Origin: a virus
Direction: 5' to 3' (one strand)
IMG/VR virus record: IMGVR_UViG_3300046373_000172
Coordinates: 23,476 to 87,475 of that record
Length of the DNA: 64,000 bases
Below the pieces are notes generated by a model that was not told where the DNA came from, did not search any database, and was given only the letters and a program-made list of their open reading frames with translations. The translations under genes and the position numbers were made by a program. Numbering within the stretch: position 1 is the stretch's first letter; every line of letters begins with the position of its first letter. Shown here piece by piece: positions 1 to 64,000 of the stretch.

Positions 1-53
1 TGACCAGCCAGACGCTGCAGGCGCTGGTCGACTACCTGGAGGCTTGTGCATGA
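1..53 (+). CDS. C-terminal end of an upstream gene (partial)
   Basis: Only the last 16 codons are present (frame starting at base 3, product ending LVDYLEACA, TGA at 51-53). The stop overlaps the ATG of the next gene at 50, the same ATGA coupling used by its downstream neighbours, so it is very probably the end of a real gene that begins left of the window. Function cannot be judged. Confidence 0.6.
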   Translation, partial: TSQTLQALVDYLEACA

Positions 54-262
54 AGCATTTCTCAGAACACAACCCCCGCTGGCGTTACCTGGAGACCGAG
101 CAGCCGCCGCTCAACACCAAGATTATGCTGTTGACCGTCGGCAATCAGCAGCTAGAGGGCGTGTGGAAGGGCAAGCCACTTGGCCAGAACAAGCACTACA
201 AGGCCTGGTCCGGGCTGCTGTCCCGCGACAAGCTGGTCGAAGCGACGTTGGGGTACCTCTGA
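50..262 (+). CDS. Small hypothetical protein (DUF551-like pattern)
   Basis: A 70-residue product starting at ATG 50; an in-frame TTG six bases upstream is less likely because ATG 50 is coupled to the preceding stop. The spacing of W-R-Y-L-E-T, P-P, a short beta strand, G-V-W and A-W...L resembles the DUF551 type of small phage protein, which has no known function. That likeness is by eye only. The stop overlaps the next start by one base, so this is part of a translationally coupled early operon. Confidence 0.6.
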   Translation: MKHFSEHNPRWRYLETEQPPLNTKIMLLTVGNQQLEGVWKGKPLGQNKHYKAWSGLLSRDKLVEATLGYL

Positions 263-657
263 TGGATCCGGCGGTCGCTCGCGTCATCCACCCGAACTGG
301 TTCCCGTCGCCCGACGCCTGGGTCTGGACTCGGCCGGCCGGCGGGCGGCAGGGCTTCGGCACCAACTGGCGCCAAGAAGGGCAGGTCGGCTTGTCCAACC
401 TGCTATGGCTGGTGCTCGATCGCCAGACGCCGCCGGCGCTGTTCGAGGCGGCGTCGCATCCGGTCTACCCGCTGGTGCTGGCCCACTGTCGCGGCGCACT
501 GGAGGTGGTCACCAACCTGGCCGAGATCGGCACCCTGGAAGAGTTCCACAGGCTCCTGTCAGGCCTGATGCGCAACCATGCCAAGGTACCGGGCGTCGAC
601 CTTGGCCCCCTGCTGCGGAAACTGGCAGAGAAGAGGATCCGACATGCGAACGCTTGA
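262..657 (+). CDS. Hypothetical early protein
   Basis: A 131-residue product beginning at ATG 262, which shares its A with the TGA of the preceding gene. The N-terminal half is rich in Trp and Pro (HPNWFPSPDAWVW) and the C-terminal half is predicted helical. No catalytic motif is visible. The end overlaps the helicase start by 14 bases, so the two are probably co-translated. Function unknown. Confidence 0.65.
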   Translation: MDPAVARVIHPNWFPSPDAWVWTRPAGGRQGFGTNWRQEGQVGLSNLLWLVLDRQTPPALFEAASHPVYPLVLAHCRGALEVVTNLAEIGTLEEFHRLLSGLMRNHAKVPGVDLGPLLRKLAEKRIRHANA

Positions 658-2074
658 AGCGGTCCTTCGGGATCATGGATTACCCTTCCCGGACGTCGGC
701 GGCGTGCCGGCTAAGTTAGAAGACCTGCAGATCGAGGACATCAACCGCCTTGCCACGATGGGCCGCGCGCTGGCCGATCTCCCGATTGGCTATGGCAAAA
801 CGGTTATTTCGACTTATTCCGCCCTGATGCTGGAGCCGGACGTCACGCTGATTTTGATGCCACCGATCTTGAAAGCGCAGTGGCAAAAGTGGATCAATTC
901 CATCCCCGGCGCCGGCCAGGTTGTCGTCTACGACGGCACGCCTAGTGAGCGCCGAAAGCTTAACCTGCGCGGCGCCAAGTGGATCATCACCAGCTACGGT
1001 CTGATGCGCAACGATTTCGACTATCTGCTCGCCCAACTTGGGCCGCGCAACTTGCTGACAATAGTTGATGAGGCGCAATGTTGCAAAAATTACAAGAGTT
1101 CGCTGTTCGATTGCGTCAAGCAGATCTCGGAGGGCAAGCCGCTGTTCCTCTTGTCGGGCACCCCGGTGTCCTGGCCGGGCGACACGTACGCCTACATCAA
1201 GCTGAACAACCCGGGCGCCTATGCGAGGTACCGGCAGTTCGAGAACATTCACGTCGCCGAGCGAGACTTCTTCGAGAAGCCGACCGCCTGGCGCGAGTGG
1301 GAATTGATGCAAAGCAATTTCAATGCCAACCGGATCTATCGGTCTAAGGAAGAAGTGCACGCGGCTCTGCCCAAGGCGAACTTCATCCCGGTCTACTATG
1401 AGCTCGACAAGGAGCACATGGCGCTTTATACCAAGCTGATGCAGGAGCAGCTGCTGGAGCTCGATGACGGCACCAAGATCGACGCCACCACCGCGCAGAC
1501 GCTGTACCACCAGAGCCAGCAGATCATCAGCAACTGGGGCTATTTTTCTGGTAATCCGAAGAACGTCGGCAAGGTGTACGAGCTGATCGATGAGATCTGC
1601 GACCAGATCAACCTTGGGCAGCCGGACGCCTCGAAAGTCATTGCCTGGAGTCAGTACAAGCGCACTTCGGCCGCGTTGCAGGATCACATGGACGCCCGAC
1701 TGAAGAAGATCGGCTGTCGCTCGATGGCGGCCTACTCTGGCGCCGACTCGGTCAAGTCGGTGGCGGCGTTCATGGACGACCCCAGGACGGTCAGTCTGGT
1801 GGCCCAACCCGGTTCGGCTGGCGCCGGCCTGAATCCTCAAGCGCTGTGCTGGAACACAATCTTTGTGGAGCTTCCTACAAGGACGATCGCGTTCCTTCAA
1901 GCGGCCGGCCGTATCGACCGTAAAGGCCAGCGCTTCAACCCGAACATCTACCTCTTTATCGCTCGCGGCACCATCCAGGAGGCGCTGCTGGCCAACCTGA
2001 TGTCGAACGATGACGAGGTGATCCGCGCCACCGGTACAAAAAATTCCATCAGGAATCTAATTTTTCCGAAGTAA
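644..2074 (+). CDS. SNF2/DEAD-type superfamily 2 helicase
   Basis: A 476-residue superfamily 2 ATPase. Visible motifs are Walker A IGYGKT (about 48-53), the Walker B DEAQ box (142-145), motif III SGTP (171-174), and near the C terminus a motif V/VI pair with QAAGRIDRKGQ (about 418-428), where the arginine finger lies. DEAQ with SGTPVSWPGD and RxDRxGQ is typical of phage SNF2-like helicases, which remodel or unwind DNA during replication or recombination. The start at ATG 644 lies inside the end of the previous gene and leaves all motifs intact. It stands immediately upstream of the primase-helicase, which supports a replication role. Specific substrate not known. Confidence 0.9.
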   Translation: MRTLEAVLRDHGLPFPDVGGVPAKLEDLQIEDINRLATMGRALADLPIGYGKTVISTYSALMLEPDVTLILMPPILKAQWQKWINSIPGAGQVVVYDGTPSERRKLNLRGAKWIITSYGLMRNDFDYLLAQLGPRNLLTIVDEAQCCKNYKSSLFDCVKQISEGKPLFLLSGTPVSWPGDTYAYIKLNNPGAYARYRQFENIHVAERDFFEKPTAWREWELMQSNFNANRIYRSKEEVHAALPKANFIPVYYELDKEHMALYTKLMQEQLLELDDGTKIDATTAQTLYHQSQQIISNWGYFSGNPKNVGKVYELIDEICDQINLGQPDASKVIAWSQYKRTSAALQDHMDARLKKIGCRSMAAYSGADSVKSVAAFMDDPRTVSLVAQPGSAGAGLNPQALCWNTIFVELPTRTIAFLQAAGRIDRKGQRFNPNIYLFIARGTIQEALLANLMSNDDEVIRATGTKNSIRNLIFPK

Positions 2075-2114
2075 AATAGTTGCCCGACCACCGATCCTTG
2101 AAAGACCTAGTGTT

Positions 2115-2621
2115 ATGAAAATAGAATCAACGGAGTTGACATCCGAGGAGCGCAATGAGTTTGACCGCCAGTGGTCTGCTCTGTATGGGAAGAAAATCGC
2201 AGCGTGGGACATCCTGGCCCGGCCGCTCACACACACCGTGCACCGGGCCAAGCGCATGCTGGTCTGGAGCCTTGGGCCTGACGGCACGCCAAGGGTGCTG
2301 CGCACCTACACCATGACCGACCTGCTGATCACGTTCGCCGGCGTGTCGATCACGCTGACCGACGCCGCCGGGGAGGTGGTGACCATTACTCACCGCCCGA
2401 CACAGATCCCCGGCCACCTGATCTACGCCTGGCTGCCGGCCTTCCTGGACGTGCGCTACGCCCCACGCAGCTATTCCGATTCTGACCCCAGCTTCCGACG
2501 CACCACCTGCCGGCTGCGCTCCCGCGCCGCCGGTGACGTCCGCATCAAGCCGGTGCCGGGCGTCTCCTACTTCTCGGATGTCCGCGAGTTCCAGAAAATC
2601 TGCCCAGACTACCAGGGGTAA
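2115..2621 (+). CDS. Hypothetical protein between two helicases
   Basis: A 168-residue protein with ATG at 2115 and a stop five bases before the primase-helicase start. It has an acidic helical N terminus followed by a Thr/Val-rich, beta-looking centre and an Arg-rich C-terminal part. No cysteine pairs, membrane segment or nucleotide-binding motif is visible. Its position suggests an accessory replication factor, but that is inference from context. Confidence 0.7.
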   Translation: MKIESTELTSEERNEFDRQWSALYGKKIAAWDILARPLTHTVHRAKRMLVWSLGPDGTPRVLRTYTMTDLLITFAGVSITLTDAAGEVVTITHRPTQIPGHLIYAWLPAFLDVRYAPRSYSDSDPSFRRTTCRLRSRAAGDVRIKPVPGVSYFSDVREFQKICPDYQG

Positions 2622-2626
2622 GCGCC

Positions 2627-5600
2627 ATGCCTAATTTCTACTACTACCAGAAGCAGGGTGGCGAGAACGTCTGGCTGCCGTCGCCGGTGGCGGATCGTGT
2701 GCGGCTCGAAGACGAGGATCGGCCGGAGTTCATCTCCGTGCTGGCCGTGTCGCGCATCATCGACGACGAGATCACCTACGAAGACAAGCTCAAGCTGACC
2801 TATGCCGGCCCGCTGTACTTCGACTGGGACTCGTCCGACGAGCAGCTGGTGATCGAGAAGGTGAACCAGTTCCTGGACCACCTGGTCACGCTGCGGGTCA
2901 ACCTGGAGATGTGCAAGCTGTTCGCCACGGGCGGGCGGGGTTACCACTTGGAGATCCCGCAGTCGATGCTGATGGACAAGATCCCGCCCAAGGGTGTGCT
3001 GGGCCTGCCTTACATCTACCGTGAGATGGCCTACGAGATGGCGGTCGACACCTTGGACTTGCGTATCTACTCGGGGCTGAAGGGCCGCATGTGGCGCGTG
3101 GCGAATGTGCGCCGGGACAACGGCCGCTACAAGGTGCCTATCCGTGTTTCGGAGATGCGCGCCATGACGCCGGAGATGTGCCGCGAACTGACCTCTTCGC
3201 CACGCCGGGTGGTCGAAGTGGTCAACGCCGCCTACTCGCCCGAGCTGGCCATGATCTACGAGACGGGCAAGCAGAAGGTCGAAGACATCACGCTCAAGCG
3301 CAAGCGCTTCAAGCCTGACCCGGAAGCGGCCAAGCGGGCGCACTCCGAGTCGATCCAGGCGGCGATGGCCGGCTTTGGCCTGAAGGATGGCGCCGGCTTC
3401 CACCCGATCGGCATGCAACTTGCCCAAGCCGCCTGCACGGCGGGCCTGTCGATGGAGCAGTTCATCACCGAGTGCGCCGGCTTGATCGCCAACCACCGCG
3501 GCGACGGCGAGCGTTACAGCACACCGAAGAAGCGCGAGGACGAACTGCGCCGGATGCACCGCTACATGGACGGCAACGCCTGCTACGAGTTCTCGATCGG
3601 CGCCATCAAGTCGCTGCTGGCCCACCCGGCGCCCGACCTGGACGGCGTGCCGATCTCGGCGGAGGAGCTGAAAGAGGTGATCGCTGCGGCGGACACCTCG
3701 GCCGGAGAGGAAGACGAGTATGGCGACGTGGCGCGCGGCATCACGCTGTCCAAGTACGGCGTGTACAAGTGGGTCGAGGGGATCAGCAAGCGGGTCTGCG
3801 CGGTGTCGTTCGACACCTCGGACCTGCTGCTGTCGTCGGAGAGTTCGACCATCATCGGCTACTCGTCGACCGTGCTGGTCAACGGGCGTTCGGTCGGGCG
3901 CCAGGTGTTGGAGACCGAGATCTTCAGCGCGCTCAATCCGTTCAACCGGTTCGCACAAAAATATGGCCACACCTTCGTGGGCAATGACCAAGACGTGCGC
4001 GTGGCGATGATGCGCTTCGTCGAGGCGGCAAAGAAAAGAGGCAGTCAAATGTACGTGGTAAAACGAGAAGGCCTGGACGTGCTCAGCGTGCCGGATCACC
4101 CGGACGAATTCTTCCGCTCCCCCTTCGTGGTGTGGGCCGAGGCGTCCGAAGTGTGGACGTCGGAAGAACTGGCCGAGCGCGGTATGAAGATGAAGTTCCT
4201 GGGGCACCCCGACCAGCGCGGCGTGATGCGCACCGACCTGTCCCTGGCGCCGTCGCTGCCGTCCTGGCTCAAGGAACCTGGCAACAAGGAGCTGATGCGC
4301 CTGACGCTCGAGAACCTGATGTCGTGCCAGAAGGCGGACTTGATGGGCAAGCTGATCGGCTGGTACGTGTCCTGCTTCTGGAAGCAGATCTTCAACCACA
4401 CCTATTCCAAGTTCCCGCTGCTGCACGTGAACGGCGCAGCGGGGGTGGGGAAATGCTTGGGCAGGGGCACCCCGGTGTTGCTGGCCTGCGGCCAAACCTG
4501 CAACGTCGAAGACATTCGGACTGGGGACCTGCTTATGGCGCCCGACGGAGGTGTGCGCACGGTACTGTCTACGACCCAGGGCTTTGACCGCATGTTCCGC
4601 GTCTCCCAGTGGTTTGAAGGCAAGCCGCTGGAAACCTACACCGTGAATGCTGCGCACATCTTGAGCCTGCGGCATTACCGCACTGGTGAGGTGTTGAACA
4701 CCAACGTCGAAGATTTCCTCGACATTGACGGGCCAGAGGACAATATCTACCTGGGGTGGCAGGTCCCTGGGATTTTGGAGAAGGACTTGACCCCTCGGCT
4801 GGTCGAGATCGAGATTGAAGAGATGCCGGCAGACGATTACTACGGCTTCACGATCGACGGCGATCACCTGTTCCTGTTGGGCGACTTCACGGTCACCCAC
4901 AACACGGAGACGAACGAACTACTTGGCTCCTTCTTCTTCTACAAGCAGGAGGTGCACACGATGTCGCCGTCGTCGACCATCTTCGCCTTAAACCAGCACT
5001 TGGCTGCGTCGGCGTCGATTCCCCTGATCGTCGACGAATACAAGCCGGCGGAGATGAAGGCCGAGCTGCACAACCGGATGAAGCAGATGTTCCGGGACGC
5101 CTACAACCAGCGCCAGATTTCACGCGGCGGCGGTACCCGGGAGTCGGACGACTTCCGCACGCTGCAGCAAGTCGAGATGGCCGCGCCGCTGGTGTTTATC
5201 GCGGAAGCGGCCGAGGACGAGGCGGCGGTGATGGAGCGCGTCGTCTTGGCCACCTTCACCCGTCCGCCGGCGATCATCGGGCTGAAGAACCTGGCCAAGT
5301 TCCAGCAGGTGCGCCAGCACCGCCACTTGCTTGGCATCCTTGGGCAGCACATGGCCGCCAAGATCGTGCGCACCTTGACCTTCGACGGTTTCCGCGCAGA
5401 GTTCGACGCCCTGTATGAGGTGGCGCAGAATACCTACATGCTGACCGAGAAGGACTTGACCAACACCACGCTGACGGACACGGAGCGCATGAACAAGCAG
5501 AACGCCAAGGAGCGCTCGGTGTTCAACCACACGGTGGCCAAGTACGGCTTCCAGCAGTTCCGCGCGCTGGTCAATGAGATCGTCGACGACGAAAGCCTGG

Positions 5601-6016
5601 ACCCGTTGATGGCGACGCTGGAAGACGGCATCTACTCCCGCCTGTCGGACCTGAACGCAGCCACCACGCCGGAGCACATCAAGGTGCTGGCCGAACTGGC
5701 GCAGATGAGCCACCACGTGCACAACGACCACGCCGACGCGATCAACTTAGGTACCGAATACGCCTTCGTGCAGCACGGTGTCCAGGAGTGCATCGAGATC
5801 GCTGTGCGCCCGGCATATGCCAAGTACCGCTCGTACTGCCGCAGCATCGGCAGCCCGGCGCTGTTCACGTCGCCGCAGGCCTTCATGCTGTCGCTGAAGG
5901 ACTCGCCGGCCTTCGTCAAAGAGGGTACCGGCCAGACCCTGCTGGTGCCCAAGGTGTTCACGCTGAACAACGAGGAACTGGCGAAATACGGCGTGGATCC
6001 GTTCAAGAATCGCTAG
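2627..6016 (+). CDS. Primase-helicase (AEP-like primase plus ATPase) interrupted by a mini-intein
   Basis: A 1129-residue precursor. The N-terminal part looks like an archaeo-eukaryotic primase core, with FDWDSSD (65-71, the DxD metal pair) and TGGRGYH (101-107, the sGxGxH-type motif). The second half is a helicase-type ATPase whose Walker A GAAGVGK-T is split by an intein at residues 610-759; the Walker B is LIVDEYKP. After splicing the enzyme would be about 979 residues. By analogy with phage primase-helicases it would unwind the fork and lay primers for the family A polymerase encoded downstream. The ATPase cannot be active until the intein leaves, because the Walker A is broken exactly between Lys and Thr. 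Confidence 0.88.
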   Translation: MPNFYYYQKQGGENVWLPSPVADRVRLEDEDRPEFISVLAVSRIIDDEITYEDKLKLTYAGPLYFDWDSSDEQLVIEKVNQFLDHLVTLRVNLEMCKLFATGGRGYHLEIPQSMLMDKIPPKGVLGLPYIYREMAYEMAVDTLDLRIYSGLKGRMWRVANVRRDNGRYKVPIRVSEMRAMTPEMCRELTSSPRRVVEVVNAAYSPELAMIYETGKQKVEDITLKRKRFKPDPEAAKRAHSESIQAAMAGFGLKDGAGFHPIGMQLAQAACTAGLSMEQFITECAGLIANHRGDGERYSTPKKREDELRRMHRYMDGNACYEFSIGAIKSLLAHPAPDLDGVPISAEELKEVIAAADTSAGEEDEYGDVARGITLSKYGVYKWVEGISKRVCAVSFDTSDLLLSSESSTIIGYSSTVLVNGRSVGRQVLETEIFSALNPFNRFAQKYGHTFVGNDQDVRVAMMRFVEAAKKRGSQMYVVKREGLDVLSVPDHPDEFFRSPFVVWAEASEVWTSEELAERGMKMKFLGHPDQRGVMRTDLSLAPSLPSWLKEPGNKELMRLTLENLMSCQKADLMGKLIGWYVSCFWKQIFNHTYSKFPLLHVNGAAGVGKCLGRGTPVLLACGQTCNVEDIRTGDLLMAPDGGVRTVLSTTQGFDRMFRVSQWFEGKPLETYTVNAAHILSLRHYRTGEVLNTNVEDFLDIDGPEDNIYLGWQVPGILEKDLTPRLVEIEIEEMPADDYYGFTIDGDHLFLLGDFTVTHNTETNELLGSFFFYKQEVHTMSPSSTIFALNQHLAASASIPLIVDEYKPAEMKAELHNRMKQMFRDAYNQRQISRGGGTRESDDFRTLQQVEMAAPLVFIAEAAEDEAAVMERVVLATFTRPPAIIGLKNLAKFQQVRQHRHLLGILGQHMAAKIVRTLTFDGFRAEFDALYEVAQNTYMLTEKDLTNTTLTDTERMNKQNAKERSVFNHTVAKYGFQQFRALVNEIVDDESLDPLMATLEDGIYSRLSDLNAATTPEHIKVLAELAQMSHHVHNDHADAINLGTEYAFVQHGVQECIEIAVRPAYAKYRSYCRSIGSPALFTSPQAFMLSLKDSPAFVKEGTGQTLLVPKVFTLNNEELAKYGVDPFKNR
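4454..4903 (+). other. Mini-intein in the Walker A motif of the primase-helicase
   Basis: The insert is in frame and exactly 150 codons long. It begins with Cys right after GVGK and ends with THN directly before Thr. Block A is CLGRGTPVLLACG, block B is around VNAAHILSL (conserved His), block F is YGFTIDGDHLFLLGDFTV and block G is VTHN. There is no room for a homing endonuclease domain, so this is a splicing-only mini-intein. Removing it restores an uninterrupted GAAGVGKT P-loop. Residues 610-759 of the precursor. Confidence 0.95.
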
Positions 6017-6032
6017 ACAGCCGTGCAGAAGT

Positions 6033-6062
6033 TTGATATCGTAGAATTTCCTCTGGTAAAGA
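6033..6062 (+). promoter_or_regulatory. Possible sigma70-type promoter
   Basis: TTGATA and TAAAGA are separated by 18 bases in the 94-base gap before the 6111 gene, which also has an AAAGGA ribosome site. The -10 matches the consensus only partly, so this is a weak call, but this is the largest gap in the replication arm and it precedes a gene followed by its own terminator. Confidence 0.3.
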
Positions 6063-6110
6063 GGTGCTACCCGGAAAGACCGGTCAACATTAACGTTAAA
6101 GGAAACACAA

Positions 6111-6914
6111 ATGGCACTCGTAAACAAAGCACCTGAATTCGACGCTGGCGACGACATGGAAGAAGCAGTCGGTACCGACACAGCTACCCAGACTGTTTCT
6201 GCGGCAGATCGCGTTGCCGCAGCCGCTGCAAAACAGGCAGCTGCTGTTGCAGCTGCGGCCACCACGGCCCCTGCTGTGGTCAAGCCTTCGGCGCTGGCGG
6301 TGGCCAAGCCGGTCATGACGAATCCTCTGGAAGGCCTGAAAGATCTGATCCCGGTCACTTACGGCTCGCTCAAGTCGATCATGGTCACCAGTGGCAACGT
6401 GGTGCTGAAGGACGGCATGGAGACGCTGGGCACCCACGTCGGCCTGGAAATCCTGTCCTACCAAGACCAGTGGGTCTGCTCGCCAGGCGGCGACAGCAAC
6501 GATGAAAAGTCGCTGCCGTACCTGAAATTCTCGGACGATGGCAAAACCGAACGCGAGTCCGGCGAGCCTCTGGCCGACTTTGTGCAGCTGGCCAAAAGCA
6601 ACGGCTACGAAAACGCCAAGATCGTGAAACGTCTGATCGTGGTCGGCGCGCTGGTCTACCCAGGCAAGGACAAGAAGGGCAACCTGATGTCCGAACTGGA
6701 AAACGAAGTCGTGATGATCGATCTGGCGCCCGGCTCGGTCGGCAACTTCATGGCCTACCAGGCCACGTCGATGTTCAAAACTTCGCGGGGTTTGATCACC
6801 CCGGAGCAGGCCCGTATCGTTCGCCTCGAAGCTGTGCCGAAGTCCAAGAAGTCGAAGAACTGGACCGACGCCGAGTTCAAGACGTACAACCCTGAGACGG
6901 ACTACGTCAAGTAA
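6111..6914 (+). CDS. Probable abundant replication accessory protein (ssDNA-binding candidate)
   Basis: A 267-residue product. Residues about 30-65 are a low-complexity Ala-rich, probably disordered stretch; the rest is a compact domain ending in a Lys-rich KSKKSKNW segment. It has its own leader with a good ribosome site (AAAGGA) and is followed by a strong terminator, so it may be made independently and in quantity. Its place between the primase-helicase and a proofreading-type exonuclease is where many phages carry a single-stranded DNA binding protein. I cannot recognise an OB-fold signature, so the role is inference. Confidence 0.7.
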   Translation: MALVNKAPEFDAGDDMEEAVGTDTATQTVSAADRVAAAAAKQAAAVAAAATTAPAVVKPSALAVAKPVMTNPLEGLKDLIPVTYGSLKSIMVTSGNVVLKDGMETLGTHVGLEILSYQDQWVCSPGGDSNDEKSLPYLKFSDDGKTERESGEPLADFVQLAKSNGYENAKIVKRLIVVGALVYPGKDKKGNLMSELENEVVMIDLAPGSVGNFMAYQATSMFKTSRGLITPEQARIVRLEAVPKSKKSKNWTDAEFKTYNPETDYVK

Positions 6915-6934
6915 GCCTCCAACGCTTCACCACC

Positions 6935-6959
6935 AAAGCGACCTTCGGGTCGCTTTTTT
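6935..6959 (+). terminator. Intrinsic terminator after the 6111 gene
   Basis: AAGCGACC, a TTCG tetraloop and GGTCGCTT are followed directly by a run of T. This is a classical Rho-independent terminator 20 bases after the stop of the 6111 gene. Confidence 0.9.
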
Positions 6960-6972
6960 ATAGCGAGAACGT

Positions 6973-7656
6973 ATGGACGAACAGATAAAACGCTACATCA
7001 TCGGCGACACCGAGACGACCGGCCTGCCGCCGAACAAGCATGCCTGCCAGGTAGGGCTGATCGAGATCGACCCGATCACGTTGGACGTGATGTGGGAGAT
7101 CGAGTCGCTGATTGACCCGCTGCATCCGATCGAGCCAGGCGCCCAAGCGATTCACGGCATCTCCGACGCCATGGTGCGCTGCGAGCCGACGATGGCGGAA
7201 TTCATCGACCGGGACTTGGCCGGCGGCTTGTCGGGCAGCATCACCATGATCTGTCATAACGTCAGCTTTGACCTGAGCCTGCTGCAGCCGATCGGCGGCA
7301 TCGACCGCACCATCTGCACGCTGGTCGAAGCACGCCAGTGCATCCGTGGCACCAAGAGCCACAAGCTGGCCGACTTGGCCGAGCACTTCGGCTTCGTGCC
7401 GGACGTGGCGCACAAGGCCTTGGCCGATTGCCACACCACGCGCCTGCTGCTGATCAAGCTGATGGAGATCACCGGCCAGACGCTGGACCAACTAGCCACG
7501 CCGAAGAAGCGCGTGGTGCACGTTCAGCCTTGGGGCATCCACAAGGACAAGCTGCTGGTCGACATCCCGTCCGGCTACCTGACCTGGCTGTTGACCCTGA
7601 AGGACTTGGAACCCAACCTGCGCGAGAGCGTGGAGAAAGCGCTGGCACTGAAATGA
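6973..7656 (+). CDS. DnaQ-like 3'-5' exonuclease (DEDDh)
   Basis: A 227-residue exonuclease. Motif Exo I is GDTETTG (11-17, catalytic Asp and Glu), Exo II is HNVSFD, and Exo III is HKALADC with the DEDDh histidine and final aspartate. The fold and length match the epsilon/RNase T family, which removes 3' nucleotides from DNA or RNA using two metal ions. Because the phage polymerase has its own exonuclease motifs, this stand-alone enzyme may act in repair or end processing instead of replication proofreading. ATG 6973 lies 14 bases after the terminator. Its stop overlaps the next start. Confidence 0.92.
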   Translation: MDEQIKRYIIGDTETTGLPPNKHACQVGLIEIDPITLDVMWEIESLIDPLHPIEPGAQAIHGISDAMVRCEPTMAEFIDRDLAGGLSGSITMICHNVSFDLSLLQPIGGIDRTICTLVEARQCIRGTKSHKLADLAEHFGFVPDVAHKALADCHTTRLLLIKLMEITGQTLDQLATPKKRVVHVQPWGIHKDKLLVDIPSGYLTWLLTLKDLEPNLRESVEKALALK

Positions 7657-7922
7657 CCCCGATTAAAGATCTGCGCGACGTGATGCACGTTGCCAGCTAT
7701 GCAGTAGACACGGCTAAGCTGCTGGCGGCGTTCGGGATTTCTCCGGGCGCTGGCGTGACTCACCTGAACCTGAAAGTGGCGTCCGCTGATATGGTCGAGC
7801 TGACCGTGCGCCGCTACATCACGCAGCCAGAACTGGACGCGCTGATGGTCGCCCTGGAGCAAGAGCCCAGGCCTGTCCTGGTCGACACGCTCTCCGTAAA
7901 GCACACCTTCCCCTGCGTATAA
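7653..7922 (+). CDS. Small hypothetical protein
   Basis: An 89-residue protein starting at ATG 7653 in an ATGA overlap with the exonuclease. It contains alternating beta-like (THLNLKVASADMVELTVRRY) and helical segments, compatible with a small alpha/beta fold. No known motif. It is co-translated with the exonuclease and the MazG-like gene; function unknown. Confidence 0.65.
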   Translation: MTPIKDLRDVMHVASYAVDTAKLLAAFGISPGAGVTHLNLKVASADMVELTVRRYITQPELDALMVALEQEPRPVLVDTLSVKHTFPCV

Positions 7923-7931
7923 GGAACTGCC

Positions 7932-8459
7932 ATGAACATCGGCAAAACCCAAATGATGCAGGACCTCCAACGCTACCTTGCAATCTTCCCGAAAGCACCT
8001 ATGACCTCCTTCGCCCAAAACATCACCACCTTCAACGCCATGTACAAGATGCCAATCGCCCCGGCGCCGCGCTTGATCTCCGCCAAGCGCCTGATCGACT
8101 TCAAGTCGATCCTGGGCAAGGAGCTGAACGAGATCGACGACATCCTGGCCAAGTGGGAAAGCAAGAGCCTGAGCCCTGAAGGCCAGCTCGAACTGCTGAC
8201 TGACATCGCCGACCTGTTGGGCGATCTGCAGGTCTACTGCGCCAGCGAGATGGCCAAGTGGGGCCTGCCGCTGGAAGCCACCTTGCAGATCATCATGGAG
8301 TCGAACTTCAGCAAGATGGGCGCCGACGGCTTGCCGATCTACGACGATCAGGACAAGCTGCAGAAAGGCCCTCACTACTGGAAGCCTGAACCACGTATCA
8401 GCGACATGCTGTCAGGCCGCATCGAAGCCCATCGGCTGCTGATGAAAGCGCCGCTGTAA
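7932..8459 (+). CDS. MazG/PRA-PH-like nucleotide pyrophosphohydrolase
   Basis: A 175-residue all-alpha NTP-pyrophosphatase. The acidic helices KELNEIDDIL and ELLTDIADLLGDLQVY carry the metal-binding Glu/Asp residues. They are followed by the ESNFSKMGADG stretch and KLQKGPHYWKPEP, a signature seen in phage phosphoribosyl-ATP-pyrophosphohydrolase-like proteins. The family hydrolyses (d)NTPs or related nucleotides to monophosphates. In this operon it would feed or clean the nucleotide pool alongside the dNMP kinase and ThyX; a role in lowering (p)ppGpp has been proposed for phage MazG proteins but is not visible from sequence. Confidence 0.85.
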   Translation: MNIGKTQMMQDLQRYLAIFPKAPMTSFAQNITTFNAMYKMPIAPAPRLISAKRLIDFKSILGKELNEIDDILAKWESKSLSPEGQLELLTDIADLLGDLQVYCASEMAKWGLPLEATLQIIMESNFSKMGADGLPIYDDQDKLQKGPHYWKPEPRISDMLSGRIEAHRLLMKAPL

Positions 8460-8461
8460 CC

Positions 8462-9499
8462 ATGGCCATCGCACAATCCCAAGTGCGCTCGCTGGCCCGG
8501 GCGATCGCCAACGGCATCGCCTTGGCCGACCTCGACTCCGAAGAGGTGGCGCCGGGCCGCATCGTGCACACCGACTTGCCGTGGACTGTCCCCGGCTTGC
8601 AGGTGGGCGCGCAGCTGGCCGGCGCCGAGGTGCAGGACTTCCTGGACGCCCCCTTGAGCGTGGACCCGGTCAAGCTGGCCGCCTTCTGGCACAAGACGCT
8701 GTACGACTTGTGGCACACGCCGGGCACCCAGCTGCGCAAGGGCTATATCCTCAACACCTGCCAGTTCCGGCTGTGGCGCCAAGGCCAGCGCATGCTGCGC
8801 TTTGCCATGCCGCCCGGCTCGGACGACATGCAGCTGGAACTGACGACCGGCTTGCAGCTGTCGATGGAAGTGGCCCACACCGCCTACATCTCGCTGCCGG
8901 TGCGTCACTTCGTACGCACCGACGACGACTACTTCGTCGAACTGGCCAACGGCCAGGAGTTCGGCGTGCGCGCCGGCCGGCCGATCATCGAGTCGCCCTG
9001 GCAGTACGACGGGCGCGGCCAGATGTACGACTTGGCGGAGATGCCACGCGGCCCGACCAGCTACGCCTGCCAGCACGATCAGATTGCCCATGTGCGCTCG
9101 CTGATTTACGTGCACAAGGAGCGCTTCAAGGCCAACTTCGAAGGCCTCGACGTCGCGCTGCAGGCCATGCGCTTCCTCACCAACAACACGCCCTGCCCGG
9201 ACTTGCTGCCGCAGGTGCGCCGGGCGCCCGTGACCACGCAGCTGGACAAGGAGCGTGAGCGGATCCTGTGGGACGCGATCAGCGTCATGGAATCGAGCAT
9301 GGCGGACCGGGCCAAGCTGATCGCGCTGGAGTCCTTGCTGGTGCCGACGGTGATGTCGCTGTCCAAGTTCCGGCGGGCGATCTTCTCGTCGCCGCGCTAC
9401 CCCTTCACGATGACGATACAAAAACACGATGCCGTGCTGAACACGGTGCGCCAACTTTACGAGACGGAGGTCCCATGCAGTCTAAAACGCAATCAATGA
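8462..9499 (+). CDS. Hypothetical protein of the nucleotide/replication operon
   Basis: A 345-residue protein starting two bases after the preceding stop. It is rich in Trp, Tyr and His (FWHKTLYDLWHTPG; TCQFRLWRQGQRM) with a predicted helical C terminus. No motif allows a family assignment. Its last 25 bases overlap the next gene. The codon use looks like its neighbours, so it is probably a long-standing part of the operon. Confidence 0.75.
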   Translation: MAIAQSQVRSLARAIANGIALADLDSEEVAPGRIVHTDLPWTVPGLQVGAQLAGAEVQDFLDAPLSVDPVKLAAFWHKTLYDLWHTPGTQLRKGYILNTCQFRLWRQGQRMLRFAMPPGSDDMQLELTTGLQLSMEVAHTAYISLPVRHFVRTDDDYFVELANGQEFGVRAGRPIIESPWQYDGRGQMYDLAEMPRGPTSYACQHDQIAHVRSLIYVHKERFKANFEGLDVALQAMRFLTNNTPCPDLLPQVRRAPVTTQLDKERERILWDAISVMESSMADRAKLIALESLLVPTVMSLSKFRRAIFSSPRYPFTMTIQKHDAVLNTVRQLYETEVPCSLKRNQ

Positions 9500-9696
9500 C
9501 CGAGGTGGTCGTGTCGACCGGGGTGGCGTTCTTGATTTCGGCGGTGCTGCAGCAGTTCGTCGTGGCGTCTCTGTTCCACCTCAACACCTCGCCGGCGGCG
9601 AACCTTGGGCTGACCTGCTTCTTCACGGTCGTCTCGCTGGTGCGGTCGTACCTCTTCCGCAGATTCTTCAACTGGCTTCACAGGAGCAATGCATGA
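9475..9696 (+). CDS. Small two-helix membrane protein (DUF7220-like)
   Basis: A 73-residue protein with two hydrophobic helices (about 11-31 and 42-57) and a conserved-looking end, SLVRSYLFRRFFNWL. The pattern MQSKTQS, two membrane helices, then S-x-x-R-S-Y-x-x-R-R-x-F-N is what I recall of the phage DUF7220 family. Function is unknown; such proteins are often annotated as inner-membrane or holin-like, but this one lies far from the lysis genes. ATG 9475 overlaps the previous gene by 25 bases. Confidence 0.7.
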   Translation: MQSKTQSMTEVVVSTGVAFLISAVLQQFVVASLFHLNTSPAANLGLTCFFTVVSLVRSYLFRRFFNWLHRSNA

Positions 9697-10250
9697 ACCC
9701 TAAATCCATTCTGATCGGCCTGGCCGGGCCGGCCGGCGCCGGCAAGGACACCGTCGCCGATTACCTGGTCGAGAAGCACAGCTTCCAGAAGCTGTCCTTC
9801 GCCGGCCCGCTCAAGGCGATGCTGGCCGCCGGCGGCATGCCGGAGCCGCAGGACCGCGCGCTGAAGGAGTTAGCCATTCCAGGCTTCGACTTCAGCTGGC
9901 GCCAAGCCGCCCAGTCACTTGGGACGGAGTGGGGCCGCGAGCTAGACCCGGACCTGTGGATCAAGCTGGTAGAGAAGCGCATCGCGTCGATCGACAACGT
10001 GCTGTCCTCCCGCGGCTCCCGCATCGTGCTGTCGGATGTGCGGTTTGTGAACGAGGCGGAAATGATTAACCGTATGGGCGGCTCGGTGGTGCACATCCTG
10101 GGTCGCCAAGCAGACTTAGGGCTGGCCGCGTCTCATGTCAGCGAGGCCAAGCTGATGATCGAGGATCAGGATCTGATCATCGACAACCGCGGCGACATCG
10201 AGCAGCTGCACGCCGAGATCGAAGAAGTCATGTACGCGGTGGGCAATTGA
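9693..10250 (+). CDS. Deoxynucleoside monophosphate kinase
   Basis: A 185-residue P-loop kinase. Walker A is GPAGAGKDT (about 11-19), a LID-like segment lies around GTEWGRELDPDLW, and VLSDVRFVNEAE carries the Walker B-type aspartate seen in phage dNMP kinases. The family phosphorylates dNMPs to dNDPs and lets phages recycle nucleotides from degraded host DNA. It sits between the MazG-like enzyme and the DNA polymerase, consistent with a precursor pathway. Starts at ATG 9693 overlapping the previous stop. Confidence 0.88.
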   Translation: MNPKSILIGLAGPAGAGKDTVADYLVEKHSFQKLSFAGPLKAMLAAGGMPEPQDRALKELAIPGFDFSWRQAAQSLGTEWGRELDPDLWIKLVEKRIASIDNVLSSRGSRIVLSDVRFVNEAEMINRMGGSVVHILGRQADLGLAASHVSEAKLMIEDQDLIIDNRGDIEQLHAEIEEVMYAVGN

Positions 10251-10513
10251 TGGAGCGCTCCGCTGACCCGATCGACAACGCCAGCGCCGAGACTGACTTG
10301 GCGGACGAGCAGGCGGTGCTGCGCCGGCGCCATGCCGAAGCGCTGCGCATCCGGCGCACCGCCATCGCCTTGGCCGACGGCGACTTCAACGGCATCAACT
10401 GCGTGGAGTGCTACGACGAGTTGCCGGCGGTGCGGATCGCCGACCACCGGATGCTGTGCACACCTTGCGCTTCAGCGCAGGAGAAGAAAGACAAACTGAA
10501 AGGGATACGATGA
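10250..10513 (+). CDS. TraR/DksA-like C4 zinc finger protein
   Basis: An 87-residue protein. A helical N-terminal half (residues about 10-45) leads to a C4 finger, NCVECYDELPAVRIADHRMLC ending CTPC, the TraR/DksA signature of two CxxC pairs about 17 residues apart. Short members of this family bind the secondary channel of bacterial RNA polymerase and mimic DksA plus ppGpp. It may therefore adjust host transcription; inferred from the family. ATG 10250 overlaps the kinase stop by one base. Confidence 0.82.
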   Translation: MERSADPIDNASAETDLADEQAVLRRRHAEALRIRRTAIALADGDFNGINCVECYDELPAVRIADHRMLCTPCASAQEKKDKLKGIR

Positions 10514-13500
10514 AACGAACCCGCATTGGCTACGATATGTCAGCATTTTTATGGAACGCCCTGCTGTACGGCAAGGACGTAGAGAACGGGCACCAAGCCA
10601 TCCACAAGGAGAAGCCTTGCTGGATCAACTCCTGGCACCACGGCTACGACAACGTCGTGCCGCGCATGGCCGAGTTGCTGACCAAGTACCGCCTGAACCC
10701 GATCGACATGATCCTGGTTTTCGAGGGTAAGAATTCCAAGTCCAAGCGTCTGATGATCGACAAGAATTACAAGCAGGGCCGCGAGCATCCGGAAGATGCC
10801 TACGTTGAATTCCTGACGCTGCGCGACAAGGTCAAGGCGCTCTGGCTCAGCCTCGGCGCCCAGGTGCTGACGCAGGACTATGCCGAGGGTGACGACACGC
10901 TGGCCTGGCTGGCCGAGAACACCGAGGACGATCTGATCATCGCCACCTTCGACAACGACTTGTCGGCGCTCAACGGCGTCAACGGGTATGGCGCCACGAC
11001 CACCGTCTGGGTCAACGACCTGGAGGCGCACAACAAGTACGGCATTTTCGACTACCACCTGATCACCACCTACAAGGCGCTGGTCGGCGATTCGTCCGAC
11101 AACATCAAGGGCTGTGTCGGCTTCGGCCCTAAAACGTTCCTGAAGTTCTGCGACCAGTATGGCTACGACGGCCTGCAGGAGCTGCACAACCTGCTGTCGA
11201 TGTCCGACTTGTCGCCGCTGGCCGAGATGGCCGCCTCCGGCAAGCACCCGCTGGTGGCGATGATCGTCGACCAGGGGCCGGACGTGATCCGCTGCTTCGA
11301 CCTGGCCAAGCTGCGCCCCGAGTGGGTCAACACGATGGCCTACCCGTTGACGTGGGAAGCGGGCATGGTAACGCCGCTGAGTGCTGCGTCAGATCCACTG
11401 ATGAAGAAGTATTACGGCCGCGCGCGGCTGGTGTCAGCCGGCTCGTTCGCCGCGGCGATCGAATGGGCCAAGCCCTTGATTCTGGCGTCGCGGGATGTGG
11501 CGCTGGATATCGAAACCACGACGAGCGAGGAGTCTTCCGAATGGCTTGAACGCAAAGGCAACATCGATGGCGTCGACGTGTTCGGCTCCACCCTGTGCGG
11601 ACTTGGGCTGACCTTCGGTCCGAACAACCAATACACGCTGTACTTTTCCGTCAACCATGCAGACACCGACAACATCGCGTCGGAAGACCTGCGCCAGTTC
11701 ATCGCCTGGATCCCACAGGACAAACACCTGGTGATCCAGAACACGAACTTCGAGCTCCCCGTGCTGTACCAGGCATGGGGCGACAAGCAGCTGGACAACG
11801 GCTTCTACGGCTACCTGCCCAATGTGCTCGATACCAAACTGGAAGCTTCGTACCAGGACGAGAACAGCCCACTTGGGCTGAAGCAGCGCTCCCTGAAGAT
11901 CTTGAATTATAAGCAGCAGACGTACGAGGAAACGACGCGCTTGACCGGCACCCCTTCCGAATTGTTCAAGGGGGGCCGGCTGGTGTCGACGCAGTACAAA
12001 AAGCAAATGGTCGGCACCGGGAAGTTCGAATTGGTGCCTCTGCTGGACGACAGCGGAGTTCCGATGCTGGACGAAGACGGCGCCCAAGTGCTGCAGCAGG
12101 GTGGCGAGATCATGAAGGAAGAACTGGTGCTGGTGCCTTCCGGCCGCACGATGACCGCCGTCGTCGACCTGAAAACCGGCAAGCGCCTGCACTATATTTA
12201 TGCCGATCAGGACGAGATCGATTCCAGCGAAGAGTACGACCCGTCCGACACGGCGCCGGAAATGGTGCCAGTGGTCGATACCGAAACGCGCCAGTACAAG
12301 ATGCATGAGTTGCCGGCTGCGCACGTCTTCGGTTACGGCGCTGACGATCCGATTTGCACGATCGCCTTGCACAATTTCTACAAGCTGTTCATGCAGCTGG
12401 AGCACACGTACGAGACCTACCTGAAGGTCGAGATCCAGGCGGCGTATGCCAACGCCATGGCGTTCGTCTCCGGCATCCCGTTCTCGATGGAGCGCATGAT
12501 GTCCTGCGAGCGGGAGGACAATGCGTCGGTAGCCAAGTCGTGGCCGGTGCTACGCTCCTTCCTGATCGACAAGGGCTGGGCCGGCACCGTGCCTCCCGTT
12601 TACACGGTGGACATCACGGCGGCGCAGGTGAAGGAAGCGTTCGAAATCGTCGCCGGCCGCAAGCTGGAGACGATGATGCGCACGGTCTCCAAGTTGGCGA
12701 TCTTCGCCCGCGAAGACGGCGAGCCGATCTTTGCCGAACTGCTGTCGCGGGTCGACAAGGAGAAAACGCCGGAAGCGGTCCAGGCGTTTAACGCCTACGT
12801 GCTGGGCCGGTTCAAGGGCGAGCCGGAGTTCAACGCCGACAGCCCGGTGCAGATGAAGCGCCTGCTGTACGAGACCTTGGGCCTGCCGGTCCGCTTGACC
12901 AATAAGGTGACGGACGCCCAGCGCGCCAAAGGTGAGACTCAGGGCACCGCGAAGACGGATGACCTGGCGCTGCAAACGGCGCTGCACTATGACAGCGAGT
13001 TCACCGACCTGTCCGTGCTCAAGGCGATCCAGGTCATGAAGCAGTGCGGCACCCGGTCGAAGCTGTACTACAAGCCGTACCGAAACTTCCCCCACTGGCG
13101 TGATGGCTTGTTGCACCCGTCGACGAACCAGTGCGCGACGGTCACGCGCAGGAACAGCGCCAGCGACCCGAACTACACCCAGTGGCCTGCCAAGGGTGAA
13201 GGCTTGCGCTTCCGGGAGTGCATTGTGGCGCGTAAGCGGGGCCGGGTCATCATCTCGTCGGACTGCTCCGGCCAGGAGTTGCGCTTGGCGGCGGACTTTA
13301 GCCGGGACCCGAACATGCTGTCCTGCTATATCGGCGAGAACCTGCGGGACATCCACTCGATGGTGGCTGCGGCGGCAACGAAGTACTTCTGGGATCGGGA
13401 GTGGTCGTACGAAGAATTCTATGCTGCGTTGAAGGGTCTGGACGAAGAATTGGCTGAGAAGGTGGACGCCCTGCGCTCCAAGTCGAAGGCGGTGACGTTC

Positions 13501-14121
13501 GGGGAAATTTATGGAAGCATGGCCAAGTCTTTGTCCGAGCGGTTGATGATTTCGGAAGAGGAGGCGCAACTGTTCCTGGATGCGAAGAAGGCACAGTTCC
13601 CCGGCGTCGACATTTGGAAGGACGAAGTAGTGGCGTTCGCCCGCCGACACGGTTACAGCTTGACGATGATGGGCGGCCGGCGCCACATGAGGGAAGTGCT
13701 GCAGGGTGGCGACAAGTGGGAGATCAACCGGGCCGAACGCCAGCTGAGTAACTTCTGCATCCAGTCTTCCGGCGCGGAAGCCATCAAGATCGCCCTTGGG
13801 AAGTGTGCGTTCAGCGAGGTCATGCACCGCTGTGATGTGCATATCATCGGCAGCCTCCATGATGAACTTATTGTTGACGCGCCCCAGGAACACGCCTATG
13901 AAGTGGCAACGGAGATGGTCAAGTTCTTACAAGCGCCTTACGGCAACATGATCGTACCGTTCATCTCGGAAACCACTCTCGGCCTGGACTTCGGGCACCA
14001 GCTGAAGCTCCCTCTTGGGTTCACCCCGGAGCAGGTGCAGGCCGTCTTGGAGAAGATGAACCGGGAGGCCGACGAACGTAAAAACCCAGCAGCAAAACTC
14101 GTCCTGAAGGAAGCAGCATGA
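10510..14121 (+). CDS. polA: Family A DNA polymerase with 5' nuclease and 3'-5' exonuclease domains
   Basis: A 1203-residue polymerase. The N-terminal 290 residues are a FEN-type 5' nuclease (DYAEGDDTLAW; ALVGDSSDNIKG before a GFGPKT helix-3-turn-helix). The 3'-5' exonuclease follows with DIETT (about 332), NTNFELP and YGADDP. Polymerase motif A is SSDCSGQELR (about 916), motif B is KAVTFGEIYG (about 992) and motif C is GSLHDE (about 1115). Between Exo II and Exo III there is an extra segment of about 100 residues (VSTQYKKQ to KMHEL) not usual for Pol I. Motif A has Cys where Tyr is common and motif B has Thr where Asn is common; the catalytic Asp, Arg, Lys, Phe and Asp-Glu are all present. 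The enzyme is expected to replicate the phage genome. Confidence 0.96.
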   Translation: MKRTRIGYDMSAFLWNALLYGKDVENGHQAIHKEKPCWINSWHHGYDNVVPRMAELLTKYRLNPIDMILVFEGKNSKSKRLMIDKNYKQGREHPEDAYVEFLTLRDKVKALWLSLGAQVLTQDYAEGDDTLAWLAENTEDDLIIATFDNDLSALNGVNGYGATTTVWVNDLEAHNKYGIFDYHLITTYKALVGDSSDNIKGCVGFGPKTFLKFCDQYGYDGLQELHNLLSMSDLSPLAEMAASGKHPLVAMIVDQGPDVIRCFDLAKLRPEWVNTMAYPLTWEAGMVTPLSAASDPLMKKYYGRARLVSAGSFAAAIEWAKPLILASRDVALDIETTTSEESSEWLERKGNIDGVDVFGSTLCGLGLTFGPNNQYTLYFSVNHADTDNIASEDLRQFIAWIPQDKHLVIQNTNFELPVLYQAWGDKQLDNGFYGYLPNVLDTKLEASYQDENSPLGLKQRSLKILNYKQQTYEETTRLTGTPSELFKGGRLVSTQYKKQMVGTGKFELVPLLDDSGVPMLDEDGAQVLQQGGEIMKEELVLVPSGRTMTAVVDLKTGKRLHYIYADQDEIDSSEEYDPSDTAPEMVPVVDTETRQYKMHELPAAHVFGYGADDPICTIALHNFYKLFMQLEHTYETYLKVEIQAAYANAMAFVSGIPFSMERMMSCEREDNASVAKSWPVLRSFLIDKGWAGTVPPVYTVDITAAQVKEAFEIVAGRKLETMMRTVSKLAIFAREDGEPIFAELLSRVDKEKTPEAVQAFNAYVLGRFKGEPEFNADSPVQMKRLLYETLGLPVRLTNKVTDAQRAKGETQGTAKTDDLALQTALHYDSEFTDLSVLKAIQVMKQCGTRSKLYYKPYRNFPHWRDGLLHPSTNQCATVTRRNSASDPNYTQWPAKGEGLRFRECIVARKRGRVIISSDCSGQELRLAADFSRDPNMLSCYIGENLRDIHSMVAAAATKYFWDREWSYEEFYAALKGLDEELAEKVDALRSKSKAVTFGEIYGSMAKSLSERLMISEEEAQLFLDAKKAQFPGVDIWKDEVVAFARRHGYSLTMMGGRRHMREVLQGGDKWEINRAERQLSNFCIQSSGAEAIKIALGKCAFSEVMHRCDVHIIGSLHDELIVDAPQEHAYEVATEMVKFLQAPYGNMIVPFISETTLGLDFGHQLKLPLGFTPEQVQAVLEKMNREADERKNPAAKLVLKEAA

Positions 14122-14396
14122 ACAGCACCGTCTACAAATACCCGATTCACCTGACTGGCCTGCAGGTGCTCACACTGCCGGCCCCCGCGCGCATCCTCGA
14201 CATCCAGATCCAGGACGGCTACCCGCAGTTGTGGGCGCTGGTCGAGCCGGACCAGCCGATGCAGAATTACGAGGTGATCACCATAGGCACCGGCCAGACC
14301 TGCTACCACGACCTGCGCGGCTCGATCTTCCAGAAGACGCTGATCGACGGCAGCTTCGTCTGGCACATCTTTGTTCGCCTCCTCCCAACCCTCTGA
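14118..14396 (+). CDS. Small conserved phage protein (DUF7352-like)
   Basis: A 92-residue protein with the order VYKYPI, LPAPARIL, LWALVEP, TIGTG and GSFVWHIF. This matches my memory of the phage DUF7352 family, an all-beta protein of unknown function often encoded near replication genes. Start ATG 14118 overlaps the polymerase stop by four bases. Function unknown. Confidence 0.72.
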   Translation: MNSTVYKYPIHLTGLQVLTLPAPARILDIQIQDGYPQLWALVEPDQPMQNYEVITIGTGQTCYHDLRGSIFQKTLIDGSFVWHIFVRLLPTL

Positions 14397-14404
14397 AAGA
14401 GACT

Positions 14405-14730
14405 ATGACCATCCACTACATTGACGGCCCTGCGGCCTGCGGCAAGACTCGGCACCTGGACGCGCTGAAAGCGATATACGAGAAGCGTGGTGTCGAGGTG
14501 CTTGGGCCTATCGACCCTGCAGGAGTGCTGGGCTTGCTCCGCTCACCGGCTTACCGGCTTACCTCGACGCCCACCTGAAAGACCGCTCGAAAACGGTCCT
14601 GATGGTGGACGACTGGCAGGAGCGCGGCAAATGGCCGGGGCCCCTGCGAGAGCAGATTAAGGCTGCCGGCTTCCGCAAGGTCTTCATCGCCCGCAGTGAC
14701 ACCGCGCGCAACACCTGGGAGGGCGTATGA
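14405..14730 (+). pseudogene. Small P-loop protein broken by an 8-bp tandem duplication
   Basis: The first part reads MTIHYIDGPAACGKTRHLDA (Walker A GPAACGKT) but stops at 14578 after 57 codons. The sequence CCGGCTTA occurs twice in a row at 14546-14561. If one copy is removed, the frame continues SPAYLDAHLKDRSKTVLMVDDW and on to a stop at 14728-14730, which overlaps the next gene's ATG in the usual ATGA arrangement. That gives an intact P-loop protein of 105 residues with a Walker B-like VLMVDD. As printed, the gene makes only a truncated product. Whether this is a true mutation, a phase-variable site or a sequence error cannot be told here. Confidence 0.85.
14546..14561 (+). repeat. 8-bp tandem duplication causing a frameshift
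   Basis: Two perfect head-to-tail copies of CCGGCTTA. The duplication length (8) shifts the reading frame of the surrounding P-loop gene. Confidence 0.95.
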
Positions 14731-14960
14731 ACCACCGAAAAGAAGACGCCTGCGAGATCTGCCAAGTGCTCGACTCCAAGGCGTACAGCGAGCCCAAGCG
14801 GCAGATGCTGCACCAGCTGCTGGCGTACGAATTCGCCATCCTCGACGTGATGTCGGACCCGGAGAACGAAGGCATCGAGACCGACGAGGACGAGATCGAG
14901 GGCCTGATGAACGAAATTATTGCCGTGTCCGAGGTGGACGCCGGCGTGACGATGAATTGA
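14727..14960 (+). CDS. Small acidic hypothetical protein
   Basis: A 77-residue, strongly acidic protein with a single CEIC pair near the N terminus and a long acidic helix (DPENEGIETDEDEIEGLMNE). Starts at ATG 14727 overlapping the end of the broken P-loop gene. Phage proteins of this size and charge sometimes mimic nucleic acid or bind host enzymes, but nothing specific supports that here. Confidence 0.68.
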   Translation: MNHRKEDACEICQVLDSKAYSEPKRQMLHQLLAYEFAILDVMSDPENEGIETDEDEIEGLMNEIIAVSEVDAGVTMN

Positions 14961-14968
14961 AAGAGATC

Positions 14969-15877
14969 ATGACCAAACCTACACTCTCCTCCCAGCTGGC
15001 CGTCGACTACGAGCCAGGCAAAGCGCGCTTCCCTTTGATGGCCTTCCACAAGGTCGACGGCGTGCGCGGCAACCACTTCACCGGCGGCTTGACCGGCCGC
15101 TCGCTCAAGGCCTTCAAGAACAAGGCCGTCACCGCGGCGTACGCCTCGGACGTGTATGCCGGCATGGACGGAGAATTCACGATCGACGGCCGGCTGACAG
15201 GGCATGACCTGTGCAGCCTGACGACGGGCTTGATGGGCCGGATCGCCGGCGAAGCGAACGTGGCGTGGAACTTGTTCGACTGGCTGGCGCCACATGTGGT
15301 GGACATGCACTACTTCAAACGCTACACGGCGCTGTATGCCTACCTCGAAGCCAGCAAGCCGGCAGGCGTACATCTGCTGCCTTTCGAGTGGGTACACAAT
15401 GTTGAAGAGGCCCAGGCGTTCATCGACAAATCCCTGACGCTTGGGTACGAAGGCGCCATCTTCCGCGACCCCAAGGAGATGCACAAGTCCGGCCGCGCCA
15501 CGGCCAAGTTGAACTCCTTCTGGCGTTTCAAGCCTGCCTCGGACAAGGACGCCATCGTAATCGAGGTCTACGAGGCGGACGAGAACCAGAACGAGGCGAA
15601 GAAGAACGAGCTGGGCCAGACCGAGCGCTCCACTCACAAGGGGAACAAGGTCGCCAAGGGCATGGCCGGCGGCTTCATCTGCACCGACGTCGAATCCGGC
15701 GACCGTATCCGGGTGCCGGCCGGCACCCTGAAGCACGACGAACGTATCGAGGCTTGGGTGAATCGTTCGGCATACCCGGGCCGGGCGCTGAAATACCGTT
15801 CGCTGGACACCGGCGTGAAGGACGCCCCAAGACAGGCCCGCTTCGTGGGCTGGCGTATCGAGGAAGACATGTCATGA
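14969..15877 (+). CDS. ATP-dependent DNA ligase
   Basis: A 302-residue nucleotidyltransferase. Motif I is FHKVDGVRGN (Lys28 is the predicted adenylated lysine). DGEF is motif III, GYEGAIFRDP is motif IV, and WRFKPASDKDAIV is motif V followed by an OB-like C-terminal domain. The length fits small phage ligases that seal nicks, here between Okazaki fragments made by the primase and polymerase of the same operon. ATG 14969 follows the previous stop by eight bases and has a nearby AAAGAG ribosome site. Confidence 0.92.
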   Translation: MTKPTLSSQLAVDYEPGKARFPLMAFHKVDGVRGNHFTGGLTGRSLKAFKNKAVTAAYASDVYAGMDGEFTIDGRLTGHDLCSLTTGLMGRIAGEANVAWNLFDWLAPHVVDMHYFKRYTALYAYLEASKPAGVHLLPFEWVHNVEEAQAFIDKSLTLGYEGAIFRDPKEMHKSGRATAKLNSFWRFKPASDKDAIVIEVYEADENQNEAKKNELGQTERSTHKGNKVAKGMAGGFICTDVESGDRIRVPAGTLKHDERIEAWVNRSAYPGRALKYRSLDTGVKDAPRQARFVGWRIEEDMS

Positions 15878-16161
15878 TCTGGACCGCTTGCGCCATCGTT
15901 GCCGCCGTCTGGGTCTACGTTCTTTGGACGTACGACGAAGACGAGACAGCAACCAGGCCTCCGCACCTGCCTGAAATCAGCGTCGCCATTCGGCATGTGG
16001 AATTCGCTGTGGCCAGGCTGCAGCACGACTGCTACAACGGCCACGAACTGCTGCTGGCGATCGACTACGCCGAGCGGCAACTGGCGCTGGCCAGGCGCCA
16101 CATCTACAGTGTGGACGTGGAAGAACGCCCTCCGGCAGCGCCGGAAGACTTGATGCTTTAA
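15874..16161 (+). CDS. Small membrane-anchored protein
   Basis: A 95-residue protein. Residues 2-18 (IWTACAIVAAVWVYVLW) form one membrane helix. An acidic hinge and a helical cytoplasmic or periplasmic domain follow (DYAERQLALARRH). Overlaps the ligase stop by four bases. Function unknown. Confidence 0.65.
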   Translation: MIWTACAIVAAVWVYVLWTYDEDETATRPPHLPEISVAIRHVEFAVARLQHDCYNGHELLLAIDYAERQLALARRHIYSVDVEERPPAAPEDLML

Positions 16162-16172
16162 CGGGAGAGACC

Positions 16173-16445
16173 ATGGAACTGAGCCGCGCCGAGATCGCTT
16201 GTGCGCAGAAACTTCGGCACAGGAGCAAGACGATAGCGCGTGCCGCCGGTGCGTTGGAGATGCGCAAACGGCCGGGTACACGTCTTTATGTGTACCAGTG
16301 CTCAGTCTGCAACGATTGGCACCTGACCAAGCGACCGCAGGAGAGTGCGTCTTCTGCGGTCGGCTTTGAGGGCAAGGCCCGGCGCCCGGCGAAGCCTCCC
16401 AAGAGGCGTGACCGAAGACCAACTGACGATTTAACTGGAGAATGA
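16173..16445 (+). CDS. Small basic CxxC protein
   Basis: A 90-residue basic protein with YQCSVCNDWHLTKRP, a CxxC plus WHLT arrangement that may bind a metal, followed by an Arg/Lys-rich tail. Such motifs occur in small phage proteins of unknown role, possibly RNA- or DNA-binding. GGGAGAG precedes ATG 16173. Confidence 0.65.
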   Translation: MELSRAEIACAQKLRHRSKTIARAAGALEMRKRPGTRLYVYQCSVCNDWHLTKRPQESASSAVGFEGKARRPAKPPKRRDRRPTDDLTGE

Positions 16446-16447
16446 GA

Positions 16448-16645
16448 ATGGACGTACGAAAAATCATCACCCTGGACACCGAGGACTTGCGCGCGGCGCT
16501 GCACCTGTGGGTCCGCGAGAAGACCGGCTGCATGCTTGGCCCGCTGCTGAGCGCCGACGGCGGCCGGCACCTGGCCAAGTTGGGCGAAGTGTCCGGCGTG
16601 ACCGTGACGTTTGAAATTGTTGAAGTACCGAAGGAAGCAAAATGA
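16448..16645 (+). CDS. Small hypothetical protein
   Basis: A 65-residue protein. Two ATGs are possible (16442 and 16448); GGAG at 16436-16439 is too close to the first and correctly placed for the second, so 16448 is chosen. The product is a small alpha/beta protein with no motif. The stop overlaps the thyX start. Confidence 0.62.
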   Translation: MDVRKIITLDTEDLRAALHLWVREKTGCMLGPLLSADGGRHLAKLGEVSGVTVTFEIVEVPKEAK

Positions 16646-17316
16646 CCCAAGAAATTAAACTCCTAAACCACGGCTACGTCCGACTGGTCGATCACATGGG
16701 CAACGACCTGTCGGTGGTGCGCAGCGCCCGGGTTTCCTACGACGCGGACTGGCGTGCTGGCGAAGACGACGGCAAGGATGCCAAGCTGATCAACTACCTG
16801 ATGAAGAACAAGCACACGTCGCCGTTCGAGTCGGTCACGTTCACCTTCGAAGTCAAGGCACCGATCTTCGTCTTCCGGCAGTGGCACCGTCACCGCACCT
16901 GGTCTTTCAACGAGATCTCGGCGCGCTACGCGGAACTGCCGGAAGAGTTTTACGTGCCGGAAGTCGACAAGATCACGACACAGTCGGTGAACAACAAGCA
17001 ACAGCGCACCGACGAACAGCTTGCCGATGCCGCCCACTGCGCCAGGGTCATCGAAAATTCCTGTCAGGACTCATTCCACAATTATCACGAACTGCTGAAG
17101 CACGGCTGCCCAAGGGAGTTGGCGCGCGGCGTGCTGCCGGTGAACACCTATAGCAAGATGTTCGCCACGATCGACCTGCACAACCTGCTTGGGTTCCTGC
17201 GGTTGCGCGACCACTCGCACGCCCAGTACGAGATCCAGGTTTATGCTCAGGCCATGGCCGTGCTGATCGAGCCGATCGTGCCTGTCTCGATCGCCGCCTT
17301 CCACGCGAACACATAA
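16642..17316 (+). CDS. thyX: Flavin-dependent thymidylate synthase
   Basis: A 224-residue ThyX with the diagnostic RHRTWSFNEISARY motif (83-96), preceded by HTSPFESVTFTFEVKAP and followed by a C-terminal helical domain. ThyX methylates dUMP to dTMP using methylene-tetrahydrofolate and FAD. With the MazG-like protein and the dNMP kinase it forms a dNTP-supply module. Its last base is shared with the next start (TAATG). Confidence 0.95.
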   Translation: MTQEIKLLNHGYVRLVDHMGNDLSVVRSARVSYDADWRAGEDDGKDAKLINYLMKNKHTSPFESVTFTFEVKAPIFVFRQWHRHRTWSFNEISARYAELPEEFYVPEVDKITTQSVNNKQQRTDEQLADAAHCARVIENSCQDSFHNYHELLKHGCPRELARGVLPVNTYSKMFATIDLHNLLGFLRLRDHSHAQYEIQVYAQAMAVLIEPIVPVSIAAFHANT

Positions 17317-17744
17317 TGCCGTGCCGGTTCCGCGACGAAGATGCTTGCACACACCCGCTTCACGAGGGAAGGCCAACCTGTGTCATGGTCGACCCAAGGG
17401 CGGCGGACTGCCGGATCTGGAAGTACGAAAGGCAGCGGAGCCGGACCGTGGTCGCACCGTTTCTCGGCATACGCCAGTCTGGCGTCACCAAAGAGCCTGG
17501 GCCGAGAGGCAGTCAGATCTTCGGACCACCTCGCCCCACCCCAGCACAACGACGCGCAGCAGACAAGAAAGCCGAAGTCGAAGTGTTAGACGATCAGGAA
17601 TTTTTCAGAGCCGCTGAGAAAGCGGCTCAAGTTGAGCTAACCCGTGCGTCGCCGTTTGACGCCTTATTTCAAGGAACATCATGCCAATCAAAACCGCCGC
17701 AAATCGTGGCAAAACCGCCGAGAAGAAAGTCAGTGAAATCCTGA
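17316..17744 (+). CDS. Probable small Cys-containing protein
   Basis: A 142-residue frame starting in a TAATG overlap with thyX. The N terminus has four cysteines (PCRFRDEDACTHP, TCVMV, ADCRIW) in an order that could bind zinc. The middle is basic and low-complexity. The 3' end overlaps the next gene by 64 bases, longer than usual here, and other frames are also open, so its exact extent is uncertain. An 8-bp inverted repeat (GAGCCGCT / AGCGGCTC) lies inside at about 17612-17632. Confidence 0.5.
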   Translation: MPCRFRDEDACTHPLHEGRPTCVMVDPRAADCRIWKYERQRSRTVVAPFLGIRQSGVTKEPGPRGSQIFGPPRPTPAQRRAADKKAEVEVLDDQEFFRAAEKAAQVELTRASPFDALFQGTSCQSKPPQIVAKPPRRKSVKS

Positions 17745-18169
17745 AGCGCGCCGAAGCGACCCGGATCTGGTTTACGGCCGGGCGCGTGCCAGATGCGCAC
17801 GCCGCCGGCGGCCGGTTCACACCCCAAGCTGGGGACTTCGCCGCTTACAGCCGGGTGCGTACGATGCCAGACGGCCTCTACCTCTCTCGTAACTTCCTGG
17901 TAGAGGTGAAAGAATTGAAACACGAATTTCGTCTGCCGTTTGCATCCTACTCCGCCGATAAGGTGGCCCGGGTACAGAAGCGCGTGCTGGCCGGCAGCGA
18001 GGCGATCGTCGCTATCCTGCACACCACGACCGGCTTGTGGCGGCTGGTGCCGTTCTCGGTGTTCAACGATCGCTCGACTGGAGGGTCGTGGGACTTGCGG
18101 CCGTTTGCGCCGGTGGCGATTGAAACCGCGTTGCTGGAGTTTATGGGCTTGACGAAGGAGGCGGCATGA
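17681..18169 (+). CDS. PD-(D/E)xK-like nuclease (Holliday junction resolvase-type)
   Basis: A 162-residue protein. A basic N-terminal helix (GKTAEKKVSEILKRAE) precedes a PxAGDFAAY-like strand and LVEVKE (Glu-x-Lys), the core of the PD-(D/E)xK nuclease fold. The Arg/Lys-rich remainder fits DNA binding. It is encoded directly before SbcD and SbcC, so a recombination or end-processing role is likely; resolvase is one possibility, an archaeal-type or VRR-like nuclease another. Confidence 0.65.
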   Translation: MPIKTAANRGKTAEKKVSEILKRAEATRIWFTAGRVPDAHAAGGRFTPQAGDFAAYSRVRTMPDGLYLSRNFLVEVKELKHEFRLPFASYSADKVARVQKRVLAGSEAIVAILHTTTGLWRLVPFSVFNDRSTGGSWDLRPFAPVAIETALLEFMGLTKEAA

Positions 18170-19209
18170 GCGCCCTCACCGTATTGAACGACTGGCACCT
18201 CGGCGCCATCCGAAGTGCCGGCACCACGCCGGCCACCGCCTACCAACTTCGGCTGGATCTGCTGCACCATTTCGAAGACGTCTTGTACGGAATCGAGACT
18301 GACCTGCTGCTCAACGGCGACTTATTCGACACCGCCAACATCCCGACAGCAGACCTGCTGCGCACATTCCAGACTTTGTCCGACTGGCTGACGCGGACCG
18401 GCAAGCGTCTGCTGGGGAGTAACGGCAACCACGACCTGTCGAAGAACAGCACCATCCTGTCGTCATTCCAGCTGCTGATGAAGCTGCTGCGCGAAGTGCA
18501 CGGCCCGGACCTGGTCTTCCACATCGAGACCGGCACGGACATCGGCGCCGGCCAGTACGTCATCCCGCATGTCGCAAATCAATCACTTTTCGATGTCGAA
18601 TTGGCAAGGGTGCCAGCGTGCGACTATCTGTTCGTTCATTGTAATTATGACAATGAATTCGCCGTTGAGTCGGACCATTCGTTGAACATGTCCAAGGCGC
18701 AGGCCGAGGCTTGCTTGGCGAAGCGGATCGTGTTCGGCCACGAACACCAGGCCCGCACCGAGTTGGGTGGCAAGGTGATTATCGTGGGCAACCAGACGCC
18801 TTCGTCGATCAGCGACTGCCTAGGCAACAGCAGCAAGACCTACTTGCAGATCCTGCCAGGCGTTGGCGAGGTCTTTCCGGTCAGTTGGAACGAGGACGAT
18901 GAATATTCCGAACAGGACTGGCGCGACCTGCAGGACCGCGGACGCTTCATAAGAGTGACCGGCACTGCCACGGCCGAGGAAGGTGCCCAAGTTGTGCAGG
19001 CCATTGCCCGCTTCCGCCAGCAGGCCAAAGCCTTGGTCATCACCAACGCCGTGAAGGTGCAGGGCGTGAACGACCAGGACGACCTCGTGCTGACACAGGA
19101 AGCTGTCTCCGCCTTCAATGTGCAGGAAGCGCTGCTGGAAATCCTGACGCCGGAAGAAGGCGCCAAAATTCTCAAACTGCTGAATCCGGAGACTGAAAAT
19201 GCTCAATGA
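18166..19209 (+). CDS. SbcD/Mre11-like nuclease subunit
   Basis: A 347-residue calcineurin-like metallophosphoesterase with the five motifs in order: DWHLG (9-13), GDLFD, GNHD, VHCNYD and GHEH. These ligate two metal ions. Phage SbcD/gp47 proteins pair with SbcC/gp46 to resect double-strand ends and open hairpins. Here sbcC follows one gene later. Start ATG 18166 overlaps the upstream nuclease stop by four bases. The FVHCNYDNEF stretch shows the active-site histidine is intact. Confidence 0.9.
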   Translation: MSALTVLNDWHLGAIRSAGTTPATAYQLRLDLLHHFEDVLYGIETDLLLNGDLFDTANIPTADLLRTFQTLSDWLTRTGKRLLGSNGNHDLSKNSTILSSFQLLMKLLREVHGPDLVFHIETGTDIGAGQYVIPHVANQSLFDVELARVPACDYLFVHCNYDNEFAVESDHSLNMSKAQAEACLAKRIVFGHEHQARTELGGKVIIVGNQTPSSISDCLGNSSKTYLQILPGVGEVFPVSWNEDDEYSEQDWRDLQDRGRFIRVTGTATAEEGAQVVQAIARFRQQAKALVITNAVKVQGVNDQDDLVLTQEAVSAFNVQEALLEILTPEEGAKILKLLNPETENAQ

Positions 19210-19522
19210 CCAAGACAAAGAACGGCTGCGCCGGCTGTGTGCCAGCGCGGCGCCCGGCCCTCGGCTTCTGTACCCTCGCTGCATAGGCAACAGCGACGCT
19301 ATCGAGAAGGGCGCGGACCCGATTGATGTCGCCGCCGGCAGTGACGACTGGTGCCTCGGCTGGGAAGTCACCGATCACGACGACGTGACTCGAACAGGCT
19401 TCCACCCGATCAGCCGGGGCGAGTTTAACGGACCAGACGCGGCGCTCATTATGGCCACACCGCCGGAAGTGATCCTCGCCCTGCTGGACGAAATCCAACA
19501 ACTGAAAGCCCTCCATGCTTAA
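19199..19522 (+). CDS. Ea22-like small protein
   Basis: A 107-residue protein beginning 11 bases before the end of sbcD and ending inside sbcC. The order of a short helix, an A-x-P-G-P segment, a beta-rich middle and ATPPEVILALLDEIQQLKA matches the ead/Ea22-type early phage proteins by eye. Function of that family is unknown. Confidence 0.6.
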   Translation: MLNDQDKERLRRLCASAAPGPRLLYPRCIGNSDAIEKGADPIDVAAGSDDWCLGWEVTDHDDVTRTGFHPISRGEFNGPDAALIMATPPEVILALLDEIQQLKALHA

Positions 19523-21680
19523 CTCCGTACACCTGGAAAATTTTCGTAAGCACGCCGACCGTACTGTCACGTTCGGACCTGGTATTAACGCGATCCGAGC
19601 CGCAAACGAAAATGGCAAAACGACAATACTTACCGCCATCGCCTACGCCCTGTTCGGCACCACCGCGCTCGACGAGTCGCTGGACGACGTTGTAACTTAT
19701 GGTGTGCCTGTCGGGAAACTAAAAGTCACCGTCGCCTTCGACATGTATGACGTCGACTATATCGTCACCCGCGGCAAGGCCGGCGCCGAACTCTTGGCCA
19801 ACGGCCAGGTGCAGGTCACCGGCCAGCGCGAAGTGACCAAGGCGATCGAGGCGCTGTTCGGCGCCAACGCCGACATGGCCGGCAAGCTGATGATCGCCTC
19901 CCAGTCGTCGCTGCGCGGCGCGCTGGCCGACGGGCCGAAGGCGGCGGGAGAATTAATTGAATATTTGGCCGACTTCGACTTGATCGACCGCGTCATCAAC
20001 TTGGTCCAGTCCAAGCTGGTGAATGGCGCCACGACCAGCGTCGAATCCCGCATCGCGCTGCTGACGACGCAGGCGGAAGAGAAGGCGCTGATCGGCTTGG
20101 CACCGCTGGAGGCGGAAGTGGCAAAAGCGGAAGCCGGCGCGGCGACGGCGCACGTAGCGCTCACGAAGCTGCTGGAGCAGAGCGAGGCGCTGGACGTCAA
20201 CGCTGCGAACACGGTGCTGGCTGACCAGAAACGGCTCCAGGCGTCGATCGACCGCCGGACAGTGGAACTGGCCGCGCTGGACGCCAAACTCGCTGTGGCG
20301 CTGCCTGTGGCGCCGGCGGACGAGGAAGTGGCGGCGCTGCGCATCAAGGTCGAGCAGCAGAAGGACTTGGCGTCCGCCTTGGCCCTGAAAGCCGAGTTGG
20401 TGCGCGCGCCGACGGCGGTGCTGTGGGACGAGCCGCTGGAGAACCTGCACGCCGAGATCGCCAAGGCGCTCGACGCGGTGAAGGCGACCGAAGCGGACCA
20501 TGCGCAGGCGGACGCCGCGCTGCGCAACGCCGAGCGCGCGGCGGCCCGCTTCAAGTCCGACCAGGCCTTGGAGATCGCCCAGCTGGAGGGCCGGCTGATC
20601 AAGGACGAGTCCTGCGCCTTCTGCGGCAAGGACTTGAAAGACATCCCGGAAGTGGCGTTGAACAACAACCCGCTGTACGCCAAGATCCAAGTGGCCAGGG
20701 CGGCTGTGGCGCCAACGACCGAGAAAGAGCAGGCCTGGCTGACCAAGGCGCAGCTTGCCGACTCGAAGTCGCGCACCTACCTCCTGGATCTGCGCGACGT
20801 CGACCAGGCCAACGCCAAGGTGTCCCAGCTTTACGCCCGCGCCGAGCGCTTCATCAAACTCGACACCAGCACGGTGCCGGCGCAGTGGACCTGGATCGGC
20901 CCGACCGGCGCCCCGCAGGACTTCGCCGGCGACCTGGCCAAGTTGGAAGCCCAAGGTCGGGCGGCTGTGGCCGGCGCGGCGGCGCGGCGGGAGCAGACCG
21001 GGCAACGCATACAGCTCGCAGGCCTGATGACCCATGACGAACTGGAGCTGGAAGACCTGAAGACGGTGGAAGCTCAGGCCACGCTTGACACAGCCGCCGC
21101 GCTGAAGCCCCTGCTGGTCGAAGCACAGACCCTGCTGAAGGCGGCGAACGCAGCGGTCGAGGAAGCGCAAGGTGACCTGAACATCGCCCGCACGGAAAAT
21201 CACTACGCCCTCAAGGGTCAGGCCGAAGCCAAGGTGCAGCTGGCTGCCGCCCAGGCTGAGATGCTGGAGATGCAGGCCAACAACGTGCTGATCAAGAAGG
21301 TGCGCGGCGCCCGCGCCACCATCACAGACAAACTGTGGAACATCACGCTGGCGGCGGTGTCGCGCTACGCCGGCCAGGTGCGCGGCGAGGTGTCGACCAT
21401 CACCCGCGGCGAGGGCGGCTTCCGGATCAACGGCAACCCGGTCGCCGGCTTGTCCGGATCGGCCAAGGATGTGCTGGGCTTGGCCATCCGGATCGCGCTG
21501 ACCAAGACCTTCATCCCGGCCACGCCGTTCATGATCCTTGACGAAGCGGCAGCGGCCTGCGACGATCAGCGTGAGATCGCCATGCTTGGCCTGCTGGCCA
21601 CGCTGGACTTTGACCAGGTGATCCTTGTGACGCACTCGGACCTGGTCGACGCCTATGCACAGAACGTCATCACACTTTAA
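19515..21680 (+). CDS. SbcC/Rad50-like recombination ATPase
   Basis: A 721-residue SMC-like ATPase. An N-terminal head has an atypical Walker A, RAANENGKTT (about 28-37). Two long Ala/Glu-rich coiled-coil arms flank a zinc hook, CAFC (367-370). The C-terminal head has the ABC-type signature GLSGSAKDVLGLA followed by MILDEAAAACDD (Walker B) and VTHSD. It partners with the SbcD-like nuclease in the same operon to process DNA ends. The arms are shorter than in bacterial SbcC, as expected for phage gp46 proteins. Confidence 0.92.
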   Translation: MLNSVHLENFRKHADRTVTFGPGINAIRAANENGKTTILTAIAYALFGTTALDESLDDVVTYGVPVGKLKVTVAFDMYDVDYIVTRGKAGAELLANGQVQVTGQREVTKAIEALFGANADMAGKLMIASQSSLRGALADGPKAAGELIEYLADFDLIDRVINLVQSKLVNGATTSVESRIALLTTQAEEKALIGLAPLEAEVAKAEAGAATAHVALTKLLEQSEALDVNAANTVLADQKRLQASIDRRTVELAALDAKLAVALPVAPADEEVAALRIKVEQQKDLASALALKAELVRAPTAVLWDEPLENLHAEIAKALDAVKATEADHAQADAALRNAERAAARFKSDQALEIAQLEGRLIKDESCAFCGKDLKDIPEVALNNNPLYAKIQVARAAVAPTTEKEQAWLTKAQLADSKSRTYLLDLRDVDQANAKVSQLYARAERFIKLDTSTVPAQWTWIGPTGAPQDFAGDLAKLEAQGRAAVAGAAARREQTGQRIQLAGLMTHDELELEDLKTVEAQATLDTAAALKPLLVEAQTLLKAANAAVEEAQGDLNIARTENHYALKGQAEAKVQLAAAQAEMLEMQANNVLIKKVRGARATITDKLWNITLAAVSRYAGQVRGEVSTITRGEGGFRINGNPVAGLSGSAKDVLGLAIRIALTKTFIPATPFMILDEAAAACDDQREIAMLGLLATLDFDQVILVTHSDLVDAYAQNVITL

Positions 21681-21688
21681 GGAGAATT

Positions 21689-21889
21689 ATGAGCATCCCA
21701 CAAGACGGCTGGATCCCTTCCGCAGAATGGTGCGCCAAGTACAAGGAGGCCGCGCCGACCGTCCGGCGCCGGGTGCAGGATGGCGCCTGGAAGCGCGGCG
21801 TGCACTGGGCGGCGCCGGACGGCGGTTGCTCCTACGTGCACGAGCCGCGCTGCCGGCAGTGGTTGATCGAACGAGGTAAGCTGAAATAA
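21689..21889 (+). CDS. Excisionase-like small DNA-binding protein
   Basis: A 66-residue protein with a winged-helix appearance: WIPSAEWCAKYKEAAPTV, RRRVQDGAWKRGVHW, then a wing and SYVHEPRCRQWL. This arrangement is common in MerR/Xis-type excisionase-like phage proteins. No integrase is visible in the window, so it more likely acts as a local regulator. AAGGAG lies just before ATG 21689, and the gene ends in the bidirectional terminator. Confidence 0.65.
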   Translation: MSIPQDGWIPSAEWCAKYKEAAPTVRRRVQDGAWKRGVHWAAPDGGCSYVHEPRCRQWLIERGKLK

Positions 21890-21921
21890 ATAAAGCCCGC
21901 GAAAGCGGGCTTTATTTATTT
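21884..21921. terminator. Bidirectional terminator between the converging arms
   Basis: AAATAAATAAAGCCCGC, a GAAA loop and GCGGGCTTTATTTATTT form a perfect 17-bp stem whose A/T ends give a T-rich tail on both strands. It separates the left + strand arm from the - strand late arm and overlaps both stop codons. Confidence 0.95.
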
Positions 21922-22431
21922 ATTTATGGCTTGCTGCTGGCCGAAATAGAAAGCCCGCCACCCAAGGGCTTGCTCACGCCAGGCTCGGCACGACGTGGCG
22001 TTGTGGGTTTCGGTCTCGGCAATGGCAGAGATCGGAATGCCGGCGGGTCCACGGTCAGACTCGGCGGCGGGTCCATCAAGGTCACCTGCCCAGGCGGCGT
22101 TGTATGCGCGCACCCAGCCAACGTTGACGCCATACATAGCATCGTCAGTGGGGACCACCAGGTCGTGAATGATTTGCACACTTTTCTCTCCCTGCACGTA
22201 AATTTTCTGAATCCGATCCCGATACACAGTCTCGGTCTTCGTCACCACTTTCACCTGAGCCTGTGCGATGCGCGTCGTCTCCGTCGCCTGCTTCATCACG
22301 TACTCAGTGTGCTTCTCGCCGGCGCGGCGCTCGCCTTGCAGGTTGCCCAGACCCCAGGCCGCCGTCACGATAACGGCCAGCGCGGCCCAGCGTGCCCAAG
22401 GTGGGAGGACGATCCCGGTGAGGTTCACCAC
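21916..22431 (-). CDS. Rz-like inner membrane spanin subunit
   Basis: A 171-residue protein starting with GTG GTG at 22431/22428, overlapping the endolysin stop. One N-terminal membrane helix (WARWAALAVIVTAAWGLG, about 12-29) is followed by a long helical, Gln/Thr/Lys-rich periplasmic part (KQATETTRIAQAQVKVVTK), the layout of an i-spanin. It contains a complete Rz1-type gene in another frame. It would act last in lysis by joining inner and outer membranes with Rz1. Confidence 0.85.
   Translation of the reverse strand: MVNLTGIVLPPWARWAALAVIVTAAWGLGNLQGERRAGEKHTEYVMKQATETTRIAQAQVKVVTKTETVYRDRIQKIYVQGEKSVQIIHDLVVPTDDAMYGVNVGWVRAYNAAWAGDLDGPAAESDRGPAGIPISAIAETETHNATSCRAWREQALGWRAFYFGQQQAINK
21924..22181 (-). 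CDS. Rz1-like outer membrane lipoprotein embedded in Rz
   Basis: An 85-residue protein fully inside the Rz gene in a different frame. It starts with GTG at 22181 after a strong ribosome site (GGGAGAGAAAA). The signal peptide MCKSFTTWWSPLTMLCMAST ends with a lipobox LAGC (Cys24), followed by a Pro-rich mature part (TPPG, MDPPP, LPLPRPKP). A short Pro-rich lipoprotein coded within Rz is the diagnostic arrangement of an o-spanin. Confidence 0.88.
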   Translation of the reverse strand: MCKSFTTWWSPLTMLCMASTLAGCAHTTPPGQVTLMDPPPSLTVDPPAFRSLPLPRPKPTTPRRAEPGVSKPLGGGLSISASSKP

Positions 22432-22940
22432 AGCACCTTGCGCGCCGCGTCGAACAGCGCCAGGCGCTCGGCCAAGCCGCGCGTGCCTCCGTTGATGCGC
22501 CGGGTCACCTTGACCTGGTCGCCGGTGTCAGCCAGCGCGTTCAGGTTCTTTGTGTCCCAGAACCAGCCGGCGCTGCGCGCGGCGTACTCTGGCAGTTCCA
22601 GCAGTTCCGGGTGGCTGATCAGATCGAGACCAAGGCTGAAGCCGCACGCCTTGTAATTGTCGCGGCCGGTCACCTGCAGCAGGCCGCGGCCCTTGTAGCG
22701 GCGGCCGTCGCCGGGCTGCGTGTTGCCCAAGTCGAGGCGGCCTTCATAAGCGTCGCCGACGGCCAACTCGCGCACCCAGCGCAGCTGACCGGACTCGTGC
22801 GCCACCTGGGACAAGAACGAGGCCTGGCGCGCGGGCGTGCTGATGTGGAACTCGATCATGGTGTCGTTCAGCGGCGCCAGGAACAGGCCGGCCCGGTTGC
22901 CGGCCAGCGGCATGATCGCGCGCAGTTGGTCGAGCGTCAT
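22425..22940 (-). CDS. Endolysin, GH19 chitinase/lysozyme family
   Basis: A 171-residue enzyme. The catalytic glutamate region is SQVAHESGQLRWVRE, followed by the family signature KGRGLLQVTGRDNY and the C-terminal SAGWFWDTKNLN. Phage GH19 enzymes cut the glycan strands of peptidoglycan. There is no signal peptide or membrane helix, so it would need the holin to cross the membrane. ATG at 22940 overlaps the upstream membrane protein by four bases, and the stop overlaps Rz: a compact lysis cassette. Confidence 0.92.
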   Translation of the reverse strand: MTLDQLRAIMPLAGNRAGLFLAPLNDTMIEFHISTPARQASFLSQVAHESGQLRWVRELAVGDAYEGRLDLGNTQPGDGRRYKGRGLLQVTGRDNYKACGFSLGLDLISHPELLELPEYAARSAGWFWDTKNLNALADTGDQVKVTRRINGGTRGLAERLALFDAARKVLW

Positions 22941-23218
22941 GCTGGTTTCCGGCGGTCGCCAAGCAGGAACAGCGCGATGCCGACGGCGAACAGGCAGATG
23001 AAGATGTCGGACATGACGAAGCAGGACAGCAAGCCGCAGGCGCCGGCCGTGGCCAGCACGACATAGGCGGCGCTGATGGTCAGCGTGGCCTCCTCCGACA
23101 TCTTGGTCAGGGCGAACACCGCGTGGCCGGTGATGAACAGGCACGCCAAGGCCTGCAGCACCACAGTGAAGTGGTGCATCGTGGGCGTCAGATTGATGAG
23201 TTGTTCAAGGGTTGGCAT
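22937..23218 (-). CDS. Small three-helix membrane protein (lysis cassette)
   Basis: A 93-residue protein with three hydrophobic stretches (about 16-37, 46-66 and 68-87) and a basic C terminus DRRKPA. AGGAG precedes its ATG. Located between a second membrane protein and the endolysin, it may be a holin or antiholin. Which of the two does which cannot be decided from sequence. Confidence 0.72.
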   Translation of the reverse strand: MPTLEQLINLTPTMHHFTVVLQALACLFITGHAVFALTKMSEEATLTISAAYVVLATAGACGLLSCFVMSDIFICLFAVGIALFLLGDRRKPA

Positions 23219-23227
23219 GTCATTCTC

Positions 23228-23536
23228 CTATTTCAGCCAAGGTAGTTGGATGTCTTTCAAACGGTCCACGAGGGCTAGGAGGGCAGGGATGGCGCGCATC
23301 GCCACGAGGCCTGTGGCGAAGATGACAGCGTTGTCTAGGCTGTCGGGTGCTCCGGTAAAGTGCACGATCAAGGGCGCTACGTAAATGGCCGCGATACCGC
23401 CGGTCGCAAACGACAACGCCGCTTGGGTCTTGGTCAGCTCCTTGGCATAGCGCAAGGAGATGGCCGAGCCCGCGAACGCCGCGATCAGGGCGGCGTACTT
23501 GATGCCGGCGATGCTGTCGGGCGTCGGCTGTTCCAT
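23228..23536 (-). CDS. Holin-like membrane protein
   Basis: A 102-residue protein if started at the ATG ending at 23536, which has GGAG at the right distance; a longer start at 23548 lacks a ribosome site. Two or three hydrophobic helices (IKYAALIAAFAGSAISL; ALSFATGGIAAIYVAPLIV; a third near AVIFATGLVAMRAIPALLALV) and a charged C terminus fit a holin. First gene of the lysis transcription unit, behind a promoter-like element. Confidence 0.75.
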   Translation of the reverse strand: MEQPTPDSIAGIKYAALIAAFAGSAISLRYAKELTKTQAALSFATGGIAAIYVAPLIVHFTGAPDSLDNAVIFATGLVAMRAIPALLALVDRLKDIQLPWLK

Positions 23537-23566
23537 CGAAGGCTCCATGACTGTTAATTTGTGGAA

Positions 23567-23594
23567 CATTGTAACGTAAATTGCCTGTGGTTAA
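23567..23594 (-). promoter_or_regulatory. Late promoter-like element before the lysis cassette
   Basis: On the - strand, TTAACC is followed by ACAGGCAATTTACG and TACAAT, then about 30 bases of leader to the holin start. It shares the CCACAGGCAA core with the elements at 50838, 48341 and 38381. The -35/-10 spacing is 15, shorter than in the other copies. Confidence 0.55.
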
Positions 23595-23597
23595 CAG

Positions 23598-24029
23598 TCA
23601 GCTGAAGAACAGACGGCGCAGTACGAGGTTTTCGTACGACAGCACCGGCGTCGTCAGGACGAAGGCTTTCAGGGCCGCATCCACACCCGGCAGGTCCTTC
23701 GACACCAGCAGGTCGAGCGAGGCGGCGACGTCGGGCCGCTTCAGGTCGACCCAGTTGCGCGCCATGACGTTCTTCACCACCGCCTGCACCTCGTTGTCGG
23801 TGCTGGCCAGCACCGACATGGCCGCCGCGCCGAAGCGGTCGAAGAACGATCCGATGTCGATCAGCCACTCCGTGGGGTTGGGGGTGACGACGTGAAACTC
23901 ACGCGCCGGATCAACAAAAATCGTGCTGCCCACCTGCCAGCCGTACTGGTCTTCGACGTACGTGATAAGGTCAGGGCTCTCGGCGAGCACCTGTTCACCA
24001 CGCCGCAGTTTGTAAATTACGGCGTCCAT
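23598..24029 (-). CDS. Hypothetical protein at the end of the tail operon
   Basis: A 143-residue protein beginning with an ATG whose A is shared with the preceding TAA. It contains YKLRRGEQVLAES and DQYGWQVGSTIFVDPAREFHVV, then a helical C terminus. No recognised family. Position after the fibre gene suggests a tail fibre assembly protein or tail-associated factor, but no chaperone motif is visible. Confidence 0.7.
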   Translation of the reverse strand: MDAVIYKLRRGEQVLAESPDLITYVEDQYGWQVGSTIFVDPAREFHVVTPNPTEWLIDIGSFFDRFGAAAMSVLASTDNEVQAVVKNVMARNWVDLKRPDVAASLDLLVSKDLPGVDAALKAFVLTTPVLSYENLVLRRLFFS

Positions 24030-25663
24030 TAGCTCATCCCCAGGAGTTGTGCAATCGTGCCGGCGACCGTTCCGCGCGTGCCGGGGATGACGTTGGCCCG
24101 GTTGTCGAAGTTGCCTCCCTGGGCGTAATCGGTGTTCAGGGTGTAAGTACCCTTCGTACCGATGCGGCACTGCGCGCCCTTAGCCACGGTTTCCAAGGCC
24201 ACGCCGAGTACAGATCGGCGCATGACCTTGTAGACACCGAACTTTGGACCGACACCCGAAGTCGCTCCGACATAACTGAGGGCCAGCAATCCGCTGGAGG
24301 TCAACACGATGCAGGCGTCTGCCATCGAGACGCTTGTGCCAGATTCAAACTGCGCGGCGTTGGGCGATGCGACTCCGGTAGGAGATACGCTGATGAGCCG
24401 AACGTCATAGAATGAGTTGGCATTGTCCCAGCCCACAGTCAACATGGCAAAGCCTGCCGCGCCCAGGCTCACCAGTAGGGTTCCGCAGTTGGACCGGCCG
24501 ACCGAACTCCCACCAGAGCCACCAATCCCGAGCGTCGTAGGAGGGAATATCGTGCCTCCGTTATTGTCAAAAATCGCCAGGCTCTGGTAATTTGCGGATT
24601 GGCGATTAGCGACACCAAACCCCGACGAGGTAACTGCCAACGATGCCCACTCGCCGGGCATGCTGACGAGGGTATTTGTGCCCAGGTCTACAGTTGTAAG
24701 GAGGGAGCCAGCCGAGCTATAGACCAGTAAGTCAATATACCCATCTGTTGTTCCTGTAACCTGGAATACCAAGTTGCCGTTGGTCAGCTCGACGCACATC
24801 TGCTCGTAGTTGCCGCCCCCGTCAGCAGCCTGGCCGGCGTTAGACGCGATTCGCAGAGTGGTCACGGCGCCTTGCAAAGTGCCAGAGGCGTTATACCTCC
24901 CGAAGCGGTATGCCTGGTCAGCGGAACGGGCGTAGGCAATCACAAAACCGCCTGCTGCCAGCGGCCGGACACACACGCCGTTGGCACTGCCACCTCCCAC
25001 ACCCTCTATGAGTGTCTCCACTCCTTGGAGAGCACCGGAAGAGTTAAAGCGGCTGAAGGAAAACGCTCCACCAGTCTTCAGGTACGCAATAGCGATGTCG
25101 CCGTTGGCAAGCACGTCAAAATTCCACACGTACTCTGCCGCCGCGCCAAGTGTTGCCACCGCCGCCACGGCCACGGCAACCGTACCGTCGTTGTTGTAGA
25201 TAGCCAGTTTTAAGCCGGTACTCTCCTGCCACACAATGGCAAAAGTAGTGGCATTGATCTTCTGTACCCGATAGCCAGAAATCCCCGAAGAAGAGCTGAT
25301 GGTTGCTCGTGCGACCGTCCCACCTAGCAGACTCTTGATCCGAAGATTCAGTGCCGTGGTCGCTGTCGTACCATCTCCAGAGTACGTATAGGCAATGTTG
25401 CCATTGCCAAGTTCGCACATGGTCCGGGCGCGCCCGTAGCGCTTGCCCCAGTTTCCGCTAGCTTCGGACAGTGTAGGGGTAGCCACAACCTGGACGCCTG
25501 CCGTCGTGTTGTTCTCGTTGGCCATCCCGGCAATTGGGGATGTAATGACTGCCACCCCCGACTCCGAATTACTCAGGAGGTCGCCTGCCGTGGTCGCCTG
25601 CCCTACTACAAGACGGAACGTCCCTTGTGGGTCCGCGTTTACAAAGTCCAGCATGTCGCTCAT
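24029..25663 (-). CDS. Tail fibre/receptor-binding candidate with beta-propeller-like repeats
   Basis: A 544-residue, Gly/Ser/Thr-rich protein. Repeated blades of about 45-60 residues contain motifs such as LGNGNIAYTYSGD, LANGDIAIAYLK, LAAGGFVIAYAR and LTNGNLVFQVTG, each a G-N/G-x-I/L-x-x-x-Y strand. This is the look of a beta-propeller or repeat-lectin domain. The N terminus (MSDMLDFVNADP) is short, so attachment may be by the neighbouring 310-residue fibre protein. A role in host recognition is inference from place and repeats. Confidence 0.72.
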   Translation of the reverse strand: MSDMLDFVNADPQGTFRLVVGQATTAGDLLSNSESGVAVITSPIAGMANENNTTAGVQVVATPTLSEASGNWGKRYGRARTMCELGNGNIAYTYSGDGTTATTALNLRIKSLLGGTVARATISSSSGISGYRVQKINATTFAIVWQESTGLKLAIYNNDGTVAVAVAAVATLGAAAEYVWNFDVLANGDIAIAYLKTGGAFSFSRFNSSGALQGVETLIEGVGGGSANGVCVRPLAAGGFVIAYARSADQAYRFGRYNASGTLQGAVTTLRIASNAGQAADGGGNYEQMCVELTNGNLVFQVTGTTDGYIDLLVYSSAGSLLTTVDLGTNTLVSMPGEWASLAVTSSGFGVANRQSANYQSLAIFDNNGGTIFPPTTLGIGGSGGSSVGRSNCGTLLVSLGAAGFAMLTVGWDNANSFYDVRLISVSPTGVASPNAAQFESGTSVSMADACIVLTSSGLLALSYVGATSGVGPKFGVYKVMRRSVLGVALETVAKGAQCRIGTKGTYTLNTDYAQGGNFDNRANVIPGTRGTVAGTIAQLLGMS

Positions 25664-26592
25664 TTAAGTCTCCATTCAGTGCCGTTGTACCAGACCCGGA
25701 ATCTCGCGCCCGGGATCCGGCATGTCATGTCCTGGGCCAGGCCCATAATGTTCTTGCCATTTCTGGCGATCGTCAGAGCGTTGGTGCCGAAGGTCCCGGC
25801 CATGTCCTCGAATTCATACTCGTCGTTCGCCGCCGGCGTCGCCGGCATAGTCATGGTGATCGGGCCAGTGCGGGTGTCGACCGAGGTGCGCTTATAAAGC
25901 ACTGCACCGGACGTGGTGGCAGACGTCTGGCCAGACTTGAGTAATAGCGACACCGTCGCGTCTACGTCCACCGTTAGCGTGCGCGCTGTCGTCGAGCCGC
26001 CTGTCGCGGTAAACCCGGTCGTCAGCGGCGTGATGCCGGCGCCGGGCGGACCTTGGATACCAGCGATCGACAAGTTCCAGTCGTTGAAGGTGCCGGAGCC
26101 GCCCGTCATCGTGACGTTCAAGACCAAGGTGGTGCCCGAGTACGACACCACCTGGCCGGCCATGTAATTCGAGTTGTTCGCCCGACTCACGCCGGTGATG
26201 AACACACCGCTGGTGTACTGCTCGCCGGTCTGCGTGACGAAGGTCTTGTTGCCGGTGCCGATCAGCAGGTTCGACGCCGACGTGCCGACAAAGGCGCCGG
26301 CGATCGCCGCGGCGCTGGCGGCCGACGCCGCGGCGGCGATGGCCTGGTTGGTGGCGATCGTCGCTTGGGCTGTCGCCGTGCCGGCATTCGTGCTGGCACT
26401 AGAAGCCGACGCCAGGGCGGAATCCCTAGACGCGGTGCACGACGCCTCCAGCGTGGTAACGTTGGATTCAAGCGTATTGAGCTCGTTCTGCAGCGTCGGC
26501 AGCACAGCCATGAGCCCGGCGACGTTCGTGTCGAACGTGTCCTGGTCCTGGTTGCGATCCGGCAGGGTGGCCGGTAGGGAATTAACAGGCAT
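25660..26592 (-). CDS. Tail fibre-like protein with N-terminal coiled coil
   Basis: A 310-residue protein. Residues 20-55 are a Leu heptad-like coiled coil (LPTLQNELNTLESNVTTLEA), then an Ala/Ser-rich helical stalk, a short QGPPGAG collagen-like turn near 180, and a beta-rich C-terminal domain ending in RVWYNGTEWRL. Such an order is typical of trimeric tail fibre stalks. Its ATG overlaps the stop of the previous gene by one base. Confidence 0.75.
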   Translation of the reverse strand: MPVNSLPATLPDRNQDQDTFDTNVAGLMAVLPTLQNELNTLESNVTTLEASCTASRDSALASASSASTNAGTATAQATIATNQAIAAAASAASAAAIAGAFVGTSASNLLIGTGNKTFVTQTGEQYTSGVFITGVSRANNSNYMAGQVVSYSGTTLVLNVTMTGGSGTFNDWNLSIAGIQGPPGAGITPLTTGFTATGGSTTARTLTVDVDATVSLLLKSGQTSATTSGAVLYKRTSVDTRTGPITMTMPATPAANDEYEFEDMAGTFGTNALTIARNGKNIMGLAQDMTCRIPGARFRVWYNGTEWRLK

Positions 26593-27644
26593 TACACTTT
26601 TCCTTCAATTTGCAAGGCCATGTTGGACTTGGTGGGGAACGCGATGACATTCTTGAAACTGGAGAAGGTCCCGTACATCTGGGTCCACTCGGACTCTTTC
26701 CAGCCGATCCAGACCACCGGCGTCTGCTTGATTTTGGACAACATGTTCTGTACGGAATCTATCACATCGTTGCCCAGTTGTACATCCACCGACATCCGTT
26801 TGGCGAAGCCGCGCTCCACGGTTTCGCTGGTGCCGTCGACGTTGAAGCGGGTCGTCGAGTAGTCTTTCATCTCGGTCGTCAAGCCGTACTGGGACAGGCC
26901 CAGGCTGCGCACCGGGCCGATGCAGCACATGCCGCACGACGCCGTGCCGCCCGGTTTCCGGATCTCGATCGAGATCGTGGCGCCGATGTAGGCCGGCAGC
27001 GTGATCGAGAAGGCGGTGGTGCGGCGCACAATCTCGTTGAACGACCAGCCCCAGAAGCTGCTGGCGCTGTTCGACTGGACCAGGTTGTAAGTCTCGTCGG
27101 ATACCAAGCCGGCCACCGGGTCGGTCATCGTCACCTGGATCTCGTCACCTTCGACCACGCCCAGGTAGAAGCCGGTCACCATCGAGGTCGATTTCAGGGT
27201 GATCGAGATGGCGTCGGCGCGCGACGTCAGCGTGCTGTTGATGCCGTCGAACATGGCGCGGCGGTTGGTCACCCCAAGCCGGGTCCACTTGAGGGTGTCC
27301 GTCAGCGGCTGATTGAGGTTGCCGGCCACGTTCGACTTGTACAGATCGTGCACGTTGGTGCCGATGTTGGTGACGATGTCGCCCAGGGCGTAGGTGCTGG
27401 TGGTGGAATATGGCGCGTAGACCGTGGCCACCGGCTTCCACCAGGTCGGAGACGACGCCGGCGGGTGACCGTTGTTCGCGTTGTTCAGCGACTGGTAGAT
27501 GACCTGCAGGGTGCCAGTCAGGACACCCACCAAGGTGTCGACCGTGTAGGTGGTGCCCAGCACGAAGGCCGGCGCCAGCGTCTCCGGCACGTTGCTGGTC
27601 AACAGCACCGAATCCGAGATGGTGAGGGGTTGGATCACGTACAT
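26592..27644 (-). CDS. Tail tip protein with carbohydrate-binding-like module
   Basis: A 350-residue protein directly downstream of the tape measure gene. Residues about 35-70 and 75-125 resemble CBM5/12-type modules (YALGDIVTNIG, LYKSN, TLKWTRLG). The rest is beta-rich with GGTASCGMCCIGPVR, four cysteines within a short stretch. In siphophages this slot holds distal tail or tip proteins. No other candidate distal tail protein is seen, so it may serve as the tail adaptor as well as a sugar binder. Confidence 0.65.
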   Translation of the reverse strand: MYVIQPLTISDSVLLTSNVPETLAPAFVLGTTYTVDTLVGVLTGTLQVIYQSLNNANNGHPPASSPTWWKPVATVYAPYSTTSTYALGDIVTNIGTNVHDLYKSNVAGNLNQPLTDTLKWTRLGVTNRRAMFDGINSTLTSRADAISITLKSTSMVTGFYLGVVEGDEIQVTMTDPVAGLVSDETYNLVQSNSASSFWGWSFNEIVRRTTAFSITLPAYIGATISIEIRKPGGTASCGMCCIGPVRSLGLSQYGLTTEMKDYSTTRFNVDGTSETVERGFAKRMSVDVQLGNDVIDSVQNMLSKIKQTPVVWIGWKESEWTQMYGTFSSFKNVIAFPTKSNMALQIEGKV

Positions 27645-27645
27645 G

Positions 27646-30600
27646 TTATACCTCGGTCCTTTCGTGCGGCAGGCCAGCTTTGTCCCAGCTGTCTTCGATG
27701 TCTTCTATGTTTTTCAGGCTCTTGGCCATGGCGTAGGTGCCTGCCGCAGCCTCTTCCCGGAAGCGCGAGATCTCGCCCAGGACACGCTCCATCAGCGCTT
27801 CCATCGCGCGGTTCGACGAGCCACTGCTGTAGTCGCGGAAGGCTTGCGCGGCGTGCGCCGGCAGCACGGCTTCGCCGGCGTGCAGGTTGGCGCGGTAGTT
27901 GTCGCGCGGGACCGACCACAGGCCGGATGCGTGCGAGCCGTCCGGGTTGAAGAACAGGTACTGCGCTGCCCCAAGTTCGCCGGCCGTGATTCCGGCTATG
28001 CCCGCCGCTTCGCGGTTGGCGGCCTTGGAACTGCCGCCGGCCTGCAGGATCGCCAGCGCGGCGGCCGTGTTGGTGCTGGACGCCGCGGCGCCGAAGATCC
28101 AGGTGGCGCCGTTGGTGCCGGCCGGCGTCGTGACAGCGGGCGTCGTCGGGGTCACCGGCGTGCTGGTGCCGCCCGTCGACGGGATCACCGTCGGCGTGGA
28201 CGTCACGGGCAGGCCGGTCGAGCCACCGCCGGTGACGATCGGGGTGCCGGTCTTGGCGGCCGACACAGCGCCGATCGCCGCCAACACCGAAATGTTGTAG
28301 GCGACCAGCGCATCCTTGATCGAGCGGACCTCGACGAAGGTGCCGTTCATCACGTCCAGCTGATCCTGCGCAGCCTTGATCTGGTCGTCGTAGCCCTTGA
28401 CCTCCAGGTCGTACGCCTTCTGCAACTCGTCGAGCTGCTTCTGGAAGCCGTCGTCGCTGGCGGTGGTCTGCTTCTTCAACTCCTCCAGCTGGTCCTTGGC
28501 CACCTTCAGGTTCTTGTCCGAGGTGTCGACGGCGCCTTTGGTCAGGTCGTTCAGCTCGGTCAGGTTGTTCTTCGTGACCTGGAAGTCGTACAGATAATCG
28601 CTGTACGACTTGAACATGTCTTCGCTCGGCGCGGCGACCGCCTTCAGCGCGCCGGCCAGCGCTTCCGAGTCCGGCGCCACGCCGGTGGTCTTGAAGGTCG
28701 TCAGCGCGGCGGCGATCTTGGCCTGGCCGGCGATGCGGTCGGCCACGGCTTCGGCCTGCACCGACATGCCGTCCAGGGTCGACTTCAAGGCGCTGGCCAA
28801 GGTGGTCAGCTTCTTGTTCTCGTCGTCCTTGACCGTGATCGCATCTTCCGACGATTTCACTTGCAGGTCCAGACTGTTCTTGGCGGCCGTCTTCTGGTCG
28901 TTCAAGACCTTGACCTGCGCGTCGTACGCCGTCTTGGCCGCGTCCTTGCCGGTCGTGATGGCCTTGTTCAGCACCGCAAAATCGGCCGAGGCCTTGTCCT
29001 TCAGCTTGGTCAGCAACTCCGTGGCGTTCCACAGGATCTGCGTGGCGGCGGCGACGGCCGGGTTGAGCAGCTTCAGGGCGGCGGTGTGCTGCTTCTGCAG
29101 CGTTGCGGCAGCAGCAGCGGTGTTGCCAGTAGCCGCGTACAACTGCGACTGCAGGTCCAGGATCGAGTTCTGGTCGGCCAGCGCTTCGGCGGCGGCGGCG
29201 GCGGCGGCCTGCACGTCCCACATCTTGCGGGTCGCGTTGGCCAGCGCCGGCGTCATCTCCATCAGCGCAATCTTGTGCTGCTGCTCCGTGACGTAAGCCA
29301 GGTTCGCTTTGTCGTTCAGCGCGGTGTACATCTGCGCCTGGGCGTCCAGGATGCCGTTGGTCTCCTGCTGCTGCTTGGCCAATTCCTTGGCGTAGTCCTG
29401 CGCGGCCCAGGTGATCTTCAACTGGTCCTGCACGGCCTGGGTCGAGTGCTCCAGCTGGAAGGTGCGTTGCTTCTCCAGCACGATAGCCTGGCCGATCAAG
29501 CTGTTGCTGGCCACGTACTGATCCATTTGCAGACCCAAAAGCGTGCTGGTCTCTGCGTCCTTTTCGTTCTTCGCCTTGAGCGCGATTTCCGCGTCGTTCG
29601 CAGCGCGCGCGGCGGTCTTCAGCACCGGCGTCAGGTCCTTGATCGAGATCTCGAACTGCTCGTGCGCGACCTTGGCCGCCATCACTTTATCGTTGGTGGC
29701 GGCGTACAGGCGTGCCTGGAATCCCAGGAGCGTGTTGTGGTTCTCCATCCGGGTGTTGGCGGCCGTCTGCTTGGCCTCGGCCTCGTGCGCTGCGTTGGCC
29801 CAAGCCCGGATGTTGTCCGGCAGATCGGCCACAGACGCTTCGAACTGCTTCTGCGCGACGGCAGCGGCCAGCGCTTTCTCGCCAGTGGCGGCGTAGAGTT
29901 GCGCCTGGTAGCCCAGGATCGAGTTGTTCTTGGCCGTTTCTTCGTTCGCCGCCTTGGTGGCGAGTTTGGCGTCGTTCGCCTTGGTCGCCATCACTTGCAG
30001 GTCTGGTGCCAGGTCCTGGATCGACTGGTTGAACTGGACCTGCGCGACCTGCGCGGCCAGCAGCTTGTCGCCGGTCGCCTCGGCGTATTGGCCCATGTAA
30101 TCGAGCATGCTGGCGGTGTGCGCCAGTTCGGCGTTGCGCGCCTTCTCGGCCTTCTCGACGGCCCACAGGTCTTTCGACGCGGCCTGCAGGGCGGGCGACA
30201 TGTCTTTCAGCGCGATCGTGTGCTGTTCTTCCAGCACGCGCGCGGCGCCGGCTTCGTCTTTCAGCGTGCCGTACATCTGGGCCTGCAGACCCAGCACCGT
30301 GTTGTGGTCCTCGGTCGCCTTCTTCTCGGCCAGCTTGATTTGCAGGCTATCGTACAGCGCAACATTGGCGCTGTTGATCGTCAGCCGCTCTTTGTCCTTC
30401 AGCTGCTGCGACGTCATCGTGGCTTCGTCGTACTGATCCTGCAGGGTTTTGCCCTGGTCCAGGATCTCGACCATCGTCATGGCGGCAGCGCCCGTGGCGG
30501 CAATCGCCGGGTGCAGCTGTGCAAAGCCGTCCTGCAACTGCATCAGCGAGTTGAAGGTTTTCACTTGCGAGGAGTCTGTCAGGTCCAAGCCGGACACCAG

Positions 30601-33600
30601 GGCCTTGAACTCGTCCCGGGTCTTCGGAATGGACGTCAGCCCAAGGGTGCCCAGGGCGTCGTCCATCTGCTTGGACACGGGCGCCAGCTGCTCGGCTTGC
30701 GTCAGGTAGTTCGTGGCGTAGGACGTCATCGTCTGCGACAGCGCGTCAAGCCCGCCGGACAGGTTGATGAAGTCCTCGCGCGCCTTGATCGAGGCGATAC
30801 CGGCGTTGCCGAAGGCTTCCTTGCCGGTCTTGCCCAGCAACTGCGCGATCGTGTCAGTCGACTTGAAGTTGCCCGACAGGCGCTGCAGCGTAGCGCTGGC
30901 CGCCTCGCCCTGCTTGGCGAAGTCGGCGATGTTCGGGATCAGCTTGGCCGACATCTCGTCGCCGATCGTGGTGAACATGGCCGTCACCGCTGCTTGGTTC
31001 TTGCTGAGATCTTCAGCCGCGGCTGCTGCAACTTCCTCTGGCGTTTTATTCGAAGCCCTGGCCTGCGCTTCCGCGTTATTCGTCAGACGCACGTCGAACT
31101 TGCTGGTGTAGCCCTGCAGCGGCGCGGCACTCACACCAAGCTGCTTGGCGTAGTTCTCGGCTGCCGTCTTCAGTTCGGTGAAGGTGGCCACCAGCGTGTT
31201 TTTGATGTCCGCCGGGATGTCCTGAGATAGGGCCGTACGCTTGTCGCTACGGAACCAGCCACCCTTCTCCAGGATGTTCTGATACGCTTCGCCGCCGACG
31301 GCCGACTCTCCGACCACACCGCGGATACCGGCGCTCTCCAGCGTCGGGTTTTGACGGCCGAACAGTTTGGCGATGGTGGACTGGCCCGACAGGATGTTGG
31401 CCGCCGTATTGCTCATCCCAAGTGCTCGGTGGAAGCTGTCCAGCGCCATGATGCCGCTGCCCAGCACCTGGCCCGTGCCACTTACCGTGCCGTTGTGCGT
31501 GTCCCAGCCCTGGGCATACAGGCCCTTGGCGGCGGACATGCCGGCGATGATCCAGCCGATGATCGGGATGGCCGAAGAAGCGCTGGCGCCGGCGGACAGA
31601 CCGCCGGCGGCGGCAGCACCGCTCTCGGCCGCGGCCGTGCCGGCCGTCAGCTTGATCGCCATCGCGGCGGCTTCGGCGACTTCCTGCGTGGTCATCGACG
31701 AGGCCATACCGGCGCCGAACGAGCTGACCGTCGACGAGGCGGCGCCGGTGAAGCCCATTGAGGAGCCTACGCCACTGATCAGGCCGCCCAGACTGCTGGA
31801 GACGCCGCCGGCGAAGCCGTCGTAGATCGACTTGCCGATCGACAGCCAGTTGCCGGCCGCGCCGAAGGAAGCCAGGCCAGTCGTCGTGCCGCCGCTCAAA
31901 GCCGTGGCAGCATTGGCCGCCATCTGGCCCGACACGCTCTCGCTGATCGACGCGCCGATGTTGATGATCCAGCGTTTCACAGTCAGCTGGTACAGCATCT
32001 CCATGATGCTGGTCTTGAGCACCTTGCCGATCTTCTTGAAGATGCTCTCGCCGTCGGTGCCGACCTTCATCCAGGCGTCGTGCGCCGTCTTCTCGAAGTT
32101 CTTCCAGACGTCGTCCCACACACTGCCAAAAGCGTTGGCCGCCTTGATCGTCTCCTTGTTCAGCGTCGCCACGGCCTTGCCGGCAGCGGCAGCCTTCTTG
32201 GCCAGGTCAGCGTCGTCAGGGCTGGCGTCCGCCAACTCCTTCAACTCGACGACCATCGCCTTCAGGGCCGGGATCATCTTGGCCTGGATATCAGTCGCCG
32301 CTTCCTCCAGCCCAAGCAGTCCGGAAATGCCACCGTCGGCCGACGCAGCGGCTTTAGCCTCGGCCAGCTTCTCCTGCACCTGCGTGAGCGCGGCGTCGAA
32401 GCCCGACTTGTTCATGTCGAAGACGGCGGTCTTCTCGCCGGAGTCCCGCTGCTCAAGGAGGTGCCGCAGCCGCACGGTTTCCGCCAGCTTAGCGTTGTAG
32501 GCCGACAACTTGGCAACGTCTTGCAGGTCCAGCATAAAAGCTTTTCCCGCGTCCTCCAGGTTCAGCTTTGCCAGGTCTGCCTCGATGCCGGCAATCTCCT
32601 TGCCGTAAGTCGCCTGAAACTTAGCAAGGTAAGCCTGCTGCAGGTCGCCCTTCTTCGCGTACATCTCAGCGTCAGACTCAAGGTTCTTCTTGATCAGCCC
32701 GTCGGTGTAAGACTGTTCGGCGATCAGGTACTGCTGCTCCAACTCCCTGGATTTGGCTTTGGCTCCTTCGGCCACGCCGTAGGCTTTTTGTTGGGCGGCG
32801 CGCTTCTTCTCGACACCATCCAGCAGCTTGGCCTCTTCCATGGCCGTCAGGTAAAGCTGCGCCTGCTTGTCCTTTTCCAGCGCCAGTGTCTGCTTCAGGA
32901 AGTCAATCTCCCCGACACGTCCAGCGTTGTGATCGGACTTCAGCTTGAAAGCCTCGGTCGTACGCTGGAGCTCTGCGATACGCTTCAGGGTTTCCAGCTT
33001 CTCCTTGTCGACACCCAGCTCCTGCATGTCGGTCTTCGCTGGTGCTGGCTTGAGCAGGTCGTTGTACTCGCGGCGCGTGACGTTGTAGGCCGCCAGCGCC
33101 TGCTCGTAGGTGTAAGTCTTACTCGCCAGCTTCTCCAGGATCCCAAGGGCACTCTTGGCCTTCTCTTGCGCGGCCGTGGTGATCCCGTCCGTCACCGGCA
33201 CGATCAGGCCCTCCTTCGTGGTCAAGGTGTCGCCGCGGTGCGCCAACTCTTCCAGCTGGTCCATCAGCGCCTTCAAGGAGGTCGCCGACTTCTGCGTCGA
33301 CATGCTCTCGGTGCGATGCTTCTCCAGCTTATCCAGCTTGTCGTAAATCTCTTGCGCCGCCTCATATTGCTTGCGCAGACCCTCGACGTGCGCCACCATC
33401 ATCGCCGTCGAGGTATCGGAGTCCTGCTTCACCTGCAGGCGCGACTGCGCTGCGTCGTACGCCAGGCGGAGTTCCTGTGCACGGTCGCGGGCGTCCTGCA
33501 CCGTCGAGATCTCGCCGGCAGGCGCGCGGTACGTTGTGCCCAGAGTCAGTTTGTTGCGCTTCTCGATCTCCTCTTGCAAGGCGGCGTTGCGCTTGTCCAG

Positions 33601-36117
33601 TGCTTCCGTCTCGTTGTGCAGCATCTCGATCCGGTTCTCGGTCGAGTTCTTGATGCGGGTGTCGTTGTTGGCCGTCTTGTCCGTCTCGTAGTTGTACAGA
33701 GACCACGCCAGCGTGGCAGCACCGATCGCCAGCCCAAGTGGGCCGAGCACCCCGAGCGCCGCGCGCGCGGTGACGCCGAACACGGCGGTCAGGCTCTCGG
33801 CAGCGATGATGCCGCGGTTGTAGACCGCCACGGCCGCCGTGAGAGAACCCCACAGCGCGGGAATCCCTGCCATCGCGGCGTAGGCGGCCACCATCATACC
33901 GATCGAGGCGACGTTGTCGACCAGGGCTTTCGTCACACCGATCGCCGTTACGGCTAGGCCAGATAGCAGACGGACAGCGCCCTCGCTGCGCGCGACAGCC
34001 GCCAGCTGATCCACCAGGCTCTGCAGCGCCGGGGAAGCATCGGAAAAGGCATGCACGAAAGTGGCCGAGGCGCTGTTGCGCAGCCGGCGGAAGGCGCCCT
34101 CGCTGGTGTCCTCCAACTTGATCACGGCGTCCGACATAAACCCGGTCGCGTCCTGGCTCTCCTTCAGCTTTTTGCTGTAGTCATCTAGGTTGGCCAGGAT
34201 CGTGGCCATACCCTTGGTCGCCTTCTTGGTGCCGATGTCCGACAGGAATCCGGCCTGCGCCGACTCGCTGTACTGCGACAGAGCGTTGCGCAGGTCGAGC
34301 AGCACAGCGGTGGAGTTGCGCAACTCGCCGTTGGCCTCTTGCGTGTCCACTTTCAAGATCTTCAGCGCTTTGGCAGCGCCGGCTGTCGGCGTGTACAGGC
34401 TGTCAAGCATACTGCGATACGCCGTACCGGCCGCCGAGCCAGTGATGTTGATCTTGGCCAGGGTGCCCAGGCCGGCCGCCACCTCTTCGATCGAGACGTG
34501 GTACATCGAGGCCACCGTGGAGGCCTGCTTCAACGACTCGGTCAGCGCCGCCACCGAAGTGTTCGAGGCCGCAGCCGTCTTGGCCAGAATGTCGCCGACG
34601 CGCCCAACCTCGGTCACCTGCAGGTTAAACGCCGACAGGGCGCCGGTGGCGGCCAACGCGGCGGCCTCGACGCCCATCTCACCGATGACCGCCAGGTTCA
34701 GCACTTCCGGCAGTACGGAAAGCGAGTCCTTCACGGACAGGCCGTTCTGGGCCAGCGCGCGCATACCTTCAGCGGCCTCCTTGACACTGGCCACCGTACC
34801 GGCCGTGATGTGCAGGAAGTCCTCGATCGGTACAGCCTCTTTGGACAAAGCGGCGACGAACTGCAGCTGGTACTCGACGTCCTTGCCGACTTCAACAATC
34901 TGGCGCAGCGAGCCGGCGATGGCGGCGCCGGCGGCGATCGGGATCAGGGATCCATAGGTCAGCCACAAGCCACCCAGGCTGCCAGACAGGCCGCGCGCGA
35001 AGGCGTGCGCCTCGTTCATGGCGGCGTTGTGGTGCTCGATGGCGTCTTGTGACTTCTTCACCTGCTCCGGCAGTGAGGCGTATTGCGCGCGCAGGGCGGC
35101 GATGTCCGCCGTGGCGGCGCTGCTGCCGAACTTCTGAGTGGCGTTGCCGCCCATATTGGAGTAGACCGCCGCCTTCTCGGCCGCCGCGATCTGCTGGGCC
35201 AGGCTGGAAGTCAGGAAATTCGTGTTCAGGACGCGCTGCTTCTCCAGTCCGGCTTCCCGGATGTGGTACAGCTCCATCTCCTGCAGCTGCGCCGCCTCGA
35301 CTTCCTTGGCTTTGGTGGCCAAGCTGTCCTGCAGCCGCTTGTGGTTCAGCGTGTCTTCGAACTCGATGCGCTTACGCAGCAGCGCCGCGCGCTGGTTCTC
35401 CGCCGCGATGTCGGCTTCGAGGATCTTTTCGTTGGTGGCGATCTCTTCGCTGACGCGCTTGAGCTGGATCGTGTCCTGCAATTCGATGCGCTTCTTCAGC
35501 GCGTTGGCGCGCGCGTTCTCCGAGGCGATGTCCGCCTCCAAGAGTTTTTCGTTGGTAGCGATCTCGGCCTGCAGGCGCTGGTGTCCCAGGGTATCTTCGA
35601 ACTCGATGCGCTTCTTCAGGACGGAGGCGCGCGCATTCTCAGCGGCGATTTCGCTTTCCAGTTGGGCGTCGTGGAACTTGTTGGCCGAGGCCAGCTGACG
35701 TGCTTCGTGCGCCAAGGTGTCGGCTTCCTGCTTGGCCCAGAACTTGTTCGACATGACGACGATGCGATCGCCCTGGGCGGCCAGCGCCGCCTCGTACTTG
35801 TCGTACGTCTCCTGCTGCAACTTGAGCTTGCGGTCGGCATCGGCCTTCTCTTGCGCCAGCAGCTTCTCGGACTCAGTCTTGCGCTTTTGACGGATCTTGG
35901 TGTCGAAATCGCCCAGCTGCATCTCGATGCTTTTGAAGCCCATCGTGACCTGGGTCTGCATGTCCTTGAACTGCTTGGACAGGTCGTCCGGGCCGCGGGA
36001 CAGGCCCAGGCCATCAAAACCCTTGTGCAGCTGCTCGACCGCCGCCGTCAACTCCTTGATCGCGGCAAGGCTGTCGACCTGTACTTGGAGGATGATTGGA
36101 TCAGTAGGCTCGCTCAT
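27646..36117 (-). CDS. Tape measure protein, 2823 residues
   Basis: The largest gene of the window. The N terminus (1-150) is Lys/Glu-rich helix, followed by three 40-residue coiled-coil repeats (154-273). A hydrophobic segment lies near 375-400, and a TP901-type tape measure core at about 420-640 (GLSVKDSLSVLPEVLNLA; AAASNTSVAALTESLKQA). Long coiled coils follow, then Ala/Gly-rich hydrophobic stretches near 1340-1550 and seven 63-residue repeats (1942-2382). A C-terminal NLHAGEAVLP motif ends the conserved part. The protein spans the tail lumen and sets tail length; at 1.5 angstrom per residue it predicts a tail of roughly 420 nm. CCCGGAG precedes the ATG. Confidence 0.95.
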   Translation of the reverse strand: MSEPTDPIILQVQVDSLAAIKELTAAVEQLHKGFDGLGLSRGPDDLSKQFKDMQTQVTMGFKSIEMQLGDFDTKIRQKRKTESEKLLAQEKADADRKLKLQQETYDKYEAALAAQGDRIVVMSNKFWAKQEADTLAHEARQLASANKFHDAQLESEIAAENARASVLKKRIEFEDTLGHQRLQAEIATNEKLLEADIASENARANALKKRIELQDTIQLKRVSEEIATNEKILEADIAAENQRAALLRKRIEFEDTLNHKRLQDSLATKAKEVEAAQLQEMELYHIREAGLEKQRVLNTNFLTSSLAQQIAAAEKAAVYSNMGGNATQKFGSSAATADIAALRAQYASLPEQVKKSQDAIEHHNAAMNEAHAFARGLSGSLGGLWLTYGSLIPIAAGAAIAGSLRQIVEVGKDVEYQLQFVAALSKEAVPIEDFLHITAGTVASVKEAAEGMRALAQNGLSVKDSLSVLPEVLNLAVIGEMGVEAAALAATGALSAFNLQVTEVGRVGDILAKTAAASNTSVAALTESLKQASTVASMYHVSIEEVAAGLGTLAKINITGSAAGTAYRSMLDSLYTPTAGAAKALKILKVDTQEANGELRNSTAVLLDLRNALSQYSESAQAGFLSDIGTKKATKGMATILANLDDYSKKLKESQDATGFMSDAVIKLEDTSEGAFRRLRNSASATFVHAFSDASPALQSLVDQLAAVARSEGAVRLLSGLAVTAIGVTKALVDNVASIGMMVAAYAAMAGIPALWGSLTAAVAVYNRGIIAAESLTAVFGVTARAALGVLGPLGLAIGAATLAWSLYNYETDKTANNDTRIKNSTENRIEMLHNETEALDKRNAALQEEIEKRNKLTLGTTYRAPAGEISTVQDARDRAQELRLAYDAAQSRLQVKQDSDTSTAMMVAHVEGLRKQYEAAQEIYDKLDKLEKHRTESMSTQKSATSLKALMDQLEELAHRGDTLTTKEGLIVPVTDGITTAAQEKAKSALGILEKLASKTYTYEQALAAYNVTRREYNDLLKPAPAKTDMQELGVDKEKLETLKRIAELQRTTEAFKLKSDHNAGRVGEIDFLKQTLALEKDKQAQLYLTAMEEAKLLDGVEKKRAAQQKAYGVAEGAKAKSRELEQQYLIAEQSYTDGLIKKNLESDAEMYAKKGDLQQAYLAKFQATYGKEIAGIEADLAKLNLEDAGKAFMLDLQDVAKLSAYNAKLAETVRLRHLLEQRDSGEKTAVFDMNKSGFDAALTQVQEKLAEAKAAASADGGISGLLGLEEAATDIQAKMIPALKAMVVELKELADASPDDADLAKKAAAAGKAVATLNKETIKAANAFGSVWDDVWKNFEKTAHDAWMKVGTDGESIFKKIGKVLKTSIMEMLYQLTVKRWIINIGASISESVSGQMAANAATALSGGTTTGLASFGAAGNWLSIGKSIYDGFAGGVSSSLGGLISGVGSSMGFTGAASSTVSSFGAGMASSMTTQEVAEAAAMAIKLTAGTAAAESGAAAAGGLSAGASASSAIPIIGWIIAGMSAAKGLYAQGWDTHNGTVSGTGQVLGSGIMALDSFHRALGMSNTAANILSGQSTIAKLFGRQNPTLESAGIRGVVGESAVGGEAYQNILEKGGWFRSDKRTALSQDIPADIKNTLVATFTELKTAAENYAKQLGVSAAPLQGYTSKFDVRLTNNAEAQARASNKTPEEVAAAAAEDLSKNQAAVTAMFTTIGDEMSAKLIPNIADFAKQGEAASATLQRLSGNFKSTDTIAQLLGKTGKEAFGNAGIASIKAREDFINLSGGLDALSQTMTSYATNYLTQAEQLAPVSKQMDDALGTLGLTSIPKTRDEFKALVSGLDLTDSSQVKTFNSLMQLQDGFAQLHPAIAATGAAAMTMVEILDQGKTLQDQYDEATMTSQQLKDKERLTINSANVALYDSLQIKLAEKKATEDHNTVLGLQAQMYGTLKDEAGAARVLEEQHTIALKDMSPALQAASKDLWAVEKAEKARNAELAHTASMLDYMGQYAEATGDKLLAAQVAQVQFNQSIQDLAPDLQVMATKANDAKLATKAANEETAKNNSILGYQAQLYAATGEKALAAAVAQKQFEASVADLPDNIRAWANAAHEAEAKQTAANTRMENHNTLLGFQARLYAATNDKVMAAKVAHEQFEISIKDLTPVLKTAARAANDAEIALKAKNEKDAETSTLLGLQMDQYVASNSLIGQAIVLEKQRTFQLEHSTQAVQDQLKITWAAQDYAKELAKQQQETNGILDAQAQMYTALNDKANLAYVTEQQHKIALMEMTPALANATRKMWDVQAAAAAAAEALADQNSILDLQSQLYAATGNTAAAAATLQKQHTAALKLLNPAVAAATQILWNATELLTKLKDKASADFAVLNKAITTGKDAAKTAYDAQVKVLNDQKTAAKNSLDLQVKSSEDAITVKDDENKKLTTLASALKSTLDGMSVQAEAVADRIAGQAKIAAALTTFKTTGVAPDSEALAGALKAVAAPSEDMFKSYSDYLYDFQVTKNNLTELNDLTKGAVDTSDKNLKVAKDQLEELKKQTTASDDGFQKQLDELQKAYDLEVKGYDDQIKAAQDQLDVMNGTFVEVRSIKDALVAYNISVLAAIGAVSAAKTGTPIVTGGGSTGLPVTSTPTVIPSTGGTSTPVTPTTPAVTTPAGTNGATWIFGAAASSTNTAAALAILQAGGSSKAANREAAGIAGITAGELGAAQYLFFNPDGSHASGLWSVPRDNYRANLHAGEAVLPAHAAQAFRDYSSGSSNRAMEALMERVLGEISRFREEAAAGTYAMAKSLKNIEDIEDSWDKAGLPHERTEV
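28972..30294 (-). repeat. Seven 63-residue repeats in the tape measure protein
   Basis: Residues 1942-2382 divide into seven units of exactly 63 residues (the seventh decays after about 58). Consensus features are LGxQAQLYAATGDK at the start, QxQFxxxIxDLxPxL at 23-37, and Trp at unit position 44 in units 1, 5, 6 and 7. DNA copies have diverged, so the duplication is old and kept at protein level. Confidence 0.92.
35299..35658 (-). repeat. Three 40-residue coiled-coil repeats in the tape measure protein
   Basis: Residues 154-273: three consecutive 40-residue units of the type EADIAAENARAxxLKKRIEF, EDTLxxxRLQxEIATNEKxL. Charged helical heptads with almost identical unit length show recent internal duplication. 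Confidence 0.92.
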
Positions 36118-36145
36118 GGTGGCTCCGGGTTTCTGGCAATCAAGA

Positions 36146-36175
36146 GTATAACCGGCAACGGTTGTTTCGCGGCAA
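36146..36175 (-). promoter_or_regulatory. Probable promoter of the tape measure unit
   Basis: On the - strand TTGCCG, 18 bases, TTATAC; the start would lie about 20-25 bases upstream of the tape measure ATG, after the terminator that closes the tail chaperone unit. Confidence 0.5.
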
Positions 36176-36204
36176 TTTTCGTGCCAGCAGGTAATTTCCT
36201 GCAG

Positions 36205-36234
36205 ATAAAATAAAAGCCCGCTCGTGGCGGGCTT
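36205..36234 (-). terminator. Terminator after the tail chaperone genes
   Basis: On the - strand AAGCCCGC, loop CACGA, GCGGGCTT, then TTATTTTA. Starts at the stop codon of the chaperone T frame. Confidence 0.88.
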
Positions 36235-36588
36235 TCACTGCTTGGGTTTGGCGTCGCTGGCCTTGTTCTTTTTGGCCAGGTAGTCCAGGTACGTATCGTC
36301 CAGGTTGGTGATGTGATCGAACAGACGCCCGCGTTCTTCTACCTGACGGATCTCGAACAGGGTGCAGTAGGCCAGAATCTCAGACACCTTCAGGGGGAGC
36401 GGACCACCCATGCTGACATCCCGGCTACGGGCCAGGCGGTTGTACGCCTGGTAGTAATACCCAAGTCTGGAGGCCAGTTCCGGGCGTGACTCCAAGGCTT
36501 TGGGCGTCACGCCCGTCATTGCTTTGACCTCGATCAGGTGCTCAACGTGGCTTCCCCATTCGAGGTGCCACTGGAGGTAGGTTCGGAG
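36235..36588 (-). CDS. Tail assembly chaperone, T-like frame (made by -1 frameshift)
   Basis: This frame is open from the slippery site to 36235 without a stop. It would extend the upstream chaperone by 117 residues (LRTYLQWHLEW through MTGVTPKAL to the end), giving a 253-residue fusion. An internal ATG at 36519 could give a free 94-residue product, but it has only GAGG eight bases upstream. The G/GT arrangement just before a tape measure gene is a hallmark of siphophages; the fusion recruits tube subunits around the tape measure protein. Confidence 0.85.
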   Translation of the reverse strand, partial: LRTYLQWHLEWGSHVEHLIEVKAMTGVTPKALESRPELASRLGYYYQAYNRLARSRDVSMGGPLPLKVSEILAYCTLFEIRQVEERGRLFDHITNLDDTYLDYLAKKNKASDAKPKQ

Positions 36589-36995
36589 TTTTTTTCGTCG
36601 ACCTCCTTCGACTTGGCCTGATAGTTGGACAGCTTGCTGGACTCGTTCGAGACCCAGTTGGCGAAGTCTTTGTGCGCCAGGATGGTCTTGGCGGAGAAGA
36701 TGTTGTATTCCAGCGGGGCGCCCTTGTAGGTGACGTTACCGCGCCAGCCCAGCAGGATCGACTTGGCCATCAGGTCGATGTTGATCTTGCGCGACAGGGC
36801 GGCCGAAGCGATCTGCTCGGCTTCGGTGTCTTTCGCGTCCAGGATCACCTTGTTGCCCTCGTACTGCACGTTCAGCATGCGGTTGTACTTCTCGTTGCCG
36901 CTGCGCGCGATCAGGAATTCAGCATCGCCCTTGGCGATCCACACGCCGTTTTCTTCAGCGTCCAGGTCGGTCGCGTAAAGTGCAAAAATATCCAT
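36534..36995 (-). CDS. Tail assembly chaperone, G-like
   Basis: A 153-residue protein starting at ATG 36995, between the tail tube and tape measure genes. It has an alpha/beta N-terminal domain and a Lys/Glu/Ser-rich disordered C terminus (KSKEVDEKNSEPTSSGTSNG), inside which the slippery sequence lies. It corresponds to lambda gpG in position and arrangement. A strong promoter (37032-37060) precedes it. Confidence 0.85.
   Translation of the reverse strand: MDIFALYATDLDAEENGVWIAKGDAEFLIARSGNEKYNRMLNVQYEGNKVILDAKDTEAEQIASAALSRKINIDLMAKSILLGWRGNVTYKGAPLEYNIFSAKTILAHKDFANWVSNESSKLSNYQAKSKEVDEKNSEPTSSGTSNGEATLST
36588..36594 (-). promoter_or_regulatory. Programmed -1 ribosomal frameshift site
   Basis: On the - strand the zero frame reads GA-A AAA AAC (Glu-Lys-Asn). 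A_AAA_AAC is a classical X_XXY_YYZ slippery heptamer; slipping back one base enters the T-like frame, which has no stop until 36235. Confidence 0.88.
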
Positions 36996-37031
36996 GTGAT
37001 AACTTTCTGTGAGGTGGTTTGCGGAAACATG

Positions 37032-37060
37032 ATTATGCAGGGAAAGTTTCCGTGCGTCAA
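37032..37060 (-). promoter_or_regulatory. Promoter of the tail chaperone unit
   Basis: On the - strand TTGACG, exactly 17 bases, CATAAT: the best sigma70 match in the late arm. It lies directly after the tail tube terminator and about 30 bases upstream of the chaperone start. Confidence 0.8.
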
Positions 37061-37089
37061 AGTAAAAGGCCGGGCATTTCTGCCCGGCC
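37061..37089 (-). terminator. Terminator after the tail tube gene
   Basis: On the - strand GGCCGGGC, loop AGAAAT, GCCCGGCC, then TTTTACTTT, 28 bases after the tail tube stop. Confidence 0.92.
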
Positions 37090-37116
37090 AGTACCACTTC
37101 CCCACCACGAGAACTG

Positions 37117-38346
37117 TTACGGTACGACGGCGACGCCGACGCGGTCAATGAAGAGGGTCTTGCGCAGCGCCGGCACGGCGTTGCCCAGGTCCTGGTATGC
37201 GGTGTAGTCGAACGATGCCATCAGATCGGAATCCTTGCCGCCGGCCTGGATCTTGGCGCCGGTCAGCTGGACTTTCGGGAACGTGAACACGTAGCCGTTG
37301 CCGTCCTTGTCCTGGGTCGACACCGTGATGCTGGTGTAGGTGTCGTTCAGGTACTTGGCGAACATCGAGCCGTCAGCGAAGTAGACTTCCAGCGTGCCCT
37401 TGGCCATGAAGGTACCGATGCCGGCGCCGACCATGCCCAAGTTGCCGATCGCTTCCTGCGCGCGCAGCGCGGAATCGATGTCGAGGCTCATCGACTTAAT
37501 GTAGGTGCCGGTCAGCGGCGAGCCGCCTTCCCAGATGTTGCCGACGCCACGGACACCATTCTGGATGTCGTACGGCAGCGAGGCGGTAGCGGCGGCCGGG
37601 AACTGGGTCGCGCTCTCGTCCAGGAGCATATCCTTACCGATGAACGAGAAGGTGCCGTCCGTCAGCGCCGACGAGGCGAAGCTGGTTGAGAACTTCGACA
37701 CATACATGCCGCGGTAGGCGAAGAACGAACTGGTGTCGGCCGACTCGCGCTGCAGCGTGAAGCTGGTCAGCGTGACGCCGTTCGCGGCGCGCGAGGACTG
37801 CACGACGCACAGGGCGACACCGGAAGCGGCGACGCCTGGCGTATTGGTATCGAGCGTGATGACGGTCGAGGTCGGCGCAGTGACGGTCGAGACGCGGAAC
37901 AGCTTGCCGTTGTTGGCAGCGTTGCCTGGCGCGACCAGGCGGAACCACTGGCCCTTGGCCAAGGCGGTAAAGATGCTCGAACCCGAGGTCGCTACCGAGG
38001 CGGTAATGGTCGTGGTCGTGATGTCCGCCGTAAACGTGGCGCCGACGCCGTTGGTGCCGAAAGCCACCCACGCGGTACGCATGACGGAGGCGAACAGCGG
38101 GTCGTACTCGCCGTACTGCATGTGGATCTTGATGTCGCCGGACGCGGCGGCGTTGACCGTCGTGCTGGAGGTCAGCTGCGCGGAGCTGTTGATTTCCTTG
38201 TCATTCTCTTTCGTTAGCTGGAAATCCAACGATTCGCCGGTCATGCGTAGGTTTTTCGGCACGCCGGTGACCGGAATTACAGCAAAATCGGCTTCCGGCA
38301 TGTACGACATTTGCACCAGGTTGTTTGAGGCGAGGACGACAGTCAT
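37117..38346 (-). CDS. Major tail (tube) protein
   Basis: A 409-residue protein. The N-terminal VIPVTGVPKNLRMTGESLDF, QLTKENDKEINSSAQ and GDIKIHMQYGEYDPLFASVM segments match the phage tail tube (TTP) family that polymerises into the tube lumen. Residues about 115-190 are a Thr/Val-rich inserted beta domain, perhaps an Ig-like decoration. The gene stands alone between its own leader and a terminator, in keeping with very high expression. GGGAG lies eight bases before ATG. Confidence 0.88.
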   Translation of the reverse strand: MTVVLASNNLVQMSYMPEADFAVIPVTGVPKNLRMTGESLDFQLTKENDKEINSSAQLTSSTTVNAAASGDIKIHMQYGEYDPLFASVMRTAWVAFGTNGVGATFTADITTTTITASVATSGSSIFTALAKGQWFRLVAPGNAANNGKLFRVSTVTAPTSTVITLDTNTPGVAASGVALCVVQSSRAANGVTLTSFTLQRESADTSSFFAYRGMYVSKFSTSFASSALTDGTFSFIGKDMLLDESATQFPAAATASLPYDIQNGVRGVGNIWEGGSPLTGTYIKSMSLDIDSALRAQEAIGNLGMVGAGIGTFMAKGTLEVYFADGSMFAKYLNDTYTSITVSTQDKDGNGYVFTFPKVQLTGAKIQAGGKDSDLMASFDYTAYQDLGNAVPALRKTLFIDRVGVAVVP

Positions 38347-38380
38347 GTTATTGCTCCCAGTAAATTTCCAAGGAGCATAT

Positions 38381-38397
38381 CACTTGCCTGTGGACAA
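38381..38397 (-). promoter_or_regulatory. Late element before the tail tube gene
   Basis: On the - strand TTGTCCACAGGCAAGTG: the same CCACAGGCAA core as at the other late units. A good -10 at 17 bases is not visible, so whether this copy is a promoter or only a protein-binding site is open. It is also a dyad (CACTTG ... CAAGTG). Confidence 0.45.
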
Positions 38398-38412
38398 GTG
38401 TGCCGAGTTTGA

Positions 38413-38832
38413 CTATTTGCTCTGACGGTGGTACCAATAGTCGATAATGGCCGGCGTATAGTGCCAACCTTTGAGGTCGTGCGGCTCGGTGGCAACCACG
38501 GCATGGCAACGCACCGGGCCTACAGTCTTCATGTCAAAGTAGTCGGTAAGGAAGTCCAGCAGCGCGTCGGCGCCGGCCGCGCCAGTGCCAACCCGCGCCG
38601 CGGCATACAACAGGATCTGGCCGCGCTGCTCGACCAGCGGCCGGGCGCCGATGTCAGCCTGCCCGCCCCCCATAGGTACGATCTGCACGCTCAGGTACGG
38701 GTAGCTTTGCGTGGCCTGATCGACGACGTCACGGTTGTCCAACTCGACCACCAGTGGGTAGGCAGTCCAGTCAGTCTGGATCTGCTTCAGCACGGCTTGG
38801 ATCGCCGCGCGCGCGTCTGTTAAATGTCCCAT
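38413..38832 (-). CDS. Tail terminator/completion-like protein
   Basis: A 139-residue protein. ATG 38832 is chosen because GGAGGA precedes it; an in-frame ATG at 38847 lies upstream of that ribosome site. A helical start (DARAAIQAVLKQIQTDW) is followed by beta strands with PYLSVQIVPMGGGQ and RGQILLYAAARV, the order seen in gpU-like tail terminator proteins. Its place just before the tube gene supports that role. It follows the inserted endonuclease cassette, which interrupts the connector genes. Confidence 0.65.
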   Translation of the reverse strand: MGHLTDARAAIQAVLKQIQTDWTAYPLVVELDNRDVVDQATQSYPYLSVQIVPMGGGQADIGARPLVEQRGQILLYAAARVGTGAAGADALLDFLTDYFDMKTVGPVRCHAVVATEPHDLKGWHYTPAIIDYWYHRQSK

Positions 38833-38872
38833 GATTCCTCCATGCAATGATTATCGCACGGAAAGAAAGTGC

Positions 38873-38901
38873 TTGCGTAATGTCCTGCATTGTCCTACAA
38901 T
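38873..38901 (+). promoter_or_regulatory. Promoter of the + strand endonuclease cassette
   Basis: TTGCGT, exactly 17 bases, TACAAT, 21 bases before the ATG of the ribbon-helix-helix gene; GGAGAG supplies the ribosome site. It points against the surrounding late genes. Confidence 0.8.
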
Positions 38902-38922
38902 AGAAACTCACCAGGAGAGACC

Positions 38923-39084
38923 ATGAAAACCCAACCCGTCACCACACCCTACACCCTAAGAATTCCCGCTGACTTGCGGCAGCAGGCCGAAGCCCAGGCC
39001 GCCGCCGAACAGCGCACGCTGAGTGGGCTGATCCGTCTGCTGCTGATCGAACACTTGAAGAAAGTTGCTGATGGCAAAGCTTGA
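38923..39084 (+). CDS. Ribbon-helix-helix (Arc/MetJ-type) DNA-binding protein
   Basis: A 53-residue protein. PYTLRIPADLRQQAEAQAAA gives the N-terminal beta strand and first helix, and RTLSGLIRLLLIEHLKK the second helix of a ribbon-helix-helix fold. GGAGAG precedes ATG 38923. It overlaps the endonuclease start by 14 bases, so the pair is an operon with its own promoter. A plausible job is repression of its own promoter or of endonuclease expression. Confidence 0.82.
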   Translation: MKTQPVTTPYTLRIPADLRQQAEAQAAAEQRTLSGLIRLLLIEHLKKVADGKA

Positions 39085-40765
39085 AGACTACCTTGAACGT
39101 TTGCGAGAAGTGCATGGTGACAAGTACACCTACCTGCGTATGGACGTAAAAGGGTGGAACTTCTCTATCACGTTCTCCTGCCCAGAGCACGGAGAACACA
39201 CCCAAGGCCTGCACAACCACTTAAAGGGCCGAGGCTGCAGGAAGTGCGGTTCGGCCGCACGTAAGAGAACTTTTGCAGATTGGGTAGCTAGCTTCAGAAA
39301 GGTGCACGGAGATGCTTACAGCTACCTGAGGGTCGAGGAAGTCAACGGAAATGCGTATGTGCACTACCTCTGCGAAAAGCACGGAGAACACCGGCAGACC
39401 GCGCATGATCACCTCAAAGGTGCCGGCTGCGTTCGGTGTGCTTATGCTTCTCGGAAAAGGACCGAGTCAGATTGGATCGAGGCGTTCAAAGCTGTGCACG
39501 GGACTACTTATGGGTATCTCGGCATGGAAGAGAAGAGGGAAGGCTACTTTAACGTGCTAGCTGTCTGCCCGGATCACGGAGAAGTGAAAATTGACGCCAA
39601 CACCCATCTGGCCGGCGCAGGTTGTCGGCTATGCGCCTGGAAATCGGCAGGAGAAAAGAATAAGGTAAGCCGGGAGGAGTACGTCGAACGCGCCAGAAGC
39701 GTACATGGAGAGCTTTACACCTACGGAGATCTGGTGGAGCCTGGACCTCTTCAAAAACTAGAGGTATTCTGCCCGGAGCACGGCCTGTTCGTGCAGAGGA
39801 TATCTGGCCACCTGTCTGGCTACGGTTGCCCCAAGTGCGTGGGCGTGATCTCCAGGCCGAACCTGGAGTTGCAGGGTTTCTTGGAAAGTCACGGCGCCGA
39901 GACGCGCCTGGAAGAACGCATCCCCGGAACCACCAAAAAGATGGACATCTTCCTGCCCGCCCAGCAACTTGGCATCGAATATCACGGCAACATCTGGCAC
40001 TCCAGCCGGTGGCAGCGCAGCGACGACGCCCATCTGACCCGCCTCCAGCTAGCTCAGGCGGCCGGGATCCGCCTGATCCAGATCTTCTCGGACGAGTGGA
40101 CCTGCCGGCGCCAGGCGGTGGAACTGCTGCTCAAGCGCGCGGCCGGCGTGCCGGAAGCTGCCGTGCACGGCAGGAAGTGCACCATCGTCGACGTCAGCCA
40201 CAAGGATGCCTCCAGCTTCTACGACCTGTGGCATGTGCAGGGGAAGACCACGGCCAGTTCTCAGTACGTCGGCCTGCAGCACGGCGACGACCTAGTGGCG
40301 GTGATGGGCTTCTCCTACAACACCTCGGCGCGGCGCGAGAAGGCGGCCCAGCACAAGGTGGAGTTGACCCGCTTCGCCACCTGCAGGTCGGTGCGCGGCG
40401 GCTTCTCGAAGTTGCTGCAGCACTGGCTTAAAAGCCACCCGGACGTCGAGCAGGTCGTGTCGTATTCCGACAACCGGCTGTTCCTGGGCCGGATGTACGA
40501 AGCGTGCGGGTTTGTGAAGGACGGCGAGGTGCCGATGGATTACACGTACCTGGACCAGCGCACCGACAAGCGCCTGCATAAGTCACACTTCCAGAAGTCG
40601 AAGTTGCGCAAACTCTTGGGCGAGCAGTACGATGACAGCCAGACCGAGAAGCAGATGACGCATGCGGCGAAAATCTTCCGGATCTACGACTGCGGCAAAA
40701 CACGCTGGGTGTTCAACGCTTGTACTTGGCGTTCATGTAGCTCAGCAGGCGCTGGCCGCCGTTGA
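39071..40765 (+). CDS. Vsr/EDxHD-type homing endonuclease with four zinc-finger-like repeats
   Basis: A 564-residue protein. Four repeats of about 65 residues each carry a C-P-x-H-G ... H-L-x-G-x-G-C-x-x-C module (for example CPEHGEH and HLKGRGCRKC), probably zinc-binding DNA readers. The nuclease part follows: NLELQGFLESHG, KKMDIFLPAQQLGIEYHGN, with the Asp and Glu of a Vsr/very-short-patch-like core, then a C-terminal domain. The frame runs 53 bases into the antisense of the convergent connector gene, and the last residues (CTWRSCSSAGAGRR) look like read-through of foreign DNA. It sits on the opposite strand to all its neighbours: a mobile endonuclease cassette. Confidence 0.82.
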   Translation: MAKLEDYLERLREVHGDKYTYLRMDVKGWNFSITFSCPEHGEHTQGLHNHLKGRGCRKCGSAARKRTFADWVASFRKVHGDAYSYLRVEEVNGNAYVHYLCEKHGEHRQTAHDHLKGAGCVRCAYASRKRTESDWIEAFKAVHGTTYGYLGMEEKREGYFNVLAVCPDHGEVKIDANTHLAGAGCRLCAWKSAGEKNKVSREEYVERARSVHGELYTYGDLVEPGPLQKLEVFCPEHGLFVQRISGHLSGYGCPKCVGVISRPNLELQGFLESHGAETRLEERIPGTTKKMDIFLPAQQLGIEYHGNIWHSSRWQRSDDAHLTRLQLAQAAGIRLIQIFSDEWTCRRQAVELLLKRAAGVPEAAVHGRKCTIVDVSHKDASSFYDLWHVQGKTTASSQYVGLQHGDDLVAVMGFSYNTSARREKAAQHKVELTRFATCRSVRGGFSKLLQHWLKSHPDVEQVVSYSDNRLFLGRMYEACGFVKDGEVPMDYTYLDQRTDKRLHKSHFQKSKLRKLLGEQYDDSQTEKQMTHAAKIFRIYDCGKTRWVFNACTWRSCSSAGAGRR

Positions 40766-41198
40766 TCAGGTTGACCGGGCGCAGGTTCAGCGTCACCGCC
40801 TGGGCGTCGGTCACAGTGGTGCCGGTCAGCCCAAGTGGGGTGGCGTTGACGAAGCGCACCTTGTCGTTGATGCCAAAGGCGACGAACTTGGCCCGGGTGA
40901 AGGCGAAGTTGACCGCATCCGGATCGCCTTTCTGGAAAACCCGGGACTCGGCCAGGTCCCATTTGCCGTGCCCGGTTTTCGCCGGCCAGACACGGTAATC
41001 CGCCTCGGTGCCGTTGACGACCAGGCGCCAGTTGCTGACAAAATCGCCCGAATACTGCGGCGACACGTTCAGCAGATCCTTGAACATGTAGAACACCTTC
41101 TGCCGGTACTGCTTGTCAGCCTCGGTGGCGACGCGCTTGATCAGCTTGGTGAAGGTGGCGGCGTTCTTGGCGCGCGCGTCGGCGCGGATTCGGAGCAT
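40713..41198 (-). CDS. Head-tail joining protein (HK97 gp10-like)
   Basis: A 161-residue protein starting at ATG 41198. An N-terminal basic helix (LIKRVATEADKQYRQKVFYM) followed by SPQYSGDFVSNWRL is typical of gp10/neck-type proteins (DLL.VSP..SG.F..NW). The 3' end overlaps the convergent endonuclease gene by 53 bases. Confidence 0.75.
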   Translation of the reverse strand: MLRIRADARAKNAATFTKLIKRVATEADKQYRQKVFYMFKDLLNVSPQYSGDFVSNWRLVVNGTEADYRVWPAKTGHGKWDLAESRVFQKGDPDAVNFAFTRAKFVAFGINDKVRFVNATPLGLTGTTVTDAQAVTLNLRPVNLINGGQRLLSYMNAKYKR

Positions 41199-41200
41199 GG

Positions 41201-42034
41201 TTACCGCCGTACGTGCAAGGCGTAGGCGTCCAATTCCGGCACCACGGCCAGCACGCGCCAGGTCACGCCCAGCATCGTGATGGTGGCGCTGACCTTCGGC
41301 GCCGTCACGGATTGCGCGATGAAGACGGTGCGGTCGCCCGGCTGGCGGTCGGCCTCGGCGGCGTCGCGGAACTGGTAGTACTTGGCCTGGTCGGTCTGCA
41401 CGCCGTGCGTGTTGACCGTCACCGTCGCCATGGTGTCGGTAGCGATGTCGATCGTCCCGTTGTGGGTGAACGTGATGGCCTGGTAGGCGTCGTCGTCGAA
41501 CTCGTCCGACTCGGCGACTAAGTACTCGTCGACCGTCTCGTAGACGCTGCGAATGCGGTAAATGCGGCTACCCTGGCGCAGGAACTGGCCGCGCGCCATC
41601 GGCTCGCTGAAGGGGCAGAAGATGTTCCACATGACGTCGAGTTCGGCTTCGGTCAGCTGGTTCTGGGTGTCGCGGTAGAACTCGCGGTGCGCGTGGAAGC
41701 TGACGCCGGCCTGCCCAAGGCTGGCCTGCGCCGGCGTCAGGCGCTCCATCAGACCTGTCGACTTCTTCAAGCCGAAGCTTTTCCGGATGCTGGTGCCGCC
41801 GAACGAGTCGACGTTGCTGTTGCCCATCACCCAGAAGCTGTCGTCGATCTTGACGGCGCGGCGCGTGGGCGCGTTGACGCCGACGGCGGTGCGCATGGTG
41901 CGCCGGCGCGAGGTGGCGCCCGAGCTGGACTGGTCGTCATGCGCCTTGGTATGGGCGCGAAAAAGATACGCCCCCGAGTAGGCGTCGAAAATGGGGTCGT
42001 CGTTGAAGTACCGACTGACGTTGGCCAGCTTCAT
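41201..42034 (-). CDS. Head-tail connector region protein
   Basis: A 277-residue protein between two connector genes, sharing one base with the upstream stop. A Thr/Arg-rich N-terminal half (SGATSRRRTMRTAVGVNAP) and a beta-rich C-terminal half (GVTWRVLAVVPELDAYALHV). No family recognised with certainty; the location and size fit a minor head or stopper protein. Confidence 0.7.
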   Translation of the reverse strand: MKLANVSRYFNDDPIFDAYSGAYLFRAHTKAHDDQSSSGATSRRRTMRTAVGVNAPTRRAVKIDDSFWVMGNSNVDSFGGTSIRKSFGLKKSTGLMERLTPAQASLGQAGVSFHAHREFYRDTQNQLTEAELDVMWNIFCPFSEPMARGQFLRQGSRIYRIRSVYETVDEYLVAESDEFDDDAYQAITFTHNGTIDIATDTMATVTVNTHGVQTDQAKYYQFRDAAEADRQPGDRTVFIAQSVTAPKVSATITMLGVTWRVLAVVPELDAYALHVRR

Positions 42035-42522
42035 TAGCCGGTCACAGGGTCGGTGCCCAGCGGGGAGGCGATGACCAAGGTGCGCGCCGGGGTCTCCGGC
42101 ACGGCCGGCTCGGACGGGAACAGTTCGCCATACAGCGCGCCGATCTTGACCTTCAGGTTGTCCAGCATGGCCTCGATGTCGCCGCGCAGGTTGCTGTACG
42201 GGTCGAGGATGCGGTCGAACTGGTCCTTCTCGGACTTGATCGTCTTCGGGGCGAACATCTTCACCGACAACACCAGCTGCTGCGCCACCTGATAGGCGGA
42301 CCAAGTCGCCACGACGTTCACGAAGCGGGCCTGCGTGCGCGTCTTGGGGGCGGTCTCCTGGACGATGGCGAAGTGGTCCGGCAGGTCGAGGCCAAGGTCA
42401 TACAGGGCCTCGTCGAGCACGGTGCTGTAGACGGGGTCCAGGATGGTGACGTCTTCCAACTCCTGCTCGGAGACGCCCAGGATGGCCCGGATGCTATCGG
42501 GGCTGGTGTAGGCGGTGATCAT
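42034..42522 (-). CDS. Head-tail connector (gp6-like) protein
   Basis: A 162-residue mostly helical protein: TSPDSIRAILGVSEQELED at the start, then YSTVLDEALYDLGLDLP, and a conserved-looking WSAYQVAQQLVLSV helix. This profile matches connector adaptors that bind below the portal. The C terminus is Pro/Thr-rich. Overlaps the next gene by one base. Confidence 0.68.
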   Translation of the reverse strand: MITAYTSPDSIRAILGVSEQELEDVTILDPVYSTVLDEALYDLGLDLPDHFAIVQETAPKTRTQARFVNVVATWSAYQVAQQLVLSVKMFAPKTIKSEKDQFDRILDPYSNLRGDIEAMLDNLKVKIGALYGELFPSEPAVPETPARTLVIASPLGTDPVTG

Positions 42523-42525
42523 GAT

Positions 42526-42771
42526 TTAGTCTTTTTCGATCTTCGGGCTGTTCGGCTGCTTGGGCTTTTGCACCTTGGGCGTCACGTCCTCGGCCATGTC
42601 GGTCTCGACCAGGGTCGGCTGGCCGGCCATCCAGTCGTCGGAGTCGATCAGGTACTTCACGCCCGGCTCGAAGTAGTGGTCGCGCAGCGGGTGATGCATG
42701 CGATACGCGCCGACGTTGACGAACAGCGTGGTGGATGCTTTGTCGATGACCTTGATGTCGTTGATGCTCAT
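42526..42771 (-). CDS. Small head-completion region protein
   Basis: An 81-residue protein with GGAG seven bases before ATG 42771. It has an SH3-like small beta core (TLFVNVGAYRMHHPLRDHYFEPGVKYLI) and a Lys/Pro-rich tail. First gene of the connector unit after the capsid terminator. Function unknown, probably structural. Confidence 0.68.
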   Translation of the reverse strand: MSINDIKVIDKASTTLFVNVGAYRMHHPLRDHYFEPGVKYLIDSDDWMAGQPTLVETDMAEDVTPKVQKPKQPNSPKIEKD

Positions 42772-42811
42772 GCGGTTTCTCCGGTTGTGGTATGGGAATT
42801 GCTTCTGCGAA

Positions 42812-42840
42812 ATTATGCCACGGAAATGACAGTTTGGACA
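42812..42840 (-). promoter_or_regulatory. Promoter of the connector unit
   Basis: On the - strand TGTCCA, 17 bases, CATAAT; the spacer contains ATTTCCGTGG, close to the CTTCCGTGC of the element at 50838. About 35 bases of leader to the next ATG. Directly downstream of the capsid terminator. Confidence 0.6.
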
Positions 42841-42873
42841 CGCCAATAAGAAACGGCCCTTTCGGGCCGTTTC
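42841..42873 (-). terminator. Terminator after the major capsid gene
   Basis: On the - strand GAAACGGCCC, loop GAAA, GGGCCGTTTC, then TTATT. A 10-bp perfect stem 17 bases after the capsid stop. Confidence 0.88.
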
Positions 42874-42890
42874 TGCGGGGTGCTTTTCGA

Positions 42891-44108
42891 TTACGCGATG
42901 GTCAGCACATCGAAGCCGAGCACTTCGGTAGGGAAAAGTCTTGCGACCGTCTCGCTCCAGTGCACGACTAGGCTTTCGCTGCGGCGCAGGACGAACGCTT
43001 CGGTGGCGGTGTAAGCCGCTTCCGTGTTTTCGATGATCATGAACGCCTGCTTCGAGTCCAGCGCCCATACGGTGTTGGCCGGTACTGGGCCGCCGTCGGT
43101 GGCTGCGTCGACGATCATCCAGCGGACTTCACCGCCGAACGGTACTGGCGATGCCGGCACCAGCTGCGGGTCGATGCGCGCCAGGGTCGGATCGTAGTTG
43201 TTCGAGCCAGGGCGACCGGTGCGGCTTTCGATTTTCAGGTACGTATCGATGTCGCAGATCAGGTAGTCGATGTGACGCTTTTTGCGGTTGCGGGCCAGGA
43301 ACTTGACCCACGATTTGTGCGTCACGACGCCGCCGGTCGCAGCCGAGTCCAGGGACGTGGTCGTCACGGCCGCGATGGCCGAGGTACCGAAGTCCAGGTC
43401 GCCAGCGAACAGGTCGGTCAGGTAGCCGTAGACGCGGGCATCCTTCTCGATCTGGAAGAAGCGCTTCAGGGTCAGGTTGAACAGGTCCAGGGACGTGTTG
43501 TTCAGCGCCTTGTCCGACATCTCGATACCCACACCGAAGGTTGGGATCGTTTTGTAGGTGTCGCTGGTGGTCAGCGCCAACATGGTTGGCACTTGCGACA
43601 GCTGCGTCACGCGCGAGGCGCGCGCCTGGTTGGCGCCGGTATTGGCACCGCCGACGTTGTTGTAGTTCAGCAACGGCTGGGCGAAGGTGTCACCCGCCAC
43701 TGGCAGGCTGGTGGCCGACATCTGGCGGAACACGACATCGTCGGTCACGCGATCAGGCTGGATCTGGTCTTCAATCGCAGCGACCACGGCCAGCGGGAAC
43801 AGCGTGCGCGACTGGTTGCCGAACGGATCGGTCTTGCGTTCGACGTTGGTCGCTGCCGAGTAGCCGCTGGTGCCGTCCATGATGGAGGCCAGGGTCGGCG
43901 AGCGCAGGCCGAAGGCGTTGTTGTTGCCTGCCAAGCCTTCGGAGGCCAGGATCTGCTTGAACGGCGAGCCGTACTTCGGATCGTGGTCCGCATACTTGCG
44001 GTTGAGCAGCTGTTCGACGCTCAGTTTGGCATCGCGTGCCTCGGTGTAGACCGAGAACGCGATCGGCGTGTCTTGCTTAACGCCAGCCTTGTCGATGATA
44101 AATGCCAT
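42891..44108 (-). CDS. Major capsid protein
   Basis: A 405-residue protein in the expected slot after protease, scaffold and decoration genes and before connectors. The order SPFKQILASEG, a FRQMSATSLPVAGDTFAQP segment, an IEMSDKALNN spine-like helix and VHWSETVARLF near the C terminus fits an HK97-fold capsid subunit. AGGAG lies seven bases before ATG, and the gene is followed by a strong terminator, both consistent with high expression. Confidence 0.85.
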   Translation of the reverse strand: MAFIIDKAGVKQDTPIAFSVYTEARDAKLSVEQLLNRKYADHDPKYGSPFKQILASEGLAGNNNAFGLRSPTLASIMDGTSGYSAATNVERKTDPFGNQSRTLFPLAVVAAIEDQIQPDRVTDDVVFRQMSATSLPVAGDTFAQPLLNYNNVGGANTGANQARASRVTQLSQVPTMLALTTSDTYKTIPTFGVGIEMSDKALNNTSLDLFNLTLKRFFQIEKDARVYGYLTDLFAGDLDFGTSAIAAVTTTSLDSAATGGVVTHKSWVKFLARNRKKRHIDYLICDIDTYLKIESRTGRPGSNNYDPTLARIDPQLVPASPVPFGGEVRWMIVDAATDGGPVPANTVWALDSKQAFMIIENTEAAYTATEAFVLRRSESLVVHWSETVARLFPTEVLGFDVLTIA

Positions 44109-44132
44109 GGTAGTGCTCCTGTAAGGGTTGGG

Positions 44133-44675
44133 TTAGCGGCCGGTCGAGACGCGCTCGATGGTGATCTCGGTGCCGACGGCGCCGGTGCCAACCGCGCCCA
44201 GGGAAACGACACGCCAGGCGTTCAGCGATGCGAGCACTTGTGCGCCGGCGGCGGTCAAGTCCGCTGGGACAGCGCCAGGCTGCACGGTGGCCTTGCATAC
44301 TTTCGGGTAGCCGGTACTGGCCGACAGGTAGGTGCCTTTGGCTACCACGGTGCCGGTGACGACATAGTCGCCAGCGGCGATGGTGCCGGTGCCAGGCGTG
44401 GCTTGCAGACCGTCAGCGATGACGGTAATCTTGTCGCGGCGATTGATCGCGCCGATGGTCCAGCCACCCGCGGTGGCTGGTTCGATCGAGGTGATGATGC
44501 CTTCGATCGGATTGCCGGCTGCGCACAGGTTGTAGGTGTCGGTAGCCGACAGCTTGACGAATTTCCAGATGTCAGCAGGACCCAGGTTGTTCGAGGAGCC
44601 GGTGCCGGCGCCCAGACGGACGGTTTCCGAATCCGACGAAGGGCCGGCCGGACGAATGTAGTGAAGTTTGGACAT
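44133..44675 (-). CDS. Head decoration protein (gpD-like)
   Basis: A 180-residue beta-rich protein immediately upstream of the major capsid gene, with no long helices. Segments such as GIITSIEPATAGGWTIGAINR and TIAAGDYVVTGTVVAKGTY resemble lambda-type capsid-stabilising proteins that bind the three-fold axes. Assignment rests mostly on order and composition. Confidence 0.7.
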   Translation of the reverse strand: MSKLHYIRPAGPSSDSETVRLGAGTGSSNNLGPADIWKFVKLSATDTYNLCAAGNPIEGIITSIEPATAGGWTIGAINRRDKITVIADGLQATPGTGTIAAGDYVVTGTVVAKGTYLSASTGYPKVCKATVQPGAVPADLTAAGAQVLASLNAWRVVSLGAVGTGAVGTEITIERVSTGR

Positions 44676-44686
44676 GGCTTACTCCG

Positions 44687-45253
44687 TTATTTGGATTGGA
44701 AGGTGCTGGTACGCGCGAGGAAGTCGGGGTCGATCGCCGGCTTGGCCGCCTCGCTGGCCGACTTGGTGACCTGTCCCGGCTTGAAGCGCTCCAGGAACAG
44801 CGGCTTGACGCGCGCATGTTCGGCGATCACGGTGGTGGCGTCCATGGCGTCGGCCGCGGCGGCAGTACCACCCATCGGCACCAGCATGTTGGCGACGGCG
44901 CCGCGCGCGATGGCCAGCAGGCCGTCGTGGTTGGCGGTCATCGACTGGGTCGAGGCTTTCAGGTTGGTCAGTTCGACGTTGGCGGCCAGCAGGCTGGCGT
45001 TGGCGACGGACAGCTGCGACTTCAGCAGGTCATTGACCGACTCGGTCGCGGCGACCACTGGAGGCACGACCACCGTATCGGCAGCAGCCTTGGTCGCGGC
45101 GTCGGTTGCCGCTTGCGCAGCCAGACGTGCGGTTTCCGCTTCGGCCGCCAGGCGGTCGATTTCAGCCTGCTCTTCCGGCGTGATGACGATCCCCAGCGAG
45201 GCCAGGGTGGCGCCACCAGCGATGGCGGCAATTTGTTCAGCGGTCAAATACAT
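44687..45253 (-). CDS. Nested scaffold protein (internal start in the protease gene)
   Basis: An in-frame ATG at 45253 (MYLTAEQIAAIAGG) is preceded by AAAGG with a seven-base spacer. The 188-residue product is helical and Ala/Glu-rich (EEQAEIDRLAAEAETARLAA), the composition of a scaffold. The same nested layout is known for lambda C and Nu3. Confidence 0.78.
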   Translation of the reverse strand: MYLTAEQIAAIAGGATLASLGIVITPEEQAEIDRLAAEAETARLAAQAATDAATKAAADTVVVPPVVAATESVNDLLKSQLSVANASLLAANVELTNLKASTQSMTANHDGLLAIARGAVANMLVPMGGTAAAADAMDATTVIAEHARVKPLFLERFKPGQVTKSASEAAKPAIDPDFLARTSTFQSK

Positions 45254-46096
45254 AGTGGCACCTTTAGAATTTGAAGAAGTATGTTTCCCAGAAGAACCCT
45301 TGTCAAGCAATTTTAATGCCTGCGGATAAGATCCGATGCTGTCGGCCAAGCCGGCGGTAATCGCGCGCTGGCCGAGGAAGGTCCGACCGTCGGTTGCTTC
45401 CTTCAGCTGGTCGGCGCTCATGGTGGGGCGATTCTTGCGGACGGTGTCCTTGAACATCTTGTGCAGGTCGTCGAGCTGGGACTGGACCTGGGCTTCCGCT
45501 TCCGGGGTCAGGGGCTCGAACGGGTTGACCCGCGCCTTCATGTCGCCGGCGCGCAGCACCTTGACGGTGATGCCCTCGGCGGCCAGCTGCTTGCTGTACT
45601 CCTTGGCCACCATCAGGATCCCAAGGCTGCCCACCTCGGCCGTTGGCGCCATGACGATCGGGCCGGCCACGGACGAGCCGGACCAGAACGCAGCGGAGGC
45701 CATGGTGTCGGGGACGTAGGTCAGAGACGGCTTGGTCTTGCTGAGCTTGTTGAGGGTGGCGGCGAATTCGGCCAGGCCGTGGACGTGGCCGCCGCCGGAC
45801 GAGACGTTGAACATCAGGCTCTTGACTTCCGGATCGGACGCGGCGGCGGTGGCAGCGGCGGCGATGTCGTCGTACCCGACCACGCCGTACAGCTGCATCC
45901 AGCCCGCGGAGCCGTTGATCAGGCTGCCGGAAATCTGTACCACGCCGGTCGAGCCGATCTTGTCCCACAACGGCGGCAAGTCGGCCGCGGTCGGGGCGTT
46001 ACCGTAGCGGCCCTGTTTCTGGCCTTCGGCCACTTTCTGTTCGGCCAGCGTGACGGCGTTGAAGGAGGTCTCTGTGCCTGCCCAAAAAATATACAT
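44687..46096 (-). CDS. S49-type prohead protease with C-terminal scaffold domain
   Basis: A 469-residue protein. ATG 46096 is chosen (GAGG seven bases upstream); a frame extension to 46117 would overlap the endonuclease. The protease part (about 1-280) shows DTMASAAFWSGS with the nucleophile serine, AEVGSLGILM, and a downstream lysine near GDMKARVNPF, the Ser-Lys dyad of SppA/S49 peptidases. The C-terminal 188 residues are an Ala/Glu-rich scaffold that can also be made alone. The enzyme matures the prohead. Confidence 0.88.
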   Translation of the reverse strand: MYIFWAGTETSFNAVTLAEQKVAEGQKQGRYGNAPTAADLPPLWDKIGSTGVVQISGSLINGSAGWMQLYGVVGYDDIAAAATAAASDPEVKSLMFNVSSGGGHVHGLAEFAATLNKLSKTKPSLTYVPDTMASAAFWSGSSVAGPIVMAPTAEVGSLGILMVAKEYSKQLAAEGITVKVLRAGDMKARVNPFEPLTPEAEAQVQSQLDDLHKMFKDTVRKNRPTMSADQLKEATDGRTFLGQRAITAGLADSIGSYPQALKLLDKGSSGKHTSSNSKGATMYLTAEQIAAIAGGATLASLGIVITPEEQAEIDRLAAEAETARLAAQAATDAATKAAADTVVVPPVVAATESVNDLLKSQLSVANASLLAANVELTNLKASTQSMTANHDGLLAIARGAVANMLVPMGGTAAAADAMDATTVIAEHARVKPLFLERFKPGQVTKSASEAAKPAIDPDFLARTSTFQSK

Positions 46097-46097
46097 G

Positions 46098-46856
46098 CTA
46101 AGCCTCAGCTTTCTCAAGTAAATACCAACCTTTACAGGTTTTACTGGTACCTAGCCTTAATTTATTTAGACTGGAATTTGTTTGGTAGGTCAGTCTCATT
46201 TCTGCCTCAGACGCAAAAACTTCCCTGCCGTCTTTATGCTTGTACCAGGCCTTGAATAACCCTGGCCACCTACTCTGTACAATTTGCCTTCTTTCAGACA
46301 TAAACCACCCGAACAATATAAGAGCTTTTCCCTCCACTAGCCGGTCTAAATCGCACCAGGCTCCCTCAAGGTATTCTGGTATATGTAATCTACGTAAATC
46401 CCACTTTGAGCAGGTTACTGACCTGCCGTCTACGTGTTCGAAGTTCCAGACTTCCGTGTCTGTTGCTTCCTTTCCGTTGACCCTTGCGTACTCTCGGACT
46501 TTCTGCCGGAGGATGTTCTTGGTAGTTTCCGTCAAGGTCTTTTTAGAGTTTCCGCCGGAGTCAAGGTTATACCCGTGAGGTGCGACACAGTTTAGTGAGG
46601 CGATCCACGAAACTTCTAACATGTCCAGCTGGCTTTTTAAGCATAATTTCAAAACTCGAAAAGAGAAATTTTCTGCCCCATACTTCAAAAGAGCAGAGGA
46701 TATTGCAGATTTATTTTTTGAGCAGAGATGCGCGGACCACCTACTGAATATGTGCACAGACTGTCCGACGTAAACTTTACCGTTCAGATTGTTGGTTATA
46801 CTGTAAATCCCGCAGAGCCTACTTTTAGACTTTTTAAGGACTTTGCGCTTACTCAT
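46098..46856 (-). CDS. GIY-YIG homing endonuclease
   Basis: A 252-residue protein. CGIYSITNNLNGKVYVGQS holds the GIY...YVG catalytic core with the following Arg in IFSRWSAHL; a long C-terminal DNA-binding part ends in SLNKLRLGTSKTCKGW. The gene is inserted cleanly between portal (ATGA overlap with its stop) and protease (one base gap). Its base composition is visibly more AT-rich than both neighbours, with poor codon match, which indicates recent transfer. Confidence 0.92.
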   Translation of the reverse strand: MSKRKVLKKSKSRLCGIYSITNNLNGKVYVGQSVHIFSRWSAHLCSKNKSAISSALLKYGAENFSFRVLKLCLKSQLDMLEVSWIASLNCVAPHGYNLDSGGNSKKTLTETTKNILRQKVREYARVNGKEATDTEVWNFEHVDGRSVTCSKWDLRRLHIPEYLEGAWCDLDRLVEGKALILFGWFMSERRQIVQSRWPGLFKAWYKHKDGREVFASEAEMRLTYQTNSSLNKLRLGTSKTCKGWYLLEKAEA

Positions 46857-48331
46857 TTTGCAGGCCCTTTCGGCTGAGTCGGCGCCTTGTTGCGGTTGGC
46901 GCCCAGGTTGGAAGTTTGCGAATCCGGGTTGGCGGCCGGCGCCACGGCGACCGGGTTCTTGAAGTCGGTGCCCATGCGCGGCGTGTAGCCTTTTGGCGGC
47001 AGTTCGCCGGTCAGGCGCAGGCAGACTTCCTCGTCGGTGACCAAGCCGAGGGACAGCAGGTTGGTCCAGTATTCGTAGGCCATCTGGCGGTAGGCCATCA
47101 GTTCGGACTTGGGGCGCAGTTCGATCTCGTCGAATTCGAAGGCGACCGTCACGTCCAAGCCAAACAGGCGCACGGCTAAGGTCATGGCCTTGCTGTACAG
47201 CTCCTGCAACTTCAGGCGGATCATGCCGTTGGCGTTGAGCATGAACAGCTGGATGTCGGCGTCGGCCGCCGAGGCGGCGCGGTTACCATGCCCAAGGATG
47301 GTGGCCGGTGTCTTCATGGCCGTGCTCATCTTGCCGTTCAGGATGTTCTGCACGCCGTCGAAGGTCTTGCTCATGTCGGCCTGGGTGCCGTCGACGTACT
47401 TGTATTCGAAGAAGTCGTAGTGGACCAGCGCCTCTTCGACGCCCAGGTTGTTGACCGCGGCCTCGACGTCGGCGATCACGCCGTTCAAGTAGGCGGTCAG
47501 CGCGGTCTCGTCGTTGAGCAGGTAGCGCGGGATGCGCGCGCGCAGCTTCTCTTCGTCGATCGAGATGTCGATGCGCGGGTAGACGGCGCGGCCACACACC
47601 CGGCGCAGGTCGTTCAGGAAAGTCGTACTGCCCAGCACCGGCTGGATTGCCGCTTCCAGCGGTGACTGCGGGTAGGCGTCGCGCAGGTCTGGGTCCAGCG
47701 CCACATAGAAGAAGGTGGCGATGTCGAGGTCGATGTCTTTGCCGCCGATGCGCTGGACCGGCCGGGTGCCGTTGCCATCCTCGAAAAAGATCAGGTGGGT
47801 GACGTCGACCGGCATGAACTGGGACGGTAGGCGCGACTTGTCGAGCACCAGTTCCAGGCCCATGGCGCCGGTCTGCTGGATCTGCTTGCCCAAGGCTTCG
47901 GACACCGAGCGTAGCGAGCCGACGTGCGAAAAGCCGTTGTCGTAGTCGGCCATGGTGTTCATCTGGCGCAACAGCTGCATCGCCAGGCGGGTGGCGTCGA
48001 CGTTGAAGCTGCCGTCCGGGTCGCGCGCGATGGCGATGAATTTCTCCGGGATGCCGACGCGGTTGTGCGCGGCCTGGGAGGCGTTCAGCTCGGGGTTGAC
48101 GCGCGACAGCGACCGGATCGTATCGATCGAGGTCGCGCCATTGCGGTAGGTGCTGGTCAGATCAACGTTGGCGACGTTGAACGAGGGTTTCTGGATCTGA
48201 GCTTTGCCCGGTTCAGCCGACTTGCGCCAATCCGGAATAGCCAAGCCGCCGCCTTTTGGCGGTTTTGGGGGCGGCTGAGGCGGCAAAGCCGTCAGGGCCT
48301 GGTAGTCCGGTTGGTAGTCTTCTGGGCGCAT
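46853..48331 (-). CDS. Portal protein
   Basis: A 492-residue protein between the large terminase and the protease. An N-terminal Pro-rich arm is followed by LNASQAAHNRVGIPEKF, an EDGNGTRPVQRIGG loop, and a long helical region ending in ELMAYRQMAYEYWTNLLSLG, as in phage portal rings. It forms the dodecameric DNA gate. The start codon has no upstream ribosome site; the promoter-like element ends only a few bases before it. Confidence 0.85.
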   Translation of the reverse strand: MRPEDYQPDYQALTALPPQPPPKPPKGGGLAIPDWRKSAEPGKAQIQKPSFNVANVDLTSTYRNGATSIDTIRSLSRVNPELNASQAAHNRVGIPEKFIAIARDPDGSFNVDATRLAMQLLRQMNTMADYDNGFSHVGSLRSVSEALGKQIQQTGAMGLELVLDKSRLPSQFMPVDVTHLIFFEDGNGTRPVQRIGGKDIDLDIATFFYVALDPDLRDAYPQSPLEAAIQPVLGSTTFLNDLRRVCGRAVYPRIDISIDEEKLRARIPRYLLNDETALTAYLNGVIADVEAAVNNLGVEEALVHYDFFEYKYVDGTQADMSKTFDGVQNILNGKMSTAMKTPATILGHGNRAASAADADIQLFMLNANGMIRLKLQELYSKAMTLAVRLFGLDVTVAFEFDEIELRPKSELMAYRQMAYEYWTNLLSLGLVTDEEVCLRLTGELPPKGYTPRMGTDFKNPVAVAPAANPDSQTSNLGANRNKAPTQPKGPAK

Positions 48332-48340
48332 AGTAGTTGA

Positions 48341-48369
48341 ATTCTGGCATGGAACTTGCCTTTGGTCAA
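48341..48369 (-). promoter_or_regulatory. Late promoter element before the portal gene
   Basis: On the - strand TTGACC, 17 bases (AAAGGCAAGTTCCATGC), CAGAAT. Nearly identical to the element at 50838-50866. The expected start point would leave only about three bases before the portal ATG. Confidence 0.72.
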
Positions 48370-50103
48370 TTAACGCATGCTGCCGTAGACCATTGTCTCC
48401 TTCCGGGTGGCTACTTTGATGCGGTGCGCAATGCTGATATTGGTCAGCGGGAACTGGATACTGGCGGTTGGCATCAGCAGGGTGGCGATGTTCAAATAGC
48501 CCAAGGCGTGGTGGTAGTGGTCCTCGTCGTTTGGCTTTTTGACCCAGGTGTAGCGGCCGTCGCCGAAGGCGTCCTGGACCAAGGTGCGCTTCATGTCAAG
48601 CATCTGGTTGACGAACAGCGTGTCTTCCTGCTCGCTCTGGGCCTGCCACAGGACCTGCTTGGTCTTGAACAGCTTCATCAGTTCGTCGAAGCCGACGTCG
48701 CGGTTGAGCTTGGCGATCAGCAGGGGCAGCTTGCCTTCCGCCTCGTTCTGCTCCCGGGTCACGATGTCGAACAGCGCCACGTTGCGCGTGGTGTTGTAGC
48801 GTCCGGCGTACATGTTCAGGTCGTCTTTTTGCAGGTCCAGGATCAAGTCGGTGTAGGGCTGGTGATCCCAGACGCTGGTCAGCACGCGGTATTCCTGCTT
48901 GAGCTTGGCGGAACGCTCGCGCAGCATGGGCAGCGCCACCCGCTCGCGGTGTACCACGATCAGCATGCCTTCGTTGGTGCGGCGGCCGATCGTGATGTGG
49001 CACACGGCGCCCAAGTCGACGCCCATGGCGTGCAGATCGGACGACAGCAGGCCGCCGGCGGTGTACTTGCACTGCTCGATGTCTTCCCGGGTCAGCGTCT
49101 CACTCGTTTCGCTGCTGGTCTCGCCCAGGGTCTGGTTGCAGAACTCGCCCCAAGGGAACTTGGTGGACTCCTCGACGATGCGGTGCACTGGCACGATGTT
49201 CGGCACTGAGAACGGCGTCACATAGTAGCCGTGCGCGTTCAGCTGGTCGTTCGGATTTTCGAAGACCCACTCGCGGTGCTCGAACTGCAAGCTGGGGGCG
49301 CGTCCACAGTGCGGGCAGCAGACGTACGCCTCCTTGTAGCGGATCGTCATCAGGTTGTGCGCGGAGATTTCGTTCTTCGGCTTGTCGTAGCCGGGGATGA
49401 CGACGTGCTCGTGGTAGGTCGGGGCGAAGTGATGGTTGCACTTGTCGCACTTGACCAGGTGGCGCTTGCGCTTGCTCTCCTCCATGGCGGCAGCGATGCC
49501 GACGCCGTTGAAGGTCGGGGTGCCGAACTTGCGGGTGAACTGCCAGATCGAGTGCTTCAGACGCGACTGGTACTGCTTCAGGGTGAACGGGTCGCTGCGG
49601 TCGACCTCGTCGTGGATCAACATGTCGGCCGGCACGGACAAGGCTTGGGTGGTGCCGCGCGTGCCGCGGCCGTGCAGCAGGTTGCCGCCGATGTCCTTGG
49701 TCTGGGTGTTGTTGATCTCCTGGCGCACCACCTCGGCCAAGTCTGGGCTGTCGTTGATGACCGGATCGATCCGGGTCTGGAAGAACTTGGCGCAATCCTG
49801 CGCGCCCGGCATCGTCAGGATGCAGTCGAAGTACGGAATCACGCGGCAGATGGCCAAGGCGTAGCGCGCCATGACTTCCGACATGCCGACCTGCGCGCAT
49901 TTCTGGACATTCACGTTGACGTGCGTGTCCGAGATGATGTCCTTTTGGTACTCGTGGTCCTTGAACGAGTACAGGTCGCCGTTCAGGTAGGTCTTTTCTT
50001 CGATGTAGCGGACCACGTCTTGCAGGTTGTAGGTGCCAAAACAGGCCGTGTGCAAGCGCAAAATGTGCTCCTGCACCGCTTTATCGTCGTGAATGAACTC
50101 CAT
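48370..50103 (-). CDS. Terminase large subunit (GpA-like)
   Basis: A 577-residue packaging motor. The ATPase has a deviant Walker A, CAQVGMSE, and DMLIHDEVDRSD as Walker B. A CDKCNHHF ... CCPHCGRA region may bind zinc. The nuclease domain has MGVDLGAV (first catalytic Asp). These features place it with the lambda gpA family. It is followed within 38 bases by the portal gene. Confidence 0.9.
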   Translation of the reverse strand: MEFIHDDKAVQEHILRLHTACFGTYNLQDVVRYIEEKTYLNGDLYSFKDHEYQKDIISDTHVNVNVQKCAQVGMSEVMARYALAICRVIPYFDCILTMPGAQDCAKFFQTRIDPVINDSPDLAEVVRQEINNTQTKDIGGNLLHGRGTRGTTQALSVPADMLIHDEVDRSDPFTLKQYQSRLKHSIWQFTRKFGTPTFNGVGIAAAMEESKRKRHLVKCDKCNHHFAPTYHEHVVIPGYDKPKNEISAHNLMTIRYKEAYVCCPHCGRAPSLQFEHREWVFENPNDQLNAHGYYVTPFSVPNIVPVHRIVEESTKFPWGEFCNQTLGETSSETSETLTREDIEQCKYTAGGLLSSDLHAMGVDLGAVCHITIGRRTNEGMLIVVHRERVALPMLRERSAKLKQEYRVLTSVWDHQPYTDLILDLQKDDLNMYAGRYNTTRNVALFDIVTREQNEAEGKLPLLIAKLNRDVGFDELMKLFKTKQVLWQAQSEQEDTLFVNQMLDMKRTLVQDAFGDGRYTWVKKPNDEDHYHHALGYLNIATLLMPTASIQFPLTNISIAHRIKVATRKETMVYGSMR

Positions 50104-50535
50104 TTAGACGCCTTTTCCCTGCAAAATCTCGCTGTAAATGGTGAAAAAGTGCTCTTTTGCCTCGTTATCGGGCAAAAGTTTGAGGGTGGAGAGCATGGCA
50201 GCCTCAAAACGCTTCAAACGCTCCTGGCTGTAGACTTCGCTGCGCAGTTTGATGATCTTTTCCAGTTGCGCGCTGACGCTGTTGAAGACTTGCGCGCGCT
50301 GCCCGGCCGGCGTGAGTTTGTCGTCCTGCAAGCTCGATAGCAGCATCTTCCCCTGCCGATACTGCAAGCCGATCTCGTCCGGCAGGTTCAACTGGCTGAT
50401 TTCGATGTGCAAGATGGCGTCGAGCTCGTTGCGCACAACGATGGCGTCGGCTTCGGAGAGGTCGCGCATGGCGCGGAGGATGATTTTGAGCGGGCCGTTC
50501 TCTTCGCTCGAGCGCTTTAGGCTGTAGTCTTGCAT
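50104..50535 (-). CDS. Hypothetical protein next to the terminase
   Basis: A 143-residue, almost wholly helical protein with no Cys or catalytic motif. It overlaps the HTH gene by 19 bases and ends directly at the large terminase start. It may be the oligomerisation part of the small terminase system, or an unrelated packaging factor; location is the only evidence. Confidence 0.65.
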   Translation of the reverse strand: MQDYSLKRSSEENGPLKIILRAMRDLSEADAIVVRNELDAILHIEISQLNLPDEIGLQYRQGKMLLSSLQDDKLTPAGQRAQVFNSVSAQLEKIIKLRSEVYSQERLKRFEAAMLSTLKLLPDNEAKEHFFTIYSEILQGKGV

Positions 50536-50831
50536 TTCAGTCGCTCCAGGGTGCGGTGGATGGTCTTCACGCTGCAGTGGGCGGCAGAAGCGGCTTGTTC
50601 GGGGGTCATGGTGGTGGCGACCAGCGCCTGGTACTCCTTGCGGGCGTGGTAGAGCGCGCTGGCCTTCTGGCGTTCGCTGGGTGCTTTGACGATCCCAAGG
50701 TCTTTCAGGGTCCTGGACAGGTGCGCTTCCGAGACGCCGAGGCGCTTGGCGACGTCCCTACTGGTGACTTTCCTTTCGGCTAAGTCGTCCAGATAGGGAG
50801 TCACGGTCTGTTTGAGCGTCGGCTTTTTCAT
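50517..50831 (-). CDS. Helix-turn-helix protein, small terminase candidate
   Basis: A 104-residue protein with two helix-turn-helix segments: TSRDVAKRLGVSEAHLSRTL and TPEQAASAAHCSVKTIHRTL. First gene of the packaging operon, so a small terminase that recognises the packaging site is likely. The promoter-like element at 50838-50866 places the transcript start at or very near the ATG, and no ribosome site is visible. Confidence 0.72.
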   Translation of the reverse strand: MKKPTLKQTVTPYLDDLAERKVTSRDVAKRLGVSEAHLSRTLKDLGIVKAPSERQKASALYHARKEYQALVATTMTPEQAASAAHCSVKTIHRTLERLKCKTTA

Positions 50832-50837
50832 TTCCGG

Positions 50838-50866
50838 ATTCTGGCACGGAAGTTGCCTGTGGTCAA
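50838..50866 (-). promoter_or_regulatory. Late promoter element before the packaging operon
   Basis: On the - strand TTGACC, 17 bases (ACAGGCAACTTCCGTGC), CAGAAT. The -7 position is 50838, so position +1 would fall on the A of the ATG at 50831. Confidence 0.72.
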
Positions 50867-50886
50867 ATTTGCCGTGGTTTGCTGTG

Positions 50887-51001
50887 GCCTGTGGATAACT
50901 CTATGGAAAATTTGGAAAAATTTTTTCTTGGGCGAGTGTTGGCCGTGTTTGGCCACGTTTGCGATGCGGCCTGTGGATAACCCTATGGAAAATTTGGAAA
51001 A
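50887..51001. repeat. Two 33-bp direct repeats with consensus DnaA boxes
   Basis: Copies at 50887-50919 and 50969-51001 differ at one base. Each contains TGTGGATAA (reverse complement of TTATCCACA, the DnaA box consensus; 50890-50898 and 50972-50980) followed by an AT-rich run CTATGGAAAATTTGGAAAA. Spacing between copies is 82 bp. This is an origin-like arrangement in the largest early/late divide of the genome. Confidence 0.85.
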
Positions 51002-51114
51002 TATTTTGGGAGCCTGGGCGCGGCGCGCGTCGCCCGTACTGCAAATAACCCTATACGTCAAACAGCGCCGCCCGTACCGCCATCCGTATAACCGGCCGCA
51101 TAACTGCCGCCAAT

Positions 51115-51130
51115 TGTTCCACGTGGAACA
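51115..51130. promoter_or_regulatory. parS-like palindrome 1
   Basis: TGTTCCACGTGGAACA, a perfect 16-bp palindrome that fits the bacterial chromosomal parS consensus GTTNCACGTGNAAC. Confidence 0.75.
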
Positions 51131-51147
51131 TAACCGGAATCGGCCGT

Positions 51148-51249
51148 GCCGGTTGCGTTGCCGGTTGCGTGCGCATTGTTCCACGTGGAACAAATGACGC
51201 TGCCGGTTACGCTGCCGTTTGCATTGCCGTTTGCATTGCCGTTTGGCCA
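51148..51249. repeat. 12-bp iterons flanking the second parS-like site
   Basis: Two head-to-tail copies (GCCGGTTGCGTT, GCCGGTTGCGTG) at 51148-51171 and four more at 51202-51249 (GCCGGTTACGCT, GCCGTTTGCATT twice, GCCGTTTGGCCA). They bracket the palindrome at 51177. Tandem 12-mers next to DnaA boxes are typical of iteron origins. Confidence 0.8.
51177..51192. promoter_or_regulatory. parS-like palindrome 2
   Basis: Second perfect copy of TGTTCCACGTGGAACA, 62 bp from the first, both in an ATTGTTCC context. Confidence 0.75.
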
Positions 51250-51277
51250 GCTCGGCACGATGTTGTCATTATGACCA

Positions 51278-51297
51278 CTATACTCGAACGCGTATAG
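51278..51297. promoter_or_regulatory. Dyad upstream of the 51469 promoter
   Basis: CTATAC, 8 bases, GTATAG: an inverted repeat in the AT-rich stretch before the promoter. Could be an operator; function unproven. Confidence 0.4.
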
Positions 51298-51326
51298 AAA
51301 TGCAAATCGGTATAATCGAACTAGTA

Positions 51327-51370
51327 TTGGTATTCTCACTTTCAACCGACTACAATAGATACATCGGTTG
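51327..51370 (+). promoter_or_regulatory. Promoter with operator-like dyad for the 51469 gene
   Basis: TTGGTA (51327), 18 bases, TACAAT (51351-51356). CAACCGA (51343-51349) and TCGGTTG (51364-51370) form a perfect 7-bp dyad that encloses the -10 and the expected start point, the usual place for a repressor site. Confidence 0.7.
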
Positions 51371-51468
51371 AGTGAATACAGCCGGTTCCCTGGTAACGCG
51401 GGGTTTGCGGGATCGCGCATGGTGCGCGCCCGCTGGGCATCTGTGCCTGTTCATTTGGAGATTATGCC

Positions 51469-52323
51469 ATGAAATCCGCTATTCTCGGCGCACCTGCTGC
51501 GCCTGCATCCCAGCTTGCCGCTATGTCGGGCGTGTCTGTCGCCGCATCGCAAGCTATCGCCTTGCCAACGTCCCAAGCTGGGCAGTACGTCCGCGCTGAT
51601 GTCAAAGGCGGCGACGCACAGCACGCATTCCGCGTCGGTATCATCCGTACGGCCGTGCTGGAATCGCTGAAAGGAAACGGCGTCCCGATGGCGGAAGCGC
51701 TGGATCAAGCCGAAGGCAAACGCACGATCGCCGTTTGCTACCGCGCCGGCATCGCCGCCATTGGTGAGCTGGCCCGGCTTGATCGCGCTGGCGACGTGTT
51801 CGCCGACGTGGTCGAAAACGAGATCGTCACGGGCCGCAAGCTGCTGAGCGCTGGCAAGTGGGCCGATGCGGACAATAAAGCCGTGCGCGCCGATGCGGAA
51901 ACGCTGGCCGATGCCGCTGCCGTGCGCTTTGACAGTGCGTTTACTACGTGCGCCAAAGACTTGAAAGAGCAGGCCAAGGCGGATAAGGCCAGCAAAGCGG
52001 CCGAAAAAGCGGCCGCCGATGCGCTGGCTGTTGCGCTGGTGAAAGCGGCGAATGATGCGCCCTTGAACACGGCAGGCGACGATGCCGGCTCGGATGCGGG
52101 CGCTGGCGCTGGTTCGATTGATCCTGATACGCTGGCTAGCGCTGCGGATCAAGCCTCTGTCATGCGCGCCGCTGCGCTGGCCACAGTACTTGACGCGATC
52201 AAGCAGGGCATGCTGTCCGGGCCTGAATTGGAAGCGATCAACGCCGCATTGGATAGCGTCGCATTGGGTATCGCGTACTTGCCTGTAACCGAAGCGGCCG
52301 CACCTGAGCTGGCTGTCCACTAG
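51469..52323 (+). CDS. Hypothetical Ala-rich protein next to the origin region
   Basis: A 284-residue protein with a dedicated promoter and a leader that contains a GGCA-TCTG-TGCC hairpin followed by GGAG. The N terminus is low-complexity; residues 45-130 are a helical domain with Gly turns; residues 165-195 are a Lys/Ala helix; a Gly/Ala/Asp linker leads to a helical C terminus. No family recognised. The separate promoter and operator-like dyad suggest a regulated, highly made early protein. Confidence 0.8.
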   Translation: MKSAILGAPAAPASQLAAMSGVSVAASQAIALPTSQAGQYVRADVKGGDAQHAFRVGIIRTAVLESLKGNGVPMAEALDQAEGKRTIAVCYRAGIAAIGELARLDRAGDVFADVVENEIVTGRKLLSAGKWADADNKAVRADAETLADAAAVRFDSAFTTCAKDLKEQAKADKASKAAEKAAADALAVALVKAANDAPLNTAGDDAGSDAGAGAGSIDPDTLASAADQASVMRAAALATVLDAIKQGMLSGPELEAINAALDSVALGIAYLPVTEAAAPELAVH

Positions 52324-53196
52324 ACCACATATCAAGCGCCTTGCTCTACAGGGCGCTTGAGTATGTTGTCTGTAACACAGCGTTTCATCCGATTGCCATA
52401 ACGCGCGGCGCGTTGCTCTAAAGGGGCGTGCCACTAATCGGAATGCTAGCCGTACTGTCTAGAGCATCGCCTTGCGCGCCGCTTTAGCTGTACAGCACAC
52501 CTGTTCTTTATCCGCCCGGCGCAACGCGCCCGGCCACAATTGAGACTCTATCCGGCCCTACCGGAAGAACCCATGCATGTATGACGTGATTGACGCGCAT
52601 CGTGCCGCTTAGGCGGCATGCCGCGTTGTTAGGCACATCAAGCATGGTGCGGTTTGGACAGTAGCAGGATAGATGCGTTTTAGTAGAAACGCTAACTTAC
52701 TACTCTTGCCGATTCAGGATGACGAACGATGATATCGGCTTGTATGCACAATCTAGGCTTGAATGTAAGCCATCTCTACCGGGTTTGGATGACGGTACAG
52801 GTTCGCAAAAGGGGCACAGGTAACGCCGAACGGCGCCCTTGTGATTACGCAATAGCAGAACAAGAGAAAACGGATTGCACAGACCATCGTGAAAATCGCC
52901 AAAAGGCGCCCGGCCAAACGGGCATACAAATAACGCTTACCCAAGCGGCAAGAGGAAAGGTTAGAGCAAATGTAGGTAGACCGTACGGGAGTCGTCCGTA
53001 CGGCTATGACAACGGCCCGACAAGCCGTTAAGCGCCGGTTTCGGGGCGCATATACCGAACGATAGCAATGCCCTTCCATGCTTGAGGTATGGAAGGGCGG
53101 CAAATTAAAACGCATTCCGCGAGTGCTTTTTAATGTGCTGTATCTTCCGCCTGGCCTTTTTGGCTAGGCATTGCCACGTCCAAAAGGAGAATCACT
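52324..53196. other. Largely non-coding, hairpin-rich region
   Basis: No convincing gene is seen in these 873 bases. Hairpins include CAAGCGCC/GGCGCTTG (52333-52359), CCGTACGG/CCGTACGG (52981-53003), AACGGC/GCCGTT (53011-53029), GCGCC/GGCGC (53032-53049) and CCCTTCCAT/ATGGAAGGG (53071-53097). A 100-codon + frame at 52729-53031 exists but overlaps two of these hairpins and has no protein signature. A structured RNA or processed leader is possible. Confidence 0.6.
53149..53181 (+). promoter_or_regulatory. Leader hairpin element 1
   Basis: GCCTGGCC, TTTTT loop, GGCTAGGC, then ATTGCCACGTCC, then AAAAGGAG and the ATG at 53197. The same order and nearly the same bases occur before the 53575 gene. 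Confidence 0.7.
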
Positions 53197-53439
53197 ATGT
53201 CCAATCGTTGCACGTTCAATCTGTTCACGGCCGCGGAACGTTCGGCCAATTGGGAAGTCCGCAAGGGCGAAGATCGCCGCGCACTGCTGGCAATTATCTT
53301 CGAAGCGAATCACGCTTGCGTGCATCCGTTGAATCACAACTACGTTGCCGACATCAGCGACAAAGAGCGCCTTGAGTATTGGGCGCGCAGCAATGGCCTG
53401 TTGTCGTCGGCCGATGAGCGGACTTTGCGCGGATACTAA
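53197..53439 (+). CDS. Small hypothetical protein
   Basis: An 80-residue protein with a strong ribosome site AAAAGGAG. Contains an N-terminal strand CTFNLFTAAE and a helix-rich remainder (ISDKERLEYWARSNG). No known family. Its structured leader is shared with the gene at 53575. Confidence 0.75.
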   Translation: MSNRCTFNLFTAAERSANWEVRKGEDRRALLAIIFEANHACVHPLNHNYVADISDKERLEYWARSNGLLSSADERTLRGY

Positions 53440-53530
53440 GCGCAATATCCGGTAATACATAACGCTTTTCACCCTGTACCGCCTTGGCGGTACTATCTTT
53501 TCAGCACCGCTGTATCCAAACCTATATAAC

Positions 53531-53562
53531 GCCTGGCCAAGTGGTCGGGCATAGTCACGTCC
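53531..53562 (+). promoter_or_regulatory. Leader hairpin element 2
   Basis: GCCTGGCC, AAGT loop, GGTCGGGC (8 bp with two G-T pairs), then ATAGTCACGTCC and GGAG before ATG 53575. Base changes against element 1 keep the stem, which indicates selection on the RNA fold. Confidence 0.7.
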
Positions 53563-53574
53563 GGAGAAAACATC

Positions 53575-53754
53575 ATGAGCAAAGCACAACACTATGAGCT
53601 GGCTGAGAAAATCCATGCTGCATCGGTTGCACGCTGCAATCGCATGCTGGCCATGCTCGACGGTCAGCAGCAAGCGGAAGCGATTCGCGCGTCGGTTGCG
53701 GCGCAGTTGGCGCTCGATGCCTTCATGGAATCGCTGGTGCATCGCCATGCGTGA
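53575..53754 (+). CDS. Small helical protein
   Basis: A 59-residue protein (MSKAQHYELAEKIHAASVAR...) with GGAG seven bases upstream and the conserved leader element. Entirely helical by composition, no Cys-pair or membrane segment. Overlaps the next start by eight bases. Function unknown. Confidence 0.75.
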   Translation: MSKAQHYELAEKIHAASVARCNRMLAMLDGQQQAEAIRASVAAQLALDAFMESLVHRHA

Positions 53755-53863
53755 ACTGGGCCGAATCCTCACCAACGGCGCGCTATTTTGGCTGTGGTTC
53801 GGCTATGCCGTTTGGGCCGCGCTTGAAGTCATCAACGTGCCTTGGGCCTTGTATGTCGGCTAG
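53747..53863 (+). CDS. Tiny membrane protein
   Basis: A 38-residue protein with one hydrophobic helix rich in Trp (ALFWLWFGYAVWAALEVI). Translation is coupled to the upstream gene by an eight-base overlap. Function unknown. Confidence 0.6.
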   Translation: MRELGRILTNGALFWLWFGYAVWAALEVINVPWALYVG

Positions 53864-53898
53864 GCAACGAAGCCGAACAGCAGTACAGTAGTGCTCAT

Positions 53899-53930
53899 AG
53901 GCAAATCGTGTTGCCTTTCAACTTTGGGAG
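53899..53930 (+). promoter_or_regulatory. Leader hairpin before the 53937 gene
   Basis: AGGCAA, loop ATCGTG, TTGCCT, nine bases, GGGAG, ATG. Same architecture as the two preceding leaders but different bases. Confidence 0.5.
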
Positions 53931-53936
53931 TTCATC

Positions 53937-54182
53937 ATGCGTGATTTTCCTGTAATGCCATCGGACGATGTGCCGGCTTTCCGCGAAAAAGAGCACAAAT
54001 TCAACCTGCACGCTTCGCAAGGCAAATGGCGTGTTGGTATTGCTACCAACACCGCGACCGGCGTTTACTCGTTCGACAAGGGCGACGCGATCCGTTTCCA
54101 CGTCATAGGCAAAACGGTACCTTTCCAGGACTTGCCGAACGCGGTGCGCTTGCTGCTGTGCGAGCTGGGGTTTGAAGCCTAG
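53937..54182 (+). CDS. Small hypothetical protein
   Basis: An 81-residue protein with GGGAG seven bases upstream. Alternating charged and aromatic residues (EKEHKFNLHASQGKWRVGI) suggest a small beta-rich fold. Followed by a perfect terminator. Function unknown. Confidence 0.75.
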   Translation: MRDFPVMPSDDVPAFREKEHKFNLHASQGKWRVGIATNTATGVYSFDKGDAIRFHVIGKTVPFQDLPNAVRLLLCELGFEA

Positions 54183-54184
54183 TT

Positions 54185-54212
54185 ACAAAAGCGCCCGAAA
54201 GGGCGCTTTTGT
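54185..54212. terminator. Bidirectional terminator
   Basis: ACAAAAGCGCCC, GAAA, GGGCGCTTTTGT: a perfect 12-bp stem with T-rich ends on both strands, between the + strand 53937 gene and the - strand HNH gene. Confidence 0.92.
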
Positions 54213-54736
54213 CATAAGGGCCAAAGCCGACCATGTTTGATGCTAGCGATCGTCGAAACAGTTGTTGAAAAACTAGCTGCGATCTGCTTCACCGAAACAC
54301 CGTCAAAAATCTGCTGGCGTATAAGCGCAACGATTTCAGGTGTTAGACGCTTGGCCCGTTTTGGGTTGTTGGCACCGTGAAACCTTCCTGTCTTGGCCGT
54401 ATGCTGTTGATTCTCTTTTGGCGTGACCCATTCAAGATTGTTGACGTGGTTATTAGCCTTATCGAAGTCTTTATGGTTGACCTGCGGCCGGGTGTCGGCC
54501 GGCAGGAAGTGCAAAGCTACAAGTCGGTGAATTGCGTGTTTGCGCACTACGCCTTCGCGTGACAAGCAAACATAGCAGTAACCTTGAGCATCTCGAACTT
54601 GAGTAGGATTGCGACCAGCAACCGCTCGACTTCCGCCTGGACTTTTAACCCTTCGAGAAAGACTCTTGACATTGCCGAAGTTACTGACAATGTATAAGCC
54701 GTGAAAACCTTGGATAGACGCCCAAACTTCAAGCAT
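54212..54736 (-). CDS. HNH homing endonuclease (NUMOD4 type)
   Basis: A 174-residue protein started at ATG 54736 (AGGAG seven bases upstream). The N terminus EVWASIQGFHGLYIVSNFG is a NUMOD4 domain. KHAIHRLVALHFLP, QVNHKDFDKANNHVNNLEWV is the HNH core. A C-terminal helix-turn-helix (SVKQIAASFSTTVSTIASIK) reads DNA. Free-standing homing nucleases of this kind spread between related phages. Confidence 0.92.
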   Translation of the reverse strand: MLEVWASIQGFHGLYIVSNFGNVKSLSRRVKSPGGSRAVAGRNPTQVRDAQGYCYVCLSREGVVRKHAIHRLVALHFLPADTRPQVNHKDFDKANNHVNNLEWVTPKENQQHTAKTGRFHGANNPKRAKRLTPEIVALIRQQIFDGVSVKQIAASFSTTVSTIASIKHGRLWPL

Positions 54737-55448
54737 TAGGTTCTCCTGGAAACACGGGAAAGCACTGCTGCGTAGTCGAGTCAAACTTCATATGGGTCGC
54801 GCCGTCCAAAAAGGCTTGACACCTAACCTTATAATCGTCAGCAGGACAAATTGCTGGCGGCACCGAAACCCATTGATTCGCGTGCCAATACCAAAGACGG
54901 CCCGGAACGTCGGCCGGCGGCTTTCTAACCGGCTTCTTGATGACAAGTCGCGGCGTACGCATCGGCCGATGATAAGCATCAGCGGGCCGCCCCAAGTCGC
55001 GCGCCCGTTCGAGTTCTAGCACGTGCTGCACTTCGAGTTCCATTTCCCGCCAGACGCATGCGGCCCAATCTTGTCGTGCGACTTCGATCGACGGGAAATA
55101 GACGCCCGGCGACAAGATGTGATGAAAACCGCGTGCACAAGCCTTGCAGTTGAAGCGGCGCCGCGCGATGCGGATCGGCACCAAGTTGCGCACGGAAAAG
55201 TCAAACGGATCCCCGTTCAGTTGGGTAATCTGAAACATCGGAGCTGATCCGTAGAGCAAGACCCAAGCCAAGTCCGGCCCTTGGTATAGCTGGCCGTCGA
55301 CATGGGCCACGAGTCGGTTTTGCACGACCGAAGTCAGTAGTTTTAGTGTGCCGTCCGCCTTAATGCGGTAGAGCTGCGTGTGTAAGAGTCGAAAATTTTG
55401 TGTCACCAGTGCGGTGTTGATCATGGGAAACTTTCTAAAGTTGGACAT
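54729..55448 (-). CDS. Hypothetical protein with degenerate HNH-like segment
   Basis: A 239-residue frame if started at 55448; ATG 55424 is an alternative with a slightly better ribosome site (AGAAAG). The stretch QLYQGPDLAWVLLYGSAP and LNGDPFDFSVRNLVPI follows the layout of an HNH nuclease but lacks the paired His residues, and CKACARGFHH may bind a metal. It overlaps the real HNH gene by eight bases, so both are expressed together. Confidence 0.65.
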   Translation of the reverse strand: MSNFRKFPMINTALVTQNFRLLHTQLYRIKADGTLKLLTSVVQNRLVAHVDGQLYQGPDLAWVLLYGSAPMFQITQLNGDPFDFSVRNLVPIRIARRRFNCKACARGFHHILSPGVYFPSIEVARQDWAACVWREMELEVQHVLELERARDLGRPADAYHRPMRTPRLVIKKPVRKPPADVPGRLWYWHANQWVSVPPAICPADDYKVRCQAFLDGATHMKFDSTTQQCFPVFPGEPNA

Positions 55449-55924
55449 TTCTGCCAAAACTTGCGTAAAAAGATTTTAGCACAAGGTTCTCACCCAAGTC
55501 CACACGATCCCAAGTCGAAAAGCCCCTATATATAAGACAAACCTAGTAGATATCTCATTAGTATGGGGAGTTCTCATTTTCGTGTTCGAAACGCGCTTTT
55601 GACTTTTTGACTTTTTTTTTGTGTCAGTCCATTTTTTCTGTGGCGTGATTTTCCTTATTAGGCGATTTTCAAAAAGTGGCCCTTAATCATGCGATTCTCA
55701 CAGGTCGTCTGTCATGCCTTTCATGCAACCTTGGGCATGTGACAACACCGAAACAGTGTTTTCGTTACCCTGACGCAATGTTGTTTATTTTGGATGTCTA
55801 AAAGAGTATACATTACGTAAATGTTTCTTCTGTTACTACATATATTCTCACACCAAAAAACCTGTTACTAGTAGCATGACTTTCGCACTTACACGAACCC
55901 AAGCAACATACTATAGGAAGTGAG
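55449..55924. other. AT-rich intergenic region with divergent promoters
   Basis: No gene found. A - strand extended -10 (TGCTAAAAT, 55473-55481) fits a promoter for the 54729 gene. A T-rich block near 55605-55620 contains TTTTGACTTTTTGAC and T9. GTGTCA and TGTGACA boxes echo those at 56197-56261. A + strand -10-like TACTAT lies about 15 bases before the 55925 start. Confidence 0.5.
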
Positions 55925-56167
55925 ATGTTTACATTTTTGAAAGAACTTGTCTTTCCGACACCGTCTGTACCAAAATTACTACGCTCTGCGCTCGAAGATA
56001 GCCAGCGCGAGTTGCTTTTGCTTGACATCCAGCAGCAGCACATGCTAGCCGAGGCTGAAAATTACTCCGCGGCAAGGTTGAAGCACGAAAACAGGGTAAA
56101 ACGACTGACTGACTCGCTTAAAAGGCTTGAGAATCAAGCACTTACCCGCACTGGTCCGGATGATTGA
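55925..56167 (+). CDS. Small coiled-coil protein
   Basis: An 80-residue protein; GGAAGTGAG precedes ATG 55925. Residues 20-70 are helical with heptad-like leucines (ELLLLDIQQQHMLAEAE, RVKRLTDSLKRLE). First gene of the right-hand early operon. AT-richer than the genes that follow. Function unknown. Confidence 0.7.
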   Translation: MFTFLKELVFPTPSVPKLLRSALEDSQRELLLLDIQQQHMLAEAENYSAARLKHENRVKRLTDSLKRLENQALTRTGPDD

Positions 56168-56196
56168 CACGCCACTGACTCAACTGACTCGATTTT

Positions 56197-56261
56197 TGTC
56201 AATTGACACTGACACAGCCGTGTCAGTCAGTTTTGTGTCATCTGTGTCATACTGCGTGTCA
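56197..56261. promoter_or_regulatory. Cluster of TGTCA boxes with a central dyad
   Basis: Seven TGTCA/TGACA boxes in 65 bases (56197, 56204, 56210, 56221, 56236, 56245, 56257), with a further TGACA at 56165. ACTGACAC and GTGTCAGT form a perfect dyad with a 4-base centre at 56208-56227. One box is part of TTGACA, a perfect -35. Likely an operator array for the operon beginning at 56314. Confidence 0.6.
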
Positions 56262-56313
56262 GACCCGCACAAGTTGTGCGGCCTCCCGCACAAACCTCCA
56301 AAAGGACCAAGAA

Positions 56314-57144
56314 ATGATCCAAAATCCTGCCATCGGCCAGGCCTCCGGCATGTTCACCATCATCGGCAACGCCCCTAGTCAGAGCGGCCACCGCTACTGG
56401 GTGGTGAGGTGCCACTGTGGCGCCGAGCACGTCGCACGCGGCGCTCACCTCAAGGTCGGCCGCATGCCCAAGTGTGACCACGCACAGGGCAAGATGACCC
56501 TGATAGACAGGGAAATCAGCAAGCAAGCCCAGAACCTGCCACCCGAGGGCTTGGGCAAGTTCGTCCAGGGCCAGTCCAACGAGATCCAGGACCTGAGAGA
56601 CACCGTCGAACTGTTCGACGGGCGCATCAGCGCCGCAGTGCGCCTGGCCAGCCACACCGCCGACAGCCTGAAGGACGTGCAACGCTTGGACATCGCCGAC
56701 ATCCGGGACCAGCTCCGGGAACTCAAAGCCTACGTCATGCGCATGCCCGAGCCGCCCGAAGCCCCTCCCACGCCCGAGGTGGACGAGCACGGCCGGACTT
56801 GGGTCGACACCGACCGCAACGCCGAGACCGACCCGAAGACGCACCAGCGCAATCCCTTCCACTTCGACAACCTGTTCCGGGACTTCCCTAAGGAGACCTG
56901 GCCAGAGCGCCGCAAGGCCAACTTGGAAGAGGCCCACCGCCTGCTGGCCCTGCCGTACAACTTTCGCACGCTGGAACAGATGGAAGAGTGCCTGTCGCGC
57001 TTCACGGTCGAGTACCGCCTGCTGGTCAAGCAGAGCCTGCAAACGACCCATGACCCTGTGCTGAGCCAGCAGCTCAGCGACTTGAACCTGTTGATGCGCC
57101 GGCAGGTGAATCCGTTCGCCTGGAACCGTAAACCCGAGGAGTAA
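56314..57144 (+). CDS. Hypothetical protein with small Cys-containing N-terminal domain
   Basis: A 276-residue protein starting at ATG 56314 (AAAGGA upstream). The N terminus YWVVRCHCGAEHVARGAHLK then KCDH has the Cys/His pattern of a small metal-binding phage domain. A long helix with Asp/Arg (residues about 90-150), a Pro-rich linker and a helical C terminus follow. Function unknown; first gene of the dense right-hand cluster. Confidence 0.72.
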   Translation: MIQNPAIGQASGMFTIIGNAPSQSGHRYWVVRCHCGAEHVARGAHLKVGRMPKCDHAQGKMTLIDREISKQAQNLPPEGLGKFVQGQSNEIQDLRDTVELFDGRISAAVRLASHTADSLKDVQRLDIADIRDQLRELKAYVMRMPEPPEAPPTPEVDEHGRTWVDTDRNAETDPKTHQRNPFHFDNLFRDFPKETWPERRKANLEEAHRLLALPYNFRTLEQMEECLSRFTVEYRLLVKQSLQTTHDPVLSQQLSDLNLLMRRQVNPFAWNRKPEE

Positions 57145-57147
57145 CCC

Positions 57148-57309
57148 ATGCTTGCCCTGAAGATCCAACAGTACCTCGCCACCCTGGACGACGAAGTCGT
57201 CCGGGACGACCAGATGACCGAACGCCAGGCCGCAGAAGCCCTGCTGAAAGACTTCAGCCAATTCCTGCAACCCAGCCCAACCACAACCCTCCAACCACAG
57301 GATTGCTAA
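57148..57309 (+). CDS. Tiny hypothetical protein
   Basis: A 53-residue protein starting at ATG 57148, three bases after the previous stop, with GAGG upstream. Helical with a Pro/Thr/Gln-rich tail. Function unknown. Confidence 0.6.
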   Translation: MLALKIQQYLATLDDEVVRDDQMTERQAAEALLKDFSQFLQPSPTTTLQPQDC

Positions 57310-57310
57310 C

Positions 57311-57679
57311 ATGCCCACCATCCGAGAAAACCTGATCCAGGCCATCGCCGCCGTCAAGGCCCGCCCTGAACACCTCTTCGACCTCGACAAGTACATACAA
57401 GAGCGAGAGTGCGGCACCCTCTTCTGCACCGCGGGTCTGCTCTGCCACACGCCACACTTCCAAGGGATGGGCTGGCACATGGAGGGGTCCTATCCTGCGG
57501 TTTCTGACACTGGAAGCTTCGACGAGCAGGCAGAGATCGCTTTGGGCGAGCACACCTACGGCCGCCTCTTCTGTCAGCGTGGCGGCGGTTACTGGGACGG
57601 CGAGTTGCTCGAACCAGGCATGACCGACAAAGACCTGGCGCTGGCCCGCCTGCACCGACAACTGGAGGAGTACGCATGA
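57311..57679 (+). CDS. CGT-x-x-C family protein, copy 1
   Basis: A 122-residue protein. N-terminal NLIQAIAAVKARPEHLFDLDKY, then CGTLFCTAGLL, a GxxYWD segment and a C-terminal DKDLALARLHRQLEEYA. The same frame of motifs returns in three nearby genes (57676, 58289, 60268). The CGTxxC with a following G resembles small phage and bacterial proteins of unknown function. Confidence 0.8.
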   Translation: MPTIRENLIQAIAAVKARPEHLFDLDKYIQERECGTLFCTAGLLCHTPHFQGMGWHMEGSYPAVSDTGSFDEQAEIALGEHTYGRLFCQRGGGYWDGELLEPGMTDKDLALARLHRQLEEYA

Positions 57680-58059
57680 GCATCCTGAATAACCTCGACA
57701 TCGCCATCCAGGCCGTCACCGACCAACCCGAAAAGCTGTTCGACTTGGCCTCCTACATCTGCAAGACCGAGTGCGGCACGCTGTACTGCACCGCCGGCGT
57801 GCTGGCGCAGCACCCGCACTTCCAGGCCTTGGGCTGGACGCTGGCCTGCGGCTTGGTCGGGATCCGGAGCACCCAAGGCACGCTCAGCCTCCAGCAAGGC
57901 GCAGACAGCCACCTCGGCGAAGACGCCTGGAATCGCCTGCTGGCGCCGCGCGGAGAAGGCGTCTGGGACCAGATCTACATGACCAAGCCCATCTCCGACA
58001 AAGGCCTCGCGCTGGCCCGCCTGAAGGCCCAGGGCGCCATCTACGCCCGCAATCCATGA
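57676..58059 (+). CDS. CGT-x-x-C family protein, copy 2
   Basis: A 127-residue paralogue: PEKLFDLASYICKTECGTLY followed by CTAGVL, PRGEGVWD, and DKGLALARLKAQ. Overlaps copy 1 by four bases. It is closest to copy 1, so the pair probably arose by the latest duplication. Confidence 0.8.
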   Translation: MSILNNLDIAIQAVTDQPEKLFDLASYICKTECGTLYCTAGVLAQHPHFQALGWTLACGLVGIRSTQGTLSLQQGADSHLGEDAWNRLLAPRGEGVWDQIYMTKPISDKGLALARLKAQGAIYARNP

Positions 58060-58292
58060 CGCCCTACGCCCTGCCGGTGCAAGTCGTCGGTAACTACCTC
58101 CTCGACGCCTGCGGTCAGGAAATGGCGCACCTGCTTGACGCCAGCGAAGAACAAAAGGCCTTCCTCGTCAAGTGCATCAACGACCACCACACCCTCATCC
58201 AGGCCCTGAAACAGGCCACCCACTTGGCCCACAGCCAGCAAAACGCCGATCTGTTCAAGATCGTCACCCGAACCTTGGAGAAGACGAAATGA
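58056..58292 (+). CDS. Small helical protein
   Basis: A 78-residue protein, ATG 58056 in an ATGA overlap. EEQKAFLVKCINDHHTLIQAL resembles EFIVHAVNNHAKLRDAL in the gene at 63492-63774, so the two may be distant copies. Function unknown. Confidence 0.7.
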   Translation: MTPYALPVQVVGNYLLDACGQEMAHLLDASEEQKAFLVKCINDHHTLIQALKQATHLAHSQQNADLFKIVTRTLEKTK

Positions 58293-58672
58293 CACCACGA
58301 GAAAATATCCAACTGCTCATCAGCCTGATCGAGCAGGAGCCTGGATCCCAGATCAATCTGAACAAGTTCAACAGCGACTGCGGCACGATTCACTGCAACC
58401 TTGGGCTGGCCGGCACGCATGAACACTTCAAGGCGCAGGGCCTGGTGATGGGCTGGCACGGCAAAAAGCCTCGCCAAGTCCTCGTCCTCACTCTGAACGG
58501 CAGCAGCCCAATAAACGAGACTGAAACGCTCAACGCGATGTTCGGCCCGCAGTCCTGGGAGCGCTGCTTTGCGCCGGCTGGCTTGGGCCTGTGGGACATC
58601 GACCTGCTGCTCGGATCGCACAAAGACCTGGCGCTGGCCAGACTCAACAAACAACTGGAGCAACTGCCATGA
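58289..58672 (+). CDS. CGT-x-x-C family protein, copy 3
   Basis: A 127-residue paralogue: NIQLLISLIEQEPGS, DCGTIHCNLGLAG, FAPAGLGLWD and HKDLALARLNKQLEQL. The middle of the protein differs strongly from copies 1 and 2 while both ends are kept. Confidence 0.8.
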   Translation: MTPRENIQLLISLIEQEPGSQINLNKFNSDCGTIHCNLGLAGTHEHFKAQGLVMGWHGKKPRQVLVLTLNGSSPINETETLNAMFGPQSWERCFAPAGLGLWDIDLLLGSHKDLALARLNKQLEQLP

Positions 58673-59058
58673 CCCTGCAAGAAATCTTCGACAAAGTCAG
58701 TGCCCACCTGCTGACCCAGAACGCCAAGTCTATGGACGACGGCATCTGCTCTTACCGCGGCCAAAACGGCCGGATGTGCGCAGCTGGCCGTCTCATCAAA
58801 GACGAGTTTTACGCTAGCGCTTTCGAGGGCCGCACTTCAAGGAGCAAAGCCGTCGTGAAAGCCTTGGTCGCCTCGGGCGTGTTCGACTGGAGTGAGGTTT
58901 CCCTGGTCCGGCCAGACTCGGAGAACTTCGAAGGCCACAAGCTCGACCTGGTGTGCTCGTTGCAGATTCTCCACGATGACGATCGTCCGGCCTACTGGCC
59001 TAGCCGGCTGCGTGTCCTGGCACGGCGTTACGACCTCACCTTCAAGGAGCCAAAATGA
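58669..59058 (+). CDS. Small Cys-containing phage protein
   Basis: A 129-residue protein. SMDDGICSYRGQNGRMCAAG followed by RLIKDEFYA is a C-x-Y-x-G...C-x-x-G pattern shared by small phage proteins of unknown function. The C-terminal half is basic and helical. Overlaps the previous stop. Confidence 0.72.
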   Translation: MTLQEIFDKVSAHLLTQNAKSMDDGICSYRGQNGRMCAAGRLIKDEFYASAFEGRTSRSKAVVKALVASGVFDWSEVSLVRPDSENFEGHKLDLVCSLQILHDDDRPAYWPSRLRVLARRYDLTFKEPK

Positions 59059-59306
59059 GCCTTTTCGAAATCGTCGAATCCGACATCGCCGTCCTGCACG
59101 GCGACCAAGGCTGGGTCAACGTCGGCGCCCACGCCATCAGAATCACCAACCACGGCGGCAACCTGCAAGTCGAGGCCTTCGCCAACACCAACGAGGACGA
59201 CGCGCTGGCTTGGCTGCGCGTGAACAAGGAGACGGCCGTCAACGCCGGCGGGCAAGGGCCGGACGAGCTTGGGCAGGCCTTCGAGGAGACCTTCCATGCA
59301 TCCTGA
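59055..59306 (+). CDS. Small acidic protein
   Basis: An 83-residue acidic protein with a beta-rich first half (DIAVLHGDQGWVNVGAHAIR) and a helical end. Overlaps the next start by 11 bases. Function unknown. Confidence 0.68.
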   Translation: MSLFEIVESDIAVLHGDQGWVNVGAHAIRITNHGGNLQVEAFANTNEDDALAWLRVNKETAVNAGGQGPDELGQAFEETFHAS

Positions 59307-59610
59307 CACCGCCAAAGTGCTGCGACAGGCTATTCAGGCCCTGGGCGGAGTCCAGTACACCTGCTTGGCCATCTGCGACGCGGTGCCGGAAGACTTGGAG
59401 AGCGCCGAGGACTTGAAGGACGACGCCATCTGGCTGTACCGCACAATCGCTTTGGCCGGCCCCGACAACAGCGCAGCAGACGGCTTCGACGGTACAAGCA
59501 AGCCCTGTTGGTGGAACAAGGAGTCACCCTTCAAAGAGGAACGCACAGCCATGCTCGAACTTGCAGCGCTGTCGGCCGAGCGCGTACTGGAGATCGAAAA
59601 TGCATCCTGA
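59296..59610 (+). CDS. MHPDTAK family protein, copy 1
   Basis: A 104-residue protein: MHPDTAKVLRQAIQ, YTCLAICDAV, CWWN and ERTAMLELAALSAERVLE. Clearly a paralogue of the next gene over its full length. Confidence 0.78.
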   Translation: MHPDTAKVLRQAIQALGGVQYTCLAICDAVPEDLESAEDLKDDAIWLYRTIALAGPDNSAADGFDGTSKPCWWNKESPFKEERTAMLELAALSAERVLEIENAS

Positions 59611-60271
59611 CACCGCCAAGATCCTGCGCCGGGCGGTCCACTACCTGCCCATCACCACGTACAGCTGCCTGGCCATTAACCGAGCGGTCCAAGAGCGGAA
59701 GGATCTGTACACAGGGTGTGAGCGCTTCGACCTGCGCAGTGACGCCGGCCAACTCTACGGCCAAATCAGCTTTGCCCTGGGAGACGATCCCGACAACTGG
59801 GAGGCGAACGAGTGCCACCCGCCGCCCTGGTGGAATAGCCCGGACCCACACCTGCAAGAGCGCACCGACATGCTCACCTTAGCCGCCCTTTCCGCTGAAC
59901 GCATCCTGGAGGCCGAAATGGCACTGCGCGCTGAAAAGCTGGCCATCCTGAAGAGGGCCTATAAGGTCCTGGGGACCAACAACCTTGGGCTGTGCTACGC
60001 CATTGAGTATGCTGCGCTCCCTGGCTCCTTCGAGTCCAAGGAGCGCAGGGCCATGCGCTACCTGCTTGGCTACGTCAAGCGAAGCCTGAAAGGCTACTCC
60101 TGGTTACAGGGTTGGCTGGAGGGTCAAGACATCGTGGTGTTTCCCAGGGATTCCCGAGGCCGTCTTACCTACGGCCCTGTACAACACGCACGCCTCCTGG
60201 CTACCCGAAAGGCATGGTGTCAGTGGCTCGCCAACTGCTACGAAGAAGACCTCCAGAAAGGATTGACATGA
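59600..60271 (+). CDS. MHPDTAK family protein, copy 2 with extra domain
   Basis: A 223-residue protein. Residues 1-110 repeat copy 1 (MHPDTAKILRRAV, YSCLAINRAV, PPWWN, ERTDMLTLAALSAERILE). The C-terminal 110 residues are an added helical, basic domain (RAMRYLLGYVKRSLKGYSW). The two copies overlap by 11 bases. Confidence 0.78.
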   Translation: MHPDTAKILRRAVHYLPITTYSCLAINRAVQERKDLYTGCERFDLRSDAGQLYGQISFALGDDPDNWEANECHPPPWWNSPDPHLQERTDMLTLAALSAERILEAEMALRAEKLAILKRAYKVLGTNNLGLCYAIEYAALPGSFESKERRAMRYLLGYVKRSLKGYSWLQGWLEGQDIVVFPRDSRGRLTYGPVQHARLLATRKAWCQWLANCYEEDLQKGLT

Positions 60272-60621
60272 CCATCCAAGACAACCTCAAGACCCTCATC
60301 GACTTGGTCGAGAACGAACCTGAACACCTGATCGATCTGGCCTTTTACGAGTGCGGCAGCGCCTGCGGCACCCTGCACTGCACGCTTGGGCTGGCCGCCG
60401 CGTCGGGCAAGTTCCCTTTCGGCGTCAAAGACGGGACGCTCACGAGCGTCCTCGGAGACGACTTCAGCACCAAGAGCCTGGACCCACTCTTTGGCCCGAA
60501 AGCCTACAGCAACCTGTTCGCCACAGCCGGAGTTGGGCTCAGGGATAAAAAATTCCCATACATTGGCGACAAAGCCTTGGCCCTCGCCCGCCTGCGCGCC
60601 CAGCTGGAGTCCCTGTCATGA
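60268..60621 (+). CDS. CGT-x-x-C family protein, copy 4
   Basis: A 117-residue paralogue: NLKTLIDLVENEPEHLIDLA, ACGTLHCTLGLA, ATAGVGLRD and DKALALARLRAQLESL. Separated from the other copies by the MHPDTAK pair, so the block has been shuffled after duplication. Confidence 0.8.
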   Translation: MTIQDNLKTLIDLVENEPEHLIDLAFYECGSACGTLHCTLGLAAASGKFPFGVKDGTLTSVLGDDFSTKSLDPLFGPKAYSNLFATAGVGLRDKKFPYIGDKALALARLRAQLESLS

Positions 60622-60986
60622 ACCCGCCAAGACTCAACATCGACAATCTCCTGTACGGAGACCAGCCTGTGCCAGCCAGAAACGCCTTGGAGCGCAAGGT
60701 CGTCTGGAACCTGCTCACCTACCTGCAAACGGCTGGCTTCCACGTTCAAGCTGTCAACGACGGCGAGAACATCGACAAGGTCGCCACGCCGCAAGAGGCC
60801 ATGGAGCTGGTCTTCAACCTGGACGATTGCGTCGTCTACATGCACAAGCCCGGCTACGGCAGTCACGGCGTCCAGATCGTGCTTGGGAACGGCGTCGACG
60901 TCATCAGCGACCACAGCTATTTCGAAGACGACCGGGACGGCTTCCGCCAGGTGATGGACGACTTCGACGCGGAGGACTTGGGATGA
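60618..60986 (+). CDS. Hypothetical protein
   Basis: A 122-residue alpha/beta protein with an acidic C terminus (YFEDDRDGFRQVMDDFDAED). Helix LERKVVWNLLTYLQTAGF, strands HVQAVNDGE and CVVYMHK. Function unknown. Overlaps both neighbours by four bases. Confidence 0.7.
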   Translation: MNPPRLNIDNLLYGDQPVPARNALERKVVWNLLTYLQTAGFHVQAVNDGENIDKVATPQEAMELVFNLDDCVVYMHKPGYGSHGVQIVLGNGVDVISDHSYFEDDRDGFRQVMDDFDAEDLG

Positions 60987-61234
60987 ACCTGCCAGAAACG
61001 ATCAGCGCCATGCGAGAGATGGCCTCCAGCCCGGTCTACGCCTTCCGCCAGCCGGCGCTCACGTCCGCCGCCTTCTACCTGAACGCCCAGCGGATCGAAA
61101 ACGACGCCTTGCGCCGCAAGGTCGAGGTGTTGAGCGCCATCGTCAGCCGTCGGCGGCCAGCGCCGCTCGACATCACGCCTGAAGAATTCGAAGCCCTCCT
61201 CGAAATCGGCGTCATCCAAAGGAGCAACACATGA
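60983..61234 (+). CDS. Small helical protein
   Basis: An 83-residue protein, ATGA-coupled on both sides. Helical with a basic segment SRRRPAP and DITPEEFEALLEIG at the end. Function unknown. Confidence 0.65.
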   Translation: MNLPETISAMREMASSPVYAFRQPALTSAAFYLNAQRIENDALRRKVEVLSAIVSRRRPAPLDITPEEFEALLEIGVIQRSNT

Positions 61235-61581
61235 CCAAGATCGCACTGCTCCAGGCAGCCAGGCTCTACCTGACGACCCACGAGGCTCACAGGTGGCGCG
61301 GCCTGTGCATTGCCTTGGGCGAGTCCGCCTATGCCGACCACCCCGACGACTACGACCTGCAAGCCTTGTGCGACGAGGTGCAGCAGCAGATCACCGACGC
61401 GCTGGAAGACCTGGGTGGCTACGGCTACGGCTACCTGGGTAAGTACTTGGATAACCTCTGGGGTCATGAGGTGACCCCAGAAGCGCTGCTGCAAGCCCGC
61501 CTGCTTTGGCTGGACAGAATCATTCTGGCCGAGACCATGGGCGAGCCCTTCCCACTGCCACCTATTCCGGAGCCAACATGA
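61231..61581 (+). CDS. GEP-tail family protein, copy 1
   Basis: A 116-residue protein: RGLCIALGESAY, QQITDALEDLG, EALLQARLLWLDRIILAE and a final MGEPFPLPPIP. Its neighbour at 61578 has the same order, so they are paralogues. Tyr/Gly-rich centre (GGYGYGYLGKYL). Confidence 0.72.
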   Translation: MTKIALLQAARLYLTTHEAHRWRGLCIALGESAYADHPDDYDLQALCDEVQQQITDALEDLGGYGYGYLGKYLDNLWGHEVTPEALLQARLLWLDRIILAETMGEPFPLPPIPEPT

Positions 61582-61916
61582 ACCACCTCCACACCCTGCT
61601 CGTTCGCACCCGCGAAATCTTCTCCTACAGGGACCAAGGCTACTATGAGGGCATCTGCCTCGCGGCGGAGATCGCCCGTGTAGAACTTGGCTATGGCCAG
61701 AACAACCTGCAAGGTTACCGGGCCTACGAAGGCCTGGACTTCCATATCGCCCAAGCCCTGGGCGCCCAAGAGTACTACCCTCAGTGGCTGCGCCGGCAAC
61801 TCGACCGGCCTGTGACTGATGAGGAAGCGTACCGAGGCCGCCTTGCCTGGCTGGACGCGATGACCATTGCCGCTGAAAAGGGCGAACCCCTACCACCGCC
61901 TGCTTTACCGAAGTAA
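61578..61916 (+). CDS. GEP-tail family protein, copy 2
   Basis: A 112-residue paralogue: EGICLAAEIARVELGY, DFHIAQALGAQEYYP, EEAYRGRLAWLDAMTIAAE and KGEPLPPPALP. Coupled to copy 1 by ATGA. Function unknown. Confidence 0.72.
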   Translation: MNHLHTLLVRTREIFSYRDQGYYEGICLAAEIARVELGYGQNNLQGYRAYEGLDFHIAQALGAQEYYPQWLRRQLDRPVTDEEAYRGRLAWLDAMTIAAEKGEPLPPPALPK

Positions 61917-61937
61917 TCCACCATCCAGGACCCCAAC

Positions 61938-62162
61938 ATGACCACGCCCATCACCAAAGAGCAGCAAGCCTCCATCGAAGCAGGATGGCGCAGCCGCGCC
62001 GCCACGCAAGGCTACAACCCTCGGCACATGGAATACAAGCGCGCCGAACTCGAATACTTTATGGGCGCCATGCAGGCGCTCGACTCCTTGGGCCTGTCCG
62101 GGCCGCCGATCTGGATCTTCAATGTGGTTGGCGGCAGGCCTATTGTGGAGGAGATCAAGTGA
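61938..62162 (+). CDS. Small hypothetical protein
   Basis: A 74-residue protein with a helical N-terminal half (KEQQASIEAGWRSRAATQGY) and a hydrophobic strand PPIWIFNVVGG. The 21-base gap before it is one of the few in this operon. Function unknown. Confidence 0.68.
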   Translation: MTTPITKEQQASIEAGWRSRAATQGYNPRHMEYKRAELEYFMGAMQALDSLGLSGPPIWIFNVVGGRPIVEEIK

Positions 62163-62713
62163 GCTATCCACCCCTGCCCGACGCCATCGCCCACGACACC
62201 ATCAACGGCAAAGTCGTCCGCCAATACTTCGACGCCGACCAGATGAAAGCTTACTTCGATCTTGGGGTCAAGGAAGGGCAGTTCGAGCGCTTGATAGACG
62301 AAGTTGTGCGCGAATCCAAGATGGCCGAGGCCCTAAAGATCCTGGGCGAGTATTTCCGCCAGATCGAGGACAACGCGCAGCAATTAGGCGTGGAAGACGT
62401 TCGCACAAGGGCCAAGCATATGGCTGACTTGGTCGACCGCGTGCTGGCCGAGACCAAGACGCCCACGACGCCCACGACGCCCACCCCACCCCTCGAACCT
62501 GTCGACGGCGACCTCTTGCCGCCCATCGGTAGCCGGGTGCGCATCCACCTGAACAGCCAAGACGCCTGGGTCGAGCACACCGTGGTCGGCTACTACGTCT
62601 GGGGCGCAAAGATCCAGTTCCACCACCGCGTCTTCGTGCGGGTGGTGGACGACCAAGGCTATCTCAACGCCCGCCTGCTGTGTGACGTCCGGCCTGTCAA
62701 GGCTTCAACGTGA
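62159..62713 (+). CDS. Hypothetical protein with PTT linker (GTG start)
   Basis: A 184-residue protein; GTG 62159 overlaps the previous stop as GTGA, the only good start. A helical N-terminal domain (residues 20-95), a TPTTPTTPTPP linker near 100-111 and a beta-rich C-terminal domain (GSRVRIHLNSQDAW, VRVVDDQGYL). Two-domain layout but no family recognised. Confidence 0.7.
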   Translation: MSYPPLPDAIAHDTINGKVVRQYFDADQMKAYFDLGVKEGQFERLIDEVVRESKMAEALKILGEYFRQIEDNAQQLGVEDVRTRAKHMADLVDRVLAETKTPTTPTTPTPPLEPVDGDLLPPIGSRVRIHLNSQDAWVEHTVVGYYVWGAKIQFHHRVFVRVVDDQGYLNARLLCDVRPVKAST

Positions 62714-62763
62714 TCCCGCCGCGCTTACCCGACCCACCGCACAAACCCACCCAAGGACCCAAT

Positions 62764-63495
62764 ATGAACGACTACGTAGAATTTGACCTGGCCGCCGCCA
62801 AGGCCGGCGCCCCGTACAGCTGCCGCAACGGAGATGAGGCGACCGTGCTGAACTGGGGAAGCCGCGCGCCGGTGTACTCCCTGCCCGGCGTGCGCACGGC
62901 CAAGGACATCACTACGGCGTGGATGGCTGACGGGTCTTACAGCAAGGAAGACAAGCACCACCTGTACGACCTAGTCATGCGTCCCCTCGGCACGATCGAC
63001 GGCAAGCCGGTGTTCGTCGGCGACCGTCTGGTTGACATGGTGGGCCAGGAGTTCACCGTGACGCCGTCGCACAAGGCTCTGACCAGGTACACCTGGCCAG
63101 AGCCTCCTCGGGAGTACCCGAAAAGCCAGATCGACTTCACCGGGTTCTGCCAGGCTATGAGGGAAGCCGGTTTCGAGACGGCCGCCAGCGTGAGCCGCAC
63201 AGGTAACCTGAGCCTCACGCTCAACAGCGTTGAAAGCCTGAACAGCCTGTCCCAGTGCCTGGTCAACGCCATCATCAAGTTCGCCATCGACGCCGAGATC
63301 GTCGTGCCGACGGAGGACGTGCGCAAGCGGCACGACCTGGCCAAAGAAGTGCTGTTGCGTGGCCAAGCCGCCCGTGACCTGGCCGTCGCCGAGGCTGTCG
63401 CCAAGGCCACATTTAACGCGGCGAACATGGAGCGCCGTGCCTACTCCGACCTGGGCCTCAACCTCCCAGCCATCATCGCCAAGGTGCCGACATGA
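62764..63495 (+). CDS. Hypothetical protein
   Basis: A 243-residue protein from ATG 62764, which has AAGGA at the right distance; a frame extension to a GTG at 62710 is possible. N-terminal SCRNGDEATVLNWGS and a beta-rich half with DGKPVFVGDRLVDMVGQEF; a helical C terminus with AKEVLLRGQAARDLAVAEAV. Function unknown. Confidence 0.7.
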   Translation: MNDYVEFDLAAAKAGAPYSCRNGDEATVLNWGSRAPVYSLPGVRTAKDITTAWMADGSYSKEDKHHLYDLVMRPLGTIDGKPVFVGDRLVDMVGQEFTVTPSHKALTRYTWPEPPREYPKSQIDFTGFCQAMREAGFETAASVSRTGNLSLTLNSVESLNSLSQCLVNAIIKFAIDAEIVVPTEDVRKRHDLAKEVLLRGQAARDLAVAEAVAKATFNAANMERRAYSDLGLNLPAIIAKVPT

Positions 63496-63774
63496 TCTGC
63501 CCCCTTCCCACTGCCGGTCCGGCTGAAGTTAGTGACCGTCCGGGACGCGGCCGGCGAGCAGCTGTACCACCGCAACGACTACGGCTCAGAAGGGCGTGAC
63601 GAATTCATCGTCCACGCCGTCAACAACCACGCCAAACTGCGCGATGCGCTCCAGGCGATCGTCGACGCCAACGACGAGGTCCTGACCGGCCCTGAAGACC
63701 AGATTATGACGGCCGTGCTGAACCGGGCGAAGGCGTTCGAGCAGGCCAAACAAATGTTGAAGGAAACCCCGTAA
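63492..63774 (+). pseudogene. Small protein gene with an apparent frameshift in a C-run
   Basis: ATG 63492 overlaps the previous stop as in all neighbours, but that frame ends after 35 codons. A second frame from about 63505 to 63774 reads LPVRLKLVTVRDAAGEQLYH and ends in a TAATG overlap with the next gene. Deleting one C from the run CCCCC (63500-63504) joins both parts into one protein of about 93 residues. If the frame is not joined, a GTG at 63532 without a good ribosome site would give an 80-residue product. Confidence 0.7.
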
Positions 63775-64000
63775 TGAACACCATGCAAGCTTTTCTCATG
63801 GGCGTAGCCCACCGCGACAGCCCGATGAAGGTTTTCGATTGGTGCAAGGCCGCCACCGTCATTGCCGAGCGCCACCCTAGTTATGCCAGCGCCGGCCTGG
63901 AGGGTGACCTGGAATACACGGAAGGGTGCATCTGGAAGACGAACTGCGTGCCGGAGCGTGGCGATAGCTACTTGGCCTCCGTCTGGGCCACGCCACTGTT
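63774..64000 (+). CDS. Hypothetical protein, truncated by the window edge
   Basis: Starts at ATG 63774 in a TAATG overlap and is open to the last base (75 codons visible). N-terminal MQAFLMGVAHRDSPMKVFDW and LEYTEGCIWKTNCVPERG. Not recognised; the C terminus is missing. Confidence 0.65.
   Translation, partial: MNTMQAFLMGVAHRDSPMKVFDWCKAATVIAERHPSYASAGLEGDLEYTEGCIWKTNCVPERGDSYLASVWATPL

Follow-up and report, generated by a model that had tools for sequence, protein, structure and literature searches.

The gene chain at positions 57311–61916 of the window (the whole stretch of 64,000 nucleotides that was analyzed, corresponding to positions 23476–87475 of a virus contig of 87,475 bases) occupies a conserved, hypervariable slot beside the gene g242, the position of which is kept in related environmental bacterial viruses. 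Our preferred, and still tentative, reading is that the chain is the window phage's version of a hypervariable accessory slot, the products of which may act early and non-enzymatically as small binding proteins against host targets. The features of the region are listed below in window coordinates.

54729..55457, minus strand: g242, conserved slot-marking gene, divergent side facing the cluster (homologues in relatives)
55458..55924, no strand: AT-rich divergent intergenic region, probable control region (GC content)
56242..57144, plus strand: g313, N-terminal region like HNH-family DNA-binding proteins (phrog_374, E 1.3e-9)
57311..57679, plus strand: A1, CGTxxC protein (AlphaFold pLDDT 90.9)
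57676..58059, plus strand: A2, CGTxxC protein (closest to A1, 45%)
58056..58292, plus strand: o78 (no PHROG match)
58289..58672, plus strand: A3, CGTxxC protein (BLASTP paralogy)
58669..59058, plus strand: O129, CxYRG...GxxCAxG family (phrog_17693)
59055..59306, plus strand: o83 (no PHROG match)
59296..59610, plus strand: B1, MHPDTAK domain, possibly a very divergent C-type domain (BLASTP paralogy, profile tests)
59600..60271, plus strand: B2, fusion of an MHPDTAK domain with a C-type domain at about residues 106–223 (phrog_8421, hhalign)
60268..60621, plus strand: A4, CGTxxC protein (BLASTP paralogy)
60618..60986, plus strand: P122 (phrog_4158 family, E 1.9e-20)
60983..61234, plus strand: o83b (no significant PHROG match)
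61231..61581, plus strand: C1, five-helix C-type protein (AlphaFold pLDDT 85.5)
61578..61916, plus strand: C2, five-helix C-type protein (profile relatives, alignment)

The original prediction had described a tightly coupled operon with four copies of a CGTxxC protein (A) and two each of an MHPDTAK protein (B) and a GEP-tail protein (C), and the layout bears this out: all eight genes are present at the coordinates it had given, and the 13 genes of 57311–61916 form an unbroken chain of overlaps, which measure 11 bp upstream of B1 and of B2 and 4 bp everywhere else. Third-position GC of the eight A, B and C genes was high (0.71–0.89). The paralogy claimed within each family is real by all-against-all BLASTP comparison: A pairs shared 30–45% identity (E 4e-32 to 1e-14), B1 and B2 shared 49.5% (E 1.6e-24), and C1 matched C2 with E 6.9e-7 (Z = 10.8 against shuffles). 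Gene-order shuffling gave p 0.09 for same-family neighbours in the window phage; adjacency in a single genome is therefore weak evidence, and analysis of the slot across phages was used instead.

The CGTxxC motif of the A family lies at residues 34–39, not at the protein end. C-G-T-x-x-C-x-x-G was invariant in 43 of 43 aligned proteins, A1–A4 included; since these relatives were picked by the CGTxxC motif, its invariance is not independent evidence. Similarity in the wide CGTxxC family extends beyond the motif: 45 of 126 proteins scored above every one of 20 shuffles of their own sequence that left the motif in place, where 6 would be expected. Judged by sequence, A belongs, as a divergent branch, to a phage superfamily that is very common (phrog_889/phrog_30739/phrog_13468, CGTxxCxAG[WH]A). 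No window A copy had a direct significant PHROG match (best E 0.035, A2), so the claim is one of superfamily kinship, not of membership of a PHROG as built; the close relative L003 matched with E 6.6e-5. Proteins of phrog_889/phrog_30739 share with A the CGTxxC..G core, a conserved L-F stretch and a C-terminal helix, and also occur as tandem copies (three or more in L006 and L074), whereas the window A copies form a separate branch with CGT[LI]xC[TN]xGL and the ending DKxLALARL. The AlphaFold model of A1 (pLDDT 90.9, pTM 0.86) had no match in the PDB (best E 1.7) and a weak match to an unnamed protein among viral models (E 0.025, TM 0.64); no sequence relatives were found in solved structures. 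CGTxxC genes near NAD-salvage-like genes (ribose-phosphate pyrophosphokinase-like and nicotinamide phosphoribosyltransferase-like, named from sequence only) were seen at L003 1181–5616 and L005 1–1213.

A fifth copy (A5) is encoded on the plus strand at 2701–3090 of the same virus record, outside the window; its neighborhood at the other contig end (L139, record 1–12000) is another run of small same-direction genes. The terminase gene of a relative, G021, is split between its two contig ends, so contig ends in this phage group are probably arbitrary, in which case A5 would lie about 4.8 kb downstream of the C2 stop and in the same direction. The A family thus numbers 5 copies in the window virus, and 1, 2, 3 and 2 copies were counted in four other virus records of 85–93 kb. 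Single-protein tblastn searches with A2, A5, B2 and C1 against isolated phages gave no matches. A and B profile searches for related loci and a genome scan also gave none, their patterns being too strict, and DNA motif patterns were therefore used to find relatives.

The GEP tail, originally taken as the signature of the C family, was not common to the aligned relatives; the actual signature is CxA[IL]...RLxWLD. Direct matches of C1 and C2 to phrog_8421 reached only E 0.0097 and 0.079, respectively, and a four-relative profile built without window sequences detected them with E 1.9e-4 and 1.8e-3; by profile comparison, C1 and C2 fall in the phrog_8421 superfamily. Residues 106–223 of B2 match as a C-type domain (phrog_8421, E 4.4e-7; hhalign, E 2.9e-7, 93%; A7 profile, E 1.6e-10) and only the first half of the protein resembles B, which makes B2 a fusion of a B domain with a C-type domain. 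C1, C2 and the C-type half of B2 all carry CxA[IL]...RxxW(L/I)D. B2 matches the PHROG significantly and differs from phrog_8421 in its fusion with the B domain; C1 and C2 alone match weakly (E 0.01–0.08). B1 and the first half of B2 may represent a very divergent C-type branch: hhalign gave 44% over 27 columns against the phrog_8421 superfamily, and in a comparison with shuffles the first half of B2 (B2N) scored 8.2 bits, above all 1000 of them, and B1 had p 0.005.

The starts of B1 and B2 (59296 and 59600) share a 20-nt identical junction, ATGCATCCTGACACCGCCAA, including the stop of the preceding gene. This fits in-place duplication of B, which had been proposed for all three families; the A and C copies, by contrast, are old and have orthologous copies recurring in other phages. 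The AlphaFold model of C1 consists of five helices (pLDDT 85.5), and its best matches among viral structure models (probability near 1, E 0.016–0.5) were mostly uncharacterized Burkholderia phage proteins, many of them from BcepSauron. In Bcep22-like phages a lone C gene sits between the genes for the small and the large terminase subunit, outside such a slot, which counts against the accessory-slot reading.

The O129 family occurs in up to four places per phage elsewhere. At L203 436–1522, a tandem O129-type pair stands in the g242 slot of a relative, replacing A or C genes. P122-family genes were found near C genes in L160 and L161. The superfamilies of A and C (phrog_889/30739, phrog_8421) and the O129 family (phrog_17693) are in PHROGs without functional annotation, and phrog_4158, the P122 family, has no function assigned.

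The slot was recognized in records G001, G003 and G014–G018, the terminase of which is 48–56% identical to that of the window phage. All of them contain g242, and A genes, C genes or both lie to its divergent side; in G001 the A gene is at another place in the record, at a distance of about 22 kb if the record is circular. Since these records had first been found via A or C motifs, a second sample was drawn by terminase profile alone. A terminase search with the single window protein returned no matches; the search with a terminase alignment succeeded and gave nine large records (G030–G038, terminase 46–54%). C was present in 7/9 of them (1–4 copies), A in 4/9 and g242 in 8/9, and wherever both C and g242 occurred (6/6), C was found to the divergent side of that gene, its closest copy lying about 1.0–1.2 kb away. 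Four more distant records (terminase 33–37% identity) contained A in three cases and C in none. Homologues of g242 in relatives (28–37% identity) adjoin the slot wherever both are on the contig. In order from g242, the slot contents were AAA, one to five C genes (C, CC, CCC, CCCC or CCCCC), two O129-type genes, or no gene of these families. Of 99 slot genes, taken in part from records that A or C had first led to, 18 matched phrog_8421, C being the most frequent recognizable family; the only functional names were HNH-type proteins (3) and one weak transcriptional-regulator match.

The divergent region beside g242 has a GC content of 0.37–0.42 per 250 bp vs. 0.61 for the window; the corresponding values in relatives are 0.46–0.52 vs. 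0.58–0.62. A sigma-70 promoter scan of the region found no more than chance, which weighs against the preferred reading, and an Rfam RNA scan gave none above threshold. The position and direction of the chain and its AT-rich divergent flank suggest an early gene run. Homologues of g313 recur in the slots of relatives (L151 homologue, E 8e-7). Just upstream of g313, GTGTCA/TGACAC sequences are clustered at 56160–56270 (the window has 24 in all, 7 of which fall in some 100 bp here) and are possible repressor sites; the corresponding region of G001 (L151 5904–6049) contains three near-identical palindromes of the ACACTGTCGACAATTGTTTACAGTGT type, which are candidate operators. Elsewhere in the window, at 2627–6016 on the plus strand, a large ORF of replication type resembles a primase/helicase; an intein-like insertion follows its GAAGVGK, begins at about residue 609 and ends in ...VTHN before TETN, and appears to interrupt a Walker A motif.

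The slot could instead be a regulatory module whose proteins bind DNA or RNA polymerase and regulate transcription of the phage itself, each with a site or partner of its own. Its place at a divergent control region, the resemblance of g313 and its slot homologues to HNH-family DNA-binding proteins, the palindromes of G001 together with the repeated GTGTCA sites of the window, and the all-helical model of C are consistent with this. However, neither A nor C had a significant match to a DNA-binding family in Pfam or PHROGs, and a variation of 0–5 copies among close relatives is not expected of regulators; we consider a regulatory module unlikely.

Between relatives at 81–94% terminase nucleotide identity, the late arm was alignable over a median of 92% vs. 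4% for the slot (46 ordered pairs, not independent). Two phages at 94% terminase identity carry C and CC in their slots, respectively, and at 92% CCCC stands against CCCCC. The A tree pairs the two G002 copies with the two G004 copies (support 87/84 and 90/86) and not with one another; the C tree joins C1 to a copy from G017 (99/83), and one from G016 to one from G015 (99/93). Many other forks of both trees are weak. Such cross-phage pairing indicates that the copies are older than the phage split and were kept one by one. The expectation of diversifying, individually retained paralogues is thus upheld, with slot turnover far faster than that of the rest of the genome and the same families in tandem in relatives. 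The fast change in copy number and the many unique slot genes would also suit a largely neutral accessory expansion, with short genes gained by duplication and lost by recombination without strong selection, and hypervariable accessory slots can also carry neutral or metabolic cargo. Neutrality appears rather unlikely, as the copies have unbroken reading frames, retain their core residues and have orthologues that persist in divergent phages.

The chain had also been put forward as one undescribed multi-gene system, and this part of the original prediction was not supported. A, C and O129 are unrelated by profile comparison and assort independently among relatives, which may carry C alone, A alone, a pair of O129-type genes or no member of the three; the chain is therefore not one fixed multi-gene system. 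A common origin of A, O129 and C was dropped, the families being unrelated in the same comparison. We also find it very unlikely that the paralogues form one hetero-oligomeric complex, with the operon as a single machine: the tight gene overlap and the proximity of A, C, O129 or P122 to each other in several phages would agree with such a complex, but the independent assortment of the families, their varying copy number and the unrelatedness of A, O129 and C speak against it.

Conserved ends and a varying center had been expected throughout. This holds for A, where residues 51–80 are more variable than the ends (permutation p = 0.001) and the variable center coincides with a predicted beta hairpin (residues 55–64) and its flanks in the A1 model; in the C proteins, the C-terminal RLxWLD helix is the one element that stands out. 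The variable center of A might point to variation of the centers by a diversity-generating retroelement or a comparable mutagenic system, but this is of negligible probability, given that the record had no RVT_1 match (reverse transcriptase), control genomes did give matches, and the divergence, length changes included, is spread through the proteins.

The invariant residues are few and structural-looking (C, G, T, C and G in A; Cys, Arg, Trp and Asp in C), with no obvious catalytic triad or metal site. Together with the variable center of A, they favor host-directed stoichiometric binding proteins, the copies of which are specialized by target. In the accessory-slot reading that we prefer, the slot genes would be the first transcribed away from the AT-rich divergent region beside g242, opposite to the late genes, and would be expressed early. 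A few families of small proteins (A, C/B and O129) fill the slot in tandem copies, and these proteins would act as non-enzymatic, stoichiometric binders. Their fold would be maintained by the conserved residues (CGTxxC...G in A; Cys, Arg, Trp and Asp in C), and each copy would grip a different host protein, such as a component of defense, transcription or replication, via its variable surface. Tandem duplication, divergence and swapping would let the lineage retool against changing hosts. We infer a counter-host function for the slot proteins, which constitute an interchangeable set of small, probably host-binding proteins. A bolder form, which we regard as doubtful, sees the slot beside g242 as an arsenal dedicated to counter-host action throughout the lineage: two or three small folds unrelated to each other (CGTxxC, five-helix C and O129) would have undergone repeated tandem expansion, each copy inhibiting a different host defense or takeover target, and the A fold would be a novel protein structure.

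A close parallel is found in the Burkholderia jumbo phage BcepSauron, where a sequence search identified 18 C-type copies in the genome; 13 of the 14 consecutive genes 390–403 (MK552141; L168 3992–8917 = 237991–242916) are of the C type. Annotations in this array read 'hypothetical' or 'histidine kinase?', and some are doubtful (histidine kinase, HTH Cro). The array resembles the slot in its tightly packed tandem C-type paralogues, with an O129-type gene (BcepSauron_405) alongside; it differs in its 13 copies and in its location in an unrelated jumbo phage, without g242 and with no A-type gene found in the search. Phages such as T4 have early accessory regions in which small and variable genes that are not essential are tightly packed close to early promoters. 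The slot shares with them small variable genes in tight runs; it differs in that a few families come back, as tandem paralogues, at one fixed site. The open literature searched contained no papers on the A, B, C or O129 families and no description of a slot with tandem A, C or O129-type arrays or of the BcepSauron array; the families themselves are already in PHROGs, and the slot with its tandem arrays is the part for which no description was found.

A fixed, recognizable site that is swapped and stocked in tandem offers an ordered way to collect candidates for host takeover and counter-defense, and would let copy number be compared with host range. A structure of A would be informative by itself, since its confident model has no PDB match, and the C family reaches 18 copies in one phage though PHROGs assign it no function.
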